Shown here piece after piece: positions 1 through 64,000 of a stretch of DNA of 64,000 bases. Each line of letters begins with the position of its first letter. Within the stretch, counting starts at the first letter, position 1. Source of the stretch: Longimicrobiales bacterium (lineage in GTDB: Bacteria > Gemmatimonadota > Gemmatimonadetes > Longimicrobiales > Gaopeijiaceae); the NCBI GenBank assembly GCA_029245345.1, contig JAQWPM010000012.1, forward strand, positions 558,001 through 622,000, read 5' to 3'. The notes under the pieces are model-generated. The model ran no database searches. It was not told the origin of the DNA and worked only from the letters and a program-made list of their open reading frames with translations. Made by a program: the position numbers and the translations under genes.

Positions 1-69
1 GGTAGCGATGCGAAGCGAGCACCCCCCGTGACCCCCCAAGAAACGACCGCGGAATCCAACGCTACCCGT

Positions 70-233
70 CCGGATACAGCGCGTCGAAGGCCTCCGCGCT
101 AGGCTCGAGGCCTTGGCCTCGGAGCGAAGCGGACAACGAACTAAGCCCCCCGCCCCAAGTCACCAGACCCCCGGACAACCGAAAGCCCCCGCGCAGCGCC
201 CTAGCGCGGAGGCCTTCGACCTGCTGTATCCGG
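70..233. repeat. Large imperfect inverted repeat (33-bp arms)
   Basis: Left arm 70-102 and right arm 201-233 are reverse complements at 31 of 33 positions, separated by 98 bases. The spacer itself contains a smaller palindrome (cgaggcc-tt-ggcctcg, about 105-120). The element lies just downstream of the stop codon of the PD40 lipoprotein gene, so it could act as a long terminator hairpin, but there is no T-run and the arms are longer than a usual terminator. It could also be a copy of a dispersed palindromic element; I saw no second copy in the window. Confidence 0.7.
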
Positions 234-246
234 AGAACCCCGCCTG

Positions 247-1329
247 CTAGTTAATCCAGTCTGCGATAAAGATGTTCGTATCCGAATTTCCGCCGTTATT
301 CCTGTTCGAAGCCAACACCAACTGCGTCCCGTCAGGCGAGAACACCGGGAACCCATCAAACTCCGCCGAATGCGTGATCTGCTCGAGCCCGGTCCCGTCC
401 AGGTTGATCATGAAGATGTCGAACTCACGGCCGCTCTCGTCCTGGTGGTTCGAGCTGAATAGGATCCTGTCGCCGTCCGGGTGCCAGTAGGGAGCAAAGT
501 TTGCTCCGCCGACATTCGTGACCTGACGTTGGTTGGATCCGTCGGCGTCCATCACGAAGATCTCGAGCTCTCCGGGGCGAAGCAGCCCCTCAGCCAACAA
601 GCCTTGGTAGTCCGCGAGTTCCTCCCCTTCAGGGTAACTCGCCCGCCAAATGATCTGAGAGCCATCTGGCGAGAAAAAGGCGCCGCCGTCATAGCCCGGA
701 CGATCCGTGAGTCGGCGCACATCAGACCCGTCCAAGTTCATCGAATACAGCTCGAGGTCACCGTCACGCATGCTCGTGAAAACCACCTTGTCCCCGGCCG
801 GCGACACGGTCGCCTCTGCGTCATATCCGTCGGTATCCGTCAGCTGACGAAGGTCGGAGCCGTCAACATTCGCGATGAAGACGTCGTAGGACGGATAGAT
901 CGGCCAGACGTACCCCATCGTGAAATCCGGTTCGACCGGGCAGGATGCGTCATGATGGTGCGTGGATGAGTAGACGATCTGCTCGCCCGACGGATAGAAG
1001 TACGAGCAGGTGGTACGTCCTTCGCCCGTGCTGACCATCTCCGACTCACCACTGGCCATTTCCATGATGAAGATCTGGTCGCACTCCAGATCGTCCTTCT
1101 TGGCCTGATAGATCAGAGCAGATCCGTCGAACGCCCAATAGGCCTCGGCGTTTTGACCACCGTGGGTGAGCTGTCGAAGATTACTGAAGTGGGTCTCGCC
1201 GGCCACAATCAGATTGGGAGCCGCCGCGGCGGATTCGGTCGCCGCCTCCGGTGCCTCTTCGCCAGCACAGGCGGAAGCAATGAGGGCGAAGATCGCTATG
1301 AAGAGAGATCGATGGTTCACGAAGCGCAT
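247..1329 (-). CDS. TolB/PD40-type beta-propeller lipoprotein
   Basis: 360 residues. It begins with a lipoprotein signal peptide ending in IASAC (lipidated Cys about residue 21), followed by an Ala/Glu-rich linker. The rest is a series of PD40/WD40-like blades with the recurrent patterns SPDG, DGSDLRQLTD and DIFMINLDG typical of TolB-family propellers. It is probably an envelope-anchored protein; TolB proper is periplasmic and part of the Tol-Pal complex, but no tol genes are nearby, so a Tol role is not supported. An AGAAGG directly abuts the ATG, which is unusually close for a ribosome site. The gene stands alone, ending near the palindrome at 70-233. Confidence 0.85.
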   Translation of the reverse strand: MRFVNHRSLFIAIFALIASACAGEEAPEAATESAAAAPNLIVAGETHFSNLRQLTHGGQNAEAYWAFDGSALIYQAKKDDLECDQIFIMEMASGESEMVSTGEGRTTCSYFYPSGEQIVYSSTHHHDASCPVEPDFTMGYVWPIYPSYDVFIANVDGSDLRQLTDTDGYDAEATVSPAGDKVVFTSMRDGDLELYSMNLDGSDVRRLTDRPGYDGGAFFSPDGSQIIWRASYPEGEELADYQGLLAEGLLRPGELEIFVMDADGSNQRQVTNVGGANFAPYWHPDGDRILFSSNHQDESGREFDIFMINLDGTGLEQITHSAEFDGFPVFSPDGTQLVLASNRNNGGNSDTNIFIADWIN

Positions 1330-1650
1330 CCTTCTGTAAAAAGCTATGAAATCGTTTATCCGTTCAGCCGCATGGGGCCTTCCGTTCCTTACTCATGGCC
1401 GGCTCCGCTTCGGGTCAAAGCAACTGCCCGAGCAGAGTCGGCCCCAATAATCTGACCCCTCAGCCGATGTGGCACATCCGGGTTCTTGCGGATGCCGTCT
1501 CGAGGGACGTGAGGTCGGATCGAGAGGCGCTCGGTGCGCCGCTGACGATATCGCCCCCGAGTTCACACAACTCACTGTGGGTATCCTGAGGCGACTACCC
1601 GAAGAGGGCTTACTTACCCGCGTCCCGCCAGAGGCTCCCAGGAGATAAGG
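1330..1650. other. Intergenic gap, nothing recognised
   Basis: 321 bases between the PD40 gene start and the gyrA stop. Short reading frames occur on both strands but none shows a recognisable protein, signal peptide or ribosome site. No tRNA fold or convincing terminator was seen. Confidence 0.5.
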
Positions 1651-4164
1651 TTAGCCGAGAAGGTCCAGCTGACCCTCGTTCTCTTCTTCGCCGACATCGT
1701 CGCGCGCGGGAGCCCCACCCCGTCCGGACGCCCGTGTAACCTCGACGACCCGGTCACCCTCGGGGATCGCTACCATGCTCTTTCCTTGGGTCCGGCGCCC
1801 CTGCACAGGTACCGAGTCGGCAGCCGCACGGGTGACCTGCCCGCCGGCTGTAATGATCATGACCTCGTCGGCCTCCATGACCTCCAAGGCGCAAACGATG
1901 GGTGACACATCACCCGACGTTGGCGTGAACAGGTTGCCCATGCCGCCCCGGTTCTGGAGTGGAAAGTCGTCGATCGGCGTGCGCTTGCCCAAACCGTCCT
2001 CGCTGACCGTGAGCACCGTCGAGTCTCGCCGGATCAAAAGCATGCCGATCACCTCGTCGTCCTTCAACGACATGCCCTTAACGCCCGCTGCCGTCCGACC
2101 AACGATGCTGATCTGCTCCTCGGGGAATCGAATGGCCCGCCCCGAACGCGACAACAACATGAGTTCCGCCGTGCCGTCCGACATCGCAACATCCAAGATC
2201 ACGTCACCACCCTTCACGCCAGCAGCCTTGATACCATTCGCGCGGGCATTTGAGAACTCGGATAATGATGTCCGCTTCATGGTCCCGAGCTTGCTCAGAA
2301 ATACGAGGAAACGTCCCTCCACCGAGAGATTGTCGACTGGAATCATCGATACGATCTTGTCGCTTCGGTCCGCACCGTCAAGCAGTGAATACACAGACTT
2401 TCCGCGAGATGCACGCGCACTCTCCGGCACGTCCGCCACACGGAGAAAGTGGCAGTGTCCGCCTTCTGTGAACGTCAGAATCCAGCCTTGGGTGCGCGCC
2501 ACGAATAAGCGTTCGAGGTAGTCGTCTTCGTACCGCTCCATACCCGCGAGGGCCTTCCCAGAACCGACTCGGCGTCGATACAGGTGCATGGGAATCCGGC
2601 TGACGTACCCCTGCGCCGATAGCGTGACCACAACGTCTTCGTCCGCGAGCTGAGCCTCCACGGCGGCGGGCGCGTCCGCCTGGGCGTCCTCGTCGTCCAA
2701 GAGAACTGTGCGACGAGCGTCCCCATACTTCTCGACGACTTCAGCGAGCTCGTCCAGCATGACCTGGAGCTGAATCTCCTCGGACTCGAGGATCTTCCTC
2801 AATTCGCTGATGACCGCCGCGAGCTCCGCGAGGCGGGCTTCGAGTTGCGACCGCTCCAATGCGGTGAGCTTCGCCAGGCGCATGTTCAGAATGGCGTCGG
2901 CCTGGATTTCGCTGAGGCCAAAACGGTCCCGTAAGCGCTCTCGTGCCTGGCTCCGGTCCTTGGAGCCACGGATGATCTTGATCACCTCGTCGATGTGTTT
3001 CAGGGCGGCGAGGAGGCCTTCCAGGACGTGCTTCTCCGCCTCAGCCTTCTCCAGTTCGAACCGGCAACGCCTCTGGATGACTTCAACCCGATGGTCCCGG
3101 AAACACTCAAGCATACGCTTGAGGTCGAACTCCTTCGGCTGACCGTCATCGAGCGCCAACAAGTGCGCCCCGAATGTGGTCTGAAGGCTGGTCCGCTTGT
3201 ACAACATGTTGAGCACCGTTCCAGCGTGCGCACCGCGCTTCAGTTCGATCACCAGACGGATCCCGTCACGATCCGTCTCGTCCCGAATGTCCGACACGTC
3301 TTCCGCACGCCCCGCCTTCGCCAGCTTTGCGATCTGTTCAATAATCTTGGTCTTGGAGACCGCGTACGGAAGTTCTGTGACGACCAGTTGTTCCCGTCCA
3401 CCTCGCCTCGACTCTTTCATCGCGCGCGCCCGCATAATCACGCGGCCTCGCGACTCCCGGTACATCTTGTCGATGCCCTCACGCCCGACCACGAACCCAC
3501 CCGTGGGGAAATCCGGACCCGGGATGTGCCGCATCAGATCGTCGACTGTGCAGTCCGGATCCACCACGAGCTGACGTACGCCAGCCGCAATCTCACGGAG
3601 GTTGTGGGGAGGCACATTCGTGCTCATTCCCACAGCAATCCCCGACGAGCCGTTTACGAGCAGGTTCGGGAAACGCGCCGGTAGAACGATCGGCTCTTCG
3701 AGTTGATTGTCGAAGTTCGGCTGGAAGTTGACCGTCTCTTTTCCGATATCGTCGAGCAGCTCGACTGCGATCGCTTCGAGGCGAGCTTCCGTATACCGAT
3801 ACGCAGCGGCGGAATCCCCATCGATCGAGCCGAAGTTGCCCTGTCCATCGATGAGCGGCATACGTAGCGAGAAGTCCTGCACCATGCGTACGAGCGTGTC
3901 GTACACGGCAGAGTCGCCGTGCGGGTGGTACTTACCCAGCACGTTTCCGACCACGGTTGCACTCTTCTTATACGGCTTGTCTGGATTAAGTCCCAGCTCG
4001 TACATCGCGTAGAGAATCCGGCGGTGCACCGGCTTGAGGCCGTCTCGAACATCGGGGAGCGCTCGCTGAACGATCACGCTCATCGAGTAGTCGAGGAACG
4101 ACTCGCGCATCTCCTCTTCGAGGAGTCTTGGAAGGATGCGTTCCCGCTTAGAGGCCGTGGCCAT
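1651..4164 (-). CDS. gyrA: DNA gyrase subunit A (type IIA topoisomerase A subunit)
   Basis: 837 residues, the breakage-reunion subunit that supercoils DNA with GyrB. The N-terminal part shows the quinolone-region motif [11 protein letters not shown] (residues 80-90, with Ser85 and Asp89 as in quinolone-sensitive enzymes), [14 protein letters not shown] and catalytic Tyr124 in the YRYTEAR context. A coiled-coil tower and a C-terminal six-bladed pinwheel with repeats such as [10 protein letters not shown] and [10 protein letters not shown] follow. The GyrA box in the first blade, normally QRRGGKG-like, reads RRRVGSGKA, so DNA wrapping may be altered and a ParC role cannot be excluded. Length is between E. 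coli GyrA (875) and ParC (752). gyrB is not in the window. Confidence 0.9.
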
Positions 4165-4350
4165 TCCGTCTCCGGACGGGTTCAGAAGAGAGTGTTACAG
4201 GGCATTGGGAACGCCGGAATTGGCACAGGGGCAGCTCCGCGGTCCCAAGGTTCTCACCTTCTCGTAAGGCTGGCAACCCAGCCCCTTGCGGCAGGCCGGG
4301 GAGAAGGGATCATTCAGGATCTCCGACCCTACCACGTTCCGACCGAGCGA

Positions 4351-4585
4351 CTAATCGTCCGCTTCTGCCAACGCCTCCAGGAGCTTCCCTTTAAGATCCG
4401 GCGGGGCGCCTTGTCCCGCGGCCCCACGCTGAACGGCGTCTCGGAAGGCTCCTTCCAAGCGTAGGTGGGGATAGCACCCCTGGCAGACGTCGAAGTGCGC
4501 CTGGACTCGTGTATGGGGGACCTCACCCAACTCATCCATCGATGAACTCATGCACCAACGCGAGGGCTTCCTCGCAGGAAATCAT
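4351..4585 (-). pseudogene. Zinc-finger anti-sigma-like protein (zf-HC2/RsrA type), frame-disrupted
   Basis: From ATG 4585 the frame reads MISCEEALALVHEFIDG and hits TGA at 4534-4532. Skipping one base (T at 4534 on this strand) restores FIDGELGEV followed by HFDVCQGC, the HxxxCxxC zinc motif of anti-sigma factors, and runs on to the stop at 4351. The intact product would be about 77 residues. The 66-residue frame that starts at 4551 lacks the first Cys and half of the first helix. Either a real indel, an assembly error or a programmed +1 shift explains this; GGA-T is not an obvious slippery site. No sigma factor is adjacent. The gene lies upstream of gyrA on the same strand. Confidence 0.65.
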
Positions 4586-4656
4586 CCCGCCACCATGGCT
4601 TCGACTCCGGGTCCCGCTCCACCAAACATGGTTTTCAGTTTCTCTGTCACCGACAT
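4582..4656 (-). CDS. Possible 24-residue leader or displaced N-terminus of the zinc-finger gene
   Basis: A short frame starting MSVTEKLKTMFGG ends with a TGA that overlaps the ATG of the zinc-finger frame (ATGA, 4585-4582), a layout typical of translational coupling. It lies in the same reading frame as the distal part of the zinc-finger protein, so it may instead be the true N-terminus, separated by a compensating pair of single-base shifts around 4585 and 4534. There is no other evidence that it is expressed. Confidence 0.3.
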   Translation of the reverse strand: MSVTEKLKTMFGGAGPGVEAMVAG

Positions 4657-4803
4657 GGCACTACGCGTCCGATTAGGTCTCTTGAACGAGGTCTTCGCCC
4701 AGATCCGGCGCACCGGACAGTCTGAGCGCAAAGCGATATACCGCATCGAGATGCGGCAACGCTTCTGATTCAAAGCCGGTGCTCAGCTGTGCGTTTTCTT
4801 TGG

Positions 4804-5121
4804 TCACAGATTCCAACGATCAAGAATCTCTTCGAATTCTTCGGCCATCGTAGGATGGCCGTGTCGGTTCGCTGCTTCGATTCCATGGCGATAGGCCTCA
4901 CGGGCCTCATCGTCCTTCTGGGAGTCCTTCAGAATCGCCCCGAGGCGTCCCCATGCGTTGCCTTCATCGTCAGAAGCATCGAGATACGCTCGGAGTTCCC
5001 GAACCCCGGATTCGGTATCACCCGAGTTGAGGTATTCGAGCGCCAAGCCAAAACGGATGCGCGAGTCATTGGGGTTCCGTTCGAGCATTCGCTCGAGCGA
5101 AGCTATTCGGTCATTGGACAC
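4804..5121 (-). CDS. Small TPR protein
   Basis: 105 residues, no signal peptide, so probably cytoplasmic. Residues about 5-95 form two to three tetratricopeptide repeats: the pattern NPNDSRIRFGLALEYLNSGD followed by a unit with GNAWGRLGAILKDSQ and one with EAREAYRHGIEAA. TPRs serve as protein-binding scaffolds; no partner can be named. It lies 30 bases downstream of the 152-residue unknown gene on the same strand, so the two are probably co-transcribed. Confidence 0.75.
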   Translation of the reverse strand: MSNDRIASLERMLERNPNDSRIRFGLALEYLNSGDTESGVRELRAYLDASDDEGNAWGRLGAILKDSQKDDEAREAYRHGIEAANRHGHPTMAEEFEEILDRWNL

Positions 5122-5151
5122 AACGGATCCTGTTTGGAGAGGCTGCGCAGA

Positions 5152-5610
5152 TTAATCTGGGAAACGGAACTCTCTGGCGCTGCCATGCGTGGGGAGTTCG
5201 CCGGTTACCAGCTCGATCATAGCGGACATCTCGCTGGCCATCTCATCGATCCGATGAGACACGATCAGGGCATGGGCGAAATCGAAGTAGGCACCGACCG
5301 CTCCCTCGTCCGCAGCATGCGTTGCGACAACCACAGCCTCCATCTCGACCCTAAGGCACTCCACGATCGCGTGGATGGCCATCTGGACGCCTCGGAGCTC
5401 CTGGAGCGTCGACACAGACAGGTCGCCCACTAGCACCTGAATAAGGGCTTCCACGCGTTCCTTCTTCTCTGACGGAGCGAGCACAGCAGCACTAGACGGA
5501 CCATCCTCGATGAGGAAGACGTCCGCGCCAGCCTTGAGCGCTCTCAGCTCTTCGAATGAGAAGTAAAGAATCACAATGGTCTCCGGGGCGTGGGCTACAC
5601 CGTTGGGCAT
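5152..5610 (-). CDS. Conserved-looking protein of unknown function
   Basis: 152 residues, no signal peptide or membrane segment. The N-terminal part (about 10-55) looks like a small alpha/beta unit with ETIVILYFSFEELRALKAGA, and the rest is predicted helical and acidic. I do not recognise the family. Coding character is supported by normal GC-rich third positions and by its place in a same-strand run between the DUF6941-like gene (73 bases upstream) and the TPR gene (30 bases downstream). Confidence 0.65.
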   Translation of the reverse strand: MPNGVAHAPETIVILYFSFEELRALKAGADVFLIEDGPSSAAVLAPSEKKERVEALIQVLVGDLSVSTLQELRGVQMAIHAIVECLRVEMEAVVVATHAADEGAVGAYFDFAHALIVSHRIDEMASEMSAMIELVTGELPTHGSAREFRFPD

Positions 5611-5683
5611 ACCCTACTTTCTGTCTACTTATCGGCACCCGCTCTTGTTTCTGCAAGCGCCATCGCTGTCCAGCTTTTCCGCG

Positions 5684-6097
5684 TCAGGCCTCGGCTGTGG
5701 TCTCCGGACCATAGACGGTCAGTGGCAACGACACGTGATGCTCGCCGTCTACCCACACGTCGAAGGCATACGGCCCGGGCTTCGGAAAGACCAACCCGTC
5801 GAGGTTCAGGACGTGTGGCACACGGATCATGCCGGGGACACCACCAGGTCCTGGCCCCAGCTGCATCTCTCCATCTACACGCACCAACTCAGCTCCATCC
5901 GGCGCCTTCAATGAAATCCCGATGTCGTGCCGGCCGATCTCATTCAGAGTTGCCGAGAAGCGTAGGATCAGCACCATGCGAGGGTGGCGAGCTGGAAAAG
6001 ACCCCGTCCCGATGCGGTCGAAGATTCCGAGGATATTGAGCTTCCCCGAGCCATCAATCGTGGCGGCGTCAGCCAGAAGAGCGAGATCGACATCCAT
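5684..6097 (-). CDS. DUF6941-like beta-sandwich protein
   Basis: 137 residues. It opens with MDVDLALLADAATIDGSGKL and ILGIFDRI, the pattern I associate with DUF6941 proteins, followed by alternating beta strands (RMVLILRFSATLNEIGRHDI, PYAFDVWVDGEHHVSLPLTV) that suggest an immunoglobulin-like sandwich. No signal peptide is present, so it is likely cytoplasmic; the function is unknown. It starts only 6 bases after the stop of the CPBP protease gene, so they are probably one transcript. The family name is from memory and is the less certain part of the call. Confidence 0.6.
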   Translation of the reverse strand: MDVDLALLADAATIDGSGKLNILGIFDRIGTGSFPARHPRMVLILRFSATLNEIGRHDIGISLKAPDGAELVRVDGEMQLGPGPGGVPGMIRVPHVLNLDGLVFPKPGPYAFDVWVDGEHHVSLPLTVYGPETTAEA

Positions 6098-6103
6098 GAA
6101 GTG

Positions 6104-6916
6104 TCAGCGTTCGAGTGTGAGTGAGGGTCCGGGCACTTCTACACCGGTTTCCTTCGGAGGTAACAAGAGCCGCTCGGCGAGCACGATACCGGCCAGCATA
6201 TCGATAAGCGTGTGAGCGATGATGGGCGGAATCAGGCTCCCCGAAGCCAGGAAACCCCACGCTAGAAATCCGCCCATCACGGCTGTCCGAAGAACCCCCA
6301 GCGTCCCCTGGTAAACATGCAGCAACCCGAAGATCATGGAGGTTACCGCTACCGACCCGAGGCTCCCGAGTACGGGAATGAGCAGCGGGATCGCGTAACC
6401 ACGATATGCGACCTCCTCGCCTACGCCGGCGGCGATCGAGAGAAGGAAGAAGACGCCCTTCTCTTCCCTGGTACGGGGCAGGAGCTCCCGGATCACGCGT
6501 GTCTCGTGCAACCCGAGACGGAGCGCAACGATCCGGAAAGAGCCGACCGTGACGAGCCCTACGACCGTCAGAATCACGCTCCACAGCAGGATCGAAGCAC
6601 CCGAAGTCCACACGAACCCGATCGCGGATAGTCCATCTGCCCGGGTGCCCACGAGCCAACTGAGCGTGCCCAATATCCAGAGTGTCGCGATCGAACTCCA
6701 ATACGCAGGCAAACGATCAATGTGCGCATCGGCCATGAGTGGAGCCTGCCCGACGGCCAAGGCCGGCAGCACCACGAACAGCACAGCGGAAAGGACCGCG
6801 TCGGTCTGTTCAAGTCCGCCCCAAGATGTCAGTCCGTATAGAACGACCCAAAACAGGATTGTCCCTGCCCAAAGCACCGCGGATGTAAAACGAGACAGCG
6901 GCGGGCGTCCGTTCAC
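6104..6916 (-). CDS. CPBP-family intramembrane metalloprotease (Rce1/CAAX-like)
   Basis: About 270 residues with around eight hydrophobic segments. The three signature motifs of the CPBP/Abi family are visible in order: GEEVAYRG (EExxxR), FGLLHVYQG (FxxxH) and HTLID (HxxxD), which form the metal site within the membrane. Substrates are unknown. I chose GTG at 6916, whose bases overlap the TGA of the decarboxylase gene, instead of the longer frame from 6979 whose first residues are Arg/Asp-rich and lie within the upstream gene. Coupling to the decarboxylase and to the DUF6941-like gene suggests one operon. Confidence 0.8.
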   Translation of the reverse strand: MNGRPPLSRFTSAVLWAGTILFWVVLYGLTSWGGLEQTDAVLSAVLFVVLPALAVGQAPLMADAHIDRLPAYWSSIATLWILGTLSWLVGTRADGLSAIGFVWTSGASILLWSVILTVVGLVTVGSFRIVALRLGLHETRVIRELLPRTREEKGVFFLLSIAAGVGEEVAYRGYAIPLLIPVLGSLGSVAVTSMIFGLLHVYQGTLGVLRTAVMGGFLAWGFLASGSLIPPIIAHTLIDMLAGIVLAERLLLPPKETGVEVPGPSLTLER

Positions 6917-8355
6917 TCCGGCATCAACTCCACGCCGAACCGCTCGATCGTCTCGAGCGTCTCGCGCACGTCCTTCCATGTGGTGGTGTGGTTGAGAATA
7001 CAGAGCCGCAGAGAGTAGAGGCCGCGCAAACGAGTCGAAGACATCATTGCGATCTGTTCATCGATGATCCGTTCCTGGACATCGACGTTCAGTCCTTCCA
7101 TCCGTTTGTCCGAAGTATCGAGACCGCGAGGATTCACTCGGAAGCACACCACACCCAAGGAAGCGGGATTGGCGATCTGTAGCACGTCACTCGATCGGAT
7201 ATATTCCTCGGCGCGCGCAGCCAATTCGATGCCCTGTCCAATCGAGCGGCGAAATGCGGCCATCCCAAAGGTTTGGATCGACATCCACACCTTGAGTGCC
7301 CGAAACGACCGACTGAGTTGAAGACCGCGGTCCCCAAAATTGGGATGATCCACGCCCCACTGCGTGTCTTGTAGGTACTCCGGATGAACTGAAAACGACT
7401 CTTCCAGCTTGCGCACGTCCTTCACCATCAGGCACCCCGCCTCAAACGGCTGGAAGAGCCACTTGTGCGCATCCATCGCGATCGAATCTGCACGTTCCAG
7501 ACCCTTGAGCAGCACCTTCCCTTTCTCCGTGAGGATGGCGAAGCCTCCATAAGCCGCGTCAACGTGGAACCAAATCCCCTCCGCCTCACAGTAGTCGGCC
7601 ATCGCGCCGAGAGGGTCGACGGCACCGGTATTCGTCGTCCCGGCATTCGCACAAATCGCGATCGGGGTGAAGCCCGCTGCGCGGTCCTCCGCCACGCAGC
7701 GCTTCAGTTCCTCCATATCTATGCGGAACAAGTCGTCGGCCTTCACCTTTCGCACATTTTCTGGCCGTACGCCCACAATCGTCGCAGCTCGACTGAGCGC
7801 CGTGTGACTCTGGTCGCTCATGTAGACCGTCGCACGTTCCGGGTGACCCGCAGTGTCCCGGGCCGCGACGAAGGCGTCCAGGCTGGCTGCAGATCCTCCG
7901 CTCGTGAAGAGACCGCCGGCGGTCTCAGGATATCCGAGCCAATCTCGGAACCAATCGATAACCACCACTTCGAGCTGACTGGGTCCGCTCGCGCCCAACC
8001 AAGTGCCCTGAAACACGTTGTGCCCTGCAGCCATGAAGTCTGCCAAAACTCCCGGCCAAGTGGGGCACGACGGCACAAAGGCGAAGAAGCGCGGGTGGTC
8101 GACCCGACCCGCAACAGGAAGAATTTCGCGAGCAGCCCGCTCGAGCACTTCCTCCGGGGGGCGACCCTCTTCCGGGGGATCTTCACGCATCAGTGGCTCG
8201 AGCTCCGAGCGAGAACCTCCGACCCACGCTGCCTCTCCGGGCAAATTGTGGATCCGCTCCACGACGAGTTCAGCGGCGCGCTGGGCGAGTTCGAGCATTT
8301 TCTCGGGTGTCATTTGGAGTTCGCTACGATCTCCGTCTTCCGCCGGCAACGTCAT
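6913..8355 (-). CDS. Pyridoxal-phosphate-dependent group II amino-acid decarboxylase
   Basis: 480 residues, close to the usual length of aromatic-L-amino-acid decarboxylases. Visible motifs are TSGGSAASLDAFVAARD (phosphate binding), SDQSHTA (ring-stacking His184), HVDAAYGGFA (Asp266 pairing with the pyridine nitrogen) and SIAMDAHKWLFQPFEAGC (Schiff-base Lys298). The substrate (tyrosine, tryptophan, DOPA, glutamate or another) cannot be settled by eye; the Trp/Phe-rich N-terminal region WVGGSRSELEP and HPRFFAFVPS resembles the aromatic branch. The ATG at 8355 has a GAGAGGAAG site about 10 bases upstream. Its start lies only 18 bases from the start of a divergent gene. Confidence 0.9.
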   Translation of the reverse strand: MTLPAEDGDRSELQMTPEKMLELAQRAAELVVERIHNLPGEAAWVGGSRSELEPLMREDPPEEGRPPEEVLERAAREILPVAGRVDHPRFFAFVPSCPTWPGVLADFMAAGHNVFQGTWLGASGPSQLEVVVIDWFRDWLGYPETAGGLFTSGGSAASLDAFVAARDTAGHPERATVYMSDQSHTALSRAATIVGVRPENVRKVKADDLFRIDMEELKRCVAEDRAAGFTPIAICANAGTTNTGAVDPLGAMADYCEAEGIWFHVDAAYGGFAILTEKGKVLLKGLERADSIAMDAHKWLFQPFEAGCLMVKDVRKLEESFSVHPEYLQDTQWGVDHPNFGDRGLQLSRSFRALKVWMSIQTFGMAAFRRSIGQGIELAARAEEYIRSSDVLQIANPASLGVVCFRVNPRGLDTSDKRMEGLNVDVQERIIDEQIAMMSSTRLRGLYSLRLCILNHTTTWKDVRETLETIERFGVELMPE

Positions 8356-8373
8356 GCCGATAATCTTCCTCTC

Positions 8374-8691
8374 ATGTCAGCTGAAACCGCTACCGGTCAG
8401 GGCCTCGTATTTCGCGTTCTCGACGCGATGGACGCCCCACACTCCGGCCGAATCTTACGCCTCCGACTTCAGTCGGGGGAAGCACCGTCCATCAAGTCCC
8501 TGAAGGACGCCGAGATGACAGCTTCGGGTCCTGAAGGACAGACCTGCCGCATAAAGGTCATTGAATTTGCGCTGTTCGGCGGCAAGCCGAGTGATGACCG
8601 CCTCGCCAGAACGGGTCGCGTCGACCTGCACATCGACGAAATCGGTGACGGTGGCCCCATCGGACTACGCTGGGAAGTCCGCCCCGTCTGA
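8374..8691 (+). CDS. Small protein of unknown function
   Basis: 105 residues, no signal peptide. The composition suggests a compact beta-rich fold (GRILRLRLQSGEAPSIKSLK, CRIKVIEFALFGG, RVDLHIDEIGDGGPIGLRWE). I do not recognise a family. The ATG lies in the 18-base gap to the divergent decarboxylase and has no clear Shine-Dalgarno, so a later start at Met19 (about 8428) is possible. The overlapping antisense frame covering the decarboxylase gene is a shadow, but this 3' part extends beyond that gene with normal codon use. Confidence 0.6.
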   Translation: MSAETATGQGLVFRVLDAMDAPHSGRILRLRLQSGEAPSIKSLKDAEMTASGPEGQTCRIKVIEFALFGGKPSDDRLARTGRVDLHIDEIGDGGPIGLRWEVRPV

Positions 8692-8740
8692 CAGGCTTCG
8701 CAATCTAGCTGAAGCCAAATCGTCTCGGCGAAGACCTACC

Positions 8741-9448
8741 TCAGTTGGATCTTAGTCCCGGCGGCTCACGACTGAACGTGTCGAGGAACCAGCTCCGGTA
8801 TTCGTCCACCCTACTGGGGTTGGCGCGAGCCCATTCGGTACGCGCACGGGCAAACTCCGCCGGCCGCGCGGTGAAGATGAAGGCATCGAGATAGCCCGCC
8901 TCGTTCGCGTACATGAGTTCGTCGAGCGGGCCATACGGCTGAGTGTCGAACACGGTGCGCCCCAACACCCAGGCGTCGGCGGACCGCAGAAGAATGGCGC
9001 GTTCCAGGTCGTACTCCACCGCGGCTGGAGCCTCTGGCAGCCACTCTTCTTGGCGCCCCATGTCCACCATCAGGTGCAAGTGTGCATAGATCTCGTGGAC
9101 GAGGCGTGAGTCCACAGACCGGACATCGACCGGCGTACGTACCGTGTCGCCCTCGATCTCAAGCCGTTCCCAAAGGTAAACCTCACTCGTCGAGGGCTGA
9201 GTCTCAACTAGAAAGGAAGGGTCTTGAACAATGTTGTCTTGCTCGTCGATAACCCACTCGTTGACGACCTTCATCCGCTCGTGGTCGACACGCAGCCGGG
9301 CACCCGAGTGAATGATGATCGGGCGTGGCTGAGGTAACTCCGGCACGGCGACGGCGCAGGCAGCCAGAACTACCAGTCCCACCAACAGGGCGGCCCTGGT
9401 AAGCGAACATACAGCGCTACCGCTGACTTCTCTCGCATGTCGGATCAT
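8741..9448 (-). CDS. Lipoprotein of unknown function
   Basis: 235 residues with a clear lipoprotein signal: hydrophobic LLVGLVVLAAC, lipidated Cys about residue 31. The mature part has no motif I recognise; it contains several Trp/Tyr/Glu-rich helical segments (LVHEIYAHLHLMVDMG, EWLPEAPAAVEYDLERA, RSWFLDTFSREPP). No neighbour on the same strand is close, so it is probably a single-gene transcript. Confidence 0.7.
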   Translation of the reverse strand: MIRHAREVSGSAVCSLTRAALLVGLVVLAACAVAVPELPQPRPIIIHSGARLRVDHERMKVVNEWVIDEQDNIVQDPSFLVETQPSTSEVYLWERLEIEGDTVRTPVDVRSVDSRLVHEIYAHLHLMVDMGRQEEWLPEAPAAVEYDLERAILLRSADAWVLGRTVFDTQPYGPLDELMYANEAGYLDAFIFTARPAEFARARTEWARANPSRVDEYRSWFLDTFSREPPGLRSN

Positions 9449-9557
9449 CTACCTACTCTTCGCACGAATCGAAAACCTTGACACTCTTGAGTCGCAGATC
9501 GGAATTGGGGGTACTTCTCGTACGACGCAAGAGGTTGAAGGCAAGTCGAGCACAATT

Positions 9558-10118
9558 ATGGACGAAACTTACGGATTCCACGGCCCCCAAACGATGACTC
9601 CAGGCGAGTTGGGTGACAGTCTCGCTACGCTCGTTTGGGAGAGCTTCTCTGATTTCCTTTCCCGGGAAGACGTCGAAACGCCGCTCCCGGATGTGGACAC
9701 TCTATCTGACGTCGAAGACGCCGCATATGACACAGCGGCCGAAGAAGTGTTGATCTTTTTCATGTGGGCGCATACGAGGGGAGCGCAGCTTGCCTTTCTC
9801 GGGCGGGCTCCGGACCAGCGAATTCGGGCCGGACTCGATGCCCTCCACAAGGCGATTTTTGAGGACATGGTGCAGCACGGAACGCCGGCAGTCCAGCTAC
9901 CTCTGTTCGAGCAGCGCGTGAGCGCCCGGTACGCCGAGTACCACCAGGCCGCTGCAGAGTCCGACGGCCAACTTGGCAACGCGGTGTCGCGGCATTTGGA
10001 GGGAGTCGACCCGGACGAGATGAACGACGCCCTTTCGGACGCGATCCGCGAGCGTGCGGTCGCCGTCGCAAACCCGTTGAAGGACTTTCTCGAAGATGTG
10101 GAGCTGGTCGAGGCGTAA
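9558..10118 (+). CDS. Hypothetical cytoplasmic alpha-helical protein
   Basis: 186 residues, strongly acidic and probably all-helical, without signal peptide or membrane segment. Segments such as TAAEEVLIFFMWAHTRGAQL, LDALHKAIFEDMV and RYAEYHQAAAES give no family I can name. It converges with the phenylacetate cluster (27 bases between stops) and shares no obvious operon partner. Confidence 0.65.
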   Translation: MDETYGFHGPQTMTPGELGDSLATLVWESFSDFLSREDVETPLPDVDTLSDVEDAAYDTAAEEVLIFFMWAHTRGAQLAFLGRAPDQRIRAGLDALHKAIFEDMVQHGTPAVQLPLFEQRVSARYAEYHQAAAESDGQLGNAVSRHLEGVDPDEMNDALSDAIRERAVAVANPLKDFLEDVELVEA

Positions 10119-10144
10119 CCCGTCGTCCCGCGGTCAGGAGCGAC

Positions 10145-10384
10145 TCAACCCCGCCACTTCATAATCTCGAAAGGTGAGCCGCAAGGTCGGCACCAGTAGG
10201 CACTCACAGATGCGTGAGAACCGCAGGCGTTCATGATCTCCGTGTCATGGCCATCACAAAACGGACACTCTGGGTCGCGCGGCATGTTGTCCGGCATTTC
10301 ATGGTCACGTGCACTCGAGCCGGACGTCGCACGATCTGCGCCCGTCTTGGGATCGGTGCTGCGGAACGGGGGCTCGATAGACAC
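10145..10384 (-). CDS. Stand-alone zinc-ribbon domain of PaaD
   Basis: 79 residues. The C-terminal half carries CPFCDGHDTE followed by YWCRPCGSPFEIMKW, two CxxC pairs arranged like the C-terminal zinc ribbon of phenylacetate protein PaaD, where this ribbon normally follows a DUF59 domain in one chain. Here it is a separate gene, starting at a GTG that overlaps the TAG of paaC by one base (TAGTG), so it is translationally coupled to paaC. The first 35 residues are Asp/Arg-rich and probably disordered. Role inferred: maturation of the PaaABC oxygenase together with the DUF59 part encoded at 11419-11844. Confidence 0.75.
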   Translation of the reverse strand: MSIEPPFRSTDPKTGADRATSGSSARDHEMPDNMPRDPECPFCDGHDTEIMNACGSHASVSAYWCRPCGSPFEIMKWRG

Positions 10385-11172
10385 TACTCGACCAACAGCG
10401 CCCGATTACGGTCGCCACGAGCACGCTCGATCGAATCCTGGTCGGGACAGCCCGACCCACGGCCCCTCGAGTCGTCCCAATCAGCAGATGGTTCCGCTGC
10501 GTCGATATCGACACCCCCAGCGGCGAGTGTATCCCTCACAGCAGCTTTGAAATCGGCAACGAGGTCCACCGCCGTGGTCGTGACCCCGGCGTCCGCCAGG
10601 ATCTTCCCTGCGCTGTCCTCGGTACCGAGCCAAGCCAAAGCGACCGGCAGATGCGCCTCAGTGGCCGCTCGTAGAAGCGCCCTTGCTTCGTCGGAAGCCT
10701 CCGCGAGCCGGCCGTACCAGGCCTTGCCGAGACTGACGTGGAATTCCTCCTCAGAGAGCATCTTCGGCACGCGGTTCGCTGCGGGTTCGAACGTGCCCGT
10801 CGCGAATCCCCGAAGGGCCGCAGACAAGGCTCCGTCTGCGATGACCATCGCAGAGACCAAGGTGGCCCAATCTTCGGCAGGGGCGTCCAAGATGCCGAGA
10901 TTGCCATATTCCTCGGCTGCTCGGTCATGCTCCGCCACAACCGGATCGTCTCCCAATTGCTTGAGCATCGCGTAGAAGAGCCGGGCGTGACCCCATTCGT
11001 CCTGAGTCATGGACGACGTGGCGATACCCGTTTCTAGAGAGGGCGCGCCGAGGATCCAATCCGAGTAACGAATCCCCATCAGACGCTTGGAGTCTGCCAG
11101 TCGCAGAATCAGGCGCCTGAGGGCCCCCTTCTGCTCCTCATTCAGGGCCCCCACGTCGACAAAATCGCTCAT
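10384..11172 (-). CDS. paaC: Phenylacetyl-CoA epoxidase subunit PaaC
   Basis: 262 residues, ferritin-like helical bundle of the multicomponent oxygenase that converts phenylacetyl-CoA to the 1,2-epoxide. The start ATG at 11172 overlaps the TGA of paaB (ATGA); the frame continues upstream but inside paaB. In E. coli PaaC is the structural partner of catalytic PaaA and has lost its metal ligands. Here Glu59xxHis62 (in TQDEWGHAR), Asp113 and Glu142xxHis145 (in EEEFHVS) remain, while the position matching PaaA Glu44 is basic (Lys29/Arg30). The C-terminal 30 residues are Asp/Arg-rich. Confidence 0.88.
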   Translation of the reverse strand: MSDFVDVGALNEEQKGALRRLILRLADSKRLMGIRYSDWILGAPSLETGIATSSMTQDEWGHARLFYAMLKQLGDDPVVAEHDRAAEEYGNLGILDAPAEDWATLVSAMVIADGALSAALRGFATGTFEPAANRVPKMLSEEEFHVSLGKAWYGRLAEASDEARALLRAATEAHLPVALAWLGTEDSAGKILADAGVTTTAVDLVADFKAAVRDTLAAGGVDIDAAEPSADWDDSRGRGSGCPDQDSIERARGDRNRALLVE

Positions 11173-11387
11173 GTGACCCCTCCTTGGGAAAAAATCCCAT
11201 CGGTCCTGTTCACCGGAATCACATCCGTTCGTCGCACGACACACATCTCAAACCAGTTCTCTTCCGAGTACGTGGCCCACGCATAGACCTTGGCAGTCTC
11301 GTCGTCGAGGGCGTCGATGTAACCGATGTGTGACAGTTGGTCCCCGCGGTTCTTCCGGGCGAAGACGTCGTAGACAATCTCCAACAT
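11169..11387 (-). CDS. paaB: Phenylacetyl-CoA epoxidase subunit PaaB
   Basis: 72 residues, slightly shorter than the usual 90 or so. The patterns YDVFARKNRGDQLSHIGYID and YAWATYSEENWFEMCVVRR match the PaaB family, the small linker that joins PaaAC heterodimers. Its stop overlaps the paaC start by four bases. It lies 31 bases after the DUF59 gene, all in one operon. Confidence 0.85.
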   Translation of the reverse strand: MLEIVYDVFARKNRGDQLSHIGYIDALDDETAKVYAWATYSEENWFEMCVVRRTDVIPVNRTDGIFSQGGVT

Positions 11388-11418
11388 GATCTCTCTTCTC
11401 TGAATCGGCCCGAGCGCC

Positions 11419-11844
11419 TTAGGCGCCGACCCCGTAGCTCTTGAGTTTACGACGCCCTTCTTCCGTAATCATTTGATTGGTCCACGACGGACTCCAGACT
11501 TCTTCAATCTCCACCGTATCGATCCACGCCTCGATCTCGAGTCGGTCCATGATGTCTTCACGAATGAACTCCATGCAGGGGCATGCCGTCGCGGTGAACG
11601 TGATCGTAATACGCGCGACTCCAGCTTCGAGATCGACCCCATAGATCAGGCCTAGCTCTACGAGGCTGATCGGAATCTCGGGATCCAGCACCTCGTTCAG
11701 TGCGTCCCAAGTAGCTGCCAGCGGATCCGCAGGTGCTTCGGTGAGTGGCCCAGTCCATACGTCACGCCCACCACTCTTGTGTGAGGTGACCGCGAAAGGC
11801 AGACCCGCGTCTAACCGGGGACTGATGGGGAGTACTACCGTCAC
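11419..11844 (-). CDS. paaD: PaaD N-terminal DUF59 (MIP18-like) protein without zinc ribbon
   Basis: 141 residues. After about 40 variable residues comes a DUF59/MIP18 domain: LNEVLDPEIPISLVELGLIY, then TACPCMEFIREDI with the conserved Cys motif, and VWSPSWTNQMITEEGRRKL. PaaD is required for the PaaABC oxygenase, probably in metal-centre assembly. In the usual PaaD a CxxC zinc ribbon follows; here the chain stops at GVGA and the ribbon is encoded separately at 10145-10384. The ATG overlaps the paaA stop (ATGA). Confidence 0.82.
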   Translation of the reverse strand: MTVVLPISPRLDAGLPFAVTSHKSGGRDVWTGPLTEAPADPLAATWDALNEVLDPEIPISLVELGLIYGVDLEAGVARITITFTATACPCMEFIREDIMDRLEIEAWIDTVEIEEVWSPSWTNQMITEEGRRKLKSYGVGA

Positions 11845-12794
11845 GCGACAGATTTCCCATTCAGCAACCGCTTCACGTCACCGCGTGAACGCTGCACTGA
11901 TTCGACATAAATCTCGTTCATTGGTCCACGTCCCTTCCACCGTTTGAAGACGGTGTCCCAACTGATCTCGCCTTCCTCGAACATCCACCGCTTTTCTTCC
12001 TCGTTGTACTGACACGGGAACGGATAGTCGAGCACGTATTCACCCTTTTCCTCGTCCCAATGAGCAGGCGCGTCGAGACCGAGTTGCTCGCACAGGGGAA
12101 CGGTGGAAGCCATCCACACCTGCCGAAGCTGATCGTTGGTCAGGCCCTTGAGCTTGTAGTCGAGCTGACCCGAATGCCGCTTCATGTCGTCAGGAAGCCC
12201 GAACCACTCGATGGTCATTGGGAACATCCAATCGACACAGCGCTGTACCATCTCCTTCGCCTCGCCGCCCGCCTTCGAAAGACGTCTCATCCACACTTCG
12301 CCGTGGCGCAGGTGGAACGTCTCCTCCATCCCGATTTTCACCAGGGCTCTCTTGAGCGGCCCGTAGGAGGTGTTCTCATGAACGTCTGTCAGGAGCGTGA
12401 TACCCGCACGGTCGAAGAAACCGGTCGCGACAACGAGTTCTGCCCAATTGTCCAACGGCTGATCGAAGCCATAAGGGTGCTTGAATTCGTGAGGCTGCCG
12501 CCCGTAGACCAAGTGTTCTTTGGACTCCCCGATGTCCTCGAGCAAGCGGTACGCGATGTTCGCGTGCGCTAGTTCGTCTTGGATGATCGCATGGGCGCTG
12601 ACCTGAGTGTTGGTAGACGGCGCATACCGTGCCGCCATCCAATACGCCGGGGCGCTCATGAGCTCAGTGTCGGCCTGGACGGTGAGTTGAACTCGGAGTG
12701 CCTTGCGGTACCCCTCGGTCATTTCGTCCACAGACTCGACGATGTAACCGTCCTGGACCTTCGCGATCAGTTCTTCTTCGGTGAACTGCGACAT
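11841..12794 (-). CDS. paaA: Phenylacetyl-CoA epoxidase catalytic subunit PaaA
   Basis: 317 residues, full length for the catalytic diiron subunit. The ligands are visible: Glu44 (in ADTELMSAP), Glu74xxHis77 (QDELAHAN), Asp128 (GFFDRAG) and Glu158xxHis161 (MEETFHLRHGE). The C-terminal part keeps the PaaA pattern YPFPCQYNEEEKRWMFEEGE. It is the first paa gene of the transcript, 119 bases after the SufT-like gene, and overlaps the paaD start. An AGGGG site precedes the ATG. Confidence 0.93.
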   Translation of the reverse strand: MSQFTEEELIAKVQDGYIVESVDEMTEGYRKALRVQLTVQADTELMSAPAYWMAARYAPSTNTQVSAHAIIQDELAHANIAYRLLEDIGESKEHLVYGRQPHEFKHPYGFDQPLDNWAELVVATGFFDRAGITLLTDVHENTSYGPLKRALVKIGMEETFHLRHGEVWMRRLSKAGGEAKEMVQRCVDWMFPMTIEWFGLPDDMKRHSGQLDYKLKGLTNDQLRQVWMASTVPLCEQLGLDAPAHWDEEKGEYVLDYPFPCQYNEEEKRWMFEEGEISWDTVFKRWKGRGPMNEIYVESVQRSRGDVKRLLNGKSVA

Positions 12795-12913
12795 ACTGCC
12801 CCTAGCTTTATGACACTTCCATTCCGGTCAACGACGGAGTGTGATAAGTCTATGAGACTGGGCTGCGCCGGCAAGACGCCGCCAACACGAGTTACCAATC
12901 CCAACCGCTCACT

Positions 12914-13213
12914 TCAGAGCCCGAGCGACGCCCGGATGAGTGGATTGATACGGTCCGGGGTCCAAACAGGTTCGAACGTGAGCTCGACCTCTGCCTCATC
13001 GACACCCTCCACCGCTTGGATCGTTGTCTTTACATCCTCAACGATCTGTCCAGCGACGGGACAAAACGGCGACGTCAAAGAGATGGTCGCCTTCACGTTC
13101 GCGTCTGTGATGTCGATGTCGTAGATGAGCCCGAGCACGACGAGATCCAAACCCAACTCCGGATCCATCACCTGCTTGAGAGCAGTACGGATGTCCTTTT
13201 CCGTAACTGACAT
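12914..13213 (-). CDS. SufT-like MIP18/DUF59 iron-sulfur assembly protein
   Basis: 99 residues, a single DUF59 domain: ALKQVMDPELGLDLVVLGLI, then TSPFCPVAGQIVEDV with the conserved Cys, and ELTFEPVWTPDRINP. Such proteins (SufT, MIP18) help mature iron-sulfur or other metal proteins. It starts with a good AGGA site. Same strand and orientation as paaA suggest a common role in oxygenase maturation, but the gap of 119 bases leaves room for a separate promoter; a general Suf role is equally possible. Confidence 0.8.
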   Translation of the reverse strand: MSVTEKDIRTALKQVMDPELGLDLVVLGLIYDIDITDANVKATISLTSPFCPVAGQIVEDVKTTIQAVEGVDEAEVELTFEPVWTPDRINPLIRASLGL

Positions 13214-13260
13214 GGCGCTTTCCTGGTTAGTCGTAGAAGAGCGCCCGCCCGAGCGGCGCC

Positions 13261-14439
13261 CTAGTGCTTTCGAACGAAAAGAACTGAAGTCTCGGTACGG
13301 TTGTCGCCTTGCGCCTTACGAATCGCCTTGTGGAGAGATGACACCATCTCACCGGAGGGTTTTCCATGAAGTTGCGCCAACAGATCAGCAGCCCCTAGAA
13401 AAAGCCCTTGAGATCCATGCGACAGCACGAACGCCGTGTCACCGCCGTTCAAAGCGAAGCTCTGCACGTTGTATTTGAAGCCGCCCATCATTCCGAGCGG
13501 AGGCCCTTGGGCACCGAATTGCTCGAAAGTGCCGTCGCGCCGGATGATGCCGCCTGGCACCTTCCCCGCACTGCCCCACTCAAGCCCTTCTTCGCCCACC
13601 GCCAGAACCCCCATCTGGACGAATTGGTCCAGGCCATCGATGCTCGCCTTCGAAAGAGCCTCGTTTGCGTGACGGAGTAAGTCGGCCACGGACGTGGACG
13701 TGGACGCCACGGCCCGAATCACGGCCCTTGCCGTACCTAGATGATACGCCGCTGGGAATCCGTCCTGAGCAACGTCAATGCTGATCACTGCCTTTCGACC
13801 ATCCGGCAAGTCGACCCAATCCCAAACCGAACCACCTCGGCCTTGATCTTCGGTCGTCGTGCCGGCGGCGATGTCGTGGCCCGCGAGCTTGGGCGCCGTT
13901 CTCGGCAACAAGCCTGCCTGCATAACCCGGCTGATCGCATGAGCGTCCGTGCGGGCGCTCGACGTTTTTTCCTGGGCCTTTTCCTTACTCGCGAAGCGAA
14001 TGCCTAGCGCGCGCAAGGCCTTGGAAAGCACCTGCATCATGCGGAGCGGCAAAGAGTCCCCGCCCAAGAGGGCCTGGAAGGCATCGCGCGATACCGTTAC
14101 TAACTGCGTGGTCTCAGAGGCTTTGGCGGTGGCCGAACGCGGCGCGTCATTGAGCAGGGCCATTTCGCCAAAACCCTCGCCCTTTCGGCGGACAGCGAGC
14201 CTCTCTTGTGATCCATCGGCGCGGGTCTTCGAAATTTCAATGGCGCCCTGGAACACGATATAAAACGCCTCTCCTGGCGCGCCTTCTTCAAAAAGCGACT
14301 CGCCTGCTCCGATGGTCTCACCGCCCACGATCGCAGCGATTCCACGTAGGTCATCGTCGGGGAGGCCTCTGAAGAGATCGACCTGTTGAACTAGATCCAG
14401 GACCTCTTCGGTCGACCATCCGTGAGCGTTTTCAGACAC
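13261..14439 (-). CDS. Cyclic-nucleotide-binding protein fused to a degenerate SpoIIE/PP2C-like domain
   Basis: About 392 residues from GTG 14439, which has AAAGG six bases upstream; the frame stays open to 15081 but that extension is not protein-like. Residues about 12-135 are a cNMP-binding domain with FGEMALLNDAPRSATAKA, keeping the Glu and Arg that bind the cyclic phosphate. A Lys/Ala-rich linker leads to a SpoIIE-like domain (about 165-390). There the usual metal motifs are altered: GGDYYD becomes GGSVWD, TDG becomes SHG, and the C-terminal DDxT becomes ETS. It may be an inactive phosphatase used as a sensor. It faces the adenylate-cyclase operon at 15172. Confidence 0.82.
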   Translation of the reverse strand: MSENAHGWSTEEVLDLVQQVDLFRGLPDDDLRGIAAIVGGETIGAGESLFEEGAPGEAFYIVFQGAIEISKTRADGSQERLAVRRKGEGFGEMALLNDAPRSATAKASETTQLVTVSRDAFQALLGGDSLPLRMMQVLSKALRALGIRFASKEKAQEKTSSARTDAHAISRVMQAGLLPRTAPKLAGHDIAAGTTTEDQGRGGSVWDWVDLPDGRKAVISIDVAQDGFPAAYHLGTARAVIRAVASTSTSVADLLRHANEALSKASIDGLDQFVQMGVLAVGEEGLEWGSAGKVPGGIIRRDGTFEQFGAQGPPLGMMGGFKYNVQSFALNGGDTAFVLSHGSQGLFLGAADLLAQLHGKPSGEMVSSLHKAIRKAQGDNRTETSVLFVRKH

Positions 14440-14721
14440 GACTCGCCTTTGGGGGCTATTGGAAGGCAATTTCGTTGGTTCGTTGCTTGAAGGCGGTCCA
14501 ATATAGGAGATGGAGAAGAGCGGTGGAAAGGGCACGGGAAGGCCGCGCATCACAGCTTCTCGCGGGCGACGCGCCTGAGTGGGCAGATTGGGATCAGTGG
14601 TCGCAGTTGGACCTTCCCCTGCATCGTCTTCCTCCAAGTCTTCAGCCCCGCCGCTGGCCTGAAGCTGTCCCGAACACTGCGCCGTGCCGCACCATCGGTC
14701 CGAGCGCCGGAGTAAGTGATC

Positions 14722-15045
14722 ATGTGGTACTTCGACACCCGTGCCGCTCGGATCTTCGTGCCCGTGGCCCTGGCAATGGTGGTTGTCGTTACGAGTTGCA
14801 TGGACGGCCCTGCGGCACCGGACGAATTGGCGAACCCTACGTTTGGGCCGGCGTTGGCGTTCGTACCGATGTTCAGCCTGGTGGGCCCCAGGCGGGTACG
14901 CTCGTGCGGAGCCAAGAGCAGCAAGCCGCCTTGGGGGAGGCATTCGACCTGGCAAACCGCTTCCGGTTCGTCGTGCTTCGACGAACGAGACCGTGATCGT
15001 CAGGATCGTGGCCTGCCCGAAAGCCTGCCGGCGTTGAACCGCGCA
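14722..15045 (+). pseudogene. Frameshifted remnant of a small lipoprotein gene
   Basis: A frame starting MWYFDTRAARIFVP has a lipoprotein signal (VVVVTSC) and continues DELANPTFGPALAFVPMFS. Coding character then moves to a second frame (QAGTLVRSQEQQAALGEAFD followed by LANRFRFVVLR) at about 14890, and to a third (STNETVIVRIVACPKACRR, stop near 15037) at about 14980. Two single-base shifts and an early stop indicate a decayed gene. The product family is unknown. It lies between the cNMP/SpoIIE-like gene and the MBL operon. Confidence 0.5.
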
Positions 15046-15171
15046 AGGCTGATCTGCTTCGGCCGGCTCTCTCTTCCGCAAGAATCCTCGCTATCTGCAA
15101 CGAACATCGTGTAAATTGAAAATGCGGCGCGGGTTTGCCCGCGTATCCGAAACACAGGGAGACAAGGACCT

Positions 15172-16080
15172 TTGACCCTCCAACCCGAGGCGGCGCCTTC
15201 GGCTGAGCTAGCCGAAGGCTCAGACGACGCAGTCATCGCACGGTGCTGGGGCACCCGTGGCTCGATCCCGAGCCCGGGGCCAGACACCGCCCGATACGGC
15301 GGCAACACGACTTCGTTCGAGGTCAGGTCCGGGGATACCCGCCTGATTTTCGACGCCGGGTCGGGGCTTCGTCTATTGGGATTGGAGTTGGTCAAAGACC
15401 CAGGGACGCTGTATCACATATTCCTGACGCACTTCCACTGGGATCATATCCAGGGCTTCCCGTTCTTCTTGCCGCTGTATCACCCGGAGATAGAGCTCAA
15501 GATCACGGGCCCCAAGCAGAACAACATCGATGTGCGAAGCCTCTTCGCAGGCCAGATGGGACCGATCTATTTCCCGGTCCCCTTCAGGGTGGTCGCTGCG
15601 ACGATGTCCTTCGCGCATTTGAATGAAGGTGAACTCCAGGTCGGCAGTGCCACGCTCAAGACCATGCGAGTCAAGCACCCCTCGTATGTAATCGGGTACC
15701 GGATCGAAGTGGGCAGCAAAGTCATCTGCTTCATCCCTGACAACGAAATCGAAGGCGACATATATGAAGTGGACGACGGCTGGTACGATCGGCTCGTTGA
15801 GTTTGTCCGGGACGCGGATCTATTGATCCATGACTCGATGTATACAGATGAGGAGTACCCGACTCGGAAAGGGTGGGGTCACTCGACCTTCAGCCAGTCG
15901 TTGAAGCTGGCCGAGGACGGAGGAGTCAAGAAACTCCTCTTTTTTCATCACGATCCCACGCGCTCGGATGACGAGCTCGACGAGATCGTGACCCGCGTCC
16001 GCGAAGATGCTCTCGCAAGGGGGAGTGCCGTTGAGATGGAAGCGGCCGCGGAAGGAATCGATATCAAGCTGGAGAAATAG
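15172..16080 (+). CDS. MBL-fold metallo-hydrolase
   Basis: 302 residues from a TTG start preceded by GGGAGACAAGGA. The fold begins with GTRGSIPSPG and TARYGGNTTSFEV and has the metal motif THFHWDHIQG (His87, His89, Asp91, His92), placing it with RNase Z/PhnP-like and signal-associated MBL hydrolases. The substrate is unknown; relatives with this opening often sit beside cyclic-nucleotide genes, so a phosphodiesterase role is plausible but inferred. It is the first gene of a five-gene operon, 2 bases before the caspase gene. Confidence 0.85.
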   Translation: MTLQPEAAPSAELAEGSDDAVIARCWGTRGSIPSPGPDTARYGGNTTSFEVRSGDTRLIFDAGSGLRLLGLELVKDPGTLYHIFLTHFHWDHIQGFPFFLPLYHPEIELKITGPKQNNIDVRSLFAGQMGPIYFPVPFRVVAATMSFAHLNEGELQVGSATLKTMRVKHPSYVIGYRIEVGSKVICFIPDNEIEGDIYEVDDGWYDRLVEFVRDADLLIHDSMYTDEEYPTRKGWGHSTFSQSLKLAEDGGVKKLLFFHHDPTRSDDELDEIVTRVREDALARGSAVEMEAAAEGIDIKLEK

Positions 16081-16082
16081 AC

Positions 16083-17966
16083 GTGAGAGGTTTTGCTTCT
16101 TTGCTCGTGATGGTGATGATCGTTCCGCTCATGGCTTTTGGCCCTGACGACCGGACTGCCTCCACACGATGGGCTTTTGTGGTCGGCATTTCTGACTACA
16201 TCAACTTCCCCGACGCCGAAGGCGGCGACCTGCCTGGCGCAGAGCACGACGCGCGCAGCATTCGCGATATGTTGCTCATGAAATACAACGTGCCGGAAGA
16301 GAACATTCTCATGCTTCTCAACCAGGAGGCCACCAGAGCCGCCATGGAAGAGGGCATCACGGGATGGCTCGTCGACAACGCACGGCCCGGCGATCAGATC
16401 ACGATCTTCTTCGCCGGACACGGCTCTCAGATGTGGGATGAAAGTGGCGACGAGGACGACGGGCTGGACGAGACGTTGGCACCCGCGGACGTCGATCCTT
16501 CAAGCACGGAGTTCGACATCAGCGACGACGTGTTCAACGACTGGCTCACCATGCTGCCGTCGGACAATGTGATCGTGTTCCTAGACAACTGTAATTCGGG
16601 GACTGGTACCCGTGCCGTGACCCCGTTCAGTCGAGGCCGACTCTTGGGTCGCGACATCAACACCATCGACAAGCCGTCCACGGTGTCACGCCGTGCATTG
16701 CCGGGCCAAGATGACGAAACTGGCTTCGACGCGGACGGCGCGCGTGTCCTCGAACTGGCCGCAGCCGAGCCGTTCCAGCAGGCTGTAGACGCGTTCTTTC
16801 CCGCCGGCGACGGCCAGGAGCCGTTCCACGGCGGGGCGTTCACGACTCACATGGTGCGTGAACTGTGGCGGGCAGATTCGGACGACACATACGAAGACGC
16901 ATTCCAGAACGCGTACGAAGCACTAAAACGCGCACGCTTCCAGCAAGACCCGCAAATCTCTCAGGACGTCGCCCTGAAGAACTTCCCGATCTTCTTCGTG
17001 GAAGACGGCGACGACGGTATCGTCGAAGGAATGATTCCCATCACGAGCACCAGTGGCTCGACAGCCGAACTGGCGGGCGGAATGGTTCTCGGCTTCACTC
17101 CGGGGTCAGTACTGGAGACTGAAGATGGGGCCAAGCTTGTCGTAGCGACGATCGGCCAGCGCACCACGACAGTAAACGTGGTGGAAGGCTCTGCGAGCGA
17201 GGGAGATCTCGCTCGGCTCGTCGGCTTCCGCTACTCGGATACGCCCCTCCTGGTGAACATCGGTAGCGCAGACTCCGACGCGATCTCTTCGCTGCGGCAA
17301 GCTCTCAATGGCGCAGCCGATGTCCGCCTGATCGAAGAGGAGGACGCATTCAGCCACCTCATCCTAAGACGCCTCGGAAACGAGACACGCGTTGTGGGAG
17401 CCGACGGATTCGTTCGACACGGGGGCCTTCCGGTCGGTTCCGACGCCGGCGCCCCTGTCGCAGACGCACTTTTACGGGAAGCGGCGGCAAGACGCCTCGC
17501 CGACATGGAAAACCCCGGTCAGCAGTACGGAGTGGAGCTCGCGATGACCGAAGGCCGGACATCGTTCGGGCTTGGCGAGACCGTGAGGTTCACCATCAAG
17601 TCAGAACGAGCCGGATATGTCACACTGGTCGACCTCGGTACAGACGGAACGGTCGCGATGCTGCTGCCGAATGGCGACCAGCCGTCCATGCGCATCGAAG
17701 CGGGTGGAACGCTGGACTACCCGAGCGCTGACAGCGGAGTAGACCTCCAATTTCTCGAGCCGGTCGGGCGTGGCATGGTCCGCGCCTTCGTGACCGACGA
17801 GCCGCTCGACATCACGATCGGTTCCGGTGAGACGTACGCATTTGGCGGCTCCGACTTCGCGCAGGTCGTGACGGCTGCGGTGCAGAAGGCAGCCGGCATG
17901 AGCGATGGCGCGGTACGCCTCGACTCGTGGGCTACGGCTTCCATCGTGTACGAGATCACGAACTAG
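16083..17966 (+). CDS. Secreted caspase-family (C14) protein with DUF4384 domain
   Basis: 627 residues. An N-terminal signal segment (LLVMVMIVPLMAFG) suggests export. A caspase-like domain (about 28-320) shows the catalytic dyad His113 in FFAGHGSQ and Cys170 in FLDNCNSGTG, with acidic DESGDEDDGLDETLAP between them as in metacaspases and orthocaspases, so Arg/Lys specificity is likely. A middle beta-rich region follows and a DUF4384 domain (about 480-585, FGLGETVRFTIKSERAGYVT and MLLPNG). Substrate unknown. It sits between the MBL hydrolase and the CHASE2 cyclase in one operon. Confidence 0.87.
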   Translation: MRGFASLLVMVMIVPLMAFGPDDRTASTRWAFVVGISDYINFPDAEGGDLPGAEHDARSIRDMLLMKYNVPEENILMLLNQEATRAAMEEGITGWLVDNARPGDQITIFFAGHGSQMWDESGDEDDGLDETLAPADVDPSSTEFDISDDVFNDWLTMLPSDNVIVFLDNCNSGTGTRAVTPFSRGRLLGRDINTIDKPSTVSRRALPGQDDETGFDADGARVLELAAAEPFQQAVDAFFPAGDGQEPFHGGAFTTHMVRELWRADSDDTYEDAFQNAYEALKRARFQQDPQISQDVALKNFPIFFVEDGDDGIVEGMIPITSTSGSTAELAGGMVLGFTPGSVLETEDGAKLVVATIGQRTTTVNVVEGSASEGDLARLVGFRYSDTPLLVNIGSADSDAISSLRQALNGAADVRLIEEEDAFSHLILRRLGNETRVVGADGFVRHGGLPVGSDAGAPVADALLREAAARRLADMENPGQQYGVELAMTEGRTSFGLGETVRFTIKSERAGYVTLVDLGTDGTVAMLLPNGDQPSMRIEAGGTLDYPSADSGVDLQFLEPVGRGMVRAFVTDEPLDITIGSGETYAFGGSDFAQVVTAAVQKAAGMSDGAVRLDSWATASIVYEITN

Positions 17967-18019
17967 GTAATGGCCGAACTAGGCCGATCCAAGATCGGCG
18001 ACCAGGGCCAGGAACGGCT

Positions 18020-20302
18020 GTGAAATACCGTCGATTCCTGGCCCTGGCCCTCATCGTCGTTGTGTCCGCAGGCTTGGCGACGCTGTCGGAAACCTTCGGC
18101 GGCCTAACTGGCGTGGAGCAGCTAGAGAATCGGCTTCTCGACGCACGCCAACGGACGACTGAGGAGTCCTTCCAATCTGGGGTGGGTGAACGGGCGTCGG
18201 ACAGCGACGTCGTCATGGTGTTGTTCGACGACTACACGGTCATGGACGAATTCGATGGCTGGGCATGGTACTCGCCGGCCTCGCGCGCCCACATCGCCGA
18301 GGTCATCGACGCCCTCGCGGGGGCGGGTGCACGCACCATCGGACTCGATGTCTTTCTAGACAAGCTCTACCACCCACGGCTGAAAGCGATTGAAGATGGT
18401 GACGGCCTGCTGCAAGCTGCAATCGAGCGTGCGGGCAACGTCGTACTCGTCACCCCAATCCAGGTCACGGACTCTGGGCCAGTATCGTTCCCCCCACACC
18501 CCTACTTCGCCGACGTAGCCGCGGATATCGGGACGGCTGAATTCCCGACCGCGTTCGAGACGTTCCGCTCCGGCACTCTCGCCGCTCGGTCTGCAGGCAC
18601 GCTGGAGCCGTCGTTCGCGCTCGCGATGTACGGCCACTACAAGGGCTTCGACGTCGACTCACTCTTGCTGGAAACGCGCAAGTTGGGACGGGTCCCGATT
18701 CCCGGGATGCCGGACAACGTAGGGAGGGTTCCGGGAGATTGGTTTGAAGAAAATGCTGCCTCAGAAAGCAACGTAATCCCCTTCATGATCCGTTATGTCG
18801 GGCCGCCATCGAGCTCAGTAGAGGGTGGTCCGCCGGGCACGTTCCAAACGTTCGGATCGTTCTTCGTGCCACTCACCGCAGCCTTCCTGCCGGAGGCGTT
18901 CGAGGACAAAGTCGTCCTGATCGGGACCGGTTGGCACGATGAAGACAAGTTCCGGACGCCGTTTTACGGTTTCGAATACTCCCCTCTGCCAGATACGACA
19001 GCGACCGTAGCCCAGGGATCAGCGGCAGTCACCGCAACTGAACAATACAGCTGGATGTACGGTGTTGAGATCCATGCCAATTCAGTGCAAAACATGTTGG
19101 ACGGGGAGTACGTGACGCCGCTCAGTGACACGAAGGAAATCTTCCTTCTTTTGTTCGCTGCCCTGCTCACCGGTGGCATCACATTCTGGCTGGGGCCCGG
19201 GTGGGGCGGCGCAACGACGATCTGCGCAGTCCTAGGTCTGATGATCTACGCGTTCTGGGCTTGGACCGGGAGCGCATATGGACCCGGAGTCACCTACTTC
19301 TCTCTTGGAGAGCGATTCACCTGGGTCCCGATCGTTCTCCCTGCTCTGTCGGCCATCTTCTCCTATGTCAACTCGTCCGCTTACGTGGCGGTTATTGAGG
19401 GGAAAGAGAGGCGCTTCATTCAGGGCGCATTCGGTAAATACGTTTCGCCAGACGTCGTCGCGGACCTGGCAAACAACCCAGGGCAGCTTCAACTCGGCGG
19501 TCAAAAACGAGACCTGTCGATTCTGTTTTCAGATCTCGCCGGATTCACGACGCTCTCCGAACGGATGGACCCCGCCGACCTCCTGGCACATCTCAACGAG
19601 TATCTCACTGAGATGACCCAAGTCGTCATGGACGAAGAAGGCACGCTCGACAAATACATCGGTGACGCCATCATGGCGTTCTGGAACGCCCCGCGTGATG
19701 TGCCGGACCATGCAAACAAAGCGCTTCGGACGATGATCCTGTCTCAGCGAAAAATGGGCGAACTCAATCGACGCTGGGCTGCGAACGACCCCGACCACGA
19801 AGATCTGGTTGTCAGAATCGGTGTGAACACCGGTGAGGTCGTCGTTGGCAACGTGGGCGGTGAGAACCGATTCGATTATTCCGCAATCGGGGATGCAGTG
19901 AACCTGGCTGCCCGGCTGGAGCCCGCGAACAAGTCGTATGACACATTGAATATGTGCTCACAATTCACGCTGGATGCCGCTGACACCAACGCTTTTCGCA
20001 TTCGCGAGCTCGACCTGATCGCGGTGAAGGGCAAGAAAAAGCCGGTTCAGGTGTATGAAGTGCTGGAGTTGACCGGAGTGGCCCTCCCAGACGCGAAAGA
20101 GAAAGCAGTTGCGGCGTACGACCTTGGGATGACAGCGTACAAGAAGCACGATTGGACCTCGGCCCGAGACCAGTTCCTAGCCGGACTCGCGGCATGCCCT
20201 GACGATGGTCCGTGTCGGGTGTACGCGGAGAGGTGTGCTGCACACCTTGAAGATCCGCCGCCGCCCGATTGGGATTTCGTGGTGCGACGGACGACAAAGT
20301 AG
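18020..20302 (+). CDS. CHASE2-domain class III adenylate cyclase
   Basis: About 760 residues from GTG 18020 (CAGGA seven bases upstream). Layout: an N-terminal membrane anchor, an extracytoplasmic CHASE2 sensor (about 35-340), two or three membrane helices (about 370-460), then the cyclase domain (about 495-680). The cyclase keeps both metal Asp residues (Asp505 in FSDLAGFT, Asp549 in KYIGDAIMAFW), Lys545, Asn628 and Arg632; the adenine-contact position is Ser621 in DYSAIGD, as in class IIIb adenylate cyclases. The C-terminus adds a short TPR-like segment. It would make cAMP in response to an envelope signal, plausibly read by the cNMP-binding protein at 13261-14439. Confidence 0.9.
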   Translation: MKYRRFLALALIVVVSAGLATLSETFGGLTGVEQLENRLLDARQRTTEESFQSGVGERASDSDVVMVLFDDYTVMDEFDGWAWYSPASRAHIAEVIDALAGAGARTIGLDVFLDKLYHPRLKAIEDGDGLLQAAIERAGNVVLVTPIQVTDSGPVSFPPHPYFADVAADIGTAEFPTAFETFRSGTLAARSAGTLEPSFALAMYGHYKGFDVDSLLLETRKLGRVPIPGMPDNVGRVPGDWFEENAASESNVIPFMIRYVGPPSSSVEGGPPGTFQTFGSFFVPLTAAFLPEAFEDKVVLIGTGWHDEDKFRTPFYGFEYSPLPDTTATVAQGSAAVTATEQYSWMYGVEIHANSVQNMLDGEYVTPLSDTKEIFLLLFAALLTGGITFWLGPGWGGATTICAVLGLMIYAFWAWTGSAYGPGVTYFSLGERFTWVPIVLPALSAIFSYVNSSAYVAVIEGKERRFIQGAFGKYVSPDVVADLANNPGQLQLGGQKRDLSILFSDLAGFTTLSERMDPADLLAHLNEYLTEMTQVVMDEEGTLDKYIGDAIMAFWNAPRDVPDHANKALRTMILSQRKMGELNRRWAANDPDHEDLVVRIGVNTGEVVVGNVGGENRFDYSAIGDAVNLAARLEPANKSYDTLNMCSQFTLDAADTNAFRIRELDLIAVKGKKKPVQVYEVLELTGVALPDAKEKAVAAYDLGMTAYKKHDWTSARDQFLAGLAACPDDGPCRVYAERCAAHLEDPPPPDWDFVVRRTTK

Positions 20303-20362
20303 AAGATTAGATAGATAGGGGACCAGCCCTCGGCTGACCCGTTAAAAGAAGTGGAGAGGAAA

Positions 20363-21286
20363 ATGCGGAAGTTCCTACACATGCTCGTCGGTATCTCCCT
20401 CGTGGCCGCTGCACCTTTGGCTGCTCAAGACTCTCCGGCGGCGTTGATCATTCGCGTCCAAGGGGATGTTCAGATACGTCAGGGAGGCGCAGCTCCTGGA
20501 CCGGCGACAGCCGGTGCTCGGCTGTCGGTTGGCGACGAAGTTCTTCCCGGCACCGGCGCTCGTGCGACGCTCATCGTGCCATCAGGCGCCACTCAACAGA
20601 TCACGGAAGCGACCACCGTCAGGGCTCCTCAGGGAGGCACGACGGGTGACCTGTTCCAGCGCGCCATGGCTACGCTCGCTCAGGCCGCTTCCACGGACGC
20701 GACCGCTGGAGGGCGTCAGGGCATGATCCGGCCGATTCCTGGACAAACCGCGCTCGTCCTTCCGCGAAACGGACTGACCATCAACTCAGACCGGCCGACT
20801 TTTGTGTGGACCGCCAGTGAGGGCCAGATCTACGAACTGATGCTCAGGAAGGTCGACGGCGGACGCCCTGAGATTTTTGAAATTGGCACAGACACGACCT
20901 GGACATATCCCGACGATCTCGAACCGCTCGAGTTCGGCGCAACGTATTCATGGACGATTTTTGTAGGGGGAAGAAGGGGTGGCCGACCGCTGCCCCAGCA
21001 GGAATTCCGTGTCATCGACATCGTCGCATTCGCCGAACTGACCTCGTTTATGGACGAGATCCAACTCCTGGGTCTCGACCCGATGGACGACGGGCTCTTC
21101 CTGACAGTGGTCGCACTCCGTGACCTAGAACTGTTCTACGACGCCGATCAGGCCATGAATGACCTCGAGGGCCAAGGTGGCATGAGTGGCGACCTCTACA
21201 TGCTGCGTGGTGAGATCCTCAACACGTTGGGCCGCGAGGCCGATGCACGTGTTGCGTTCGACAAGGCTGACGCAATAATGCGATGA
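20363..21286 (+). CDS. FecR-like secreted protein
   Basis: 307 residues from ATG 20363, with GGAGAGG directly upstream. A signal peptide (SLVAAAPLAAQ) is followed by a FecR-type beta domain: VQGDVQIRQGG, GARLSVGDEVLPGTGARATL and VPSGATQQI. The middle (about 130-225) resembles an FN3/Ig strand set (RPTFVWTASEGQIYELML, ATYSWTIFVGG), and the C-terminus has a TPR-like helical pair. FecR-domain proteins beside CHASE2 cyclases are a recurrent partnership; periplasmic sensing is inferred. The stop overlaps the next start (ATGA). Confidence 0.82.
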   Translation: MRKFLHMLVGISLVAAAPLAAQDSPAALIIRVQGDVQIRQGGAAPGPATAGARLSVGDEVLPGTGARATLIVPSGATQQITEATTVRAPQGGTTGDLFQRAMATLAQAASTDATAGGRQGMIRPIPGQTALVLPRNGLTINSDRPTFVWTASEGQIYELMLRKVDGGRPEIFEIGTDTTWTYPDDLEPLEFGATYSWTIFVGGRRGGRPLPQQEFRVIDIVAFAELTSFMDEIQLLGLDPMDDGLFLTVVALRDLELFYDADQAMNDLEGQGGMSGDLYMLRGEILNTLGREADARVAFDKADAIMR

Positions 21287-22926
21287 GTGACAACAACGGG
21301 AACGACATATCGCTTCAGCAGGAGCTGGAACGAACCCGAGAGGAGTTGACTCAGGCGCGGTCCGCACTCCGCGAGTTGAACAAGATCGGGATGGCACTCA
21401 TGAGCGAGCGCGATCCCGATCGGCTCTTGGGGCTGATTCTGACCCAGGCTCGCACTCTGACCGGGTCAGACGCTGGCAGCCTCTACCTCGTCGAGGAAGA
21501 CGCCTATGGAAAGGACGTACTCCACTTCCTCCGGAGCCAGAACGACACACTACCGGAGTTGTCGACGCCCAATTTCACGCTTCCACTCGACGACCGCAGT
21601 ATCGCCGGCTATGCGGCCCTAACAGCCGAGCCCCTCCTGATCGACGACGTGTATGAGATCCCCGCCCACACGCCGTACGGCTTCAACAAGGGATTCGACG
21701 AGGCGAATGGATACCGTGCCAAGTCGATGCTCACCGTCCCGATGGTCGATCACAAAGACCGTACGGTAGGTGTGCTCCAACTCATCAATCGCAAGACCGA
21801 GCCGAGCGCGGAGATCCGTACGGACGAGGACGCGGACAAGTGGGTCCTGCCCTACTCCGAGCGAGAAGTGAACATCGTGTCGTCGCTAGCAGGGCAGGCA
21901 GCCGTCTCGATCGAAAACGGCCAGCTATACCAGGACATCGAAAACCTCCTGGAAGGCTTCATCAAGGCGAGTGTCACCGCGATCGACCGAAGAGACCCCG
22001 CGACATCCGGGCACTCCGTTCGAGTCACGGAGCTCACATGCGATACCGCCGAAGTCATCAATCAACAGACGGAGGGGCCGTTCGCCGACGCCAGCTTCAC
22101 TGCCGAGGAGATGAAACAGCTGCGTTATGCCGGACTGTTGCACGACTTCGGTAAAATCGGGGTGCGAGAGGCGACCCTCGTGAAGGAGATGAAGTTGCCT
22201 CCCCAGATGGAAGCACGCGTCGAGAGTCGCTTCGGCCTCATCAAGAAGACTCTGGAAGCCGACGCAGCGAACGCGAAGGCCTTGACGCTGCAGGCCGCCA
22301 CGGGCCCAACGAGTGCCGGGGACGAGCTACCCGAGATCGAGGCGAAGCTGCAGGAAGATCTCGAGACACTCCGCCAGTACCGCGAGGCCGTCGAGCAAGC
22401 CAACATCCCACGGGTTCTCGACGAAGACGCAGCGGGAATCCTCAAGGACATCGCGAAGCGCAAATTCGTTGATCCGGATGGAAACGAGCAGACGTATATC
22501 ACCGCGGACGAGCTCCACTTCCTCTCTATCAAACGTGGCACGCTCGATGAAGCGGAGAGGAAAGAAATCGAGTCCCACGTGGTGCACTCGTACGACTTCC
22601 TACTCAACATCCCGTGGACGGACGAACTGTCACGAATCGCTGAGATCGTTCGCGGCCACCATGAGAAATTGAACGGAAAGGGATACCCCGACGGCGTAAC
22701 CAAAGAGGCCCTGTCGCTCGAAACCCGCATCATGACCGTGTGCGATATTTTCGACGCCCTGACCGCGTCCGATAGGCCTTACAAGAAAGCAATGCCCGTC
22801 GAGAAGGCACTCCAGATTCTCCGATGGGAAGCCGAGGAGGGCGGCTTGGAGTCAAACATCGTCGAGCTCTTCGCAGAACATCAGATCTACAAGAAGGTCC
22901 TCGAAAAGGACTGGCGCGAGTTCTAG
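21283..22926 (+). CDS. GAF/HD-GYP-domain phosphodiesterase-like protein
   Basis: 547 residues, no signal peptide. A short coiled coil (about 8-35), a GAF domain (about 40-210, with ITQARTLTGSDAGSLYLVEE-like and AKSMLTVPMVDHKDRTVGVL patterns), then HD-GYP: SGHSVRVTEL, LLHDFGKIGVRE, HHEKLNGKGYPDG and MTVCDIFDALTASDRPYKK. HD-GYP proteins hydrolyse cyclic di-GMP. Unusually, about 110 residues of charged helices are inserted between the HD motif and the segment before GYP. It is the last gene of the operon, overlapping the FecR gene by four bases. Confidence 0.87.
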   Translation: MSDNNGNDISLQQELERTREELTQARSALRELNKIGMALMSERDPDRLLGLILTQARTLTGSDAGSLYLVEEDAYGKDVLHFLRSQNDTLPELSTPNFTLPLDDRSIAGYAALTAEPLLIDDVYEIPAHTPYGFNKGFDEANGYRAKSMLTVPMVDHKDRTVGVLQLINRKTEPSAEIRTDEDADKWVLPYSEREVNIVSSLAGQAAVSIENGQLYQDIENLLEGFIKASVTAIDRRDPATSGHSVRVTELTCDTAEVINQQTEGPFADASFTAEEMKQLRYAGLLHDFGKIGVREATLVKEMKLPPQMEARVESRFGLIKKTLEADAANAKALTLQAATGPTSAGDELPEIEAKLQEDLETLRQYREAVEQANIPRVLDEDAAGILKDIAKRKFVDPDGNEQTYITADELHFLSIKRGTLDEAERKEIESHVVHSYDFLLNIPWTDELSRIAEIVRGHHEKLNGKGYPDGVTKEALSLETRIMTVCDIFDALTASDRPYKKAMPVEKALQILRWEAEEGGLESNIVELFAEHQIYKKVLEKDWREF

Positions 22927-22934
22927 ACCCGCTA

Positions 22935-23963
22935 CTACCGGCGGATGTACTTCCTCAGCATGCGCGGCCCGACTTCGGCTCCATACACGTTCCCCATGGC
23001 ATCGACGGCGACGCCCTCCGCCCCGCTCGTACCGGAGTTATCTTGGTCCGGCTCGGGATCGGGGATGAAGGCCGTCACCCACCCGGTCTTCGCGTCGCCA
23101 ATATAGATGCCGCGCTTCCATCCCGGATTCCGCCGCATGTTGGACTCGGAGTCTGCAGCGTAGAGCACGTCGTCCTTGATGAAGATGCCGCTCAATCTGC
23201 TGAACTGCGTCCAGGTCGCGAGGTGCGCGCCTTCCTGGTCGAAGATCTGGATCCGGTTGTTGTAGCGATCCGCAACGAACAACCTGCCGTCTGAATCCAT
23301 AGCAAGGCCGTGCGGTTCGTCGAACTCACCGGTGCCTCCCCCCGTTGTGCCCCACTCCAGGAGGAAGTTGCCCTCCGCATCGAACTTCATGATGCGATTG
23401 TTGGCCTCGCCGCGACCTCGATGCCCGTCCGCCACGAAGATGCTCCCGTCCGACGCGACATAGACATCGTTCGGTCTGGTGAAACGCTGCCGGTCCGTCC
23501 CGGCCACGCCGTCCTCACCAAGTGTCATGAGCAACTCACCTTCCGCGCTGAACTTGAGCACGACGTGCCCGCGCCCTTCCGGCGTCTCACCGAAGCCCAC
23601 GGCGTCCGCAATCCAAACGTTGCCCTCGGTGTCGACGTGCATCCCGTGGGGCCACACTACCTGACCCGCCCCGAAGCTGGCTAGAAGGTTGCCGTCGAGG
23701 TCATAGCGGAGAATCGGATCGACGTCCGAGTCCTCGCACGAATTCGCGCCGCACCGGTCGGCCACCCAGATGGACATTCCATCGGGAGCCGGATAGACGG
23801 CGCTCGTCGAGCCCCATGTACGCCCATCAGGGAGTTCAGCCCAAACTCCCTCGACAGTTTCATAGGGGTTTGGAGCCGTCATTTGGGCTGTCAGGCCCTC
23901 AGCTGCGGGGACTGCAAGCATCAGTGAGGCGACAGCCGCACCAAGACGAAGCGAACGGGTCAT
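22935..23963 (-). CDS. Secreted NHL/six-bladed beta-propeller protein
   Basis: 342 residues from ATG 23963, which has GGAGG seven bases upstream; the longer frame from 24008 is not needed. After a signal peptide (VASLMLAVPAAEGLTAQ) come NHL-type blades: VWPHGMHVDTEGNVWIADA, FTRPNDVYVASDGSIFVADG, FDEPHGLAMDSDGRLFVADR and GAEGVAVDAMGNVYGAEVG. The pair Cys-Gly-Ala-Asn-Ser-Cys near residue 75 may form a disulfide. The pattern resembles peptidylglycine lyase-like and other NHL proteins; no activity can be assigned. It converges with the HD-GYP gene (8-base gap). Confidence 0.82.
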   Translation of the reverse strand: MTRSLRLGAAVASLMLAVPAAEGLTAQMTAPNPYETVEGVWAELPDGRTWGSTSAVYPAPDGMSIWVADRCGANSCEDSDVDPILRYDLDGNLLASFGAGQVVWPHGMHVDTEGNVWIADAVGFGETPEGRGHVVLKFSAEGELLMTLGEDGVAGTDRQRFTRPNDVYVASDGSIFVADGHRGRGEANNRIMKFDAEGNFLLEWGTTGGGTGEFDEPHGLAMDSDGRLFVADRYNNRIQIFDQEGAHLATWTQFSRLSGIFIKDDVLYAADSESNMRRNPGWKRGIYIGDAKTGWVTAFIPDPEPDQDNSGTSGAEGVAVDAMGNVYGAEVGPRMLRKYIRR

Positions 23964-24042
23964 GCCAATACCTCCAACGGAGTGTTCAACGTGCATGATC
24001 AAGGGCAATAGAGTGGGGACGCAGCCGTATCCGCGCCAGGAA

Positions 24043-25380
24043 TCAGGGGGTGCCTACCCGACGCCGGTCGACCCAAGCGTAGCCGAGTCGCATGATCCAG
24101 GCCGCCCCAAACACGATCAGTCCGAGCATCATCCAACGGAGTGCTGCCGCAGCAAACACAGCGTCTAGGGCTGGCGCGCGGAAGGTGAAGCGTAAGAGCC
24201 CGCTCCCCCTCTCGAGCATCCAGTGCCACCCGGTGTGAGCAAGGACTGCTGACAGCACCATGATCCCCGCAACCTCCGGGAGGACTTTGCGGAAGAGAAG
24301 CCCAAGCAAGGGTACTGTAACCGCCAAGACAAAAAGCTGACCGAGTTCGACCCCCACGTTGAAGGAGAGCAACGACGTGATCAGATGTGTCCCCGCGAAT
24401 TGCAGTGATTCAGACAGCGCGAAAGAAAATCCGAAGCCGTGCACGAGCCCGAAGCCGAACGCGATCATCCATCGCCTGGCGAGCTTGGCCCCAAGGATGT
24501 TCTCGAACGCCATGAAGACGATCGACAGAGCGATTAGCGTCTCGATTAGCGGCGGAAACCAGAGAGCGTCGGGGGCCAATCCAAGCGCCGAAGCGATGAG
24601 CGTTATGGAGTGGGCCACAGTGAACGCTGTGACGATCGGCACGAGGCTCCAGAAGCTCCTGAATGGCACCACCAGACAGAAGAGGAACAGGAGGTGGTCA
24701 ATGCCATCCAGGATGTGGCTGAAGCCCAGAGAGACGAACCGCAACGCCGCCTGATGCCACCGTGGATCGAGCCGGACGACCCCGGGATCTCCGGAGTACT
24801 GGAACGCCCTCTCGGCCCCTCCCGGGGGCAAGAATCGGAGCACCGTCACGGTCCGAAGTCCCAAGTGTGCCATTCGGGCATCGATCGAAAAGTCGGATGA
24901 CTCGGAGGCAATGGGTACTTCGAAGAGCACGTCCAGCATGGCTTGGCCAGGAGGCAGCTCTACGTCGTTCGTGAGCCTGGGCGCAGCCATATGCTCCAAT
25001 GCAACATCGTAGCTGGAGAAAGAACGATCACTCGGCGCCGATATACGGGCAGCAACGAACTCGACCTCTTGCAGGGCAATGCCATTTTCTTGGAAGCCGA
25101 CGTACTCCCCGATCCACTGCATCGCCGCATCTCGAATCAACTGATCTACCTGGTCAATTTGCAGGTACCCTGGGCCCTCCACGGGGAACTCATAGTCCCG
25201 CATCGCAGCCAAGGGAGCTCGCACCAGGAAGCGGAGCATGGAGCCCTCAGGCTTCACGAACGCTTGGACTGTGACATCCGCGGGGATCTCGTGGGCTTCC
25301 GGCCACGAGGGCACCAAGAGCACGAGCGCAACGACGATCGCCGCGATGCGCCGCGATCGCGTGGTATCAGGAATACTCAT
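24043..25380 (-). CDS. HupE/UreJ_2-family membrane protein
   Basis: About 445 residues. A signal peptide (VVALVLLVPSWPEAHE) leads to an exported domain of about 180 residues, then seven or so membrane helices with family motifs GFSHILDGIDHLLFLF, TAFTVAHSITL, FGFGLVHGFGFS and FNVGVELGQL. HupE/UreJ proteins are associated with nickel or other metal handling, but the role of the long-N-terminus branch is unknown, and no hydrogenase or urease gene is near. The start is uncertain: ATG 25380 lacks a good ribosome site and the frame is open to 25422. Confidence 0.8.
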   Translation of the reverse strand: MSIPDTTRSRRIAAIVVALVLLVPSWPEAHEIPADVTVQAFVKPEGSMLRFLVRAPLAAMRDYEFPVEGPGYLQIDQVDQLIRDAAMQWIGEYVGFQENGIALQEVEFVAARISAPSDRSFSSYDVALEHMAAPRLTNDVELPPGQAMLDVLFEVPIASESSDFSIDARMAHLGLRTVTVLRFLPPGGAERAFQYSGDPGVVRLDPRWHQAALRFVSLGFSHILDGIDHLLFLFCLVVPFRSFWSLVPIVTAFTVAHSITLIASALGLAPDALWFPPLIETLIALSIVFMAFENILGAKLARRWMIAFGFGLVHGFGFSFALSESLQFAGTHLITSLLSFNVGVELGQLFVLAVTVPLLGLLFRKVLPEVAGIMVLSAVLAHTGWHWMLERGSGLLRFTFRAPALDAVFAAAALRWMMLGLIVFGAAWIMRLGYAWVDRRRVGTP

Positions 25381-25520
25381 GCGAACATGGTGAGTGTCGA
25401 AGGGATCTTCGGCTAGCCCCACGTGTCGGCGTCCTCACCCCGATTGCAGGAAGTCGGCACGGTGCGTAGCCTATCCACGCACTCATACAATCTGTCCTGC
25501 TGTTCGCTCATTGGAGAAGG

Positions 25521-26708
25521 ATGATGCAGAAGCGCAATCTGCTACTCGGCCTCGTCTTGGTTACCGTCATTGTGGGTCTCGGATTCGCATCGAGCGCCCT
25601 CGACGACTACGCCGACGTCGCCTCCGCGGACCGAGTCGATGCCCCGATGTTCGAGGTCGATCCGTTCTGGCCGAAACCGCTGCCCAACCATTGGATTCTT
25701 GGGTCCGTGGTCGGTGTCGGGATCGACTCCCAGGACAACGTCTACATCATCCACCGGCAGGCGCCTCTCAATGAACGGACTGAGATCGGCGCTGCAACGG
25801 ACCCGCCAACCGGCGAGTGCTGCCTGCCAGCTCCCTACGTGCTGGTCTTCGATCCAGTCGGAAACCTCATCGATTCCTGGGGCGGGGCGGGTGAGGGATA
25901 TACGTGGCCCGCATCGAACCACGGGATCAGCATCGACCCGATGGACAACGTGTGGATCGGTGGAAACGGGGCAGGGGACGGACACATCCTCAAGTTCACG
26001 AAGGATGGGCGTTTCCTCGCCGAGTACGGGATCCCAGGAACGGACCTCGATAGCAACTCGATGGAGCACTTCGGTCGACCCGCCAAGATCGCGTTCGACG
26101 CCGAGGCCAGCGAGATCTACGTCGCCGATGGCTACCGCAACAAGCGCGTCGCGGTGCTGGATATGGAGACCGGTGCTATCAAGCGTATGTGGGGGGCGTA
26201 CGGCAATGTGCCGAGCGACGAAGACATGGGCCGCTACGACCCGAACGCTCCACTCATCACTCAGTTCCGCAGCCCCGTACACTGCGCCGAGCCGACGAAC
26301 GATGGCTTGGTCTATGTCTGCGACCGCCCGAACGACCGACTCCAGGTCTTCAGGAAGGACGGCACCTACGTGACGGAACGGCAGATCGCACCACTTACGC
26401 TTGGCGACGGATCCACCTGGGACATCGCGTTCTCGCGGGACGCCGCTCAGAAGTACATGTATCTGGCCGACGGCAAGAACATGAAGGTCTACATCATGGA
26501 TCGTGAGTCGCTTGAGGTTCTCACGAGCTTCGGCGATGGCGGCCGGCAACCCGGACTCTTCTTCGCGGTCCATTCAATCGCGACGGACTCGGAGGGCAAC
26601 ATCTACACGACCGAGACCTACGAAGGGAAGCGCGTCCAGAAATTCCTGTACCAGGGTATCGGTGCGGTGACGGCGGAGAATCAAGGCGCGCCTTGGCCCG
26701 GCCGCTGA
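25521..26708 (+). CDS. Exported six-bladed beta-propeller (NHL) protein
   Basis: 395 residues. A single N-terminal hydrophobic segment (LLLGLVLVTVIVGLGFASSA) acts as signal or anchor. The remainder is a propeller with blades marked by GSVVGVGIDSQDNVYIIHR, NHGISIDPMDNVWIGGNG, FGRPAKIAFDAEASEIYVAD and VHSIATDSEGNIYTTETYEG. Function unknown; similar proteins are numerous in this kind of genome. It is separated by about 100 bases from the divergent HupE gene and is followed by a strong terminator at 26741. Confidence 0.82.
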   Translation: MMQKRNLLLGLVLVTVIVGLGFASSALDDYADVASADRVDAPMFEVDPFWPKPLPNHWILGSVVGVGIDSQDNVYIIHRQAPLNERTEIGAATDPPTGECCLPAPYVLVFDPVGNLIDSWGGAGEGYTWPASNHGISIDPMDNVWIGGNGAGDGHILKFTKDGRFLAEYGIPGTDLDSNSMEHFGRPAKIAFDAEASEIYVADGYRNKRVAVLDMETGAIKRMWGAYGNVPSDEDMGRYDPNAPLITQFRSPVHCAEPTNDGLVYVCDRPNDRLQVFRKDGTYVTERQIAPLTLGDGSTWDIAFSRDAAQKYMYLADGKNMKVYIMDRESLEVLTSFGDGGRQPGLFFAVHSIATDSEGNIYTTETYEGKRVQKFLYQGIGAVTAENQGAPWPGR

Positions 26709-26740
26709 TCGACTGAGGCCGCACGGCCATTCTGACTGAA

Positions 26741-26774
26741 AAGCGGCCCCACCCTCAACCGGGTGGGGCCGCTT
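26741..26774. terminator. Strong rho-independent terminator hairpin
   Basis: A perfect 14-bp stem (26741-26754 with 26761-26774) closes a 6-base loop. The right arm is followed by a short T-containing stretch, and the left side on the other strand reads into T-rich sequence, so it can serve both the propeller gene and the minus-strand remnant at 26796. Confidence 0.85.
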
Positions 26775-26795
26775 CTATTCCAGCTCAGTGGGTCG

Positions 26796-27261
26796 TTACC
26801 GAATCGTCAGTCCGAAGCCCATTTCGAGATCCTCATGGCGGGCGTCACGCTGAAGCACGCCTTCCGCGGGGACGAGGTCGTATGTCCCGGCATTGTAGTT
26901 CACAATAACGGCCGGGGTGGCCACGCTTCCATACACTCGCGTCAATACCGATAGCGAGTCCGTACCCGAGACGTTTCCCGAGGCTGAGATGCCCGGTGCA
27001 CGAGTCCGTGTTTTCCGGACTCGTGCAGTGAGCACACGCGTCGCGTCACTGACCGAATCCAGCTCCGACCGTCAAGAAGAAAGGGATCGGGGCGAAATTC
27101 TCAACGACAAGGTTCGCGAGCGAGTCCACCACGTTCACATTACCCTGACCCTTCGCGGCACGAGGAACACTCAGGAGCGACGCGACGACGAACAACCAGA
27201 CAGTGCGACCGACCAAGAAGGCTACACCGAGGGACGTGTTGGGATTGGTGAGAGGAGCCAC
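26796..27261 (-). pseudogene. Frameshifted remnant of a small secreted protein gene
   Basis: From GTG 27261 a frame encodes a signal-like segment (VWLFVVASLLSVPRAAKGQG) and ends at TGA 27048 after FFLTVGAGFGQ. A second frame continues from about 27040 to the stop at 26796, ending LEMGFGLTIR, a terminal strand like those of outer-membrane proteins. A single shift near 27045 would join them into about 150 residues. An 11-bp perfect hairpin (26998-27008 with 27016-27026) lies just past the break. Family unknown; the two frames could also be unrelated. Confidence 0.4.
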
Positions 27262-27333
27262 GTGTTGTTATCCAAGCCACAAGGGAGCTCACCCGTGTAG
27301 CTTCGGCTCCATGACCTTCAGACTTGAGGCTCG

Positions 27334-27735
27334 TTAGCCCCTGATTCTCTGTCGGATGCCCGTCTTACGGGCCTCAGCGTCATCCAGGGCCGACTGGAGC
27401 GCCGGCGTCACTGGCGACACGCCCACGGCGGCGGCGATGAACTCGTCGTAGGCTCTTATGGCCGCAGCTCCCGCTCCGACTCTGGCCGCAACGGCTTCGG
27501 TCCGATCGAAATCACCCTCATTGCACATTCCCTCATAGTAGAACTTGAGGGCATTGATCATTGGGCGATCACCCGGAGGCATCCTGTTCACCTCTCGACT
27601 CAGGATGGCCAACGTGCCTCTTCCCTCGTCGGCACGACCAACAGCACACTGGGCCTCGGCGCCACGTAGGTACGCGTGATGCCCTGGCTCCGGGAACGTC
27701 ATTGCTTCCTCCAACGCCTCGAGAGCGCCGCCCAT
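27334..27735 (-). pseudogene. Probable 5'-truncated TPR-like gene remnant
   Basis: About 133 residues from ATG 27735 (or TTG 27750). The sequence starts inside a TPR-like helix pair (GALEALEEAMTFPEPGHHAY followed by LRGAEAQCAVGRADEG) and has no signal peptide or ribosome site. Its upstream end abuts the terminator hairpin at 27755, as if the 5' part of a longer gene had been lost by a rearrangement. If translated it would be a small helical protein; I consider a remnant more likely. Confidence 0.45.
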
Positions 27736-27754
27736 TTCACCGCGGTTCAAAGGA

Positions 27755-27797
27755 AAGAAAGAGGCCCCACTGCTCGTAGCAGTGGGGCCTCTTTCTT
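27755..27797 (-). terminator. Strong terminator after the PP2C gene
   Basis: A perfect 20-bp stem (27755-27774 with 27778-27797) with a 3-base loop, followed on the minus strand by a pyrimidine/T-rich run. It lies 26 bases beyond the stop of the PP2C gene. Confidence 0.9.
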
Positions 27798-27822
27798 ATT
27801 GCATTCAGGTCTGAGCGTCTGA

Positions 27823-28785
27823 TCAGCGACCTAGGACCCAATACAGCGCGACGGTGATGATCACCACACCAATCCCGAGGATCAGGCCCATGGGGGGTCC
27901 CGCGGCCTGGACTGCCACTGGCGCAGCGGCTGCCGGCGTCGCCGCCTCGGCTTCGGGAGCCGGTGACTCGGGAGCGATCGGAGCCGCCGGAGCTGCTCCT
28001 GCCTCATCGGCACCGTCATCTGCAGACGGCGGCACAAACTCGATAGGCATCGTACCCATCTGACGTTCGCGGGTCACCTCACCCCATTCCGCGATGGCCA
28101 CAGAGATGTTGTCGTCGCTGCCGTCCTCGAAGGCCGTCGCGACCATGCTCTGAGCCGCACCCCGCGGACCACCTGACAATCCGAACAAGGATCGAATGCG
28201 ATCGTTGTTCATCACCTTGTAGAGGCCGTCCGAACAAAGGAAGAGGGCCGTACCATCCTCCACCGGGAACGGGCCGAAGGTGTCGACCTGCACCTCTTCA
28301 TCGATTCCGATCGAACGCGTGAGTGCGTCCTTGAACTTCGAAGTGAGCGCCTCTTCTTCGGACTGTCCCCGCTTCATCGCTTCCGCAACGAACGAATGGT
28401 CCTCGCTGAGTTGCTGAATACCGTCGCCGGTCATCAAATAACAACGACTGTCGCCCACGTTGGCGACGTGGAACTCACCCCCGTTGACGAGGGCCGCGAC
28501 GAGCGTTGTTCCCATGCCCTGTTTGCCGGGCTCACGAGATTTCGTGTGCACGGCAGAGTTGGCGAAGGTGAACGCGCTGGAGAGTGACTGCCCGGCTTCG
28601 ATCGCATCGACAAGTGTTTCCATGGCAAGCGCGCTGGCAACATCACCAGCCGCATGGCCACCCATGCCGTCTGCTACGGCGACGAGCGTACGCCCGTCGT
28701 CCAGCGACTTGGCAAAAACGTTGTCTTCCTGATACGGCCTTTGGCCGGCGATCGACTCCGTGGCGAGCCGGGGCTGATTCGCCAA
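27823..28785 (-). CDS. Membrane-anchored PP2C-family Ser/Thr phosphatase
   Basis: 320 residues. The catalytic domain (about 1-240) has all PP2C motifs: GQRPYQEDN, VADGMGGHAAGD, GMGTTLVAAL, VANVGDSRCYL, LFLCSDGLYK and DGSDDNISVA, so the metal Asp residues are intact. A long Pro/Ala/Glu-rich linker (about 255-295) leads to one C-terminal membrane helix (MGLILGIGVVIITVALYWVL), giving a cytoplasmic enzyme tethered to the inner membrane. It would oppose Hanks-type kinases such as PknB; none is in the window. Followed by the 27755 terminator. Confidence 0.92.
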   Translation of the reverse strand: MANQPRLATESIAGQRPYQEDNVFAKSLDDGRTLVAVADGMGGHAAGDVASALAMETLVDAIEAGQSLSSAFTFANSAVHTKSREPGKQGMGTTLVAALVNGGEFHVANVGDSRCYLMTGDGIQQLSEDHSFVAEAMKRGQSEEEALTSKFKDALTRSIGIDEEVQVDTFGPFPVEDGTALFLCSDGLYKVMNNDRIRSLFGLSGGPRGAAQSMVATAFEDGSDDNISVAIAEWGEVTRERQMGTMPIEFVPPSADDGADEAGAAPAAPIAPESPAPEAEAATPAAAAPVAVQAAGPPMGLILGIGVVIITVALYWVLGR

Positions 28786-29018
28786 CTTGCTAACCTCGAA
28801 AAAGGTTTCTGGATTATGGCAGAAATAGAGGTCAGCGAGCCGCAGAGCAAGCAGAACGCGGGAGCTAAGTCTCAGGCTTTACGGTTGCGCAGACTGGATA
28901 TCGCGACATTATCCGGGCACCGAAAGACAATAGATTGGCGAGGCATGAACGACGGCGTGGAAGTGGATGTGTGGGGCCGCCGGCAATCTTGCCTCAAACC
29001 AAAAGGAAGACACTACGA

Positions 29019-29663
29019 ATGCGCTGGAATAAAACCCTCCCCACCCTCACGGGTGTTGTCCTACTCGCCGCAGCGTGCGCCGGAGAAGCGACAGACGAAA
29101 TGTCGATGGAAGAAGAAATGGCAGCCGCTCCGGCTATCGAAGTCGCCGCTGGGGAGTGTTATCTCCAAGGCGCAACGTTCGAGGAAGCCACGACCGCCCG
29201 CCCGAGTCCACTCAATGAGACGGAATTCGCATACCAGGGTGGCTCAGCCAAGCTCTGCTACGGGGCCCCTTCCGCTAACGAGCGAGAAGTGATGGGGACG
29301 CTGGTTCCCTATGGGGACCTATGGCGTGCCGGAGCCAACGAGCCGACGGCTCTTCACCTTACGGGTCCTGCCTCCGTCGGCGGTGTCTCTCTCGAGGCCG
29401 GGAGCTATGCGATCTACGCGGCGCCGGGCGCCGACGAATGGGAGTTCTTCATCAACTCGAACTTCGAGCGCTGGGGCATCCCCATCAGTGACGAGGTCCG
29501 TGCGACTGAACTCGGCTCCTTCACCGCGGCGACGATCGCGATTGACGAAAGGGTCGAGACGCTCCGCTATAGCTTTGACGGCGACGCGGACAACACAATG
29601 GGCGACATCGTGCTCGAGTGGGAGAACACGCAGGTGAGATTTCACGTACATCCCGCGGGCTGA
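29019..29663 (+). CDS. DUF2911 lipoprotein
   Basis: 214 residues from ATG 29019 with an AAGGA site. A lipoprotein signal (TGVVLLAAAC, Cys20) is followed by an acidic Met/Glu-rich linker and a DUF2911 domain: KLCYGAPSANEREVMGTLVP, YGDLWRAGANEPTALHLTG, LEAGSYAIYAAPG and EWEFFINSNFERWGI. The family is common in Bacteroidota and Gemmatimonadota; its function is unknown. Single-gene transcript ending at the hairpin 29691. Confidence 0.85.
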   Translation: MRWNKTLPTLTGVVLLAAACAGEATDEMSMEEEMAAAPAIEVAAGECYLQGATFEEATTARPSPLNETEFAYQGGSAKLCYGAPSANEREVMGTLVPYGDLWRAGANEPTALHLTGPASVGGVSLEAGSYAIYAAPGADEWEFFINSNFERWGIPISDEVRATELGSFTAATIAIDERVETLRYSFDGDADNTMGDIVLEWENTQVRFHVHPAG

Positions 29664-29690
29664 CCACGCCGCTCAGTTCATGACACAAAG

Positions 29691-29722
29691 CCCTCGAGGT
29701 GCCTTCGCACTTCGGGGGTTTT
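29691..29722 (+). terminator. Rho-independent terminator after DUF2911 gene
   Basis: A 12-bp stem with two G-T wobbles (29691-29702 with 29707-29718), a cttc loop and a TTTT run directly after, 27 bases past the stop. Confidence 0.75.
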
Positions 29723-29909
29723 GTTCATGTGGGGCCCGGAAGCGCGAGCGGCAGTGTGAAACTAAACGTCGAGCCGGACGTTGACCCGACCGACCATGAA
29801 GACAAAAACCACCGCACACCCCTTAGCACCCGCAATCCAAATTGGTTCGGTCGAGCACGCAGGCGCTTAGCCTCCGGGAACCGCTCCACTGAACGCCGCT
29901 TGATGGAGG

Positions 29910-30701
29910 CTAGTTACTGAGACGCCTCAGGGCGACGCGCCTGAATTGGATGGGATGACTCTCGCTCTGCAACGCGATGAACCCGGAGGTGAGAGCACGA
30001 CCATCTTCCTTCTCGGAGGGGTCGAATCCATCCACAACTCCGCCCCCAATCACCGGAACACCGTAGGCCAAGACCGTGTCCCCATCGATCACATGAACGA
30101 TGGAGGAACCACCACGGACAATCAAATCAGCCGTGACCCATTGTTCTCCATGAAAGGTCGGAGCCTGCGCCGTGATGCAATGGGCCTCCACCAACTCTCC
30201 GGCAATTTCCACATGGGTGCCGGGAGTGCACAGGTTGGATGTCGGGCGGTCTTCCACCCCATTGCCGCCCAAGAATTGAGCTTCGAGTGAGATCGGAAAA
30301 TCCTGATCGCGAAGCATGGATCCGGGGCTTTGGGCGTGGAACATCACGCCGCTGTTTCTCAGTGCCCATCCCGGCCCACCCTGCACCTGTTCGCCGACGA
30401 AACGGTACTCGACCCGGAGTTCGTAGTCCGAAAACGGCTCTTCGAAGAAGAGGTGCCCAAAACGGCCATCGAAGCTGCCATACTGTTCGTAGCCGACGGT
30501 CAGAAGTCCATCCTCGACCCGGAAGGTGCCCCATGGATCGTCCCCGGTCTCGGCGCCTGCGATCTTCACGATCCACCGGTCCAGGGTGGCGCCGTCAAAG
30601 AGTTCAACCCATGCGGGCTCCGGCGCTCCAGTGTCCTCAGACGCTGCCGAACATCCGGACAATAACAGAGCCAGAATGACAGAAAAGAGGCGACGTGACA
30701 T
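29910..30701 (-). CDS. DUF1080 (3-keto-disaccharide hydrolase-like) lipoprotein
   Basis: 263 residues from ATG 30701. Lipoprotein signal FSVILALLLSGC (Cys17). The domain has the family pattern WVELFDGATLDRWIV near the N-terminus, FEEPFSDYELRVEYRF, and SGVMFHAQSP, then QFRRVALRRLS at the C-terminus, a jelly-roll related to LamG/concanavalin folds. Members include 3-keto-glycoside hydrolases; activity here is inferred from the family only. The gene is divergent from the secreted protein at 30860. Confidence 0.83.
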   Translation of the reverse strand: MSRRLFSVILALLLSGCSAASEDTGAPEPAWVELFDGATLDRWIVKIAGAETGDDPWGTFRVEDGLLTVGYEQYGSFDGRFGHLFFEEPFSDYELRVEYRFVGEQVQGGPGWALRNSGVMFHAQSPGSMLRDQDFPISLEAQFLGGNGVEDRPTSNLCTPGTHVEIAGELVEAHCITAQAPTFHGEQWVTADLIVRGGSSIVHVIDGDTVLAYGVPVIGGGVVDGFDPSEKEDGRALTSGFIALQSESHPIQFRRVALRRLSN

Positions 30702-30802
30702 CAGAGCTCCGTGTCTCGAGGAGGGTGCGAACAGGGCACAGTAGAGCACACCTCGGCGGGCCGCCATCCATTCTTAGCACAGATGACCTGACCATTGTCA
30801 TG

Positions 30803-30840
30803 GTATGTGGACTCCGAATACACTTCGGATATTCACATAC
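30803..30840. promoter_or_regulatory. Nested dyad symmetry in a divergent intergenic region
   Basis: Outer arms GTATGTG (30803-30809) and CACATAC (30834-30840) enclose inner arms TCCGAA (30813-30818) and TTCGGA (30824-30829) around a 5-base centre. It lies between the divergent starts 30701 and 30860, where an operator or a 5' leader hairpin is expected. No regulator is nearby, so the binding protein is unknown. Confidence 0.45.
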
Positions 30841-30859
30841 CGCCTCTACGAGAAGACCT

Positions 30860-31630
30860 GTGGAATCACGTCGCACAACACTCCTAGCTTTCGCCACGCT
30901 CATCCTGGGAGTCGCAGCTCATACCTCGCCTGTCTCGGCACAGTACACGACTACCGCCGACACGACGCTGAGGGTTCGGGCTCACAGCATTGAATACGTC
31001 GGCGTGCTCCAAATCGTCGGTGAAGTGGGTGGACGAGAGCAGTATCGCGTCGGTCCCGACACGATCGGGTTGTCGATCGACGTACGTGAAGCGGGGGACG
31101 CTTTCGAAGCTGAGTACGGACTCGATCTGGGCGAAGGCGAGCCCGCAGTCGGGTCCGTGACCCTCTCGGAGCTCGGGATCGATAAGAACGATTGGCGACC
31201 CGCCCTCGAAGGCCTCACACTGATTTCCTTCTTCCCCCTACCCGAAGCGGAAGTCAGAGAAAGAGACGAGTGGGCGGAGTTGGTCACCTACCGGATTGCG
31301 GAGATCGATCTCGACTTCGCAGAAGCCACTCTGTTCAAGGTCCAATCAATCGAGGACAACTTGATCACCGTCACGTTCTCAACAGAAGGTGGCGGCAGCA
31401 CGACGATCGACCGACCCATGCTCGGGCCAGATGCCAGGATGGAAATCACTCGGGAGAGCGCACGGGAAGGATCCTTCGTGTTCGACTTCGACTTGGGGTA
31501 CGTCGTGCATTCTGAGCGCATCGAAAAGACCACGACGCTCTCGATGATCCATGTCGGAGGGAGCAGCCAGCCCGGATCGACCGAAATTCAGACGCTGACC
31601 TTGGAACTTTCGACGGCTGGCAACCACTAG
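30860..31630 (+). CDS. Secreted protein of unknown function
   Basis: 256 residues from GTG 30860; an earlier in-frame ATG at 30799 would place the dyad 30803-30840 inside the gene and add non-signal residues. Signal peptide LLAFATLILGVAAHTSPVSA followed by QYTTTADTTLRVR. The mature protein is beta-rich, with YVGVLQIVGEVGGREQYRVG, ITVTFSTEGGGSTTIDRP and DLGYVVHSERIEKTTTLSM, reminiscent of periplasmic lipocalin-like or DUF6263-type proteins, but I cannot assign a family. Terminated near 31836. Confidence 0.7.
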   Translation: MESRRTTLLAFATLILGVAAHTSPVSAQYTTTADTTLRVRAHSIEYVGVLQIVGEVGGREQYRVGPDTIGLSIDVREAGDAFEAEYGLDLGEGEPAVGSVTLSELGIDKNDWRPALEGLTLISFFPLPEAEVRERDEWAELVTYRIAEIDLDFAEATLFKVQSIEDNLITVTFSTEGGGSTTIDRPMLGPDARMEITRESAREGSFVFDFDLGYVVHSERIEKTTTLSMIHVGGSSQPGSTEIQTLTLELSTAGNH

Positions 31631-31835
31631 CCAGTCCTCTCAGGTATCAACGCGGATGTGCCAATCATCGGGGCGGCGCACACTATGCCTCAGCCGGTAC
31701 GTCCCACCGGATTGCTGGCCGCCGTCGAGCAGCTGATGGTCGTCCACTAGGAACACTGAGAAGGACCCCCTCAGAGACCCCGCGCATTCCTTTGATGCCC
31801 GGCAACTCCTGGCCCGAGAAGTGCGGGTGAATGCA

Positions 31836-31867
31836 GAACTGCCCCGCCCAATAGGGCGGGGCAGTTC
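31836..31867. terminator. Bidirectional terminator between converging genes
   Basis: Perfect 14-bp stem (31836-31849 with 31854-31867) with loop aata, followed by ttc-rich sequence. It lies between the converging genes ending at 31630 and 31899 and probably serves both, though it is 200 bases from the first. Confidence 0.8.
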
Positions 31868-31898
31868 TTCATATTCTACGGCCGGACGAAGGGGCTCG

Positions 31899-33692
31899 TC
31901 AGCCGCCAGGGCCGTCCGGCTGGCTACCACCGGTAACGATGGCCAACGGTATGTCCCCGAACCCACTTCGTTGTGGATTCTGCTGACCGTTGGTCGCCTG
32001 TCGAACGTTGTTCGAAACGTGATCGAAGACCTCGGTGAATGTCACGATGCCATCATTGTCGGCATCTGCAGCACCCTTCAACCCTTCAAGAAGGAAGTGG
32101 GTGAACACACCGTTTCCACCCCACCGTTCGTCCTCTTGAGCGAACTCGTTCGTGTCCGCTGCCGTCATCATCAAGCGGCGGGACGGGGTGAAGAGCTGCG
32201 CAAATCCACCCGAGATGGCGTTGCTGCCACCCCCTCCAACCGCATCACCGTCCGCCGTACCGGCCGAATGACACGCATCGGCGATCACGATTACCCGCTC
32301 TGATGAGATCTGACGGCGTAGCGCGGTCTTAACATCCCACATCGGGAATCCGGTGGACGCCAACGCGTTCAGGTCCGAGTCCGCAGGCAACAGGTACAGA
32401 TTGTCCGGGCGGCCCGGATCCGGCGCACCATGTCCCGCGAAGTAGATGACGACCAAGTCGTCCCAGTCCGCTTGCTGCAAGAACACGAAGAGCGCCTCGC
32501 GCATCGCAGCCCCGGTTGCCTGTTCGTTTTCGAGGTAGAGTACCTCGTCGAACGGACCCGCAGCATCACTCTGCAAGAAATCGCGGATCGCCCGAGCATC
32601 CATGGGCGCACCTTCCAGGTCTGGAATCTCCTCGGACTGGTATTCACCGACACCGACGACCACCGCCCAACGTTTGTCGATGCGCGGTGCAGCTACGGCC
32701 TGAGTCGTGGAGCCGTCAGTACCACTCGCGACGATCAGAACACTGTCCTGACTGACAGGGAGCGTGAACTCACGACGGAAGATTTGAGCTTCAGCCGGAT
32801 CCACACGGATCCGGGCCGCTTCTTCGGCATCGAGTGGTTCCAGCAGCGCAGGCGCGCCGTTCACCTCTACCCCGCTCGTGTTTCCGACCACGACGCCCCG
32901 GAGCTCAACCGTGTTCGTCACTCCAGAGAGGCTGTTGCCACCCTTTGCAACAACACCGATACCTCGGGTCGCCGCGCCACTAGCGGGCTTCACGTCAGCT
33001 CGAATCACGGCAACACCTGGTGCTTCACCGCCACCGCCATTAGTGCTGGCGGCCTGCGAAGCGGTCGCATGCTCGACCGAACCGGGCTCGGGAAGATTCC
33101 AGTACGCTGCTTCCATCCAAGTACGCGCTGACCAATCGTTCATCACGCCGCCGATGAACTGAGTGATGACATCCTGCGTCACCTGGCGGACGACCTTCGC
33201 CTTCGCAGCCTGGTCCGTCGCTTCAAGAGCGCGACCACTCGCCACAGCCTCCGACACGACGTCGCCGTGGTCCAAGCGAAGCGCCCGCACCGAAACCTCC
33301 GCGGTCGCGGTGATCAGAGTTCCGTCCACCGGGTCGGGGCGCGTCGCGTAGTCCGCGACCCCGAGAATCAAAAGTTGTGCTCCCCAGTCACGACCGAGCT
33401 GCGTCGCCGCACCATCGTTCCCGTTCATTGCCGCGGTCACCAGATTCTGTGCCGCTTCGTCGATGGCCAGAGCCGGATCAATAACCGGGAATCCGGCCTC
33501 CCGCAGGAAGCTCGTCATCTCCCGCGACGAAACCTTCCCCCGGCCGTCCTCCTGAATGAAAACCATAGCCCGGGGCAACTCACCCTCAAACGAGATGGCT
33601 TGGGCCGCGACGTCCACGGGTTGAGCCAAGAAGGCCAGCGCCAACGCCAACGTCGGCAGAATCACCACAACTTTCAGAGTATTGATACGCAT
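31899..33692 (-). CDS. Secreted caspase-family (C14) protein with CsgG-like N-terminal region
   Basis: 597 residues with signal peptide (LALALAFLAQPVDVAAQ). Residues about 35-185 resemble a CsgG/FlgO-like lipoprotein-type domain (AMVFIQEDGRGKV, WGAQLLILGVADYA); a glycine-rich linker and beta segment follow. The C-terminal caspase domain (about 338-590) has DKRWAVVVGVGEYQ, catalytic His421 in YFAGHGAPDPG and Cys474 in IADACHSAGTA. Its start overlaps the stop of the upstream CsgG-like gene by one base, so they are coupled. Substrate unknown. A second caspase gene of different architecture lies at 16083. Confidence 0.87.
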   Translation of the reverse strand: MRINTLKVVVILPTLALALAFLAQPVDVAAQAISFEGELPRAMVFIQEDGRGKVSSREMTSFLREAGFPVIDPALAIDEAAQNLVTAAMNGNDGAATQLGRDWGAQLLILGVADYATRPDPVDGTLITATAEVSVRALRLDHGDVVSEAVASGRALEATDQAAKAKVVRQVTQDVITQFIGGVMNDWSARTWMEAAYWNLPEPGSVEHATASQAASTNGGGGEAPGVAVIRADVKPASGAATRGIGVVAKGGNSLSGVTNTVELRGVVVGNTSGVEVNGAPALLEPLDAEEAARIRVDPAEAQIFRREFTLPVSQDSVLIVASGTDGSTTQAVAAPRIDKRWAVVVGVGEYQSEEIPDLEGAPMDARAIRDFLQSDAAGPFDEVLYLENEQATGAAMREALFVFLQQADWDDLVVIYFAGHGAPDPGRPDNLYLLPADSDLNALASTGFPMWDVKTALRRQISSERVIVIADACHSAGTADGDAVGGGGSNAISGGFAQLFTPSRRLMMTAADTNEFAQEDERWGGNGVFTHFLLEGLKGAADADNDGIVTFTEVFDHVSNNVRQATNGQQNPQRSGFGDIPLAIVTGGSQPDGPGG

Positions 33693-34378
33693 TATTCACC
33701 GCCTCCCAGTCGAACCAAGGCACGCTCGGCATCGATGTATCCCGGGTAAAGCTCAAGCGCAGCATTGTACTGCTCCACTGCTTGGGCCGTCTCACCCTTG
33801 TCCTCATAGTCCACCGCCCGACTGAACGCGATGATCGCCGGGACCGGGATCCTGGCAACTCCAGGTCTATTGGACGGTGCAACGAGTTCGAGCTCGCTAC
33901 TGAATTCATCGGCGATACTCACGAGGACTGAGAGCAGCTCGCTCGTCTGATCCATCTTCTTGAGTACAGATATGATCTCTGACGTTTCGACATCGACTGC
34001 CCGGATATCGATTCGCAGGTTGTTCGCAATGCTTGCGACCTGCCCATAGAACATGTACTGGGCTCCCAGCAGCTTGCCGATCTCAACAGCGCTGCTCTCG
34101 TCAACCCGGCCGGACAGCGCCAGTCGCTGCTCCTGCAGGAGGTCATTGAGCGCCTGGCGTTCCACAACCACGATCCCTTCACGGCCACTGAACTCTGTCA
34201 CGAGCATGGCGGACACCGCCTTGCCTAGGTTCACGGAACTGCCGCCGTCGCCGAGCATGAAGCCGTTGAAATCCATCACGGCGATGGTCGGGATTGCCGG
34301 ATCCTGGGCAGACGCATCCTGAACGCTTAGCGCCGCAATCGCGATCACGGCAACAAGAACGGTCTTGTAGGTGCGCAC
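33692..34378 (-). CDS. CsgG/FlgO-like periplasmic protein with TPR
   Basis: 228 residues. Signal peptide (VIAIAALSVQDASAQ) without a lipobox. The domain has TIAVMDFNGFM, AVSAMLVTEFSGREGIVVVE and RQALNDLLQEQRLALSG, then IGKLLGAQYMFYGQVAS, the pattern of CsgG-family proteins that open outer-membrane secretion channels or bind peptidoglycan-side complexes. A single TPR ends the chain (AIIAFSRAVDYEDKGETAQA). It is the first gene of a two-gene transcript with the caspase gene. Confidence 0.78.
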   Translation of the reverse strand: MRTYKTVLVAVIAIAALSVQDASAQDPAIPTIAVMDFNGFMLGDGGSSVNLGKAVSAMLVTEFSGREGIVVVERQALNDLLQEQRLALSGRVDESSAVEIGKLLGAQYMFYGQVASIANNLRIDIRAVDVETSEIISVLKKMDQTSELLSVLVSIADEFSSELELVAPSNRPGVARIPVPAIIAFSRAVDYEDKGETAQAVEQYNAALELYPGYIDAERALVRLGGGE

Positions 34379-34576
34379 TTAAACCTCCTCAAAAGGGGCT
34401 GAACCCCCATAAAGACTGCATATCTTAAGCTGCAACGGGCGGGTCAAAAAGAGAAATCCTTTGCCCACCCAAACTCTATTTCGTAATTTAACCCAGGCCT
34501 CATCGGAGATGCGAGAAGATGTTTTTTTCGCACTCTCCGTGATTTCATCTTTAGTGGTTTCTCCTAGGAGCCTTTT

Positions 34577-36013
34577 ATGCGGTACGCTCCCTCAGTCGGC
34601 TGTCGTTCTCTGGTCGCGCTGTCCCTATCCCTGGCGTTCGGCGCGTGCGCGTATTCGATCCCCGAGGTAAGCCCTGCGGACATTCCTAGCATCCGTCAGC
34701 AGCTCTCCGCAAACCCTCTCGACACGGACCTCCAAGTCCAGTTGGGAATGGCGCTCTTCAAAACGAACGACTTTGAAGGCTCGCGAATGACCCTGCAGGC
34801 TGCTGTGGACTCCGGAAACCAATCCGGCCCCGGGCTACTCTACCTAGGCATGGTACATGAGGAGCTGCACAATTGGTCCGCGGCTAGTGACGCGTACAAC
34901 CAGTACCTCAACGTAGGACGGTCCGAGGAATTGAAGAACGAACTGCGCAACCGTCTCCAGTTCGTCGCGCAGAACATGCTGCAGGAGCGGTCGCAGACCG
35001 CCTTGGCGAACGAGTCGCAGCTTCTCACGACGGCGCCGACGCCTCGGTCGGTGGCGGTCATGCCGTTCGCGTTCAACTCCACGGACGCCAACCTCGAGCC
35101 GCTGATCTATGCCCTAGCGGACATGATGACAACGGACTTCGCCGTTTCCAACGCGCTCATCGTATTGGAGCGTGCCCAGATCCAATCGCTCCTGGACGAG
35201 ATCGGGATGAACGAGGCAGGCTATTCCGAGCCAGGCACCGGCGCACGCGCTGGCCGCCTACTTCAGGCTGAGCACGTCGTACAAGGAGTCCTCACTCCGG
35301 CGGGCGACCAAATCGCCGTCTCGCAGGACGTGCTGAACGTGGCAAGCGCATCTTCGGCCGGTCAGGTCAACGAGGCAGCGGCGCTGGAAAACATCTTCGA
35401 TATGGAGAAGCAACTCGTCTTCCGCACCATCCAGGAAGTGCTCGGAGTGACGCTCACCCCCGGTGAGCAGCAGCAAATTCTTGACAACCGCACGGACAAC
35501 CTGCTGGCGTTCCTCGCCTACGGGCGCGGACTTCGTGAGAAGGACAACGGGAACTATGCGGCCGCACAGGCTGAGTTCGAGCAGGCGCAGCAACTCGACC
35601 CTAGCTTCAGCGCTGCGGCAACCGAGGCTCAGGAATCGCAGGTGATGGACGAAGCTGCCGCCACAACGACAGCCCAGATCGCAACGACCGCGTCGTCGAC
35701 CGGTGAGACAGGTTCTGGCGGATCAGTAGCTCCGCCACCAACAACGACCACGACGGGTGCGACCACCGGCGGAGGGACGACAACTGCCACGTCGCAGACG
35801 CTGAGTGAGGCTTCCAACGCGGTCAATCCAACCCGGACCTCAGGGACCCTCGACCTCGGCTCAACTACGAGTAGTGACAACACAGCGGCGACCACGACCG
35901 GTGAGGACCGCAGCGATGCAGCTCAAGAGTCTCAAGGCCAAGAAAGCGTGACGACAGTTGCACAGGCTCAGATTCGCATCGTCATCCTGAGACCGGGCAG
36001 AGGTGGCCAATGA
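34577..36013 (+). CDS. CsgG-like TPR lipoprotein with Thr-rich tail
   Basis: 478 residues. Lipoprotein signal (LSLAFGAC, Cys24), two TPR units (about 40-125), a CsgG/FlgO-like domain (about 150-285: TPRSVAVMPFAFNS, MMTTDFAVSNALIVLERAQI, EIGMNEAGYSEPGTGARAGR, LLQAEHVVQGVL), another TPR (about 310-345), and a low-complexity tail rich in Thr, Ser, Gly and Ala (about 355-460). It overlaps the start of the barrel gene by four bases and is divergent from the caspase/CsgG pair, with about 200 bases between. Confidence 0.78.
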   Translation: MRYAPSVGCRSLVALSLSLAFGACAYSIPEVSPADIPSIRQQLSANPLDTDLQVQLGMALFKTNDFEGSRMTLQAAVDSGNQSGPGLLYLGMVHEELHNWSAASDAYNQYLNVGRSEELKNELRNRLQFVAQNMLQERSQTALANESQLLTTAPTPRSVAVMPFAFNSTDANLEPLIYALADMMTTDFAVSNALIVLERAQIQSLLDEIGMNEAGYSEPGTGARAGRLLQAEHVVQGVLTPAGDQIAVSQDVLNVASASSAGQVNEAAALENIFDMEKQLVFRTIQEVLGVTLTPGEQQQILDNRTDNLLAFLAYGRGLREKDNGNYAAAQAEFEQAQQLDPSFSAAATEAQESQVMDEAAATTTAQIATTASSTGETGSGGSVAPPPTTTTTGATTGGGTTTATSQTLSEASNAVNPTRTSGTLDLGSTTSSDNTAATTTGEDRSDAAQESQGQESVTTVAQAQIRIVILRPGRGGQ

Positions 36014-37152
36014 TCGCCCGGACACTGAAGGCCGGTATCGCAGCGGCCTTCGTAGCCGCGGTCTTAGCGGTCCCAGCTTCGGCGCAAAACAGCACGATGG
36101 GCGTCGGGTCCAATTTTATGGGCTACACGTTCGATGCTGGCTTGGGCGCGGACGCGGTTCAACTTTTTATGGTCCCGGTCGCCGTGCGGTTCCCGATCAC
36201 CGACGCGATTTCGGTGGACCTCTCGACCGCTTGGGCTCAGGGCGAGATCGAGCGCGACAACACCCGCTTTACGATGTCCGGGGTGACCGACACCCACCTG
36301 AAGCTCTCTTATTCAGTGACGCCTTGGGCACTGCTTAGCTTCGGCGCAGGCATCCCCACCGGCAATTCTACCCACACTGGAGAGGAAGCCATCGTTGCGT
36401 CCGTGCTCGCCACGGACCTATTGGGTTTCCGCGAAACCACGTGGGGAAGCGGTTCCGGGTTCACGTCGGCCCTGGCCACTGCCGCCCGAGTCGGCGGATG
36501 GGGAGTCGGGTTCGCCGGAGCCTATTCGGTGCGCGGAGAGTTCGAACCGAGTACAGACCTCGATTTGTCATACCGGCCGGGCAATGAGACCCGAATCCGG
36601 GTGGGCCTCGATCGGAACATCGGTACGAATACGCTCACGCTTGGTGCGACATTCCGGCAGTACGAATCGGACCAGGCGGACGGGATCAACCTCTTCCAGG
36701 CAGGCAATCGACTCCGCTTCGACGCAACGTATGCGTTCCGCGCAGGTTCTGGAGTATGGACAGTGTATGCTGCAGACGTGATTCGTGAGACTGGCGACCT
36801 GACCCTTTCCATCGTGGACAACATTGGAGCGATCGTCGGGGACACCGCGATCGCAACGCCGAAGCAGAACATGCTCGTCGTTGGCGTGATGGGTTCGATC
36901 CAGGTCGGCGGTGGCTTCGCATTCCGTCCTCACATCGACCTCAGACTGCAAGACCGTACGGAACCCGACGGCACGGACCCCGGCTCAGGTTGGATGCTGG
37001 CCGCAGGTGGAGATCTCCCCATGCGTCTTTTCGGTGGCTACGATTTCTTCCCCAAGCTACGCATTCTCTACGGCTCTATCATCGACGCCACCGGGGCCGG
37101 AGTGGACGTCATGGGGGCTGAGTTCTCAGGTACCGTCCGATGGATATTCTGA
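36010..37152 (+). CDS. Outer-membrane beta-barrel protein
   Basis: 380 residues. Signal peptide (AAAFVAAVLAVPASAQ) followed by alternating amphipathic strands such as SVDLSTAWAQGEIERD, HLKLSYSVTPWALLSFGAG, TRIRVGLDRNIGTNTLTLG and RLRFDATYAFRAGSGVWTV. The chain ends FSGTVRWIF, the terminal Phe typical of barrels inserted by BamA. No transported substrate can be named. Its ATG overlaps the CsgG/TPR lipoprotein stop (ATGA), so the two are produced together, perhaps as an envelope complex with the divergent caspase pair. Confidence 0.82.
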   Translation: MIARTLKAGIAAAFVAAVLAVPASAQNSTMGVGSNFMGYTFDAGLGADAVQLFMVPVAVRFPITDAISVDLSTAWAQGEIERDNTRFTMSGVTDTHLKLSYSVTPWALLSFGAGIPTGNSTHTGEEAIVASVLATDLLGFRETTWGSGSGFTSALATAARVGGWGVGFAGAYSVRGEFEPSTDLDLSYRPGNETRIRVGLDRNIGTNTLTLGATFRQYESDQADGINLFQAGNRLRFDATYAFRAGSGVWTVYAADVIRETGDLTLSIVDNIGAIVGDTAIATPKQNMLVVGVMGSIQVGGGFAFRPHIDLRLQDRTEPDGTDPGSGWMLAAGGDLPMRLFGGYDFFPKLRILYGSIIDATGAGVDVMGAEFSGTVRWIF

Positions 37153-37172
37153 CGGGGGAGTAACCTCCCCCG
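37153..37172 (+). terminator. Short GC hairpin after the barrel gene
   Basis: 8-bp stem (37153-37160 with 37165-37172), loop taac, starting at the last base region of the barrel gene stop. No T-run, so it may be an mRNA-end stabiliser; the stronger terminator is at 37221. Confidence 0.4.
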
Positions 37173-37220
37173 CCTCGCATCTCCGAGCTCTCGCGGACTT
37201 TCGGGGATAGCCGCTAGTAT

Positions 37221-37253
37221 GGGCGTCCGGCTTCAAAGCCGGATGCCCATTTT
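37221..37253 (+). terminator. Rho-independent terminator between barrel gene and pfk
   Basis: 12-bp stem with one G-T wobble (37221-37232 with 37237-37248), loop tcaa, followed by atttt. It ends the barrel operon 35 bases before the phosphofructokinase start. Confidence 0.75.
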
Positions 37254-37282
37254 CTTTGGTGGCACGTCTGCCCGGCCAGGCC

Positions 37283-38371
37283 ATGAATCTGAACATCAAA
37301 CGCATCGCCGTGAACACCGGCGGGGGGGATGCTCCCGGCCTCAACGCCGTCATCCGCGCAGTTGTTAGGGCGGCGGAGCAGATGGACTGGGAGGTCCTCG
37401 GGATCAAGGACAGCTACGACGGGCTGTTCGAGGAAGACGGGGTCGTCACCTTGAACCGCCGGTCCGTCCGGGGGATCACGCACCTCGGAGGCACGATCCT
37501 CGGCACGACGAACCGGGGGAACCCACTGAAGTGGCCCATCCGCGCCGACGGCGGCGCCGTTACGTACATGGACCGGTCGCAAGAGGTGGTCGATGCCCTG
37601 GAGCGACTCGAGGTCGACGCTCTGATCTCAATTGGCGGCGACGGCTCGCTCGAGATCGCACACGCACTCTCTCAGAAGGGCCTCAAGGTCGTCGGGGTCC
37701 CGAAGACGATCGACAATGACCTCGAGGCCACGAGTGTGACCTTCGGCTTCCATACCGCAGTCGACACGGCCACAGACGCGATTGGAAAGCTCCACTCCAC
37801 CGCGGAATCACATCAGCGAGTCATGGTCGTCGAGGTGATGGGCCGGAACGCCGGTTGGATCGCGCTGTCGTCAGGCGTCGCGGGAACTGCGGATGTCATC
37901 CTGATCCCGGAGATCCCCTACGACATGGATATCGTCTGCGAGAAAATTCAGGATCGCTACGCCAGCGGGCGAGAATTCGCGATTGTGGTCGTCGCGGAAG
38001 GGGCCTTCCCCAAAGGCAGCAAGCCTCTGTTCAAACAGGAAGACGACGGCCAGAAACGACTGGGTGGAATGGCAGAGCAGGTAGCCCATGATATTCATGA
38101 GCGGACCGGCAGGGAGACGCGGCACCTCGTCCTAGGCCACCTCCAGCGCGGTGGCGGCCCCAACTCTTATGACCGCTTGCTGGCGCTCCGCTTTGGAGCT
38201 GCAGCGGTCAAGCTGGTGATGGACGGCTGTTTCGGGTGCATGGTCGCGCTCAATCCGCCCAAAGTGCTCGCCGTTCCGCTGGAACAGGCGATAGCGAGAA
38301 TAAAGACTGTCCCCTTGGACAGCGACATCATCGAAACTGCGCGGGCCGTTGGCACTTGCATGGGAGATTGA
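37283..38371 (+). CDS. pfkA: 6-phosphofructokinase (group III type)
   Basis: 362 residues from ATG 37283 (the frame is open from a GTG at 37256). Glycolytic phosphorylation of fructose 6-phosphate. Motifs: NTGGGDAPGLNAVIR, LGTTNRGNP, SIGGDGSLEIA (Asp120, Gly121), PKTIDNDLEAT (Lys141, catalytic Asp144) and VVEVMGRNAGWIAL. The residue matching E. coli Gly104 is Gly, as in ATP enzymes, but the residue matching Gly124 is Lys, as in PPi-dependent and group III enzymes, so the phosphoryl donor is not settled; ATP is more likely. It is 7 bases upstream of the S9 peptidase gene. Confidence 0.92.
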   Translation: MNLNIKRIAVNTGGGDAPGLNAVIRAVVRAAEQMDWEVLGIKDSYDGLFEEDGVVTLNRRSVRGITHLGGTILGTTNRGNPLKWPIRADGGAVTYMDRSQEVVDALERLEVDALISIGGDGSLEIAHALSQKGLKVVGVPKTIDNDLEATSVTFGFHTAVDTATDAIGKLHSTAESHQRVMVVEVMGRNAGWIALSSGVAGTADVILIPEIPYDMDIVCEKIQDRYASGREFAIVVVAEGAFPKGSKPLFKQEDDGQKRLGGMAEQVAHDIHERTGRETRHLVLGHLQRGGGPNSYDRLLALRFGAAAVKLVMDGCFGCMVALNPPKVLAVPLEQAIARIKTVPLDSDIIETARAVGTCMGD

Positions 38372-38378
38372 AGAGAAA

Positions 38379-40802
38379 ATGAAGAGAGTCACAAACGGTC
38401 TATTGGCCGCGCTCGTCGCAGTTTGCACTCCTGCCCTCGTCAGCGCGCAAAGTGTGGCGGACCACGTACCTGAGGTCGTCCGGAGCGAACAGTTCGAGCT
38501 GTCCATTCGGAACATCATGCGCGCCGAGGAGAACGTCGGCGTTGCCCCGGGGCAGATCCGATGGACGGACGACTCCGAATGGATCTACTTCAGTTGGCGA
38601 CCCGGAGGCATGGCCTGGGACGCGCCGCGCTCCAGCTACCGCGTCAGCGCGGACGGCGGCGAGCCCGAAATCGTCAATGGAGAGACCATGCGCGAGATGG
38701 CACCTCTGTTGGCCGGAGGGGATATCTCTGCCGATCAGCGATGGCGCATCTCGTCCGTCAGCGGAGATCTGTACTTGGTCGATCGACGGTCGATGAATGT
38801 CCGCCGCTTGACGCACACCGCGGACGGGGAGGGTCAACCAATTTTCTCGTCCGATGGCGAGTCGATCCTCTTCCAGCGTGGCGGGAATCTGTTCCGACTG
38901 GGGATTGAATCCGGGACCTTGGAGCAACTCACGCGAGTGGCCAACGGACCCGCACCTCGAGACGAAGAAGACGCCGAGGGCCAGCGGGGCTTCTTGGAAG
39001 ACCAGCAGCTCGAATTGTTCGCGCATATCCGCAGGGATGCTGTGCGTCAGGCTCGTCAGGACTCGATCCGCGAAGCAGGGTCGATCGGTGAGCCAGAGCA
39101 GATCTATGTGGGGGCCGGAGAGCGCGCCCAAGGCATGACCCCAACCCGCACGGGCGAGTACGCCCTACTCCGAGCGGTGAAGCAGTCGCAAGGGTCGAAG
39201 CAGACGATCGTGCCCGACTGGGTCACCGATGACGGGTACACGCGGGACCTCACGGTTCGGACGAAGGTCGGGGACGCTCAGGGCGCCCAGCGGATCGGAG
39301 TTGTCACCCTCGCCACGGGCGAAGTCACTTGGATCGACCTCGCTCCAGAAGGCTACGAAGGTGAGGGGACGCCCCGGCCGAATAACGCGCAGTGGAACGA
39401 CGCTGGGACGAAGGCATTTGTTTTCGCCGTTTCCGCAGACAACAAAGACCGGTGGCTTTGGTCTGTGGACGCCGCCACAGGCGAGCGCACGATGCTCGAC
39501 CATCTACGTGACGATGCATGGGTCGCCGGCCCGTGCTTCGCGTTCTGTGTCGGCTTCGTGCCGGGGACGGACCGCATCTACTACGTGAGCGAAGGATCGG
39601 GCTACGCTCACCTCTACGCGGTGAACGCCGACGGTTCGGACAAGCAGGCACTCACGAGTGGAGAGTGGGAAGTACTCTCGGTGGGCATGCCGGAGGATCG
39701 GTCCCGCTTCTTCCTGCGCACGAACGAGGGGTCGCCGTTCAACGAGCACCTGTTCTGGATGGACTTCGACGGCTCGGATAGGGAGCAGGTCACGTCAGGA
39801 GACGGGCGGTTCGTTGGGACGCTCGCTCCGAACGGGGAGCGCATGGCGGTCGTGCACGACGTGGCTAATCATCCGCCCGAACTCTTCGTCGCAGACGCAG
39901 AATCGGGCTCCGAAATGGGACAGATCACCGAGTCGCCCACCGAAGAATGGAGTGGATTCCCGTGGGTCAAGCCGGAGATCCTGAGCTTCGAAGCGGAGGA
40001 CGGTACGATGGTGCCGGCCAGGATCTATCGGCCGTCGGACATGGGCGCTGAGTCACACGGCGGCGCGGTCATCTTCGTTCATGGCGCTGGATACCTCCAC
40101 AACGTCCATAACTACTGGTCGTCGTACTACCGCGAATACCAGTTCAATCAGCTGCTCGCCGCGAGTGGCTATACGGTGCTCGACATCGACTACCGGGGCT
40201 CTGCCGGATATGGCGCTGAATGGCGGACGGGGATCTATCGGTGGATGGGCGGGAAGGACATGTCCGACCAGGTCGACGGCGCTCGGTATCTCGCTGCGAG
40301 TGAAGGCGTCGATCCGGCTCGCATCGGGCTCTATGGTGGGTCCTACGGTGGATTCATCACGCTCATGGGCCTCTTCACCTCCGGAGACACCTTCAAGTCC
40401 GGAGCAGCGCTCCGGTCCGTGACCGACTGGGCCCACTACAACCATGGGTACACCAGCAGAATCCTGAATCAACCGCAGGACGACATTGAAGCCTATGAGC
40501 AGTCGTCTCCGATCTATTTCGCGGAGAACTTCGGAGCGGATCAGCACCTCGTGATGCTGCACGGCATGGTCGACACCAACGTGCACTTCTCGGACGTGGT
40601 CCGATTGTCTCAGAGGCTCATCGAGTTGGGCAAGGAGAACTGGGAGCTCGCGGTCTACCCCGTGGAGGGCCACGGATTCACTGAACCGACATCGTGGACC
40701 GACGAGTACCGCCGGATCTACGAGCTTTTCGAACGGACGCTGCGGGAGCCGGGATGCACAGCCGAGGGTGGCTTCTGCACCGTTCGAGGAGCCGGAAACT
40801 GA
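38379..40802 (+). CDS. Secreted S9-family prolyl oligopeptidase/dipeptidyl peptidase
   Basis: 807 residues from ATG 38379. Signal peptide (LLAALVAVCTPALVSAQ). A propeller domain (about 35-520) includes PD40-like blades (RISSVSGDLYLVDRRSMNVR, QPIFSSDGESILFQR). The C-terminal alpha/beta-hydrolase has the triad Ser655 in GLYGGSYGGF, Asp732 in HGMVDTNVHF and His765 in VEGHGF, with LDIDYRGSAGYG before the nucleophile. It degrades Pro-containing peptides in the periplasm, by family. The tight spacing to pfkA suggests co-transcription without a metabolic link. A strong terminator follows at 40832. Confidence 0.92.
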   Translation: MKRVTNGLLAALVAVCTPALVSAQSVADHVPEVVRSEQFELSIRNIMRAEENVGVAPGQIRWTDDSEWIYFSWRPGGMAWDAPRSSYRVSADGGEPEIVNGETMREMAPLLAGGDISADQRWRISSVSGDLYLVDRRSMNVRRLTHTADGEGQPIFSSDGESILFQRGGNLFRLGIESGTLEQLTRVANGPAPRDEEDAEGQRGFLEDQQLELFAHIRRDAVRQARQDSIREAGSIGEPEQIYVGAGERAQGMTPTRTGEYALLRAVKQSQGSKQTIVPDWVTDDGYTRDLTVRTKVGDAQGAQRIGVVTLATGEVTWIDLAPEGYEGEGTPRPNNAQWNDAGTKAFVFAVSADNKDRWLWSVDAATGERTMLDHLRDDAWVAGPCFAFCVGFVPGTDRIYYVSEGSGYAHLYAVNADGSDKQALTSGEWEVLSVGMPEDRSRFFLRTNEGSPFNEHLFWMDFDGSDREQVTSGDGRFVGTLAPNGERMAVVHDVANHPPELFVADAESGSEMGQITESPTEEWSGFPWVKPEILSFEAEDGTMVPARIYRPSDMGAESHGGAVIFVHGAGYLHNVHNYWSSYYREYQFNQLLAASGYTVLDIDYRGSAGYGAEWRTGIYRWMGGKDMSDQVDGARYLAASEGVDPARIGLYGGSYGGFITLMGLFTSGDTFKSGAALRSVTDWAHYNHGYTSRILNQPQDDIEAYEQSSPIYFAENFGADQHLVMLHGMVDTNVHFSDVVRLSQRLIELGKENWELAVYPVEGHGFTEPTSWTDEYRRIYELFERTLREPGCTAEGGFCTVRGAGN

Positions 40803-40831
40803 CGCGACGACGCTAGGGTCGTGGGGGATAA

Positions 40832-40873
40832 AGAGAGGGCGCCGACAGTCTTTCCGGCGCCCTCTCTTTTTTT
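40832..40873 (+). terminator. Canonical terminator after the S9 peptidase gene
   Basis: Perfect 13-bp GC-rich stem (40832-40844 with 40855-40867), 10-base loop and a run of seven T, 30 bases past the stop. Confidence 0.93.
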
Positions 40874-40879
40874 CGCCGG

Positions 40880-41167
40880 ACCTCACTAGGCAGCCGAACG
40901 CTCAGCTCCAGCTGAGTCGGTCCTGAGGTCCTGAAGGCGCGGACAGCCGGGATGAGCCCTGAGGCGAAGGCTACGGCCATCCGCACGCCAATCATCGAAG
41001 CGGCAATCCCCGGATCCACTAAAGCTGGACTGGCACAGATCCGATCGCGTTGGCGGACGCTCCGTAACGCCCGTCCCGAACGCAAACACGCCACTCACCA
41101 AGAGAAAAGCCCGCTCGAATCTCATTCTCATCACCCACTCTTGTAGCGACGGTCCGCCCCGGAGCAC
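40880..41167 (-). pseudogene. Possible decayed membrane-protein remnant
   Basis: On the minus strand a frame starting MRFERAFLLVSGVFAF at about 41161 looks like a signal segment, and a second frame (about 40880-41030) reads IAASMIGVRMAVAFASGLIP followed by AVRAFRT, resembling the last membrane helix of FtsX-like ABC permeases (ASGLIPAxRAxR). The two lie in different frames and neither is complete. I regard this as a remnant with low confidence; the stretch otherwise holds nothing recognisable. Confidence 0.25.
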
Positions 41168-41269
41168 CGCGCCATCTCAGCTCGAATTACGACCCATCCG
41201 CAGCATGCTTGCGCCATGCGTCGGCCTCCCGGAGCTTCCGTCGCACATCCCGCCGCTTCGGAACTGCCC

Positions 41270-41401
41270 ATGACGCCTGACGACACCGAAACTCCCGCCG
41301 ACACACGGGCCAGGTTGAAGAACACGCTTATCCGCGTGCTCACGGTCCAGCTTATCGCGCTCGCGATGCTCTGGCTCCTCCAGATGCGTTACCACGTCTA
41401 A
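41270..41401 (+). CDS. 43-residue single-helix membrane protein
   Basis: A short frame from ATG 41270: a charged N-terminus (MTPDDTETPADTRARLKN) then one membrane helix (LIRVLTVQLIALAMLWLLQM) ending RYHV. It stops 12 bases before the GTG of the sodium:solute symporter gene, so co-translation is likely. Similar tiny membrane proteins precede some SSS symporters; an accessory role is inferred. The frame is open further upstream (to 41216), but the residues there are not protein-like. Confidence 0.6.
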   Translation: MTPDDTETPADTRARLKNTLIRVLTVQLIALAMLWLLQMRYHV

Positions 41402-41413
41402 GGGAGTCCGACC

Positions 41414-43090
41414 GTGCACTGGATCAATTGGCTCATCGTTGTCGTCTACCTCGCGTACGTCATTATCGATGGTCTCCGGAAGTCCAAAGGGACCGACACC
41501 CTCGAAGGGTACTTCCTAGCGAGTAAGAGCCTGCCTTGGTGGGTCGTTGGCCTGTCCGTGATGGCTACCCAGCTATCTGCGATCACGATGATCGGCACGC
41601 CCGGCCAAGGTGCGACAGATGGCCTCCGGTTCGTGCAGTTCTACTTCGGCCTTCCGATCGCGATGGTCATTCTCGGGGTCACCCTCGTACCGTTCCTTCA
41701 TGGGTCGGGTGTCTACACAGCGTACGAGTACCTGGAGAGCCGGTTTGACACCAAGACCCGCTCCCTCACCGCGTTCCTCTTCCTGCTTTCCCGTGGGATG
41801 TCAGCCGGGACGATCATGGCTGCCCCAGGAGTGGTGCTGAGCGCGGTATTCGGGATCCCACTCGTGTGGAGCGTTCTGCTGATCGGTGTTCCAACCGTGA
41901 TCTACACGATGATCGGGGGCGTCCAGGCGGTGGCCTGGGCAGACGTCAAACAGATGGTGCTCATCATGATCGCCTTGTTGGGCATCATGGTGGTTCTCGT
42001 CATGCAAATGCCGGTCACTCCTGACGACGCGCTGCGCATTGCTGGCTCGACTGGGAGGCTCAAGACGTTCGACTTTTCGTTCAATCTGAACGAGACGTAC
42101 ACGTTCTGGTCGGGCATCATTGGCGGGACATTCCTCATGCTGTCGTACTTTGGAACGGATCAGAGCCAGGTTCAGCGCTACCTGACAGCAAAGTCCGTGG
42201 ACGAGGCGCGCAGTTCGCTACTCATGAGCGCCTACTGGAAGATCCCGCTCCAAGCGCTGGTGCTCATGGTCGGTGTGATGATCTTCGTCTACTACCAGTT
42301 CGTGCAGCCCCCGTTGCTCTTCAACCCGGCCCACGAAGAGGCTGTCGTAGCCGAACGCGGGGCGGCCTACGACGCCCTGCAAGACCGGTACGACGACATT
42401 TTTACACTTCGTGAGCAGGCGGCGATGTCGGTCGCAGATGCCGGAGACGACGCAACAGCGGCGACCGCCATGGAAGCGTTCGTCGCTCGCGAAGCGGATA
42501 TGCAGGTCATCCGCGGTGAGGCCCTCGTGATGGCCGAGGAGGTCACGGGCGAAGCGTCACGCGACGTGAACTACATCGTCCCACGCTTCGTGCTCTCCGA
42601 ACTCCCCATCGGACTGACGGGGCTCTTCATAGCCGGCGTGCTCGCCGCGGCCATGTCGAGCATCGCGGCGGAGTTGAACTCACTCGCTACAACGAGTGTG
42701 ATCGACTTCTACAGACGGTGGTATAAACCCGAAGCCGACGACGCGCACTATCTGAAAATCTCAAAGATCGCGACGGGTTTCTGGGGGCTTTTCGCCTGCG
42801 CGGTCGCGACCTACGCGGCGACCCTTGGGTCGCTCATCGAGGTCGTGAATCGGTTCGGGTCGTTCTTCTATGGCTCGATCCTGGGCGTCTTCCTTCTCGC
42901 GATGATGCCACGTGCCAAGGGCATGGGAGCGTTCGTAGGACTGCTTTCCGGCATGGGTGTCGTGGCAGCCGTGACCTTCGGGGCACCCGATGTCTCGTTC
43001 CTATGGCACAACGTCATCGGTGCGGTGACGGTGGTGGTGGTGGGATTGGTCCTGGGGGGATTGGGCAACGGAGACTCCCAGGAAGCGTAG
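41414..43090 (+). CDS. Sodium:solute symporter (SSS family)
   Basis: 558 residues from GTG 41414 with AGGGAG upstream. About thirteen membrane helices. Family motifs: TDTLEGYFLASKSLPWWVVG, LSVMATQLSAITMIGTPGQG, YTMIGGVQAVAWADVKQM, SYFGTDQSQVQRYLTAKS and AAMSSIAAELNSLATTSVID (sodium-site serines). Between helices, residues about 306-385, a charged helical cytoplasmic loop (DALQDRYDDIFTLREQAAM) is inserted. The substrate (sugar, amino acid, sialic acid or other) cannot be read from sequence. It is paired with the 43-residue membrane peptide just upstream. Confidence 0.9.
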   Translation: MHWINWLIVVVYLAYVIIDGLRKSKGTDTLEGYFLASKSLPWWVVGLSVMATQLSAITMIGTPGQGATDGLRFVQFYFGLPIAMVILGVTLVPFLHGSGVYTAYEYLESRFDTKTRSLTAFLFLLSRGMSAGTIMAAPGVVLSAVFGIPLVWSVLLIGVPTVIYTMIGGVQAVAWADVKQMVLIMIALLGIMVVLVMQMPVTPDDALRIAGSTGRLKTFDFSFNLNETYTFWSGIIGGTFLMLSYFGTDQSQVQRYLTAKSVDEARSSLLMSAYWKIPLQALVLMVGVMIFVYYQFVQPPLLFNPAHEEAVVAERGAAYDALQDRYDDIFTLREQAAMSVADAGDDATAATAMEAFVAREADMQVIRGEALVMAEEVTGEASRDVNYIVPRFVLSELPIGLTGLFIAGVLAAAMSSIAAELNSLATTSVIDFYRRWYKPEADDAHYLKISKIATGFWGLFACAVATYAATLGSLIEVVNRFGSFFYGSILGVFLLAMMPRAKGMGAFVGLLSGMGVVAAVTFGAPDVSFLWHNVIGAVTVVVVGLVLGGLGNGDSQEA

Positions 43091-43144
43091 ACCGAGGCGT
43101 CCACGGAGAAGAACGGCAGGGTTCGACTTGGGACCGGGCGGTCA

Positions 43145-43539
43145 GTGACAGAGGGGGACCAGCGGGTCTTTCTCAGCGAGATGCGTGAGTTGATCGCTCA
43201 ACAAGGTGCGCCGGCAACGGCGACCGACGCCTACTTGGCCACAGTTCAATTTGCTGAGAGGTATCCAGCCTTCGTGACTCTTTCTCACGGACCGCGTGGG
43301 TCGATTTGAGTGCAGCGGATCCTCAGCGGCGACAACCTGCGCGGCGAGGGCGAATTCCATCCTCAGAATCTCGGATCCAACACCTGGGACATCTTCGACG
43401 GAGGCGGTCGCTACCTTGGCAACCTCACGTTCCCTGGCAAGTATCAGCCGATCCGGTCATCGATGACCGGATCTATAGAATCCCCTGAGATGAATTCGAC
43501 CCTCAATCGATGAAGGTGTGCCGGGTGGTGACGGGGTGA
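43145..43539 (+). pseudogene. 3' remnant of a six-bladed beta-propeller gene
   Basis: The frame from 43145 reads FLSEMRELIAQQG, VQFAERYPAFVTLSHGPRGS then Ile-TGA (43307-43309, where GTLW/GSIW is expected), continues VQRILSGDNLRG, NTWDIFDGGGRYLGNLTFP and QPIR, then needs a one-base shift at about 43455 to read VIDDRIYRIP, a second TGA (43486-43488), and DEFDPQSMKVCRVVTG before TGA 43537. Two stops and a frameshift mark it as dead. It corresponds to the C-terminal third of propellers like the intact one at 53602-54903 (WGGTLWVQRR, GGYVGTF). Confidence 0.7.
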
Positions 43540-43659
43540 CGCTCGCCGGAGAATCAAAAGGGGGCGTCGCGGAAGCGCCCAGGGGGAGAAGCCCCGCCAA
43601 GCGTTCTTCGAGCGCGAGCCCCGCGACGCGACCTACGATACTCCTCGATTCACTCGCCA

Positions 43660-44703
43660 TCAGTAGAAATTCCTCCCTTTCCCTCTGACCTCATCTTCCC
43701 ATCGCTCGACCCAAATCGACAGCTGAGCGACCACCGCAGCAGGGCGCCCGAACCACATGAGGGGTTCGCCCGGGAGGAAATGATCATCTGGCAGACGTGC
43801 TTCGAAGAGCGGGCCGCGAGCAGGCCACCACCACGTCTGCACGGCAACCTCAGCGGCGACATCACCGCCCACCATCTCGATGAACTCCATAGCAGTCTCC
43901 GGCTGGGGAGCCCCGAACAACATCGCCACCCCTCGGATAAGCCCAGGCGCGCCCGAATCCGGGTGTCTGTAGTGGAGCCAGTCGGCGTACTCGTGCCTTA
44001 GGCGCTCCACTGCGTGGAGCGGCAGCACCGCGGCGACGGCGTCTCCGGTCCCGAGGGCACGCACGGCCTCTTCCTCATCGCTCGCATACATCCCCTGAGT
44101 CGCGTCCAGTCTCAGAAGACGATCGAAGCCCTCGATCTCGTCCGTGCCGTCGGCCAGAGACCCTTCGAGCATACCTGTCAGAAACGCAGTTCCATTGTCG
44201 CTCAGTGCGGGATCTAGAAAAGCGACTTCGCCGCGCCACCTCGGATGGTAGAGATCCACCCAGTCGCGAGGAGCTCGGGTGAGCTGCGTCAGCTCGCGAT
44301 TGAACGCAACGACGAATGGAGATACTGCGGCGACCTGCCATCGGTCTTCTGCATCGACTCCGACAATATTCGACTCCGCCTCGACCCACGACGGCCTATA
44401 CGGCGCGAGCAAGCTGTCGGCGGCCGCACGCTGGAGGGTAGCGGACGCAGCCCCCCACCACACATCACCATCCCCTCGCCCGGAAGCGATACGCTCCATC
44501 GCCTCAGCGTCGTCCATACGGACGATGCGTACATCGACGTTTGCCCACATCTCCTCGAAGCGTTCCTCGGCGTACTCCACGACCGCAATGGGAAGCGGCG
44601 AGTACACCACCAGGATTTGGTCCGTCGACGGACGGCACGCTGTGGCGGCATACGCCACCGTCGCGAGCCCGAGACACCACCGAAAGCTCTTTTCGAATCT
44701 CAT
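43660..44703 (-). CDS. ABC-type solute-binding lipoprotein (iron/thiamine-type fold)
   Basis: 347 residues from ATG 44703, four bases after the deacetylase stop, with GAGGGG upstream. Lipoprotein signal (ATVAYAATAC, Cys23). The periplasmic binding fold is suggested by ILVVYSPLPIAVVEYAEERF, GDGDVWWGAASATLQRAA, VSPFVVAFNRELT, APRDWVDLYHPRWRGEVAFL and GAPGLIRGVAMLFGAPQPE, as in FbpA-type and spermidine/thiamine-binding proteins. No permease or ATPase gene adjoins, so it is an orphan here; the ligand is unknown. Confidence 0.8.
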   Translation of the reverse strand: MRFEKSFRWCLGLATVAYAATACRPSTDQILVVYSPLPIAVVEYAEERFEEMWANVDVRIVRMDDAEAMERIASGRGDGDVWWGAASATLQRAAADSLLAPYRPSWVEAESNIVGVDAEDRWQVAAVSPFVVAFNRELTQLTRAPRDWVDLYHPRWRGEVAFLDPALSDNGTAFLTGMLEGSLADGTDEIEGFDRLLRLDATQGMYASDEEEAVRALGTGDAVAAVLPLHAVERLRHEYADWLHYRHPDSGAPGLIRGVAMLFGAPQPETAMEFIEMVGGDVAAEVAVQTWWWPARGPLFEARLPDDHFLPGEPLMWFGRPAAVVAQLSIWVERWEDEVRGKGRNFY

Positions 44704-44707
44704 TCGG

Positions 44708-47377
44708 TCAACGCCCCTCAACAAACTCCGCCCATTCCTGGGCATCTAGCGAAACGAGGTTGGCGAAGAGCCGGTAGGCGCCTGGAACGCGGCCCGCCCA
44801 TTGTCGGAAGAACGACAGCGCAGCGTACACGTAGACCCCTTCCCCAACAGAGGCCACGAGCAGCGCCCCCTGACGGGCGGGTTCCCCGGGATCGTTCAAT
44901 TCGATCATCGGTGTGTACTCCTCCCCCCACTCACTCGCGAAGTAGAGCCCTCGCTCCTGCACCCACCCATCAAAGTCGTCTTGGGTGATCTGGTTGGGCG
45001 TCGTGAAGAGCGGCGACCCAGGCTCGAGGACAGTCACCGTCGCGGTCTCGTCTGCTACTCGAGGGGCCGGGCGCCCAATCGTCAACTCGTACGGGGCATA
45101 TCCGCCACTAGAGAACTGGTACTGGTTGTACTGAGTGATGACTGTGCCGCCGTCCCTCGCGAAATCGACAATCTGGTCGTTGGCGGCCCTCACATCAGGG
45201 CGCGCCTCGTAGGCGCGGACTCCCAAGACGATCACGTCGAAGTCTCCGAACGCGCCGTCACGCACCTCCGCCTCGGAAAGGAGCTCCACGGAGCCACCCA
45301 TCTGCCGGATCGCCGTGGGTCCGTCGTCCCCAGTGCCCATGATGTATCCGACGCGGACGCCCTCTCGGACGGTCGCGGGCACCACGGTGAGACTCGTGAC
45401 CGCCTCCGTATAGAGCAACGCACGCTCGACGTGCTCGTAGTCGATCAGCGTGTACCCCTCCGAGTAACTCATGGACCGGTCCGTTGCAGCGACCGCTCGA
45501 ATCACGTGCTCACCGGGTGCAGGCGCGCCGTTGGGTCGCACCTCGAAGCTCACCGAACGTTCCGCCCCAGCCGACGCCAGCGCAAACCGTTGAGACGCCG
45601 GCGTGACCGTCCACCCCTCGGGTGCGGACAATGTCAGGTCTCCAGACGCTCCCTCTCCAGCCTCGGTACGAACGAGCACAGTGACTGTTTGTGGCTCCGT
45701 CCGACTCTGCGGCCAGGCGAGTCCACCCGGTGTCACTTGTAGTGACACGGCAGGCACGACAAGCACGGGCTTCACGAATTCCCCGCGGGCCTGGTTCACT
45801 CCGACAAAGCGCCAAGGGGTGGTCGCCTCCACTTGCGCGCCCACAGGGTCGTCCCCGTCCAGCAACGAGAAGCGCGCGCGACCCTCGAGCGTCGGCCCGT
45901 TGCGCGGCAGACCCCAGTTGTCAAAGGCCTCCGGCCAATCGTAGTACGTACCTGGGCGCTCCGACTCCAAGAAATAGAGTCGCGAAGGTGCTTCGTTACC
46001 CGGAATGCGAACTTCGTAGCGCCAAGTAGCGAGGGTACCCGCCGCGACCCGGCCGTCCTCATCAAGACCCTCTACGGCCACCTCGGACACGGTGCGGGCT
46101 ACCGCCGTGAGTAGCTCAACCTCGGGGAGCCACAGACTGAACGGGCTCCCATTCCATAGCTGAGCCCGAACCTCGACGGTCTGCCCCGGCACGATCAGAT
46201 CATCCCCAGAGCGGATGTCGAGCACGATACCCGCTGCAGCCATGAGGGCGCGGGTCGCCACAGTCTTCTTCTGCGCCATGACCTCTCGGAACTCGCGGTC
46301 GGACGACCCACCGACGTTGCTGGCTTGTCCGAGATGACGGAGCGCGGACGCGAGGCGCGGCACGACCTCCGCGGGGGTGAGTCCGAGGGTAGCCCGTGCG
46401 ATCGCCACATCCCGTCGATACGCCTCAAGATGGACGATGACCTCTCGAGCCACGTCATCGTCGAAGTTGGAGGCGAGTCCAACCAGGGTCGTGTCGATTC
46501 CGCCGAACATCTCGTCGTCCGGGCCTTCGACGTGCCCCGCGATGAAGTTGGCCCCGGCCATGCGTGGACCCAGCGTCTGAGCAGAGCCCATGTCCTGGGA
46601 ACGGTGCTGACTTCGGCTCAATGCCGAGAGCTGCAGCGTCGACCTTCCAAGAAGCGGATCGATCTCGCCCACATGGAAGAGGACGGAGGACTGCGCGTCC
46701 GCTCCCCCTCCGCGCCGGCGGGACGAGAGATAGAGCTTGCCCGGCCTCCATGCCTCGACGCCCTGGGCGAAGTGCTCCGGGAATCGCGTAGGGTCGCCGG
46801 CGGCCTCAAAGGCCTCCCGCGTCAGGATCCCCGAAGCTTGGTGGTGACCATGACCATCCGCGGGCGTGCCCGACCAGACGGACACGATGACATGCGGGCG
46901 GTACTTCCGGATGACGAAGACGGCGTCCGATAGAATCTGATCACGTGGCCACAACGACAGCGCTTCATCGGAAGACTTGGAGTACCCAAAGTCGAACGCA
47001 CGTGTAAAGAACTGTTCTCCGCCATCAAGTTCGCGCGCAGCCTCGAGTTCTCCGGTCCGGATGATGCCCAACCCTTCCCACAACTCGGGGCCAATGAGAT
47101 TCTGGCCCCCGTCACCACGCGTCAGAGATAGGTAGGCCGTCTCAGCGCCATGGCCACGCGCGAGAACGGTGAGCATCGGAGTGTCCTCATCATCGGGGTG
47201 TGCGCCCACCATCAGGACCCGCTTGACGCCTTCCATCTGGCGCAACAGCAGGCCTGTGGCCACGAGACCCGTTCCATCCATGGACTGAGCCACGACATGT
47301 AGGGGGCCACCGGCCAGCAGTGTGACCGCAGCAGCGATCACCCAAAGACTCCGAATGCCGTTCAACCGCATTGTCAC
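44708..47377 (-). CDS. Large secreted PIG-L family deacetylase
   Basis: 889 residues. Signal peptide (VIAAAVTLLAGGPLHVVAQ). The N-terminal LmbE/PIG-L domain (about 45-290) has the zinc motif VGAHPDDED, LSLTRGDGGQN and GHGHHQASG, and acts on N-acetylated sugars or related amides in known members. The rest, about 600 residues, is beta-rich (NEW-like and Ig-like segments, SFEVRPNGAPAPGEHVIRA) and ends with a glutamine-amidotransferase-like fold (FDVIVLGVRAYEARPDV). The combination is common in Gemmatimonadota-type genomes. The downstream solute-binding gene is tightly linked. Confidence 0.87.
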   Translation of the reverse strand: MTMRLNGIRSLWVIAAAVTLLAGGPLHVVAQSMDGTGLVATGLLLRQMEGVKRVLMVGAHPDDEDTPMLTVLARGHGAETAYLSLTRGDGGQNLIGPELWEGLGIIRTGELEAARELDGGEQFFTRAFDFGYSKSSDEALSLWPRDQILSDAVFVIRKYRPHVIVSVWSGTPADGHGHHQASGILTREAFEAAGDPTRFPEHFAQGVEAWRPGKLYLSSRRRGGGADAQSSVLFHVGEIDPLLGRSTLQLSALSRSQHRSQDMGSAQTLGPRMAGANFIAGHVEGPDDEMFGGIDTTLVGLASNFDDDVAREVIVHLEAYRRDVAIARATLGLTPAEVVPRLASALRHLGQASNVGGSSDREFREVMAQKKTVATRALMAAAGIVLDIRSGDDLIVPGQTVEVRAQLWNGSPFSLWLPEVELLTAVARTVSEVAVEGLDEDGRVAAGTLATWRYEVRIPGNEAPSRLYFLESERPGTYYDWPEAFDNWGLPRNGPTLEGRARFSLLDGDDPVGAQVEATTPWRFVGVNQARGEFVKPVLVVPAVSLQVTPGGLAWPQSRTEPQTVTVLVRTEAGEGASGDLTLSAPEGWTVTPASQRFALASAGAERSVSFEVRPNGAPAPGEHVIRAVAATDRSMSYSEGYTLIDYEHVERALLYTEAVTSLTVVPATVREGVRVGYIMGTGDDGPTAIRQMGGSVELLSEAEVRDGAFGDFDVIVLGVRAYEARPDVRAANDQIVDFARDGGTVITQYNQYQFSSGGYAPYELTIGRPAPRVADETATVTVLEPGSPLFTTPNQITQDDFDGWVQERGLYFASEWGEEYTPMIELNDPGEPARQGALLVASVGEGVYVYAALSFFRQWAGRVPGAYRLFANLVSLDAQEWAEFVEGR

Positions 47378-47471
47378 TCCAACCTCGAATCGCCGATCGA
47401 GCTACTTAGGGGCACAAGTATAGAGGGCAGCTTGCCTTTCAGGACACCCAATAGGCCCCAAGTTGCTCCCC

Positions 47472-48401
47472 CTAGCGGCGGCGAGGCCAGGACACAGCCA
47501 ACGCGGCCGGCGCCCGTGTTCGCCCCACCCAACCAGCCAGAGCCGCCAGAGTCAGCAGATATGGGAAAGCGAGGAAGAGCTGATAGGGCAAATCCAAGCC
47601 AAACGTCTGAGCCTGGAACTGCAGTGCAGACGCGGCCCCGAAGAGCAGAGCCGCAATCAAGACCAGAAGAGGATTCCATCGTCCGAGAACCACCACGGCG
47701 ATCGCAATAAAGCCCCTCCCCGCACTCATGTTCTCGGTGAACGTACCCGCGTGGGCGAGCGAGAGATGGGCTCCAGCGATGCCACCGAGTAAGCCCCCGA
47801 AGCCCGTGGCCCAGAATCGAACGAGCCGAACACGTACACCTGCGGCAGCCGCAGCATCTGGTTCTTCACCGGCAGCCCGAAGTTCGAGGCCCCACTGGGT
47901 ACGAAAGAGGAAGTACCACAGGGTCGGGGCGAGGAGATAGGCCAAATAAGTGGTGGGTGCCTGGTCGAATAGTGCTGAGCCAATCACGGGCAGGCTCGAC
48001 AGGCCCGGAATAGGCATCTCGGAAAGCGTGGGTAGGGTCAGGGCTGTGCCCGTGGCGCCGAACTCCGCCTGGTAGATCGCTCCAGTGAAACCAAGGCCAC
48101 CGAGGGTGATGGCCGTACCGGTGATGATCTGATCTGTACCGAGACCGATGGCAAAAGCTGCGAACACGAGAGCGACGAAGAGTCCGGCGAGTGCTCCGAC
48201 TACCAACCCGCCCCAAGCTCCACCCAACCAAAGCGCCCCGAGTGCCCCGCCCAACGCGCCTGATATGATCGACCCCTCAAGGCCGATGTTGATCACGCCG
48301 CTCCGCTCGGTGATCGTCTCTCCGATCGCCGCTAAGGCGAGAGGGACGCCAAGACGGACCGAAGCCTCAAGGAAGGCGATCAGGGCGAGAGACTCAGGCA
48401 T
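47472..48401 (-). CDS. BMP-type ABC importer permease (second)
   Basis: 309 residues, about eight to nine membrane helices. Motifs GETITERSGVINIGLEGSII and RGFIAIAVVVLGRWNPLLVL match YufQ/NupC-type permeases of nucleoside or simple-sugar importers. Its ATG lies eight bases inside the end of the first permease gene. Last gene of the four-gene importer operon. Confidence 0.88.
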   Translation of the reverse strand: MPESLALIAFLEASVRLGVPLALAAIGETITERSGVINIGLEGSIISGALGGALGALWLGGAWGGLVVGALAGLFVALVFAAFAIGLGTDQIITGTAITLGGLGFTGAIYQAEFGATGTALTLPTLSEMPIPGLSSLPVIGSALFDQAPTTYLAYLLAPTLWYFLFRTQWGLELRAAGEEPDAAAAAGVRVRLVRFWATGFGGLLGGIAGAHLSLAHAGTFTENMSAGRGFIAIAVVVLGRWNPLLVLIAALLFGAASALQFQAQTFGLDLPYQLFLAFPYLLTLAALAGWVGRTRAPAALAVSWPRRR

Positions 48402-49413
48402 CGGTCCTCCTCCTGACCTGATCGACTGCGAGCACTGAGAGAATCACGAGAGCCTCGACAGCTGACGCCCAAGCCAGAGGGATGCCAGCATCCCGCTGCA
48501 TCGCGGCCGCCCCGGACCCGAGGGCACCAAAGAGCAGACCCGTTCCGATAACGGCGATCGGATGAAGTCCACCCAAGAGGGCAACGGCGATCGCTGTGTA
48601 TCCCCACCCCGGGGATAGGTCCGCATACAGCGCGAACGTGACCCCGGCGACTTCGACGCCGCCCGCGAGGCCCGCGATGGCGCCTGATGCCAGGAAGCTG
48701 ATGATCATGACGCGATCCACAGGAATGAGACCGACGATTCTCGCCGCCTTCGGCGCAGAGCCAACCGCTCGTACCGCAAAGCCGAATCGGGTCCGCTTGA
48801 AGACGACCCACATCACAGCACCTACAGCGACTGCAAGCACGATGCCCATGTGCACGCGGGTCCCTGGAAGGAGAATCGGGAGCTGCGCCGCGTCCGCTAT
48901 GGGGTCCGTTTGCGGGAAGATCCCACGGGCCTCCTGCAGCGGGCCGCTCACCATGTACGCGGCGAGATAAACCCCGACAAAGTTCATGAGGATCGTTGTG
49001 ATCACCTCCCCGACCCCGAGTCGGACCCGCATGAACGCCGGCACCGCAGCCCAGAGCGCCCCGGCTAATGCGGCGGCGAGCAGCACGAGCGGAACCAAGA
49101 TCAGAGCCGGCAACCCCGCCCCACCGATCCCGACCGTGACCGCCGCGATGGCACCAGCGTACAACTGACCCTCAGCTCCGATGTTCCAGACACCTGCCCG
49201 AAAGGCTAAAGAGACCGCCAAGCCAGTGAGGATAAGCGGGACCGCTCGCACCATCGTGATGGTCAACGCAGTCGGGCTGCCGACCGAACCCCTCACAAGC
49301 GCAGCCCCGGCCTGGAGAGGATCGAAGCCCCCTAGCCACAACGATCCGGCCGCGACAAGCGTGGTCGCTAGCAAAGCGACGACAGCTGCCACCACCGGGC
49401 CGGGGCGCTTCAT
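48394..49413 (-). CDS. BMP-type ABC importer permease (first)
   Basis: 339 residues, about nine membrane helices. The patterns VSLAFRAGVWNIGAEGQLY, MRVRLGVGEVITTILMNFVG and GWGYTAIAVALLGGLHPIAV are those of YufP-type permeases that pair with YufQ. Its start overlaps the ATPase stop by four bases. Confidence 0.88.
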   Translation of the reverse strand: MKRPGPVVAAVVALLATTLVAAGSLWLGGFDPLQAGAALVRGSVGSPTALTITMVRAVPLILTGLAVSLAFRAGVWNIGAEGQLYAGAIAAVTVGIGGAGLPALILVPLVLLAAALAGALWAAVPAFMRVRLGVGEVITTILMNFVGVYLAAYMVSGPLQEARGIFPQTDPIADAAQLPILLPGTRVHMGIVLAVAVGAVMWVVFKRTRFGFAVRAVGSAPKAARIVGLIPVDRVMIISFLASGAIAGLAGGVEVAGVTFALYADLSPGWGYTAIAVALLGGLHPIAVIGTGLLFGALGSGAAAMQRDAGIPLAWASAVEALVILSVLAVDQVRRRTDA

Positions 49414-50897
49414 ACCGTGCCGGCCAGCATGACGGACCCGATGCTGTCCCGGGTGCGTGCGTCTGCTGGGATCTCAATCAGTCGGCCACGCACAGCTGTG
49501 AAGATCCGATCCGAGAGTTCGATCACTTCATTGAGGTCGGTCGACACAAGCAGAACACCAGGCCCGTCGGGTGCCGCAACGAGTTCCGGGAGGAGGGCGC
49601 GAACAAAGCCTGTTGCAACGACATCCAAGCCCCGTGTGGGGTTCTCGGCCACGAGCAAATCGCCGGCGGCACGGATCTCGCGGCCCACGACAAGCTTCTG
49701 TTGGTTCCCCCCGGAAAGCGCCCGAGCGAGTGTATATGTGTCGGGCGTTCGGACGTCGAAGTCCTGGACAATCCGCTCAGTGGAGGCGCGGATCTCGGTC
49801 CAGTCGAGAAGCCGGGAATCCGTCATTCTATGCTCATGCAGCGCAACGTTCTCAGCAAGATCAAGATCGAGCGCCAGGCCCTCTTCGATTCGATCCTGGG
49901 GAATGAAGCCAATGCGAGGCGGCAGATCGACAGCGCCACGTATGGGAGCGGTACGTCCAGAGAAGAGGCGCGCCAGCTCGCGTTGGCCGTTCCCAGCAAC
50001 CCCTGCGACGCCCACGATTTCGCCCCTTCGGATCTCGAGATCCACATCCTCCAGCGCAACCTCCCCGCGCGGCCCAAGGACGTGAGCCGACGCGCACGAC
50101 GCGACGATCGGCGAGCCGCCCGTCTCGTTAGAAACCGACGTCGATTCTGCAACGCGGCTCGGCACAGCTGCATCGCGCCCCACCATGGCTGCCGCAAGGC
50201 CAGTTGATGTCACCTCCCGTCGCTCCGCGGTCAGAACCGAGCGACCCTCCCGCAGGACAGTCACTCGATCCGCAATCGACAAGATCTCCTCGAGATTGTG
50301 AGCCACGAGGACGACACTCCGCCCCTCGTCCGCAAGCTTCCGCAGCAGCTCGAAGAGCGGCTCGACCTCTGGGGGAGCCAGAACAGCGGTCGGCTCGTCG
50401 AGAACGAGGACCCGAGGTCCCCGGAGCAGCGCCTTCAAGATCTCCACACGCTGCCGATCGCCTACGCCGAGGTCTTCAACGTCCGCGTCCAACGGAACGT
50501 CGAGGCCGGTCGAGGCCATCAGAGCTCGGGCTCGCTCTTTCACATCCGCAAGCGGAAGTCTCCATCCGGTGTGCGCGGTCCGAATGCTGAGGGTGAGGTT
50601 CTCGGTTACGGTAAGGCGCGGGACCAACTTGAAGTGTTGGTGGACGAGGCCGACACCGTGGGTCCACGCATCTCGAGGGTTCGCGATCGTCACGGGGACG
50701 CCCTCGATGGATACGGTCCCGGAATCGGGCCGCACGAGTCCGCCAAGGACGTTCAGGAGCGTGCTCTTGCCTGCTCCGTTCTCTCCCAGGACACCGTGTA
50801 CCTCACCGGCCCGCAGCTCGAGTTGAGCCCCGTCGAGCGCGGTTATCGATCCAAAGCGTCGTACGACGCCGTCGAGTCGAGCAAGGACTCTGGTCAC
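49410..50897 (-). CDS. BMP-type ABC importer double ATPase
   Basis: 495 residues with two ABC domains in tandem, as in RbsA/YufO. Domain 1 has Walker A GENGAGKSTLLN, signature LGVGDRQRVEI (variant) and Walker B VLVLDEPTAVLAPPE. Domain 2 has a degenerate Walker A (VAGNGQRELARL), signature ALSGGNQQKLVVGRE and LLVAENPTRGLDVVAT. Such enzymes energise nucleoside or sugar uptake. Overlaps the permease and substrate-binding genes by four bases on each side. Confidence 0.93.
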   Translation of the reverse strand: MTRVLARLDGVVRRFGSITALDGAQLELRAGEVHGVLGENGAGKSTLLNVLGGLVRPDSGTVSIEGVPVTIANPRDAWTHGVGLVHQHFKLVPRLTVTENLTLSIRTAHTGWRLPLADVKERARALMASTGLDVPLDADVEDLGVGDRQRVEILKALLRGPRVLVLDEPTAVLAPPEVEPLFELLRKLADEGRSVVLVAHNLEEILSIADRVTVLREGRSVLTAERREVTSTGLAAAMVGRDAAVPSRVAESTSVSNETGGSPIVASCASAHVLGPRGEVALEDVDLEIRRGEIVGVAGVAGNGQRELARLFSGRTAPIRGAVDLPPRIGFIPQDRIEEGLALDLDLAENVALHEHRMTDSRLLDWTEIRASTERIVQDFDVRTPDTYTLARALSGGNQQKLVVGREIRAAGDLLVAENPTRGLDVVATGFVRALLPELVAAPDGPGVLLVSTDLNEVIELSDRIFTAVRGRLIEIPADARTRDSIGSVMLAGTV

Positions 50898-51922
50898 GAC
50901 CCCCCGGGCCCGCCTTCAACAAAAGGCACACTGGGCACTTCGAGCGTGCCGGCTCGAATGCTGGCTCGTGCCTCGTCTATCGCCTCGAGCAACGCGGCCG
51001 GGACGCGGTCCGTCATTGCTGGATTCACCACGAAGTCGATCACCTCGCCGCTCGAACCGGCGTAGATGGGTGCGCCACCCAACTCGCCGGATTGCCACGC
51101 GAGGGCCGTTTCGGCGAACGCTTGAGAGATGCGAATGACCGCGCTCCCCAAGATGACGTCGGGAGCCACATGGTTTTGGTCGTTGTTCATGCCGAGCGCC
51201 CACACCGTGCCTCCGGCTGCGACCGCTTCGCGGACGGCCTGGAAGATCCCGAAGGAGCCGCCGTCCATATTGTGGATCACGACATCGGCACGGCGTTGGA
51301 GCTGCGCAATCGTGGCCTCCTTCGCCGCCGCTACATCCTCCCAGTTCCCGACAAAGGCCTCGAGAATCTCGACCTCGGGATTCATGGCTCGAGCTCCCGC
51401 CTCAAAAGCCCGGAACGTGCTCTGAGCCGGTGGGATTTCAACCCCACCCACCATGCCCACAACGCCACTCTGTGACATACCTCCAGCCATCATTCCGGCG
51501 ACGTAGGTCGCTTCTTCGAGCTGGAAGATCAGAGGCACGACATTCGCCGAGAACCGTCCTCCCCCACTGACCACAAAAATCGTGTTCGGGAATTGCTCGC
51601 CTGCCCGAATCGCCGCGTCCTGATACTCGAAGCCGTGCGCGAAGACGAGGTCGTATCCCGACGATGCGTAGGAGAGAAATGCCTCATCAAACTCGGCGGG
51701 CGTACGGGTCTGCTGATGACTGACTTCCGCACCCATCTGGTCCCGTAGGAGCAGGAGTCCTTCGTACGCTCCCGCGTACCAGCCAGCATCGCTGACGGGT
51801 CCTCCCGTGAGCAGCGCGACGCGGAAGACATCGTCCTCGCTCGCGTCCGACTCCGCGCCGCCACAAGCGGCCACGATCGCAGCGCAGGCGACGAAAAAGA
51901 CGGTCGTAAATCGACGCTTCAT
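50894..51922 (-). CDS. BMP-family substrate-binding lipoprotein
   Basis: 342 residues. Lipoprotein signal (FFVACAAIVAAC, Cys20). Binding-domain motifs VALLTGGPVSDAGWYAGAYE, GYDLVFAHGFEYQDAAI, ATYVAGMMAGGMSQSGVVGM and VIHNMDGGSFGIFQAV fit the BMP/PnrA (purine nucleoside receptor) family. First gene of the importer operon; the ligand is likely a nucleoside, though simple sugars are possible. Divergent from the NSS transporter gene. Confidence 0.9.
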   Translation of the reverse strand: MKRRFTTVFFVACAAIVAACGGAESDASEDDVFRVALLTGGPVSDAGWYAGAYEGLLLLRDQMGAEVSHQQTRTPAEFDEAFLSYASSGYDLVFAHGFEYQDAAIRAGEQFPNTIFVVSGGGRFSANVVPLIFQLEEATYVAGMMAGGMSQSGVVGMVGGVEIPPAQSTFRAFEAGARAMNPEVEILEAFVGNWEDVAAAKEATIAQLQRRADVVIHNMDGGSFGIFQAVREAVAAGGTVWALGMNNDQNHVAPDVILGSAVIRISQAFAETALAWQSGELGGAPIYAGSSGEVIDFVVNPAMTDRVPAALLEAIDEARASIRAGTLEVPSVPFVEGGPGGS

Positions 51923-51944
51923 GCGGTTTCCAGGAGAGGAATTA

Positions 51945-51965
51945 GTTTACGCACTGACAGTAAAC
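51945..51965. promoter_or_regulatory. Small inverted repeat in the bmp/NSS divergent region
   Basis: GTTTAC (51945-51950) and GTAAAC (51960-51965) with a 9-base spacer, 23 bases upstream of the substrate-binding gene start and within the divergent intergenic region. This is the size and place of an operator, but six-base arms are weak evidence. Confidence 0.3.
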
Positions 51966-52058
51966 CGCTGACTGTTGAGAGTTCAAAGGTCCCAGTATGT
52001 TGTCGCCCATTCAGCGTACCCGCCACATGGGTCCGCACCTCCTTCCCGGAGTTATCGA

Positions 52059-53459
52059 ATGGACGAGCAGCAACGCGGCAATTGGAGCTCAAGCCTGGGC
52101 TTCATCTTGGCCGCTACAGGAAGCGCCATCGGACTCGGGAATCTGTGGAAATTTCCCTACATCACCTGGGACAACGACGGCGGCGCGTTCGTCCTTGTTT
52201 ATCTGCTCTGCATCGCCGCAGTCGGCCTGCCCATCATGATGGCCGAACTGATCATCGGGCGGAAAACGCAGAAGAGTGCGGTCCCCGCTTTTAAGGAGGC
52301 CATCGGCCCGGCCTGGGGCGTCGTCGGACTCTGGGGTGTGTTGTGCGGCTTCATTCTGCTGAGCTACTACACGGTCATCGCGGGCTGGTCCCTCTTCTAC
52401 TTCTGGAAGTCGGTCCAGTGGAGCCTGGGAGGCTTCACCGCGGCGGGCGCGATGGGGGACGTCTTCGGGCAACAGGTGAGCAAGATCGGTCTGCAGTTGG
52501 GTCTCTCGCTCAGTTTCAGTATCGCGACCGTCGGCGTCGTGTACTTCGGTATCCAGAAGGGGATCGAGCGCGTCGCCCGAATCTTCTTGCCGATCCTCTT
52601 CGGTATCCTCTTACTGCTGCTCGTAAGCGCACTCGGAATGGATGGGTCCGGGGAAGCCCTGAGCTTCCTATTCAGGCCGAACTTCGCAGAGCTCGAGCCA
52701 AGCAGCGTCCTGGAAGCGCTTGGGCACGCGTTCTTCACGCTCTCGCTGGGCATGGGCGCAATGATCACGTACGGATCGTACCTCGCCAAGGACCAATCCA
52801 TCGTGAAAGCGGCCGGGTGGATCGTGCTGCTCGACACGGCCATCGCGATCGTGGCGAGCATCATCATGTTCTCGGTGATCTTCTCGGTCGCAGGAATGCG
52901 TGAGCAGGTCGGGTCCTCTCCGGTGGGCATGCTCTTCATCTCGCTACCCGAGCTCTTTTACACCTCGGTGCCATTCGGGACGATCCTCGCGCCGTTGTTC
53001 TACGTGCTCGTCGCATTTGCGGCACTCACGTCGACAATCGCGATGCTCGAAGTAACGGTCTCGTATGTCATCGACGAACACAGACTCAAACGCTCCAAGG
53101 CGACCATGTTGTCTGGGGCGGCCGTCTTCGTGTTCACGATCTGCGCGGCACTCTCTTTCAGCGACACGCCTTTCTTCTCGACGTGGCAGATCTTCGACAT
53201 CGGGAACCCGAATAAGATGGGTTGGTTCGCCACCATGGATCATTTCGTGGGCAACTGGATGCTGCCTACGGGGGGGCTTGCGGTCACGCTCGCTGCCGGG
53301 TGGTTCATGACTCGCGAGGAGACCGAGGCGGAGCTAGTCGACGGTACTGAGCCTGCATGGTTCAAGTACGGCGCTTGGCGCTTCTTCATCCGCTACGTCG
53401 CGCCGATCGCGGTGGCGGCGATCATTATCGCGGTGATGCTCGGTGTGGACTTCGCTTAG
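52059..53459 (+). CDS. Neurotransmitter:sodium symporter (NSS/SNF family)
   Basis: 466 residues from ATG 52059 (GGAG eight bases upstream). Twelve helices with LeuT-like signature: WSSSLGFILAATGSAIGLGN and LWKFPYITWDNDGGAFVLVY (helix 1, unwound GSAIGLGN), AFFTLSLGMGAMITYGSYL (helix 6) and LFYVLVAFAALTSTIAMLEV (helix 8, sodium-site Ser/Thr). Substrates of bacterial members are amino acids. Single-gene transcript with a hairpin at 53482. Confidence 0.93.
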   Translation: MDEQQRGNWSSSLGFILAATGSAIGLGNLWKFPYITWDNDGGAFVLVYLLCIAAVGLPIMMAELIIGRKTQKSAVPAFKEAIGPAWGVVGLWGVLCGFILLSYYTVIAGWSLFYFWKSVQWSLGGFTAAGAMGDVFGQQVSKIGLQLGLSLSFSIATVGVVYFGIQKGIERVARIFLPILFGILLLLLVSALGMDGSGEALSFLFRPNFAELEPSSVLEALGHAFFTLSLGMGAMITYGSYLAKDQSIVKAAGWIVLLDTAIAIVASIIMFSVIFSVAGMREQVGSSPVGMLFISLPELFYTSVPFGTILAPLFYVLVAFAALTSTIAMLEVTVSYVIDEHRLKRSKATMLSGAAVFVFTICAALSFSDTPFFSTWQIFDIGNPNKMGWFATMDHFVGNWMLPTGGLAVTLAAGWFMTREETEAELVDGTEPAWFKYGAWRFFIRYVAPIAVAAIIIAVMLGVDFA

Positions 53460-53481
53460 AGAAGACCGCTTCTGACGCGAA

Positions 53482-53513
53482 GAAGGGATGGCAGCTGTCG
53501 CTGCCATCCCTTC
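53482..53513 (+). terminator. Hairpin after the NSS transporter gene
   Basis: Perfect 13-bp stem (53482-53494 with 53501-53513) with loop ctgtcg, 22 bases past the stop. No T-run follows, so the termination is probably less efficient or bidirectional with the propeller gene ending at 53602. Confidence 0.65.
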
Positions 53514-53601
53514 GACTTCGCTGGTCGACGCGTCCAATCGCGACCGGCACCACTACTCACGGCAGGCCACCTAGGGCGACCCTCGTGTTTCGTACTGCGT
53601 C

Positions 53602-54903
53602 CTAGTTGATCGCCCCAGGCAGGCGGCGGACCACGATCGTGGGGACGTCGTATTCGTCCATCTCGATGAACGCAGCCAACCCGTCAGGCCCAAACGAACT
53701 CGGGATCGACGTTTCGCCAGCTGCGAAGGTCCCCACGTATCCTCCGTCGGGAGAGACGATATCGATGGCCCCGTTGGAAACAGGCTCGTCCCCGCGCCTC
53801 TGCACCCAGAGCGTCCCACCCCAGCTCGACGCCAGCGCTCGGATCACCGGAACTTCCAGAAAGAAGACGAGGTTCTCGAGCGACTCGAGTCGCATGTTGC
53901 GCATATCGTCCGGGTCGATCGACATGTTCGAAGATCCACCTCCGCCGCCACCGCCAATCATCATCACCCGGCCACCGCCTCCACTGCTCTCTTCTTCGAT
54001 CTCAGCGATCTTGCGCTCACGCTCGGCGTCCTCCACGGACGGCGTCACTGCTTCTGGCACGATCGAGCGTCGCAGCACGCGCGACCCGCTCGCATCCGTG
54101 ACGTTCACCTCGTACGCGGAGGAGTCGACGTAGGCCACCCCGCCTTCCACGACCGAGACGAGCAGTTCGGGCTCAAACGCGCGCGGCGGAGGCATCGAAA
54201 TCTGGAAGTTCCCGCCGCCACCCGACCCAAGGGTACGGCCCTCGGTGGCCTCTAGCGGCGGGGGCAGCCAACCCTCTGCAACCACTTCGGATAGGGTCGT
54301 CTCACCGGTCAACGCGAGTCGTTCGATGGGTCGCGTGGTTGGCTCGGCCATACCCGGACCTCCCATACGTATCTGGATGCCTCCCTCACCACCTATATAG
54401 ACGGCGTCTCCATCAGGATCCGGAAGGTACGGGCCCATCTGAATATTCATGGATCCGGGAGCGCCCATGGATACAGACCTCAGGTACTCCCCGTCGGATC
54501 CGTACAGGGTGAAGGCCCGATGTCCCAGATCTCCGACGACGACCGTTCCGTCCCTCATGACGGTAAAACCGAACGCCATTCGCATCTCACCTGGGCCCTC
54601 TCCTGCCCTACCGATGTCGCTGACATGATTCCCATCCCGATCGACCTTCACGATACGGGTCGCTTGCCGGTCGAAGATGTAGAGGTAGCCCTCAGCGTCG
54701 AACCCCGTGGAGGACACCTCACCGAACGTCTCCCACAACTCCCCGTTCATTGACCCGACCCGGAAGACCTCGTCGAAGTTTGCGTTGAGGCGACGATCGG
54801 CAGCCGGTAAATCGATGACCTCCTGCGCGGCCAATGCGCCGCCGGAAACGACCAAGACGGCGGCAGCCAGCACAAGCACTCTTCCAACACCGAAACGACT
54901 CAC
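53602..54903 (-). CDS. Secreted six-bladed beta-propeller protein with glycine-rich loops
   Basis: 433 residues. Signal peptide (LAAAVLVVSGGALAAQ). Propeller blades: FGEVSSTGFDAEGYLYIFDR, ATRIVKVDRDGNHVSDIGRA, GEGPGEMRMAFGFTVMRDGT, SSWGGTLWVQRRGDEPVSNG and SPDGGYVGTFAAGE. Two insertions are odd: a Met/Pro/Gly-rich stretch (GGIQIRMGGPGMAEP) and a long acidic-then-glycine linker (EEESSGGGGRVMMIGGGGGG) in the middle. Function unknown. A homologous but dead 3' fragment is at 43145-43539. Divergent from the aconitase gene. Confidence 0.8.
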   Translation of the reverse strand: MSRFGVGRVLVLAAAVLVVSGGALAAQEVIDLPAADRRLNANFDEVFRVGSMNGELWETFGEVSSTGFDAEGYLYIFDRQATRIVKVDRDGNHVSDIGRAGEGPGEMRMAFGFTVMRDGTVVVGDLGHRAFTLYGSDGEYLRSVSMGAPGSMNIQMGPYLPDPDGDAVYIGGEGGIQIRMGGPGMAEPTTRPIERLALTGETTLSEVVAEGWLPPPLEATEGRTLGSGGGGNFQISMPPPRAFEPELLVSVVEGGVAYVDSSAYEVNVTDASGSRVLRRSIVPEAVTPSVEDAERERKIAEIEEESSGGGGRVMMIGGGGGGGSSNMSIDPDDMRNMRLESLENLVFFLEVPVIRALASSWGGTLWVQRRGDEPVSNGAIDIVSPDGGYVGTFAAGETSIPSSFGPDGLAAFIEMDEYDVPTIVVRRLPGAIN

Positions 54904-55102
54904 GGTTCCATCCCTTCTCGGTTTCAGTTCTACATCTCCGACAGTTGTAGATGAATCATGGCCTGTTCAGGGTTGCCTGCCAGGACGCATCGATAGCCGC
55001 CCTCCCCAAAGATCGAGGCCCCAAGGGTCTTGCTTCGGCCGGATGAGCGAACACCTTTCGGGTCCCTCCACCTCCCTTGGAGGCTCCACCGAACAGGCGC
55101 GC

Positions 55103-57226
55103 ATGATCAAAGATCTCCGAGAAAGGCCAATCGAAAAGCGGCCGACGACCCTGAAGTTCGAAGGCAGAATCCTTTACCTGCTGGACGACGCCGAATTGGT
55201 GAAGGGACAGCTCTACGACAACCTGAATGTCGAGCTGACCGACGAGCTGAAGGATCAACTACGAGATCAGATCTCAACGGATGAAATCACCCCAGCCTAC
55301 ATCTGCTTCTTCTATGACGAGACGCTGGGCGACTTCCCCTACCTCGGGCTACGGACAACGAACCAGTCCACCGGGGAGACGGAGTATCCGGTAGAACGCA
55401 ACGCGGTTCGTAACGGCGGCTTCGTCTGCTCCGTCGCGGGAAAGCGTCGCGGAAAGGGCAGTAGCCGCGAGGCGAGTCCCTACGCCGAACTGCACTCGGG
55501 CATCAAGGTGGTGGTCGCTGAGAGCATCGAGCGTATCTACAACGAGAATTGTCAAAACCTCGGAGTTCTAGCGACGAACGACTTCGGCATCATCGACCGC
55601 ATCAAGGCAGGGGAGGAGATCCAGCTCGAGGAATTCACCGCCGGCAAGGACGACATCACCCGGCAGATCATCGAATTCGGTGGACTGTTCGAGTTCAACG
55701 TGGCACGCCTTCAAGGCAAAGTGTCGATCCCGCTGAGCGCTGCGCAGGGCGGACACACCGGCGTAGGAGCCACTACGCTCCAGGCTCCTCCGGCGACGCG
55801 ACCCATGACGCTCGCGGAGAAGATCTTCGCCAAACACTTGGTCACCGATGCGGCCGAGGGTGAGGCTGGCGTCCCCTGGGTACAGCCGGGCGACGCGGGC
55901 TTCTACCAAACGGACATCCGGTTCAGCCACGAATACGTCACCCCAATGGCCTCGATCTTCTTCGAGGACAAAGTCGGAAAGGACGCGAAAGTCGTGGATC
56001 CTGATTCGATCCTGTTCTTCCGGGACCACCTGACCTTTCTCGAGAAAGTCATGAGCCAGGAGCGCATCGAGCAGGGCCTGCTCGACGTCGCCAAGGAGCT
56101 CGAGGTCAAACAGCGCGAGTTCTCCGTAAAGCAGGGCGTGAAGCTCTACGGCGAACAGATGGGCAAGAAGCTCGGCTCCCAAGCGATCTGCCATTCCAAG
56201 ATCCTCGAAGAGTACGCCGAGCCGGGAATGCTCGTGATCGGGACCGACTCCCACACACCACACGCGGGTGCCATTGGAGCCGTCGCATTCGGAGTAGGCA
56301 CCACGGCGATCTTCAACTCTTGGATCACCCGTGACGTCCGCGTCAGCGTACCAGAGTCGTTCAAGGTCGTCGTCTCAGGCGAACCTGCAAACAACGTGAC
56401 CGCCAAGGACTACATGCTGGAGATCCTCCGGCATCCGTACATTCGAGACGGGCACGCGATCGGCCAGATCGTCGAGTACGCGGGGCCGGCCGTCGAAGCT
56501 CTGTCCGTGGACGAACGTGCCACCATGACGAACATGGCGGCCGAGGTCGGTGCGTTCACCGGCATCATCGCGGCGGACGACAAGTCCGTCGAGTTCATGG
56601 TCAACGAACGCGGCATGGACAGAGCTCGCGCCGAAGAACTGATCGTGGGCATGCAGAGCGACCCCAACGCCGAATACGTGAAGGTCATCGAGATCGACGC
56701 TTCCGCTATTCGGCCCATGGCGGCGCTTCCGAACGATCCAGGCAACGGTGTCTTCATCGACGAGTTGGGCAGCGACCCCATCCGCATCGACATCGCGTAT
56801 GCGGGCTCGTGCACTGCGGGCAAGAAAGAGGACATGGACATGTACGCCGCCGTGTTCGCGGAGGCAGACGCACAGGGCCTGACCGCCCACCCGGATGTAA
56901 ACGTCTTCATCCAGTGTGGTTCGACGGAGGTTCGTGAGTACTGCAGGGAAAAGGGCTACCTGGAGCTCTTCGAGAAGATGGGCGCCGAATTCATTGAGCC
57001 CGGGTGCGGAGCGTGCATCGCGGCCGGTCCTGGCGTGACAACGTCTCCTGATGAAGTCTCGATTTCCTCTCAGAACCGGAACTTCCCCGGCCGCTCAGGG
57101 CCAGGAAATCTCTATCTGGGTTCGCCGTACTCCGTGGCCGCGAGCGCTGTGACCGGTCACGTGACGAGCTGGACACCTGGGCAGGCATTCAAGCCCGTCA
57201 GCGCACGGAAGCTCACTACCATCTAG
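55103..57226 (+). CDS. Aconitase-family hydratase with N-terminal swivel domain
   Basis: About 707 residues from ATG 55103; the frame is open to 54707 but conserved-looking sequence starts at MIKDLRERPIEKRP. The [4Fe-4S] ligands are Cys570 (GSCTAGKK), Cys635 and Cys638 (GCGAC), with GTDSHTPHAGAIGAVAFGVG and NRNFPGRSGPGNLYLGSPY also characteristic. Domain order is unusual: a swivel-like region (about 25-230, GDFPYLGLRTTNQ) comes first and the catalytic LeuC-like part second, as in AcnB, but the AcnB HEAT domain is absent. Aconitate hydratase in the TCA cycle is most likely; homoaconitase or 2-methylisocitrate activity is possible. Confidence 0.85.
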   Translation: MIKDLRERPIEKRPTTLKFEGRILYLLDDAELVKGQLYDNLNVELTDELKDQLRDQISTDEITPAYICFFYDETLGDFPYLGLRTTNQSTGETEYPVERNAVRNGGFVCSVAGKRRGKGSSREASPYAELHSGIKVVVAESIERIYNENCQNLGVLATNDFGIIDRIKAGEEIQLEEFTAGKDDITRQIIEFGGLFEFNVARLQGKVSIPLSAAQGGHTGVGATTLQAPPATRPMTLAEKIFAKHLVTDAAEGEAGVPWVQPGDAGFYQTDIRFSHEYVTPMASIFFEDKVGKDAKVVDPDSILFFRDHLTFLEKVMSQERIEQGLLDVAKELEVKQREFSVKQGVKLYGEQMGKKLGSQAICHSKILEEYAEPGMLVIGTDSHTPHAGAIGAVAFGVGTTAIFNSWITRDVRVSVPESFKVVVSGEPANNVTAKDYMLEILRHPYIRDGHAIGQIVEYAGPAVEALSVDERATMTNMAAEVGAFTGIIAADDKSVEFMVNERGMDRARAEELIVGMQSDPNAEYVKVIEIDASAIRPMAALPNDPGNGVFIDELGSDPIRIDIAYAGSCTAGKKEDMDMYAAVFAEADAQGLTAHPDVNVFIQCGSTEVREYCREKGYLELFEKMGAEFIEPGCGACIAAGPGVTTSPDEVSISSQNRNFPGRSGPGNLYLGSPYSVAASAVTGHVTSWTPGQAFKPVSARKLTTI

Positions 57227-57241
57227 GACGGCCCGTCGGGA

Positions 57242-57688
57242 CTACGTACCGATCCCAGCTCGCACGGCCAACCAAAGAATCGCTCCATACCGCCCCACCG
57301 TTCCCGCGAACGCGGCCACAATGAAGATGGGGAACGGGAGTCGCAGAGTGCCGCAGGCTAGCGTTATTACGGCGAACGGAGGCACCGACACGAGTGCTCC
57401 AGAGAAGAGCCCGGCACCAAGAAGTTTCTTCTTTTTCCGCCAGGGCTCCGTCTTCGCCAGAAGCGCCTGAGCGCGACGGGGCAGCTTTTCAGGAGCCCAC
57501 CGCGTCAGCCCATAAAGAACGGTTTTGCCGACGACTTGGCCGGTGGCGCAGGCAAGGACGAGCACCGGGAGCTGATCGACCGGCAGTACCAGAGCTGCAC
57601 CTAGGATCACCGCTTCAGAACTGATCCAAGGAAACGCTCCACCCGCCGCACACGTCAGTGCAGCCCCGATTATGACGCTCAAATCCAT
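57242..57688 (-). CDS. VTT/YqaA-like small membrane protein
   Basis: 148 residues from ATG 57688. Three to four hydrophobic segments with IIGAALTCAAGGAFPWISSE, LLGAGLFSGALVSVPPFAVI and TLACGTLRLPFPIFIVAAFA, similar to the VTT (DedA/YqaA) domain, whose re-entrant loops relate to lipid scrambling or flipping. It is shorter than DedA (about 200). The gene converges with the aconitase gene (15-base gap). Specific substrate unknown. Confidence 0.65.
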   Translation of the reverse strand: MDLSVIIGAALTCAAGGAFPWISSEAVILGAALVLPVDQLPVLVLACATGQVVGKTVLYGLTRWAPEKLPRRAQALLAKTEPWRKKKKLLGAGLFSGALVSVPPFAVITLACGTLRLPFPIFIVAAFAGTVGRYGAILWLAVRAGIGT

Positions 57689-57754
57689 CGGCAAAGGTGT
57701 ATCATGCCGTGCGGTTTGGCGACGGCTCCGAAGGAATTGGGTGGGCCCCAGCCC

Positions 57755-58951
57755 CTAGTACAGATATCCCAATCCGATGTACATGGGCATACCGGCTTCG
57801 GCCGAACGGCCGAGGTCTGCGGCGATGATGAAGTTCTCACCCATGCCGATCCGCACCCCCCCACCAAAGCCACGGTGAAGGTCTGTCATGAGCTCGGAGA
57901 GCTGCACGTCACCATCCCACACCCTGCCTTGGTCGACGAACGCCGAAAGAACCACATGGAACGGTTTCCCGATCAATCTGAATTCCGCCGCTCGCCACCG
58001 GAGCTCAGCATTCCATACCACCATCCCACGTCCAGCAAAGCGGTTCTTGAGAACACCTCGCACGGTCTTGGCACCCCCAAGCCCTTCCTGCTGCTTGAAG
58101 GACGTCTGCACCCGGAACAAGTCGTGTGCCGGCGCGCCTTCCGTGACACCCTGAAGTAAGTATCGGTGTGCGAAGACCAGCTTCGAGCCAATCGAGAGAT
58201 ACCTCCGGTCGGTGAAGGTCCACCGCGAGTAACTCCGATCCGCACCGAACTGCTCATCCACGCGCTGAAACAGAAACTCCGTCCAGGCGCCACTTCGTGT
58301 CCCGGTCTCACGATCACGCGAGTCCCAGACCAACCCTGCCCGAACGTAATTCGTCCACTCCGAATCTTCGCCGGTCACGATCTCTCCGGCGTACAGCGTC
58401 GTACCGTCTCCCTCAGGGACGTCCGTGATGTCTGTATTTACGAAGCCCGCGCCGAAGAGCCCACGCAACTTGGACTCTCCAAAAGGCCTCTGGAGATTGA
58501 ACGTGGCGCTCCGCCTGTTGCGACCGAATCTGTAGAAAAACGGATTTGGGCCATCCTCCAAGTCCAACGCTTCGTCGTATGCAGAGGCGTTGCCAACACC
58601 GTAGTACGGAGTCGCAATCTGTTCTTCAGTACCGAGAAAGGCATCGAGTCGCCATCCGTCCGGCAACAGATGCGGCGCATCGAAGAACAGTGTGAAGTCC
58701 CGTCGCCCTTCTGTGGTCAGGAAGACCGTCGGCCGGGCTGACCACATGTACGGACCCAGGGCACCATCTCCGTACTGATAGAGTTCGACAAGCGCACCGT
58801 ATCCGAACCCTTCGTCCGCATCGAAGGTGATGGCTGGCAAGGCTCCGACCTCGAGTCCCGTGGGTCTCTCCTGTGCCCCCACATCGACCGGCTGCACAAG
58901 GCAGGCAAGGGCGAGCGTACCAATGAATCGGGCTTTCGTGGAGCGAGTCAT
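57755..58951 (-). CDS. Omp85/surface-antigen-type outer-membrane protein
   Basis: 398 residues with signal peptide (IGTLALACLVQPVDVGAQ) but no POTRA domains; it is only the barrel part of an Omp85-like protein. The diagnostic segment LGGAKTVRGVLKNRFAGRGM resembles the VRGY/F lock of BamA/TamA loop 6, and the strands YRFGRNRRSATFNLQRPFG, LSAFVDQGRVWDG and the final MYIGLGYLY complete a barrel. POTRA-less Omp85 homologues are known; a role in lipid or protein export is possible. Stands alone on the minus strand. Confidence 0.75.
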   Translation of the reverse strand: MTRSTKARFIGTLALACLVQPVDVGAQERPTGLEVGALPAITFDADEGFGYGALVELYQYGDGALGPYMWSARPTVFLTTEGRRDFTLFFDAPHLLPDGWRLDAFLGTEEQIATPYYGVGNASAYDEALDLEDGPNPFFYRFGRNRRSATFNLQRPFGESKLRGLFGAGFVNTDITDVPEGDGTTLYAGEIVTGEDSEWTNYVRAGLVWDSRDRETGTRSGAWTEFLFQRVDEQFGADRSYSRWTFTDRRYLSIGSKLVFAHRYLLQGVTEGAPAHDLFRVQTSFKQQEGLGGAKTVRGVLKNRFAGRGMVVWNAELRWRAAEFRLIGKPFHVVLSAFVDQGRVWDGDVQLSELMTDLHRGFGGGVRIGMGENFIIAADLGRSAEAGMPMYIGLGYLY

Positions 58952-59074
58952 GCCATCCTCCGATTTAATCCCCTTCGGTTGGACCCCAAAACATACCTCA
59001 CGGCCAAAGCGGGTTCGATACGTAGGGTGACGTAGGTCGAGCCTTCACGACGGCCGCTCCGCAGCCGCGGTCTC

Positions 59075-60361
59075 CTAGCCGGCGACTTCCGGAGGCAGAA
59101 GATCCTCCGGCCCCCAGTCGCGTTCCTCGTCGGTCACCTTCCTGAGGATCACCCACGCGATCAGAATCCAGACCAGAAGGCTCCCCATCGCTGCGGGGCG
59201 ACCCCAGCCCAAGGTATGGGACACGAGGGCGAACATGGCGGGTCCAATGATGGCGGCGAAGCGACCCACCATGCTGTACAGGCCGTAGAACTCACCCAGG
59301 CGCCCTGGTGGTGCCAAGATCAACATGTACGGGCGATCTGCCGTCCACGTCCCTCCAAGTGCGACTCCGGCGACACATGCGACGGCCCAGAACGTGGCAA
59401 CGGGAAGCCCGAACACGGGAATCGCCACGGCACCGACCAGAGCGACCGTCCATAGTCCGAGAACGAAGTTCAACGTCCGCTTGGGTCCGATCCGATCGAC
59501 CACCGAGCCGAGAATGAGACCACCGAGCACCGCAGATACGATCGCCGCAAGCATGAGAAGTTGAGTGCCTGTGGTGTCGAATCCGGCTTCTTCTTGGGTG
59601 TAGATCCCCAGAAAGATGATCACCGTGTTCGCGGCATCGGTGTAGAAGACCCGTCCTAACAAGAATCGCCCGAGGCCGCGATATCGTGGCAGATGGCGCA
59701 GCGTATCCTTGACCTGGCGCAACGCCTTCCCTGCCGTCTTCAGGGTGAGCCGCACCTTCGTGTGTACCCCTGTCTCCTTCACATAGATGAAGATCGGGAT
59801 CGCAAAGAACGCAAACAGAAGAGCGGTCACCCGAAAGATGCCCACGTGTCCGATCCGATCCAGAAGGACCAGGCCAGTAACCACACCAATAAACGAGCCG
59901 AGGTATCCGATTCCGACCCCGAAGCCACCCACGACTCCCTTCGTCTTCGGCGTACTCACGACCGAAAGCGTCGCGTCGTAGAAAATCAGGCTGGCCTGGA
60001 AGAAGTAGTTGGCGACGACGAAGAAGCCGAGCGTAACCCAAAGCCCACCCACGCCGAGCGCCGCAGTACAGATCACACAAGCGACGGTGCACAGCTTGAG
60101 GAACGGCAAACGCCTGCCTGCTTGGTCGGAGAGCGCCCCGAGGATCGGGGCACTGACGAAGACCAGGAGCATGGCGAGACTGTTCGCATACCCCCAGGTC
60201 GCGTCGGTCCCACCCATGTCGAGAACCCACAGCGCCAGATACAACGACACGATGTTCATGGAGAAGATCGTGTTCGCCAGATCGTAGAGAGCCCATGACA
60301 TCACCGGCTTCGTGAAGACGGTCTTCCAAAAGCCTCGGGCAGCCTCGGCGGGCTCTGTCAT
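59075..60361 (-). CDS. MFS transporter of the UMF1/Atg22-like type
   Basis: 428 residues from ATG 60361 (the frame continues upstream to 60433). Twelve membrane helices. The opening FWKTVFTKPVMSWALYDLAN, followed by FSMNIVSLYLALWVLD, PILGALSDQAGRRLPFLKL and the central loop with RQVKDTLRHLPRYRGLGRFL are those of UMF1 (YxiO-like, Atg22-related) transporters, which may export amino acids or sugars. Substrate not readable. Divergent from the dehalogenase-crcB pair. Confidence 0.87.
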   Translation of the reverse strand: MTEPAEAARGFWKTVFTKPVMSWALYDLANTIFSMNIVSLYLALWVLDMGGTDATWGYANSLAMLLVFVSAPILGALSDQAGRRLPFLKLCTVACVICTAALGVGGLWVTLGFFVVANYFFQASLIFYDATLSVVSTPKTKGVVGGFGVGIGYLGSFIGVVTGLVLLDRIGHVGIFRVTALLFAFFAIPIFIYVKETGVHTKVRLTLKTAGKALRQVKDTLRHLPRYRGLGRFLLGRVFYTDAANTVIIFLGIYTQEEAGFDTTGTQLLMLAAIVSAVLGGLILGSVVDRIGPKRTLNFVLGLWTVALVGAVAIPVFGLPVATFWAVACVAGVALGGTWTADRPYMLILAPPGRLGEFYGLYSMVGRFAAIIGPAMFALVSHTLGWGRPAAMGSLLVWILIAWVILRKVTDEERDWGPEDLLPPEVAG

Positions 60362-60524
60362 GCAGACACTCCATTTACCTTTGCGCTGATGCGACGTGCA
60401 ACAACCTAGGGGCTGGCCTAGTGGCTCGCTCATACGTCAGGATACGTGGCTCCACTTTCGTCACTAACCGGGTTTCGGCATCGTAAGGCCGGCTAGCGGA
60501 ACAACTTCCCCTGGAGTAGCCACG

Positions 60525-61418
60525 TTGAGCTACATCCCACCCTTCACACCTGATCGCCGCCTCTTCCCGTTCGCGTCGAAGTGGTTCGACAGCCGCGTAG
60601 GCCAGGTGCACTACGTAGATGAGGGGGTCGGTGACCCGATCCTTTTCCTCCACGGGAACCCGACATGGAGCTTCCTGTACCGCGGAATCATCATCCGCCT
60701 GAAGCAGCACTTCCGCTGTATCGCGGTGGATTATCCAGGGTTCGGGCTCTCCGAAGCGCCCGCCAGCTACGACTACACGCCGGCCGAACACGCCGAGGTC
60801 GTCAGCGACTTGGTGAGGCACCTCGGGCTCGACAACCTGACCATCATGGGTCAGGACTGGGGCGGACCTATCGGAATGCGTGTCGCACTGGACAACCTGC
60901 CCAAAGTGCGCGGACTCGTGATGGGGAACACGTGGTACTGGCCCATCGACACGGTGACCATGAAGGGCTTCGCGTACGCGATGTCGGCGGCGCCCATGCA
61001 AACGCAGATCCTCAAGAAGAACTTCTTCGTCGAGAAGATCATGCCCATGGCGGTGAAACACCCTCTCGCGGAGGAGGTCATGGATCACTACCGCGAAGCG
61101 CTGCCAACCGGCCAACGACGAATCGGGGCGGCTGAGTTCCCGCGGCAACTCATCGACGCCTCCCTGTGGCTCGGCGATCTGTCCGACGAGGTGCAGGACA
61201 AGCTGAGAAATGTCCCTCTTCTGCTGACGTGGGGTCTCCATGACCTCGCCTTCCCTCGCCAGTATATGGATCGCTTCCGGGAGGACTTCGTGAGGTCTCA
61301 AGTGTGCCGCCTCGACGCGAAGCACTACATCCAGGAAGACAGTCCCGTAGAGATCTCTGCAGCGATCAAGGACTTCTTGGGCAGCATCCCTTCAACCACG
61401 AGCCTTGCCTCGCAGTGA
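60525..61418 (+). CDS. Haloalkane dehalogenase-like alpha/beta-hydrolase
   Basis: 297 residues from TTG 60525 with GGAG eight bases upstream. Dehalogenase features are present in order: LFLHGNPTWSFLYR (halide-contacting Asn45), MGQDWGGPIGMRVA (nucleophile Asp111, halide-contacting Trp112), TWGLHDLAFP (acid Asp240) and DAKHYIQEDSP (base His267). This set matches the haloalkane dehalogenase group, which swaps carbon-bound halide for hydroxyl; the nucleophile is not the DRGxR of fluoroacetate dehalogenases. The stop overlaps the GTG of crcB (GTGA), so enzyme and fluoride channel are translated together. Substrate unknown. Confidence 0.87.
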   Translation: MSYIPPFTPDRRLFPFASKWFDSRVGQVHYVDEGVGDPILFLHGNPTWSFLYRGIIIRLKQHFRCIAVDYPGFGLSEAPASYDYTPAEHAEVVSDLVRHLGLDNLTIMGQDWGGPIGMRVALDNLPKVRGLVMGNTWYWPIDTVTMKGFAYAMSAAPMQTQILKKNFFVEKIMPMAVKHPLAEEVMDHYREALPTGQRRIGAAEFPRQLIDASLWLGDLSDEVQDKLRNVPLLLTWGLHDLAFPRQYMDRFREDFVRSQVCRLDAKHYIQEDSPVEISAAIKDFLGSIPSTTSLASQ

Positions 61419-61792
61419 CACTCCTCATCATCGGGATCGGTGGCCCGCTGGGCGCGATCTCCAGATACGTCGCCTCTGGCTGGGTCCAGAACATGACCGG
61501 CAGCGAGTTTCCGTGGGGCACAATGGCGGTCAACGTCAGCGGGTCATTGGCGCTCGGATTCGTACTGGTGTGGCTGCAAGCAAACGTCTCCGTCGAACTC
61601 CGACAGTTCGTCGCCCTCGGATTCCTGGGGTCCTTCACCACCTTCAGCACCTTCAGCTACGAAGCGGTCGCCTTGGTGCGAGATGGAGAGCTGTGGCGAG
61701 CCGGCGGCTACCTGGCAGGATCGGTGATGCTCGGAGTGTTGGCACTCGCCGTCGGTATGTCGCTGGCGACGGCGTTCGTCTCACGGGGCTGA
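61415..61792 (+). CDS. crcB: CrcB/Fluc fluoride channel
   Basis: 125 residues from GTG 61415 (overlapping the dehalogenase stop). Four membrane helices with family motifs GGPLGAISRYVASGW, GTMAVNVSGSLALGF and GFLGSFTTFSTFSYEA, the last holding the Phe/Thr track lining the Fluc pore. It exports fluoride ion as an antiparallel dimer. I see no fluoride riboswitch before the pair; expression seems tied to the dehalogenase. A strong terminator follows at 61814. Confidence 0.93.
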   Translation: MTLLIIGIGGPLGAISRYVASGWVQNMTGSEFPWGTMAVNVSGSLALGFVLVWLQANVSVELRQFVALGFLGSFTTFSTFSYEAVALVRDGELWRAGGYLAGSVMLGVLALAVGMSLATAFVSRG

Positions 61793-61813
61793 GCGATACA
61801 AGCACCAAAAAAG

Positions 61814-61851
61814 AAGAAGCCCGCAGCCGACGAATCGGCTGCGGGCTTCTT
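61814..61851 (+). terminator. Strong terminator after the dehalogenase-crcB pair
   Basis: Perfect 17-bp stem (61814-61830 with 61835-61851), loop cgaa, ending in a cttcttt stretch 21 bases past the crcB stop. Confidence 0.9.
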
Positions 61852-62297
61852 TATGGTCGCTGCAGGACTCGAAACAAGAGCGACCAGGTCCAAAAATCCT
61901 TGAAACACAGAGGCTTTTCTGCTGTCCGACCAGCCCTGGCGAGCTGTGGTGTGTTAGAAGCTACACTTTGATGGGATCGTGCTACAAGCAACAGGCGGAC
62001 GATAGAGCGCGGGGCCGGTGCAGATCCCTCCGTCGCCGACGGGCCGCCAAACGGTGCGCAACTAGAGGGAGCAGCTTCGGGTCCGCTGGATCCATGGGAG
62101 CCCCCCGGAAGCCCGCGCAGGCTCTGTCATGGCGACCCCAGAATTCGTCTTCGATCAATCCCTACCCGACTACTTCGCCCATCTGAGCATCCGACCGGCT
62201 CCGTACAGCATCCCCTCGCTGGCTCTCCGGTCCATCGAGCCTCCCTGCCTCCTCCCCTCCAGCGGCTCTGACACGTTCCCTCCCTACCTCTCACACC
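61852..62297. other. Intergenic gap, nothing recognised
   Basis: 446 bases between the crcB terminator and the end of the PqiC-like gene. Short frames show no recognisable protein. A 7-bp inverted repeat (61855-61861 with 61879-61885) encloses a GACTCGAA-like T-loop sequence but no full tRNA can be folded around it. Confidence 0.5.
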
Positions 62298-62891
62298 CTA
62301 CCGTGCGCCGCGCTGGTTGTGGACGTGCCGAAGGCCCGCCGCGATTTCGTCACTCAGGCGCGCCAGAGCCCGGCTGAGGGCGACAACCTTCGCCTCAGTC
62401 CCGTCTCTTTCAGTGTCCTCGTCCAGCACCGTCGCCCGGCGCTCGAGCACCGCCCCCGAACGGTCGTCGGTGATTTTCCACGCCACCTCCAGCCGAACGA
62501 CTCCGGAGCTGTCGGCTTCGAAGTGGGCAAAGTCCAATGCCACCCCGTAGTCGACGCCGACGGAGGGGTGCCACGGAAAGGCGACGACCGACTCCGGCTG
62601 GATCGAGCGCGTCAGGTTCTCCGCCAAGGCCCCCCATATGTTGTCGTAGAGCGGTTCGGCCCACCGGGCGGCCTCCGAACGCCCGACCTGGTTCTCGCTC
62701 ATCCGGGTGACCATCTGGGGGCGGTCCAGATAGCCAGGGAGCGTGATGGGCCCGAGACCCACCCTCACCGGGACGGCGGAGGCACCGCGCGAAGCCTCGG
62801 CGGTCAGGTGATAGAACGTGGACGGGTCGGGGCGGGGACCTAGGCACCCCGCCACGAACAATGCTCCGACCAGCAGTGAGATCTTCTTCAT
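62298..62891 (-). CDS. PqiC/YmbA-like ABC transport auxiliary lipoprotein
   Basis: 197 residues. Lipoprotein signal (LLVGALFVAGC, Cys16), then STFYHLTAEA, VRVGLGPITLPGYLDRPQMV and RWAEPLYDNIWGALAENLTR, the pattern of PqiC/YmbA lipoproteins that form the outer-membrane end of Mce-type lipid transport bridges. Its ATG overlaps the Mce gene stop (ATGA). With the Mce protein and ATPase next to it, it belongs to a phospholipid transport operon whose start lies beyond the window edge. Confidence 0.85.
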   Translation of the reverse strand: MKKISLLVGALFVAGCLGPRPDPSTFYHLTAEASRGASAVPVRVGLGPITLPGYLDRPQMVTRMSENQVGRSEAARWAEPLYDNIWGALAENLTRSIQPESVVAFPWHPSVGVDYGVALDFAHFEADSSGVVRLEVAWKITDDRSGAVLERRATVLDEDTERDGTEAKVVALSRALARLSDEIAAGLRHVHNQRGAR

Positions 62892-63847
62892 CGTCCTCCT
62901 CCAGGTTTGCCTCTCAGGATGGCGCTGGGGTTCCGCTCCAGGAACTCCGCAAGATCCCGGAGGGCGCGGCTCGCCGCGCTCAACTCCCGCATGGCCTCCT
63001 CGAATCGCACCGAAGCCGGTGAGGAAGGCTCCAGGGTCTCGCCGACTTCCTGGAGCGTGGATTCCAGTTGATGCATCGCAGACGTCGTCTGCTGGGCGGT
63101 GGCCAGTACACCGTCCCGGATGGGGATGAGGGACGAGTCGACGGTGACCATCAGACCCCGGAGGTCAGCCACCGCCGCGTTCAGGCCTTCCACGGCGCCG
63201 GGCAGGGAGCGCACGGTTTGACCAAGCTCCGGCGAAGAAGCCAGCGTCCCGATTTCGGACAGGGCCCCGATGGCGGCGTTGACCAGGGAGTCCAGGGGAA
63301 CGGCGCCGAGATCTGCGATGATGCCCTGAAGCGCCTCCTGGATTCCATCCAGGCCGGTGTTTATCGCCGGAATCTCCGGGTACCCCAGGCCGACCACAGG
63401 AACAAAAGACACGGGATCAGCCGGAACGAAGTCGAGGGCGACGTATTTCCGCCCGGTGACCAGACTCTCTGTGGACAGTTCGGCCCTGACCCCTAGCGCC
63501 ATGAGGGTGTCGATGTTGAATGGGTCCGAAAGCCGAACTGTGGCTCCCCTCGCTTCAAGTTGTCCACGGTCCAACTCGTAGACGACGGCAATACGCACGT
63601 CCCCGCTCTCACGCTCCAGGTTGGGGATGTCGAGGAGAACGCCTGTCACCTCCCCGACCTCGACTCCACGGAACTTCACCGGTGCGCCCTCGTCGAGGCC
63701 GGCCACGGATCCTCCGAAGAAGGTGACGAATGCCTGGGTATCGCGGAAGAACTGACCCGATCCGAACGCCACGACTGCGGCGACCGCGATGAACACCCCT
63801 CCGAGGACGAAGGCTCCGATGAGGGTAGGATTGGCCTTGCGACTCAA
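62888..63847 (-). CDS. Mce/MlaD-family lipid transport protein
   Basis: 319 residues from TTG 63847, with GGGAGA seven bases upstream. One N-terminal membrane helix (TLIGAFVLGGVFIAVAAVVA), then an MCE domain (about 35-125): FFGGSVAGLDEGAPVKFRGV, EVGEVTGVLLD, FNIDTLMALGVRAELSTESL and TGRKYVALDFVP. The rest is a long helical region (about 150-310). The Mce hexamer shuttles phospholipid between membranes with an ATPase and permease, by family. The TTG starts one base after the stop of the ATPase gene. Confidence 0.88.
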   Translation of the reverse strand: MSRKANPTLIGAFVLGGVFIAVAAVVAFGSGQFFRDTQAFVTFFGGSVAGLDEGAPVKFRGVEVGEVTGVLLDIPNLERESGDVRIAVVYELDRGQLEARGATVRLSDPFNIDTLMALGVRAELSTESLVTGRKYVALDFVPADPVSFVPVVGLGYPEIPAINTGLDGIQEALQGIIADLGAVPLDSLVNAAIGALSEIGTLASSPELGQTVRSLPGAVEGLNAAVADLRGLMVTVDSSLIPIRDGVLATAQQTTSAMHQLESTLQEVGETLEPSSPASVRFEEAMRELSAASRALRDLAEFLERNPSAILRGKPGGGR

Positions 63848-63848
63848 A

Positions 63849-64000
63849 TTAGGTCTCCCTTCGCAGGAATCGACGAACACGCTCGTGTTCGGAATGGTCA
63901 CGGAGCTCACTAGGGGAGCCGCTGGCAATTATGGTGCGGCTCTCGGCGTCCAGGAAGACGCTATTGGTGCCGATGGCGAAGATGCTCGCCAACTCGTGGG
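63849..64000 (-). CDS. MlaF-type ABC ATPase, C-terminal fragment (cut by window edge)
   Basis: The last 49 complete codons of a gene entering from beyond position 64000 on the minus strand. It reads HELASIFAIGTNSVFLDAES then RTIIASGSPSELRDHSEHER, VRRFLRRET and stop: the His-switch and C-terminal part seen in Mla-type ATPases of phospholipid transporters. No upstream motifs are in the window, so the assignment rests on this short match and on the adjoining Mce and PqiC-like genes. Confidence 0.75.
   Translation of the reverse strand, partial: HELASIFAIGTNSVFLDAESRTIIASGSPSELRDHSEHERVRRFLRRET

Follow-up and report, generated by a model that had tools for sequence, protein, structure and literature searches.

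A caspase–CHASE2 cyclase–FecR-like gene cluster of Gemmatimonadota as a candidate envelope-sensing cAMP module

Described CHASE2 cyclase clusters and layout of the locus

Genes of CHASE2 cyclases in Campylobacterota cluster with genes of phosphodiesterases (PDE), FecR and TPR proteins (PMC9239204); in magnetotactic bacteria the gene of MtxA is followed by a CHASE2 cyclase gene (PMC4439547), and a CyaD1/Clr/FecR set is described for S. meliloti (PMC5498481). The locus analysed here shares with the Campylobacterota clusters a CHASE2 cyclase adjoining a cAMP phosphodiesterase (here predicted) and a FecR-domain envelope protein, whereas a caspase with DUF4384, a GAF-HD-GYP protein and a cNMP-binding protein with a pseudo-SpoIIE domain are present only here, and the PDE is of the MBL fold (PMC9239204). 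Common with the MtxA system (PMC4439547) is a FecR-like/Ig/TPR protein adjoining a CHASE2 cyclase, with matching folds (PDB 4z29), but a caspase is not known there, and the motif RQGMIRP, described below, is absent from MtxA. The S. meliloti system CyaD1-Clr-SMc02177/02178 likewise combines a CHASE2 receptor cyclase, a cNMP reader and a FecR-domain protein; there, however, the reader is a Crp regulator, and a caspase, MBL and HD-GYP are not described (PMC5498481). Joining of a cAMP sensor domain to a c-di-GMP enzyme is shared with the cAMP/c-di-GMP convergence of Bd1971 and Lcd1, although here GGDEF is the fusion partner of a cNMP domain, and the cAMP operon contains GAF-HD-GYP as a gene of its own (PMC6717892). 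Prokaryotic metacaspases and orthocaspases have the same HC dyad p20 domain, and one cyanobacterial case of a caspase-CHASE2 fusion is reported, whereas here the caspase is a separate exported protein with DUF4384, always adjoining the CHASE2 cyclase (PMC3501461, PMC2853523). CHASE2-cyclase/FecR/PDE clusters are already known, and the addition of a caspase and a c-di-GMP output is new.

The ORF list of the window, that is, the whole analysed stretch of 64,000 nucleotides, contains all six genes at positions 13261–22926. With the likely starts GTG at 18020 for the cyclase and ATG at 20363 for the FecR-like protein, the gaps between the five plus-strand genes are 2, 53, 60 and -4 bases, as given in the earlier note. 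Its domain assignments agree with the Pfam domains found, namely, MBL, Peptidase_C14 with DUF4384, CHASE2 with Guanylate_cyc, GAF with HD, and cNMP_binding, the FecR-like protein being the exception. Catalytic motifs are intact throughout the locus, apart from the SpoIIE-type domain of the cNMP protein. The earlier note overlooked this pseudo-SpoIIE domain, as well as a second caspase, a CsgG-like gene and an unlinked cNMP-GGDEF partner. RNA elements and tRNAs were not found within the 64-kb window.

Conservation and block structure in the order

The survey covered 154 genomes of one Gemmatimonadota order, 22 of which contain this cyclase. The caspase gene is its neighbour in all of these (22/22), and so is the FecR-like gene in all 21 testable loci; no genome of the order has the cyclase without both, wherever the contig permits the test. 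Caspase and MBL genes are adjacent in 20/21. Since orthologous clusters are present in 22 genomes and pairwise dN/dS of the six genes is mostly 0.06–0.30 (the second caspase, with partial or mixed matches, was left out), the locus is more than a chance arrangement. The earlier note had proposed one linked circuit and a search for all six genes in related genomes; adjacency held in this search, and the proposal is also supported by the cyclic-nucleotide-binding cassette and the YhfI-like fold of the MBL protein.

Two evolutionary blocks are distinguished. The older one, MBL and GAF-HD-GYP, often with the cNMP-binding gene, is found alone; the caspase/CHASE2 cyclase/FecR-like trio is inserted between its genes. 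MBL-HD-GYP pairs without the trio are present in G004, G033, G038, G063, G079 and G084, as well as, with CsgG between the two genes, in G096 and many Gemmatimonadaceae; a homologue of the CsgG-like gene of the window holds this place in other Gemmatimonadota.

Because synteny extends to the gyrA, paa-like and PFK genes on the flanks, it is weak evidence by itself, and co-inheritance in a stable chromosomal region, without any single circuit, has to be considered. The five plus-strand genes correlate with one another in distance at 0.76–0.91, only somewhat more strongly than with the flanking MIP18-type gene (0.67–0.85). Such an explanation is nevertheless unlikely: the genes enclosed by these flanks differ greatly from genome to genome while the trio stays together, genome G067 retains the parts in a different arrangement, in which the trio and MBL-HD-GYP are divergent, distant loci also contain MBL-HD-GYP pairs, and the unlinked cNMP-GGDEF gene tracks the cyclase. 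An envelope-sensing cAMP module is the somewhat more probable reading of the locus. Gene content, linkage, conserved motifs, the two blocks, co-loss and the pseudogene described below are observed, whereas biochemical activities, topology, cAMP as the ligand, the direction in which the signal runs and the substrate of the protease are inferred.

Predicted envelope side: caspase, FecR-like protein and cyclase

The gene at 16083–17966 (plus strand) encodes a secreted metacaspase-type caspase with DUF4384 (Pfam C14, 5e-14; DUF4384, 5e-14), which matches metacaspases of the PDB with E-values of 1e-24 to 1e-10 and has an N-terminal hydrophobic signal according to hydropathy. The catalytic His-Cys dyad H113/C170 is present in 20/21 orthologues, which argues against the caspase being a chaperone or scaffold for CHASE2/FecR rather than a protease. 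Besides this dyad, cleavage after Arg/Lys characterises metacaspases and orthocaspases. This role, suggested by persistence of the caspase ORF with Cys replaced by Ser in G048 (one case, on a 4.3-kb contig), is quite improbable also because G048 is precisely the genome that has lost the cyclase and FecR genes. Faster decay of the caspase in G048 is not decisively indicated, its dN/dS being 0.30 in a pairwise comparison that gives 0.25 for HD-GYP.

The CHASE2 adenylate cyclase of class III (18020–20302, plus strand; CHASE2 1e-27, Guanylate_cyc 3e-23 in Pfam) is the only complete class III cyclase of the genome, and its catalytic motifs DLAGFT, LDKYIGD and FDYSAIGD are conserved among relatives. 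In PADLOC, the cyclase domain is recognised by PycC models (3e-31), and there is also a match to a caspase model, as would be expected of an antiphage system of the Pycsar or caspase type. Pycsar systems combine a pyrimidine-type cyclase with an adjacent TM or TIR cNMP effector, whereas here the substrate positions carry adenylate-type Lys and Ser/Thr, and a TIR or membrane effector adjoining the cyclase was not found. The caspase is exported, inheritance is vertical in a housekeeping neighbourhood, and the defence neighbours reported by PADLOC are weak generic PP2C and caspase matches only; an antiphage function is therefore highly improbable, and the earlier note was right to make no claim of defence.

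The third gene of the trio (20363–21286, plus strand) encodes a secreted FecR-like/Ig/TPR protein similar to MtxA. The Pfam search gave no match for it, FecR included, yet profile and fold comparisons group it with MtxA. The AF2 model (pLDDT 83) contains a beta domain (residues 27–80), an Ig/fn3 domain (131–217) and TPR-like helices (220–306). Its only long internal low-confidence stretch, the linker 114–124, carries the motif RQGMIRP (20714–20734, plus strand), which is invariant in 20/20 caspase-cyclase loci; three solo FecR genes that occupy this genomic site lack it. Conservation and position in the linker make RQGMIRP a candidate protease cleavage site.

Exported parts are predicted by hydropathy for the caspase, the FecR-like protein and CHASE2, and none for the cNMP, MBL and HD-GYP proteins; accordingly, the caspase is placed on the periplasmic input side. 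The role of cAMP effector that the earlier note had considered for the caspase is not supported: the protein has a signal sequence, whereas cAMP synthesis faces the cytoplasm, so that the caspase would be in one compartment with the FecR-like protein and the CHASE2 loop. The three proteins together would read a periplasmic or outer-membrane condition, and either the FecR-like protein or the loop of CHASE2 may be a substrate of the caspase. A more specific version, tentative and rather doubtful, is that the periplasmic caspase acts as a signal transducer, cutting the FecR-like protein after Arg in RQGMIRP and thereby switching the cyclase, so that envelope damage would be transmitted to cAMP and further to c-di-GMP.

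Predicted reading, removal and output of cAMP

Divergent from the operon, a gene on the minus strand encodes a cNMP-binding protein with a degenerate SpoIIE domain (Pfam cNMP 3.6e-21, SpoIIE 5e-15). Its ORF reaches 15081, but conservation from about residue 215 on indicates a gene of approximately 13261–14430 rather than 13261–15081. The cyclic-nucleotide-binding domain (14065–14310, residues 258–339 in Pfam), with a profile close to PKA regulatory subunits, retains the binding cassette FGEMALLNDAPRSAT. Thus, the cNMP-binding protein facing the operon was correctly noted before, while its SpoIIE-type PP2C domain was missed and its start is revised. In the SpoIIE/PP2C-like domain (13303–13806, Pfam and alignment) the metal ligands are lost: the acidic residues of GGD and DG are missing in all orthologues, and in the SDG motif the alignment shows H where the catalytic D is expected. 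An active phosphatase was rejected on these grounds; the domain is probably a pseudophosphatase. Cytoplasmic cAMP would be bound by this protein, and with a probably dead phosphatase domain it would act as a binding or partner-switch element.

Farther along the minus strand, a second secreted caspase with a C-terminal catalytic domain (31899–33692; Pfam C14 1e-19, H/C dyad kept) is paired with the gene of a CsgG-like secreted protein (33692–34378; Pfam CsgG 3e-16); in relatives both are directly convergent with the HD-GYP gene. Pfam also indicated a TPR/CsgG gene at 34577. The proximity of this pair, the divergent cNMP gene and a Crp-type factor (cNMP and HTH) in a similar position in Gemmatimonadaceae would suit a caspase on the output side, with cAMP acting through the cNMP protein on caspase expression or release, leading to programmed death or envelope remodelling. 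This is improbable, as the caspase is exported whereas cAMP is cytoplasmic, no DNA-binding domain was found in the cNMP protein, and the caspase is tied to the cyclase and FecR genes while cNMP and MBL genes occur without it.

The MBL-fold hydrolase (15172–16080, plus strand) has an invariant metal site, namely HxHxDH (H87–H92), H169, D221, H237 and H259. In its AF2 model (pLDDT 82) the top fold matches are 1zkp and YhfI (6kns), a cAMP/cGMP phosphodiesterase (PMC9117128). HxHxDH and the YhfI/RNase Z fold are features of class II cNMP phosphodiesterases; NCBIfam model NF041851 gave 45 bits, far under its cut-off of 400. An Apyc1-like enzyme was rejected, since YhfI and RNase Z are much better fold matches than Apyc1, as was RNase Z itself, because curated models score far under cut-off. 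Motifs and fold point to a predicted YhfI-like cAMP/cGMP phosphodiesterase of class II, which would reset the cluster by degrading cAMP.

The last gene (21283–22926, plus strand; Pfam HD_5 3e-29, GAF 6e-14) encodes a GAF-HD-GYP phosphodiesterase that contains an inserted segment of some 110 aa and in which the HD, HH and GYP residues are invariant. The usual substrate of HD-GYP enzymes is c-di-GMP, which they hydrolyse; the gene therefore points to cAMP/c-di-GMP crosstalk and not to the destruction of cAMP, and cAMP may be coupled to c-di-GMP through this predicted c-di-GMP phosphodiesterase.

In most of the family, except two genera, coupling may also proceed via an unlinked cNMP-GGDEF gene (L160:2322-3257). 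It is present in 10 of 22 cyclase-positive versus 3 of 132 cyclase-negative genomes (Fisher 9.5e-8, a value that ignores kinship and exaggerates independence, as the genomes are related). It is missing or not intact in nine cyclase-positive genomes (genera g6 and g34), also in G037, G067, G062 and G080, so the link is not obligatory; a universal partner was rejected, as g6, g34 and genomes outside family f1 either lack the gene or have it in degenerate form. In G018 its GGDEF motif reads GGQEF. The sister genome G001 shows co-loss: a deletion of 5–6 kb took the cNMP domain, MBL, the caspase and most of the cyclase, and cNMP-GGDEF is a pseudogene, interrupted by a stop and a frameshift and reading GGEAF instead of GGEEF.

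To our knowledge, little has been established on what prokaryotic metacaspases cleave in nature and in which pathways they act. The caspase of this locus has two constant companions, a receptor cyclase and a secreted protein with a candidate cleavage motif. This allows joint tests of substrate, sensor and read-out and makes the role of a relative of caspases in bacteria, long obscure, accessible to experiment. The locus also offers a compact case in which cAMP would feed c-di-GMP, supported by co-loss of an unlinked gene. If cleavage at RQGMIRP is true, it would represent regulated proteolysis in which both the partner and the substrate of a bacterial caspase relative are known.

Gene content and conservation of the locus

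Six genes are located at positions 13261–22926: a minus-strand gene for a cyclic-nucleotide-binding (cNMP) protein, followed by genes for an MBL hydrolase, a caspase with DUF4384, a CHASE2 cyclase, a FecR-like protein and a GAF-HD-GYP protein. Their positions and domains, as described in an earlier note from sequence alone, were all borne out, the domains by Pfam except for the FecR-like protein, which has no Pfam hit; the cNMP protein, however, also contains a second, SpoIIE-type domain, and its gene is conserved only as far as about 14430. Paa-like genes (PaaA/PaaC/PaaD type, 10384–13213) lie directly downstream of that gene, on the same strand. In locus L038 of relative G036 the cNMP-pseudoSpoIIE gene is duplicated in tandem (9513–12223). 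A large Big_2/SdrD-type lipoprotein gene, located between cNMP and MBL in relatives (loci L031, L033, L034, L035 and L038), has no detectable match in the window, with perhaps a remnant at 14716–15114.

A second, predicted exported caspase and a CsgG-like partner are encoded at 31899–34378, and are assigned to the neighbourhood because neighbourhood maps place them directly convergent with the HD-GYP gene in six relatives (G007, G003, G019, G002, G080 and G036). In the window, HD-GYP and the second caspase are 9 kb apart, with NHL, HupE/UreJ, PP2C and other genes lying in the gap; relative to the spacing in relatives, 22935–31630 is an insertion.

The cyclase orthologue was found in 13 of 98 relatives, all 13 of which possess the caspase and FecR-like genes (cyclase/caspase co-occurrence, Fisher 2.6e-15), and in 22/154 genomes of the order; outside the order, none was detected at E 1e-100 in a sample of 395 genomes from across the phylum. 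In the co-occurrence check proposed in the earlier note, neighbourhood maps showed the caspase adjoining the cyclase in 22/22 cases, the FecR-like gene adjoining the cyclase at 21/21 testable loci, and MBL adjoining the caspase in 20/21.

Scanning GTDB for matches to the HD-GYP profile, combined with neighbourhood maps and domain search, showed the one-strand arrangement Crp-type cNMP regulator, MBL, CsgG and GAF-HD-GYP, without caspase or cyclase, in many Gemmatimonadaceae. Genomes G004 and G038 of the window's own family contain cNMP, MBL and HD-GYP without the trio of caspase, cyclase and FecR, in G004 between the same flanks (MIP18-type, PFK). Accordingly, MBL and HD-GYP are an old pair, and caspase–cyclase–FecR is a cassette that was either inserted between the two or lost as a unit.

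The interval from the MIP18-type gene to PFK (13214–37255) is a gene-content hot spot across the family, with FecR only, MBL only, MBL and HD-GYP, or the full set. At Acidobacteria loci L095, L107 and L085, a CHASE2 cyclase gene is divergent from the same GAF-HD-GYP family, with FHA and PP2C genes between them in L095.

Predicted properties of the encoded proteins

Orthologues share the metal ligands of MBL, the motif residues of HD-GYP, the cyclase motifs and the cyclic-nucleotide cassette, and pairwise dN/dS of the six genes is mostly 0.06–0.30. The caspase dyad is intact in 20/21 orthologues, the exception being G048 (Cys to Ser), whose whole assembly lacks cyclase and FecR. None of the orthologues retains the acids of the SpoIIE domain. 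Aligned to solved SpoIIE, the domain has H in place of D.

The best fold matches of the MBL model (pLDDT 82) were 1zkp and B. subtilis YhfI (E about 1e-16 to 1e-15); RNase Z and yeast PDE1 came next, with Apyc1 further down. YhfI prefers cAMP/cGMP (PMC9117128), and the favoured reading of the MBL protein is a predicted cAMP phosphodiesterase.

Hydropathy predicts N-terminal signals in both caspases, the FecR-like and the CsgG-like proteins, and membrane segments around CHASE2 in the cyclase; neither signal nor membrane segment was detected by hydropathy in the cNMP, MBL and HD-GYP proteins. The evolutionary trio would therefore be an exported set too. The caspase had been proposed as a possible cAMP effector, but a periplasmic protease cannot be a direct cAMP target, and hydropathy places the caspase in the periplasm.

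The AlphaFold model of the FecR-like protein (pLDDT 83) comprises a beta domain, an Ig/fn3 domain and TPR-like helices. Its best profile match is MtxA (E 4e-5), the C-terminal domain of which is the relevant fold match over both domains (TM 0.64 by target, 4.5 Å); other top fold matches are generic fn3 tandems that superpose poorly. Residues 114–124, the only long internal low-confidence linker, hold the motif RQGMIRP, identical in all 20 loci that have both caspase and cyclase; G001 retains it, and a remnant in G020 has part of it. The motif is absent from MtxA. The solo FecR genes that occupy the same site in G027, G023 and G057 lack it too, which is suggestive only, since these genes are more divergent overall. 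Orthocaspases cut after basic residues (PMC6426788).

An unlinked cNMP-GGDEF gene

The window's own genome (G000) contains one complete class III cyclase and one truncated fragment, four GGDEF matches and roughly ten cNMP domains, the best-matching of which is joined to GGDEF in a 311 aa protein encoded about 135 kb before the window (G000:C12:422321-423253; L160:2322-3257). Its cassette, FGEMALLNDKPRSAT, is of the same type as that of the window cNMP protein, its GGDEF motif is GGEEF, and the fusion is probably a cAMP-controlled diguanylate cyclase.

The gene tracks the window's cyclase across relatives. Its orthologue was found in 10/22 cyclase-positive versus 3/132 cyclase-negative genomes, p-values for which overstate the evidence because related genomes are not independent. 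In G001, of the same genus (L158/L051), the cNMP gene and the 3' end of the cyclase gene have been joined by a clean deletion, and cNMP-GGDEF is disrupted there by a stop and a frameshift and has GGEAF as its motif; a stop also interrupts it in G033, which lacks the cyclase. The cassette is degenerate in G039 and the GGDEF domain in G155; the gene is intact in G038 and G158, both <80% complete. Exceptions to the association are real: genera g6 and g34 have the cyclase but no intact cNMP-GGDEF, and in G018 the motif is GGQEF.

Relation to known CHASE2 clusters

CHASE2 cyclases occur together with FecR, PDE and TPR genes in Campylobacterota (PMC9239204). In magnetotactic bacteria the partner is MtxA (PMC4439547), and in S. 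meliloti it is Clr/FecR (PMC5498481). Convergence of cAMP and c-di-GMP is known for Bd1971 and Lcd1 (PMC6717892). A caspase-CHASE2 fusion is represented by a single cyanobacterial case (PMC3501461, PMC2853523), whereas the window has separate caspase and cyclase genes. Because such precedents exist, and no description of a CHASE2 cyclase operon with a linked caspase was found in the literature searched, the locus is counted as a variant of known CHASE2 clusters.
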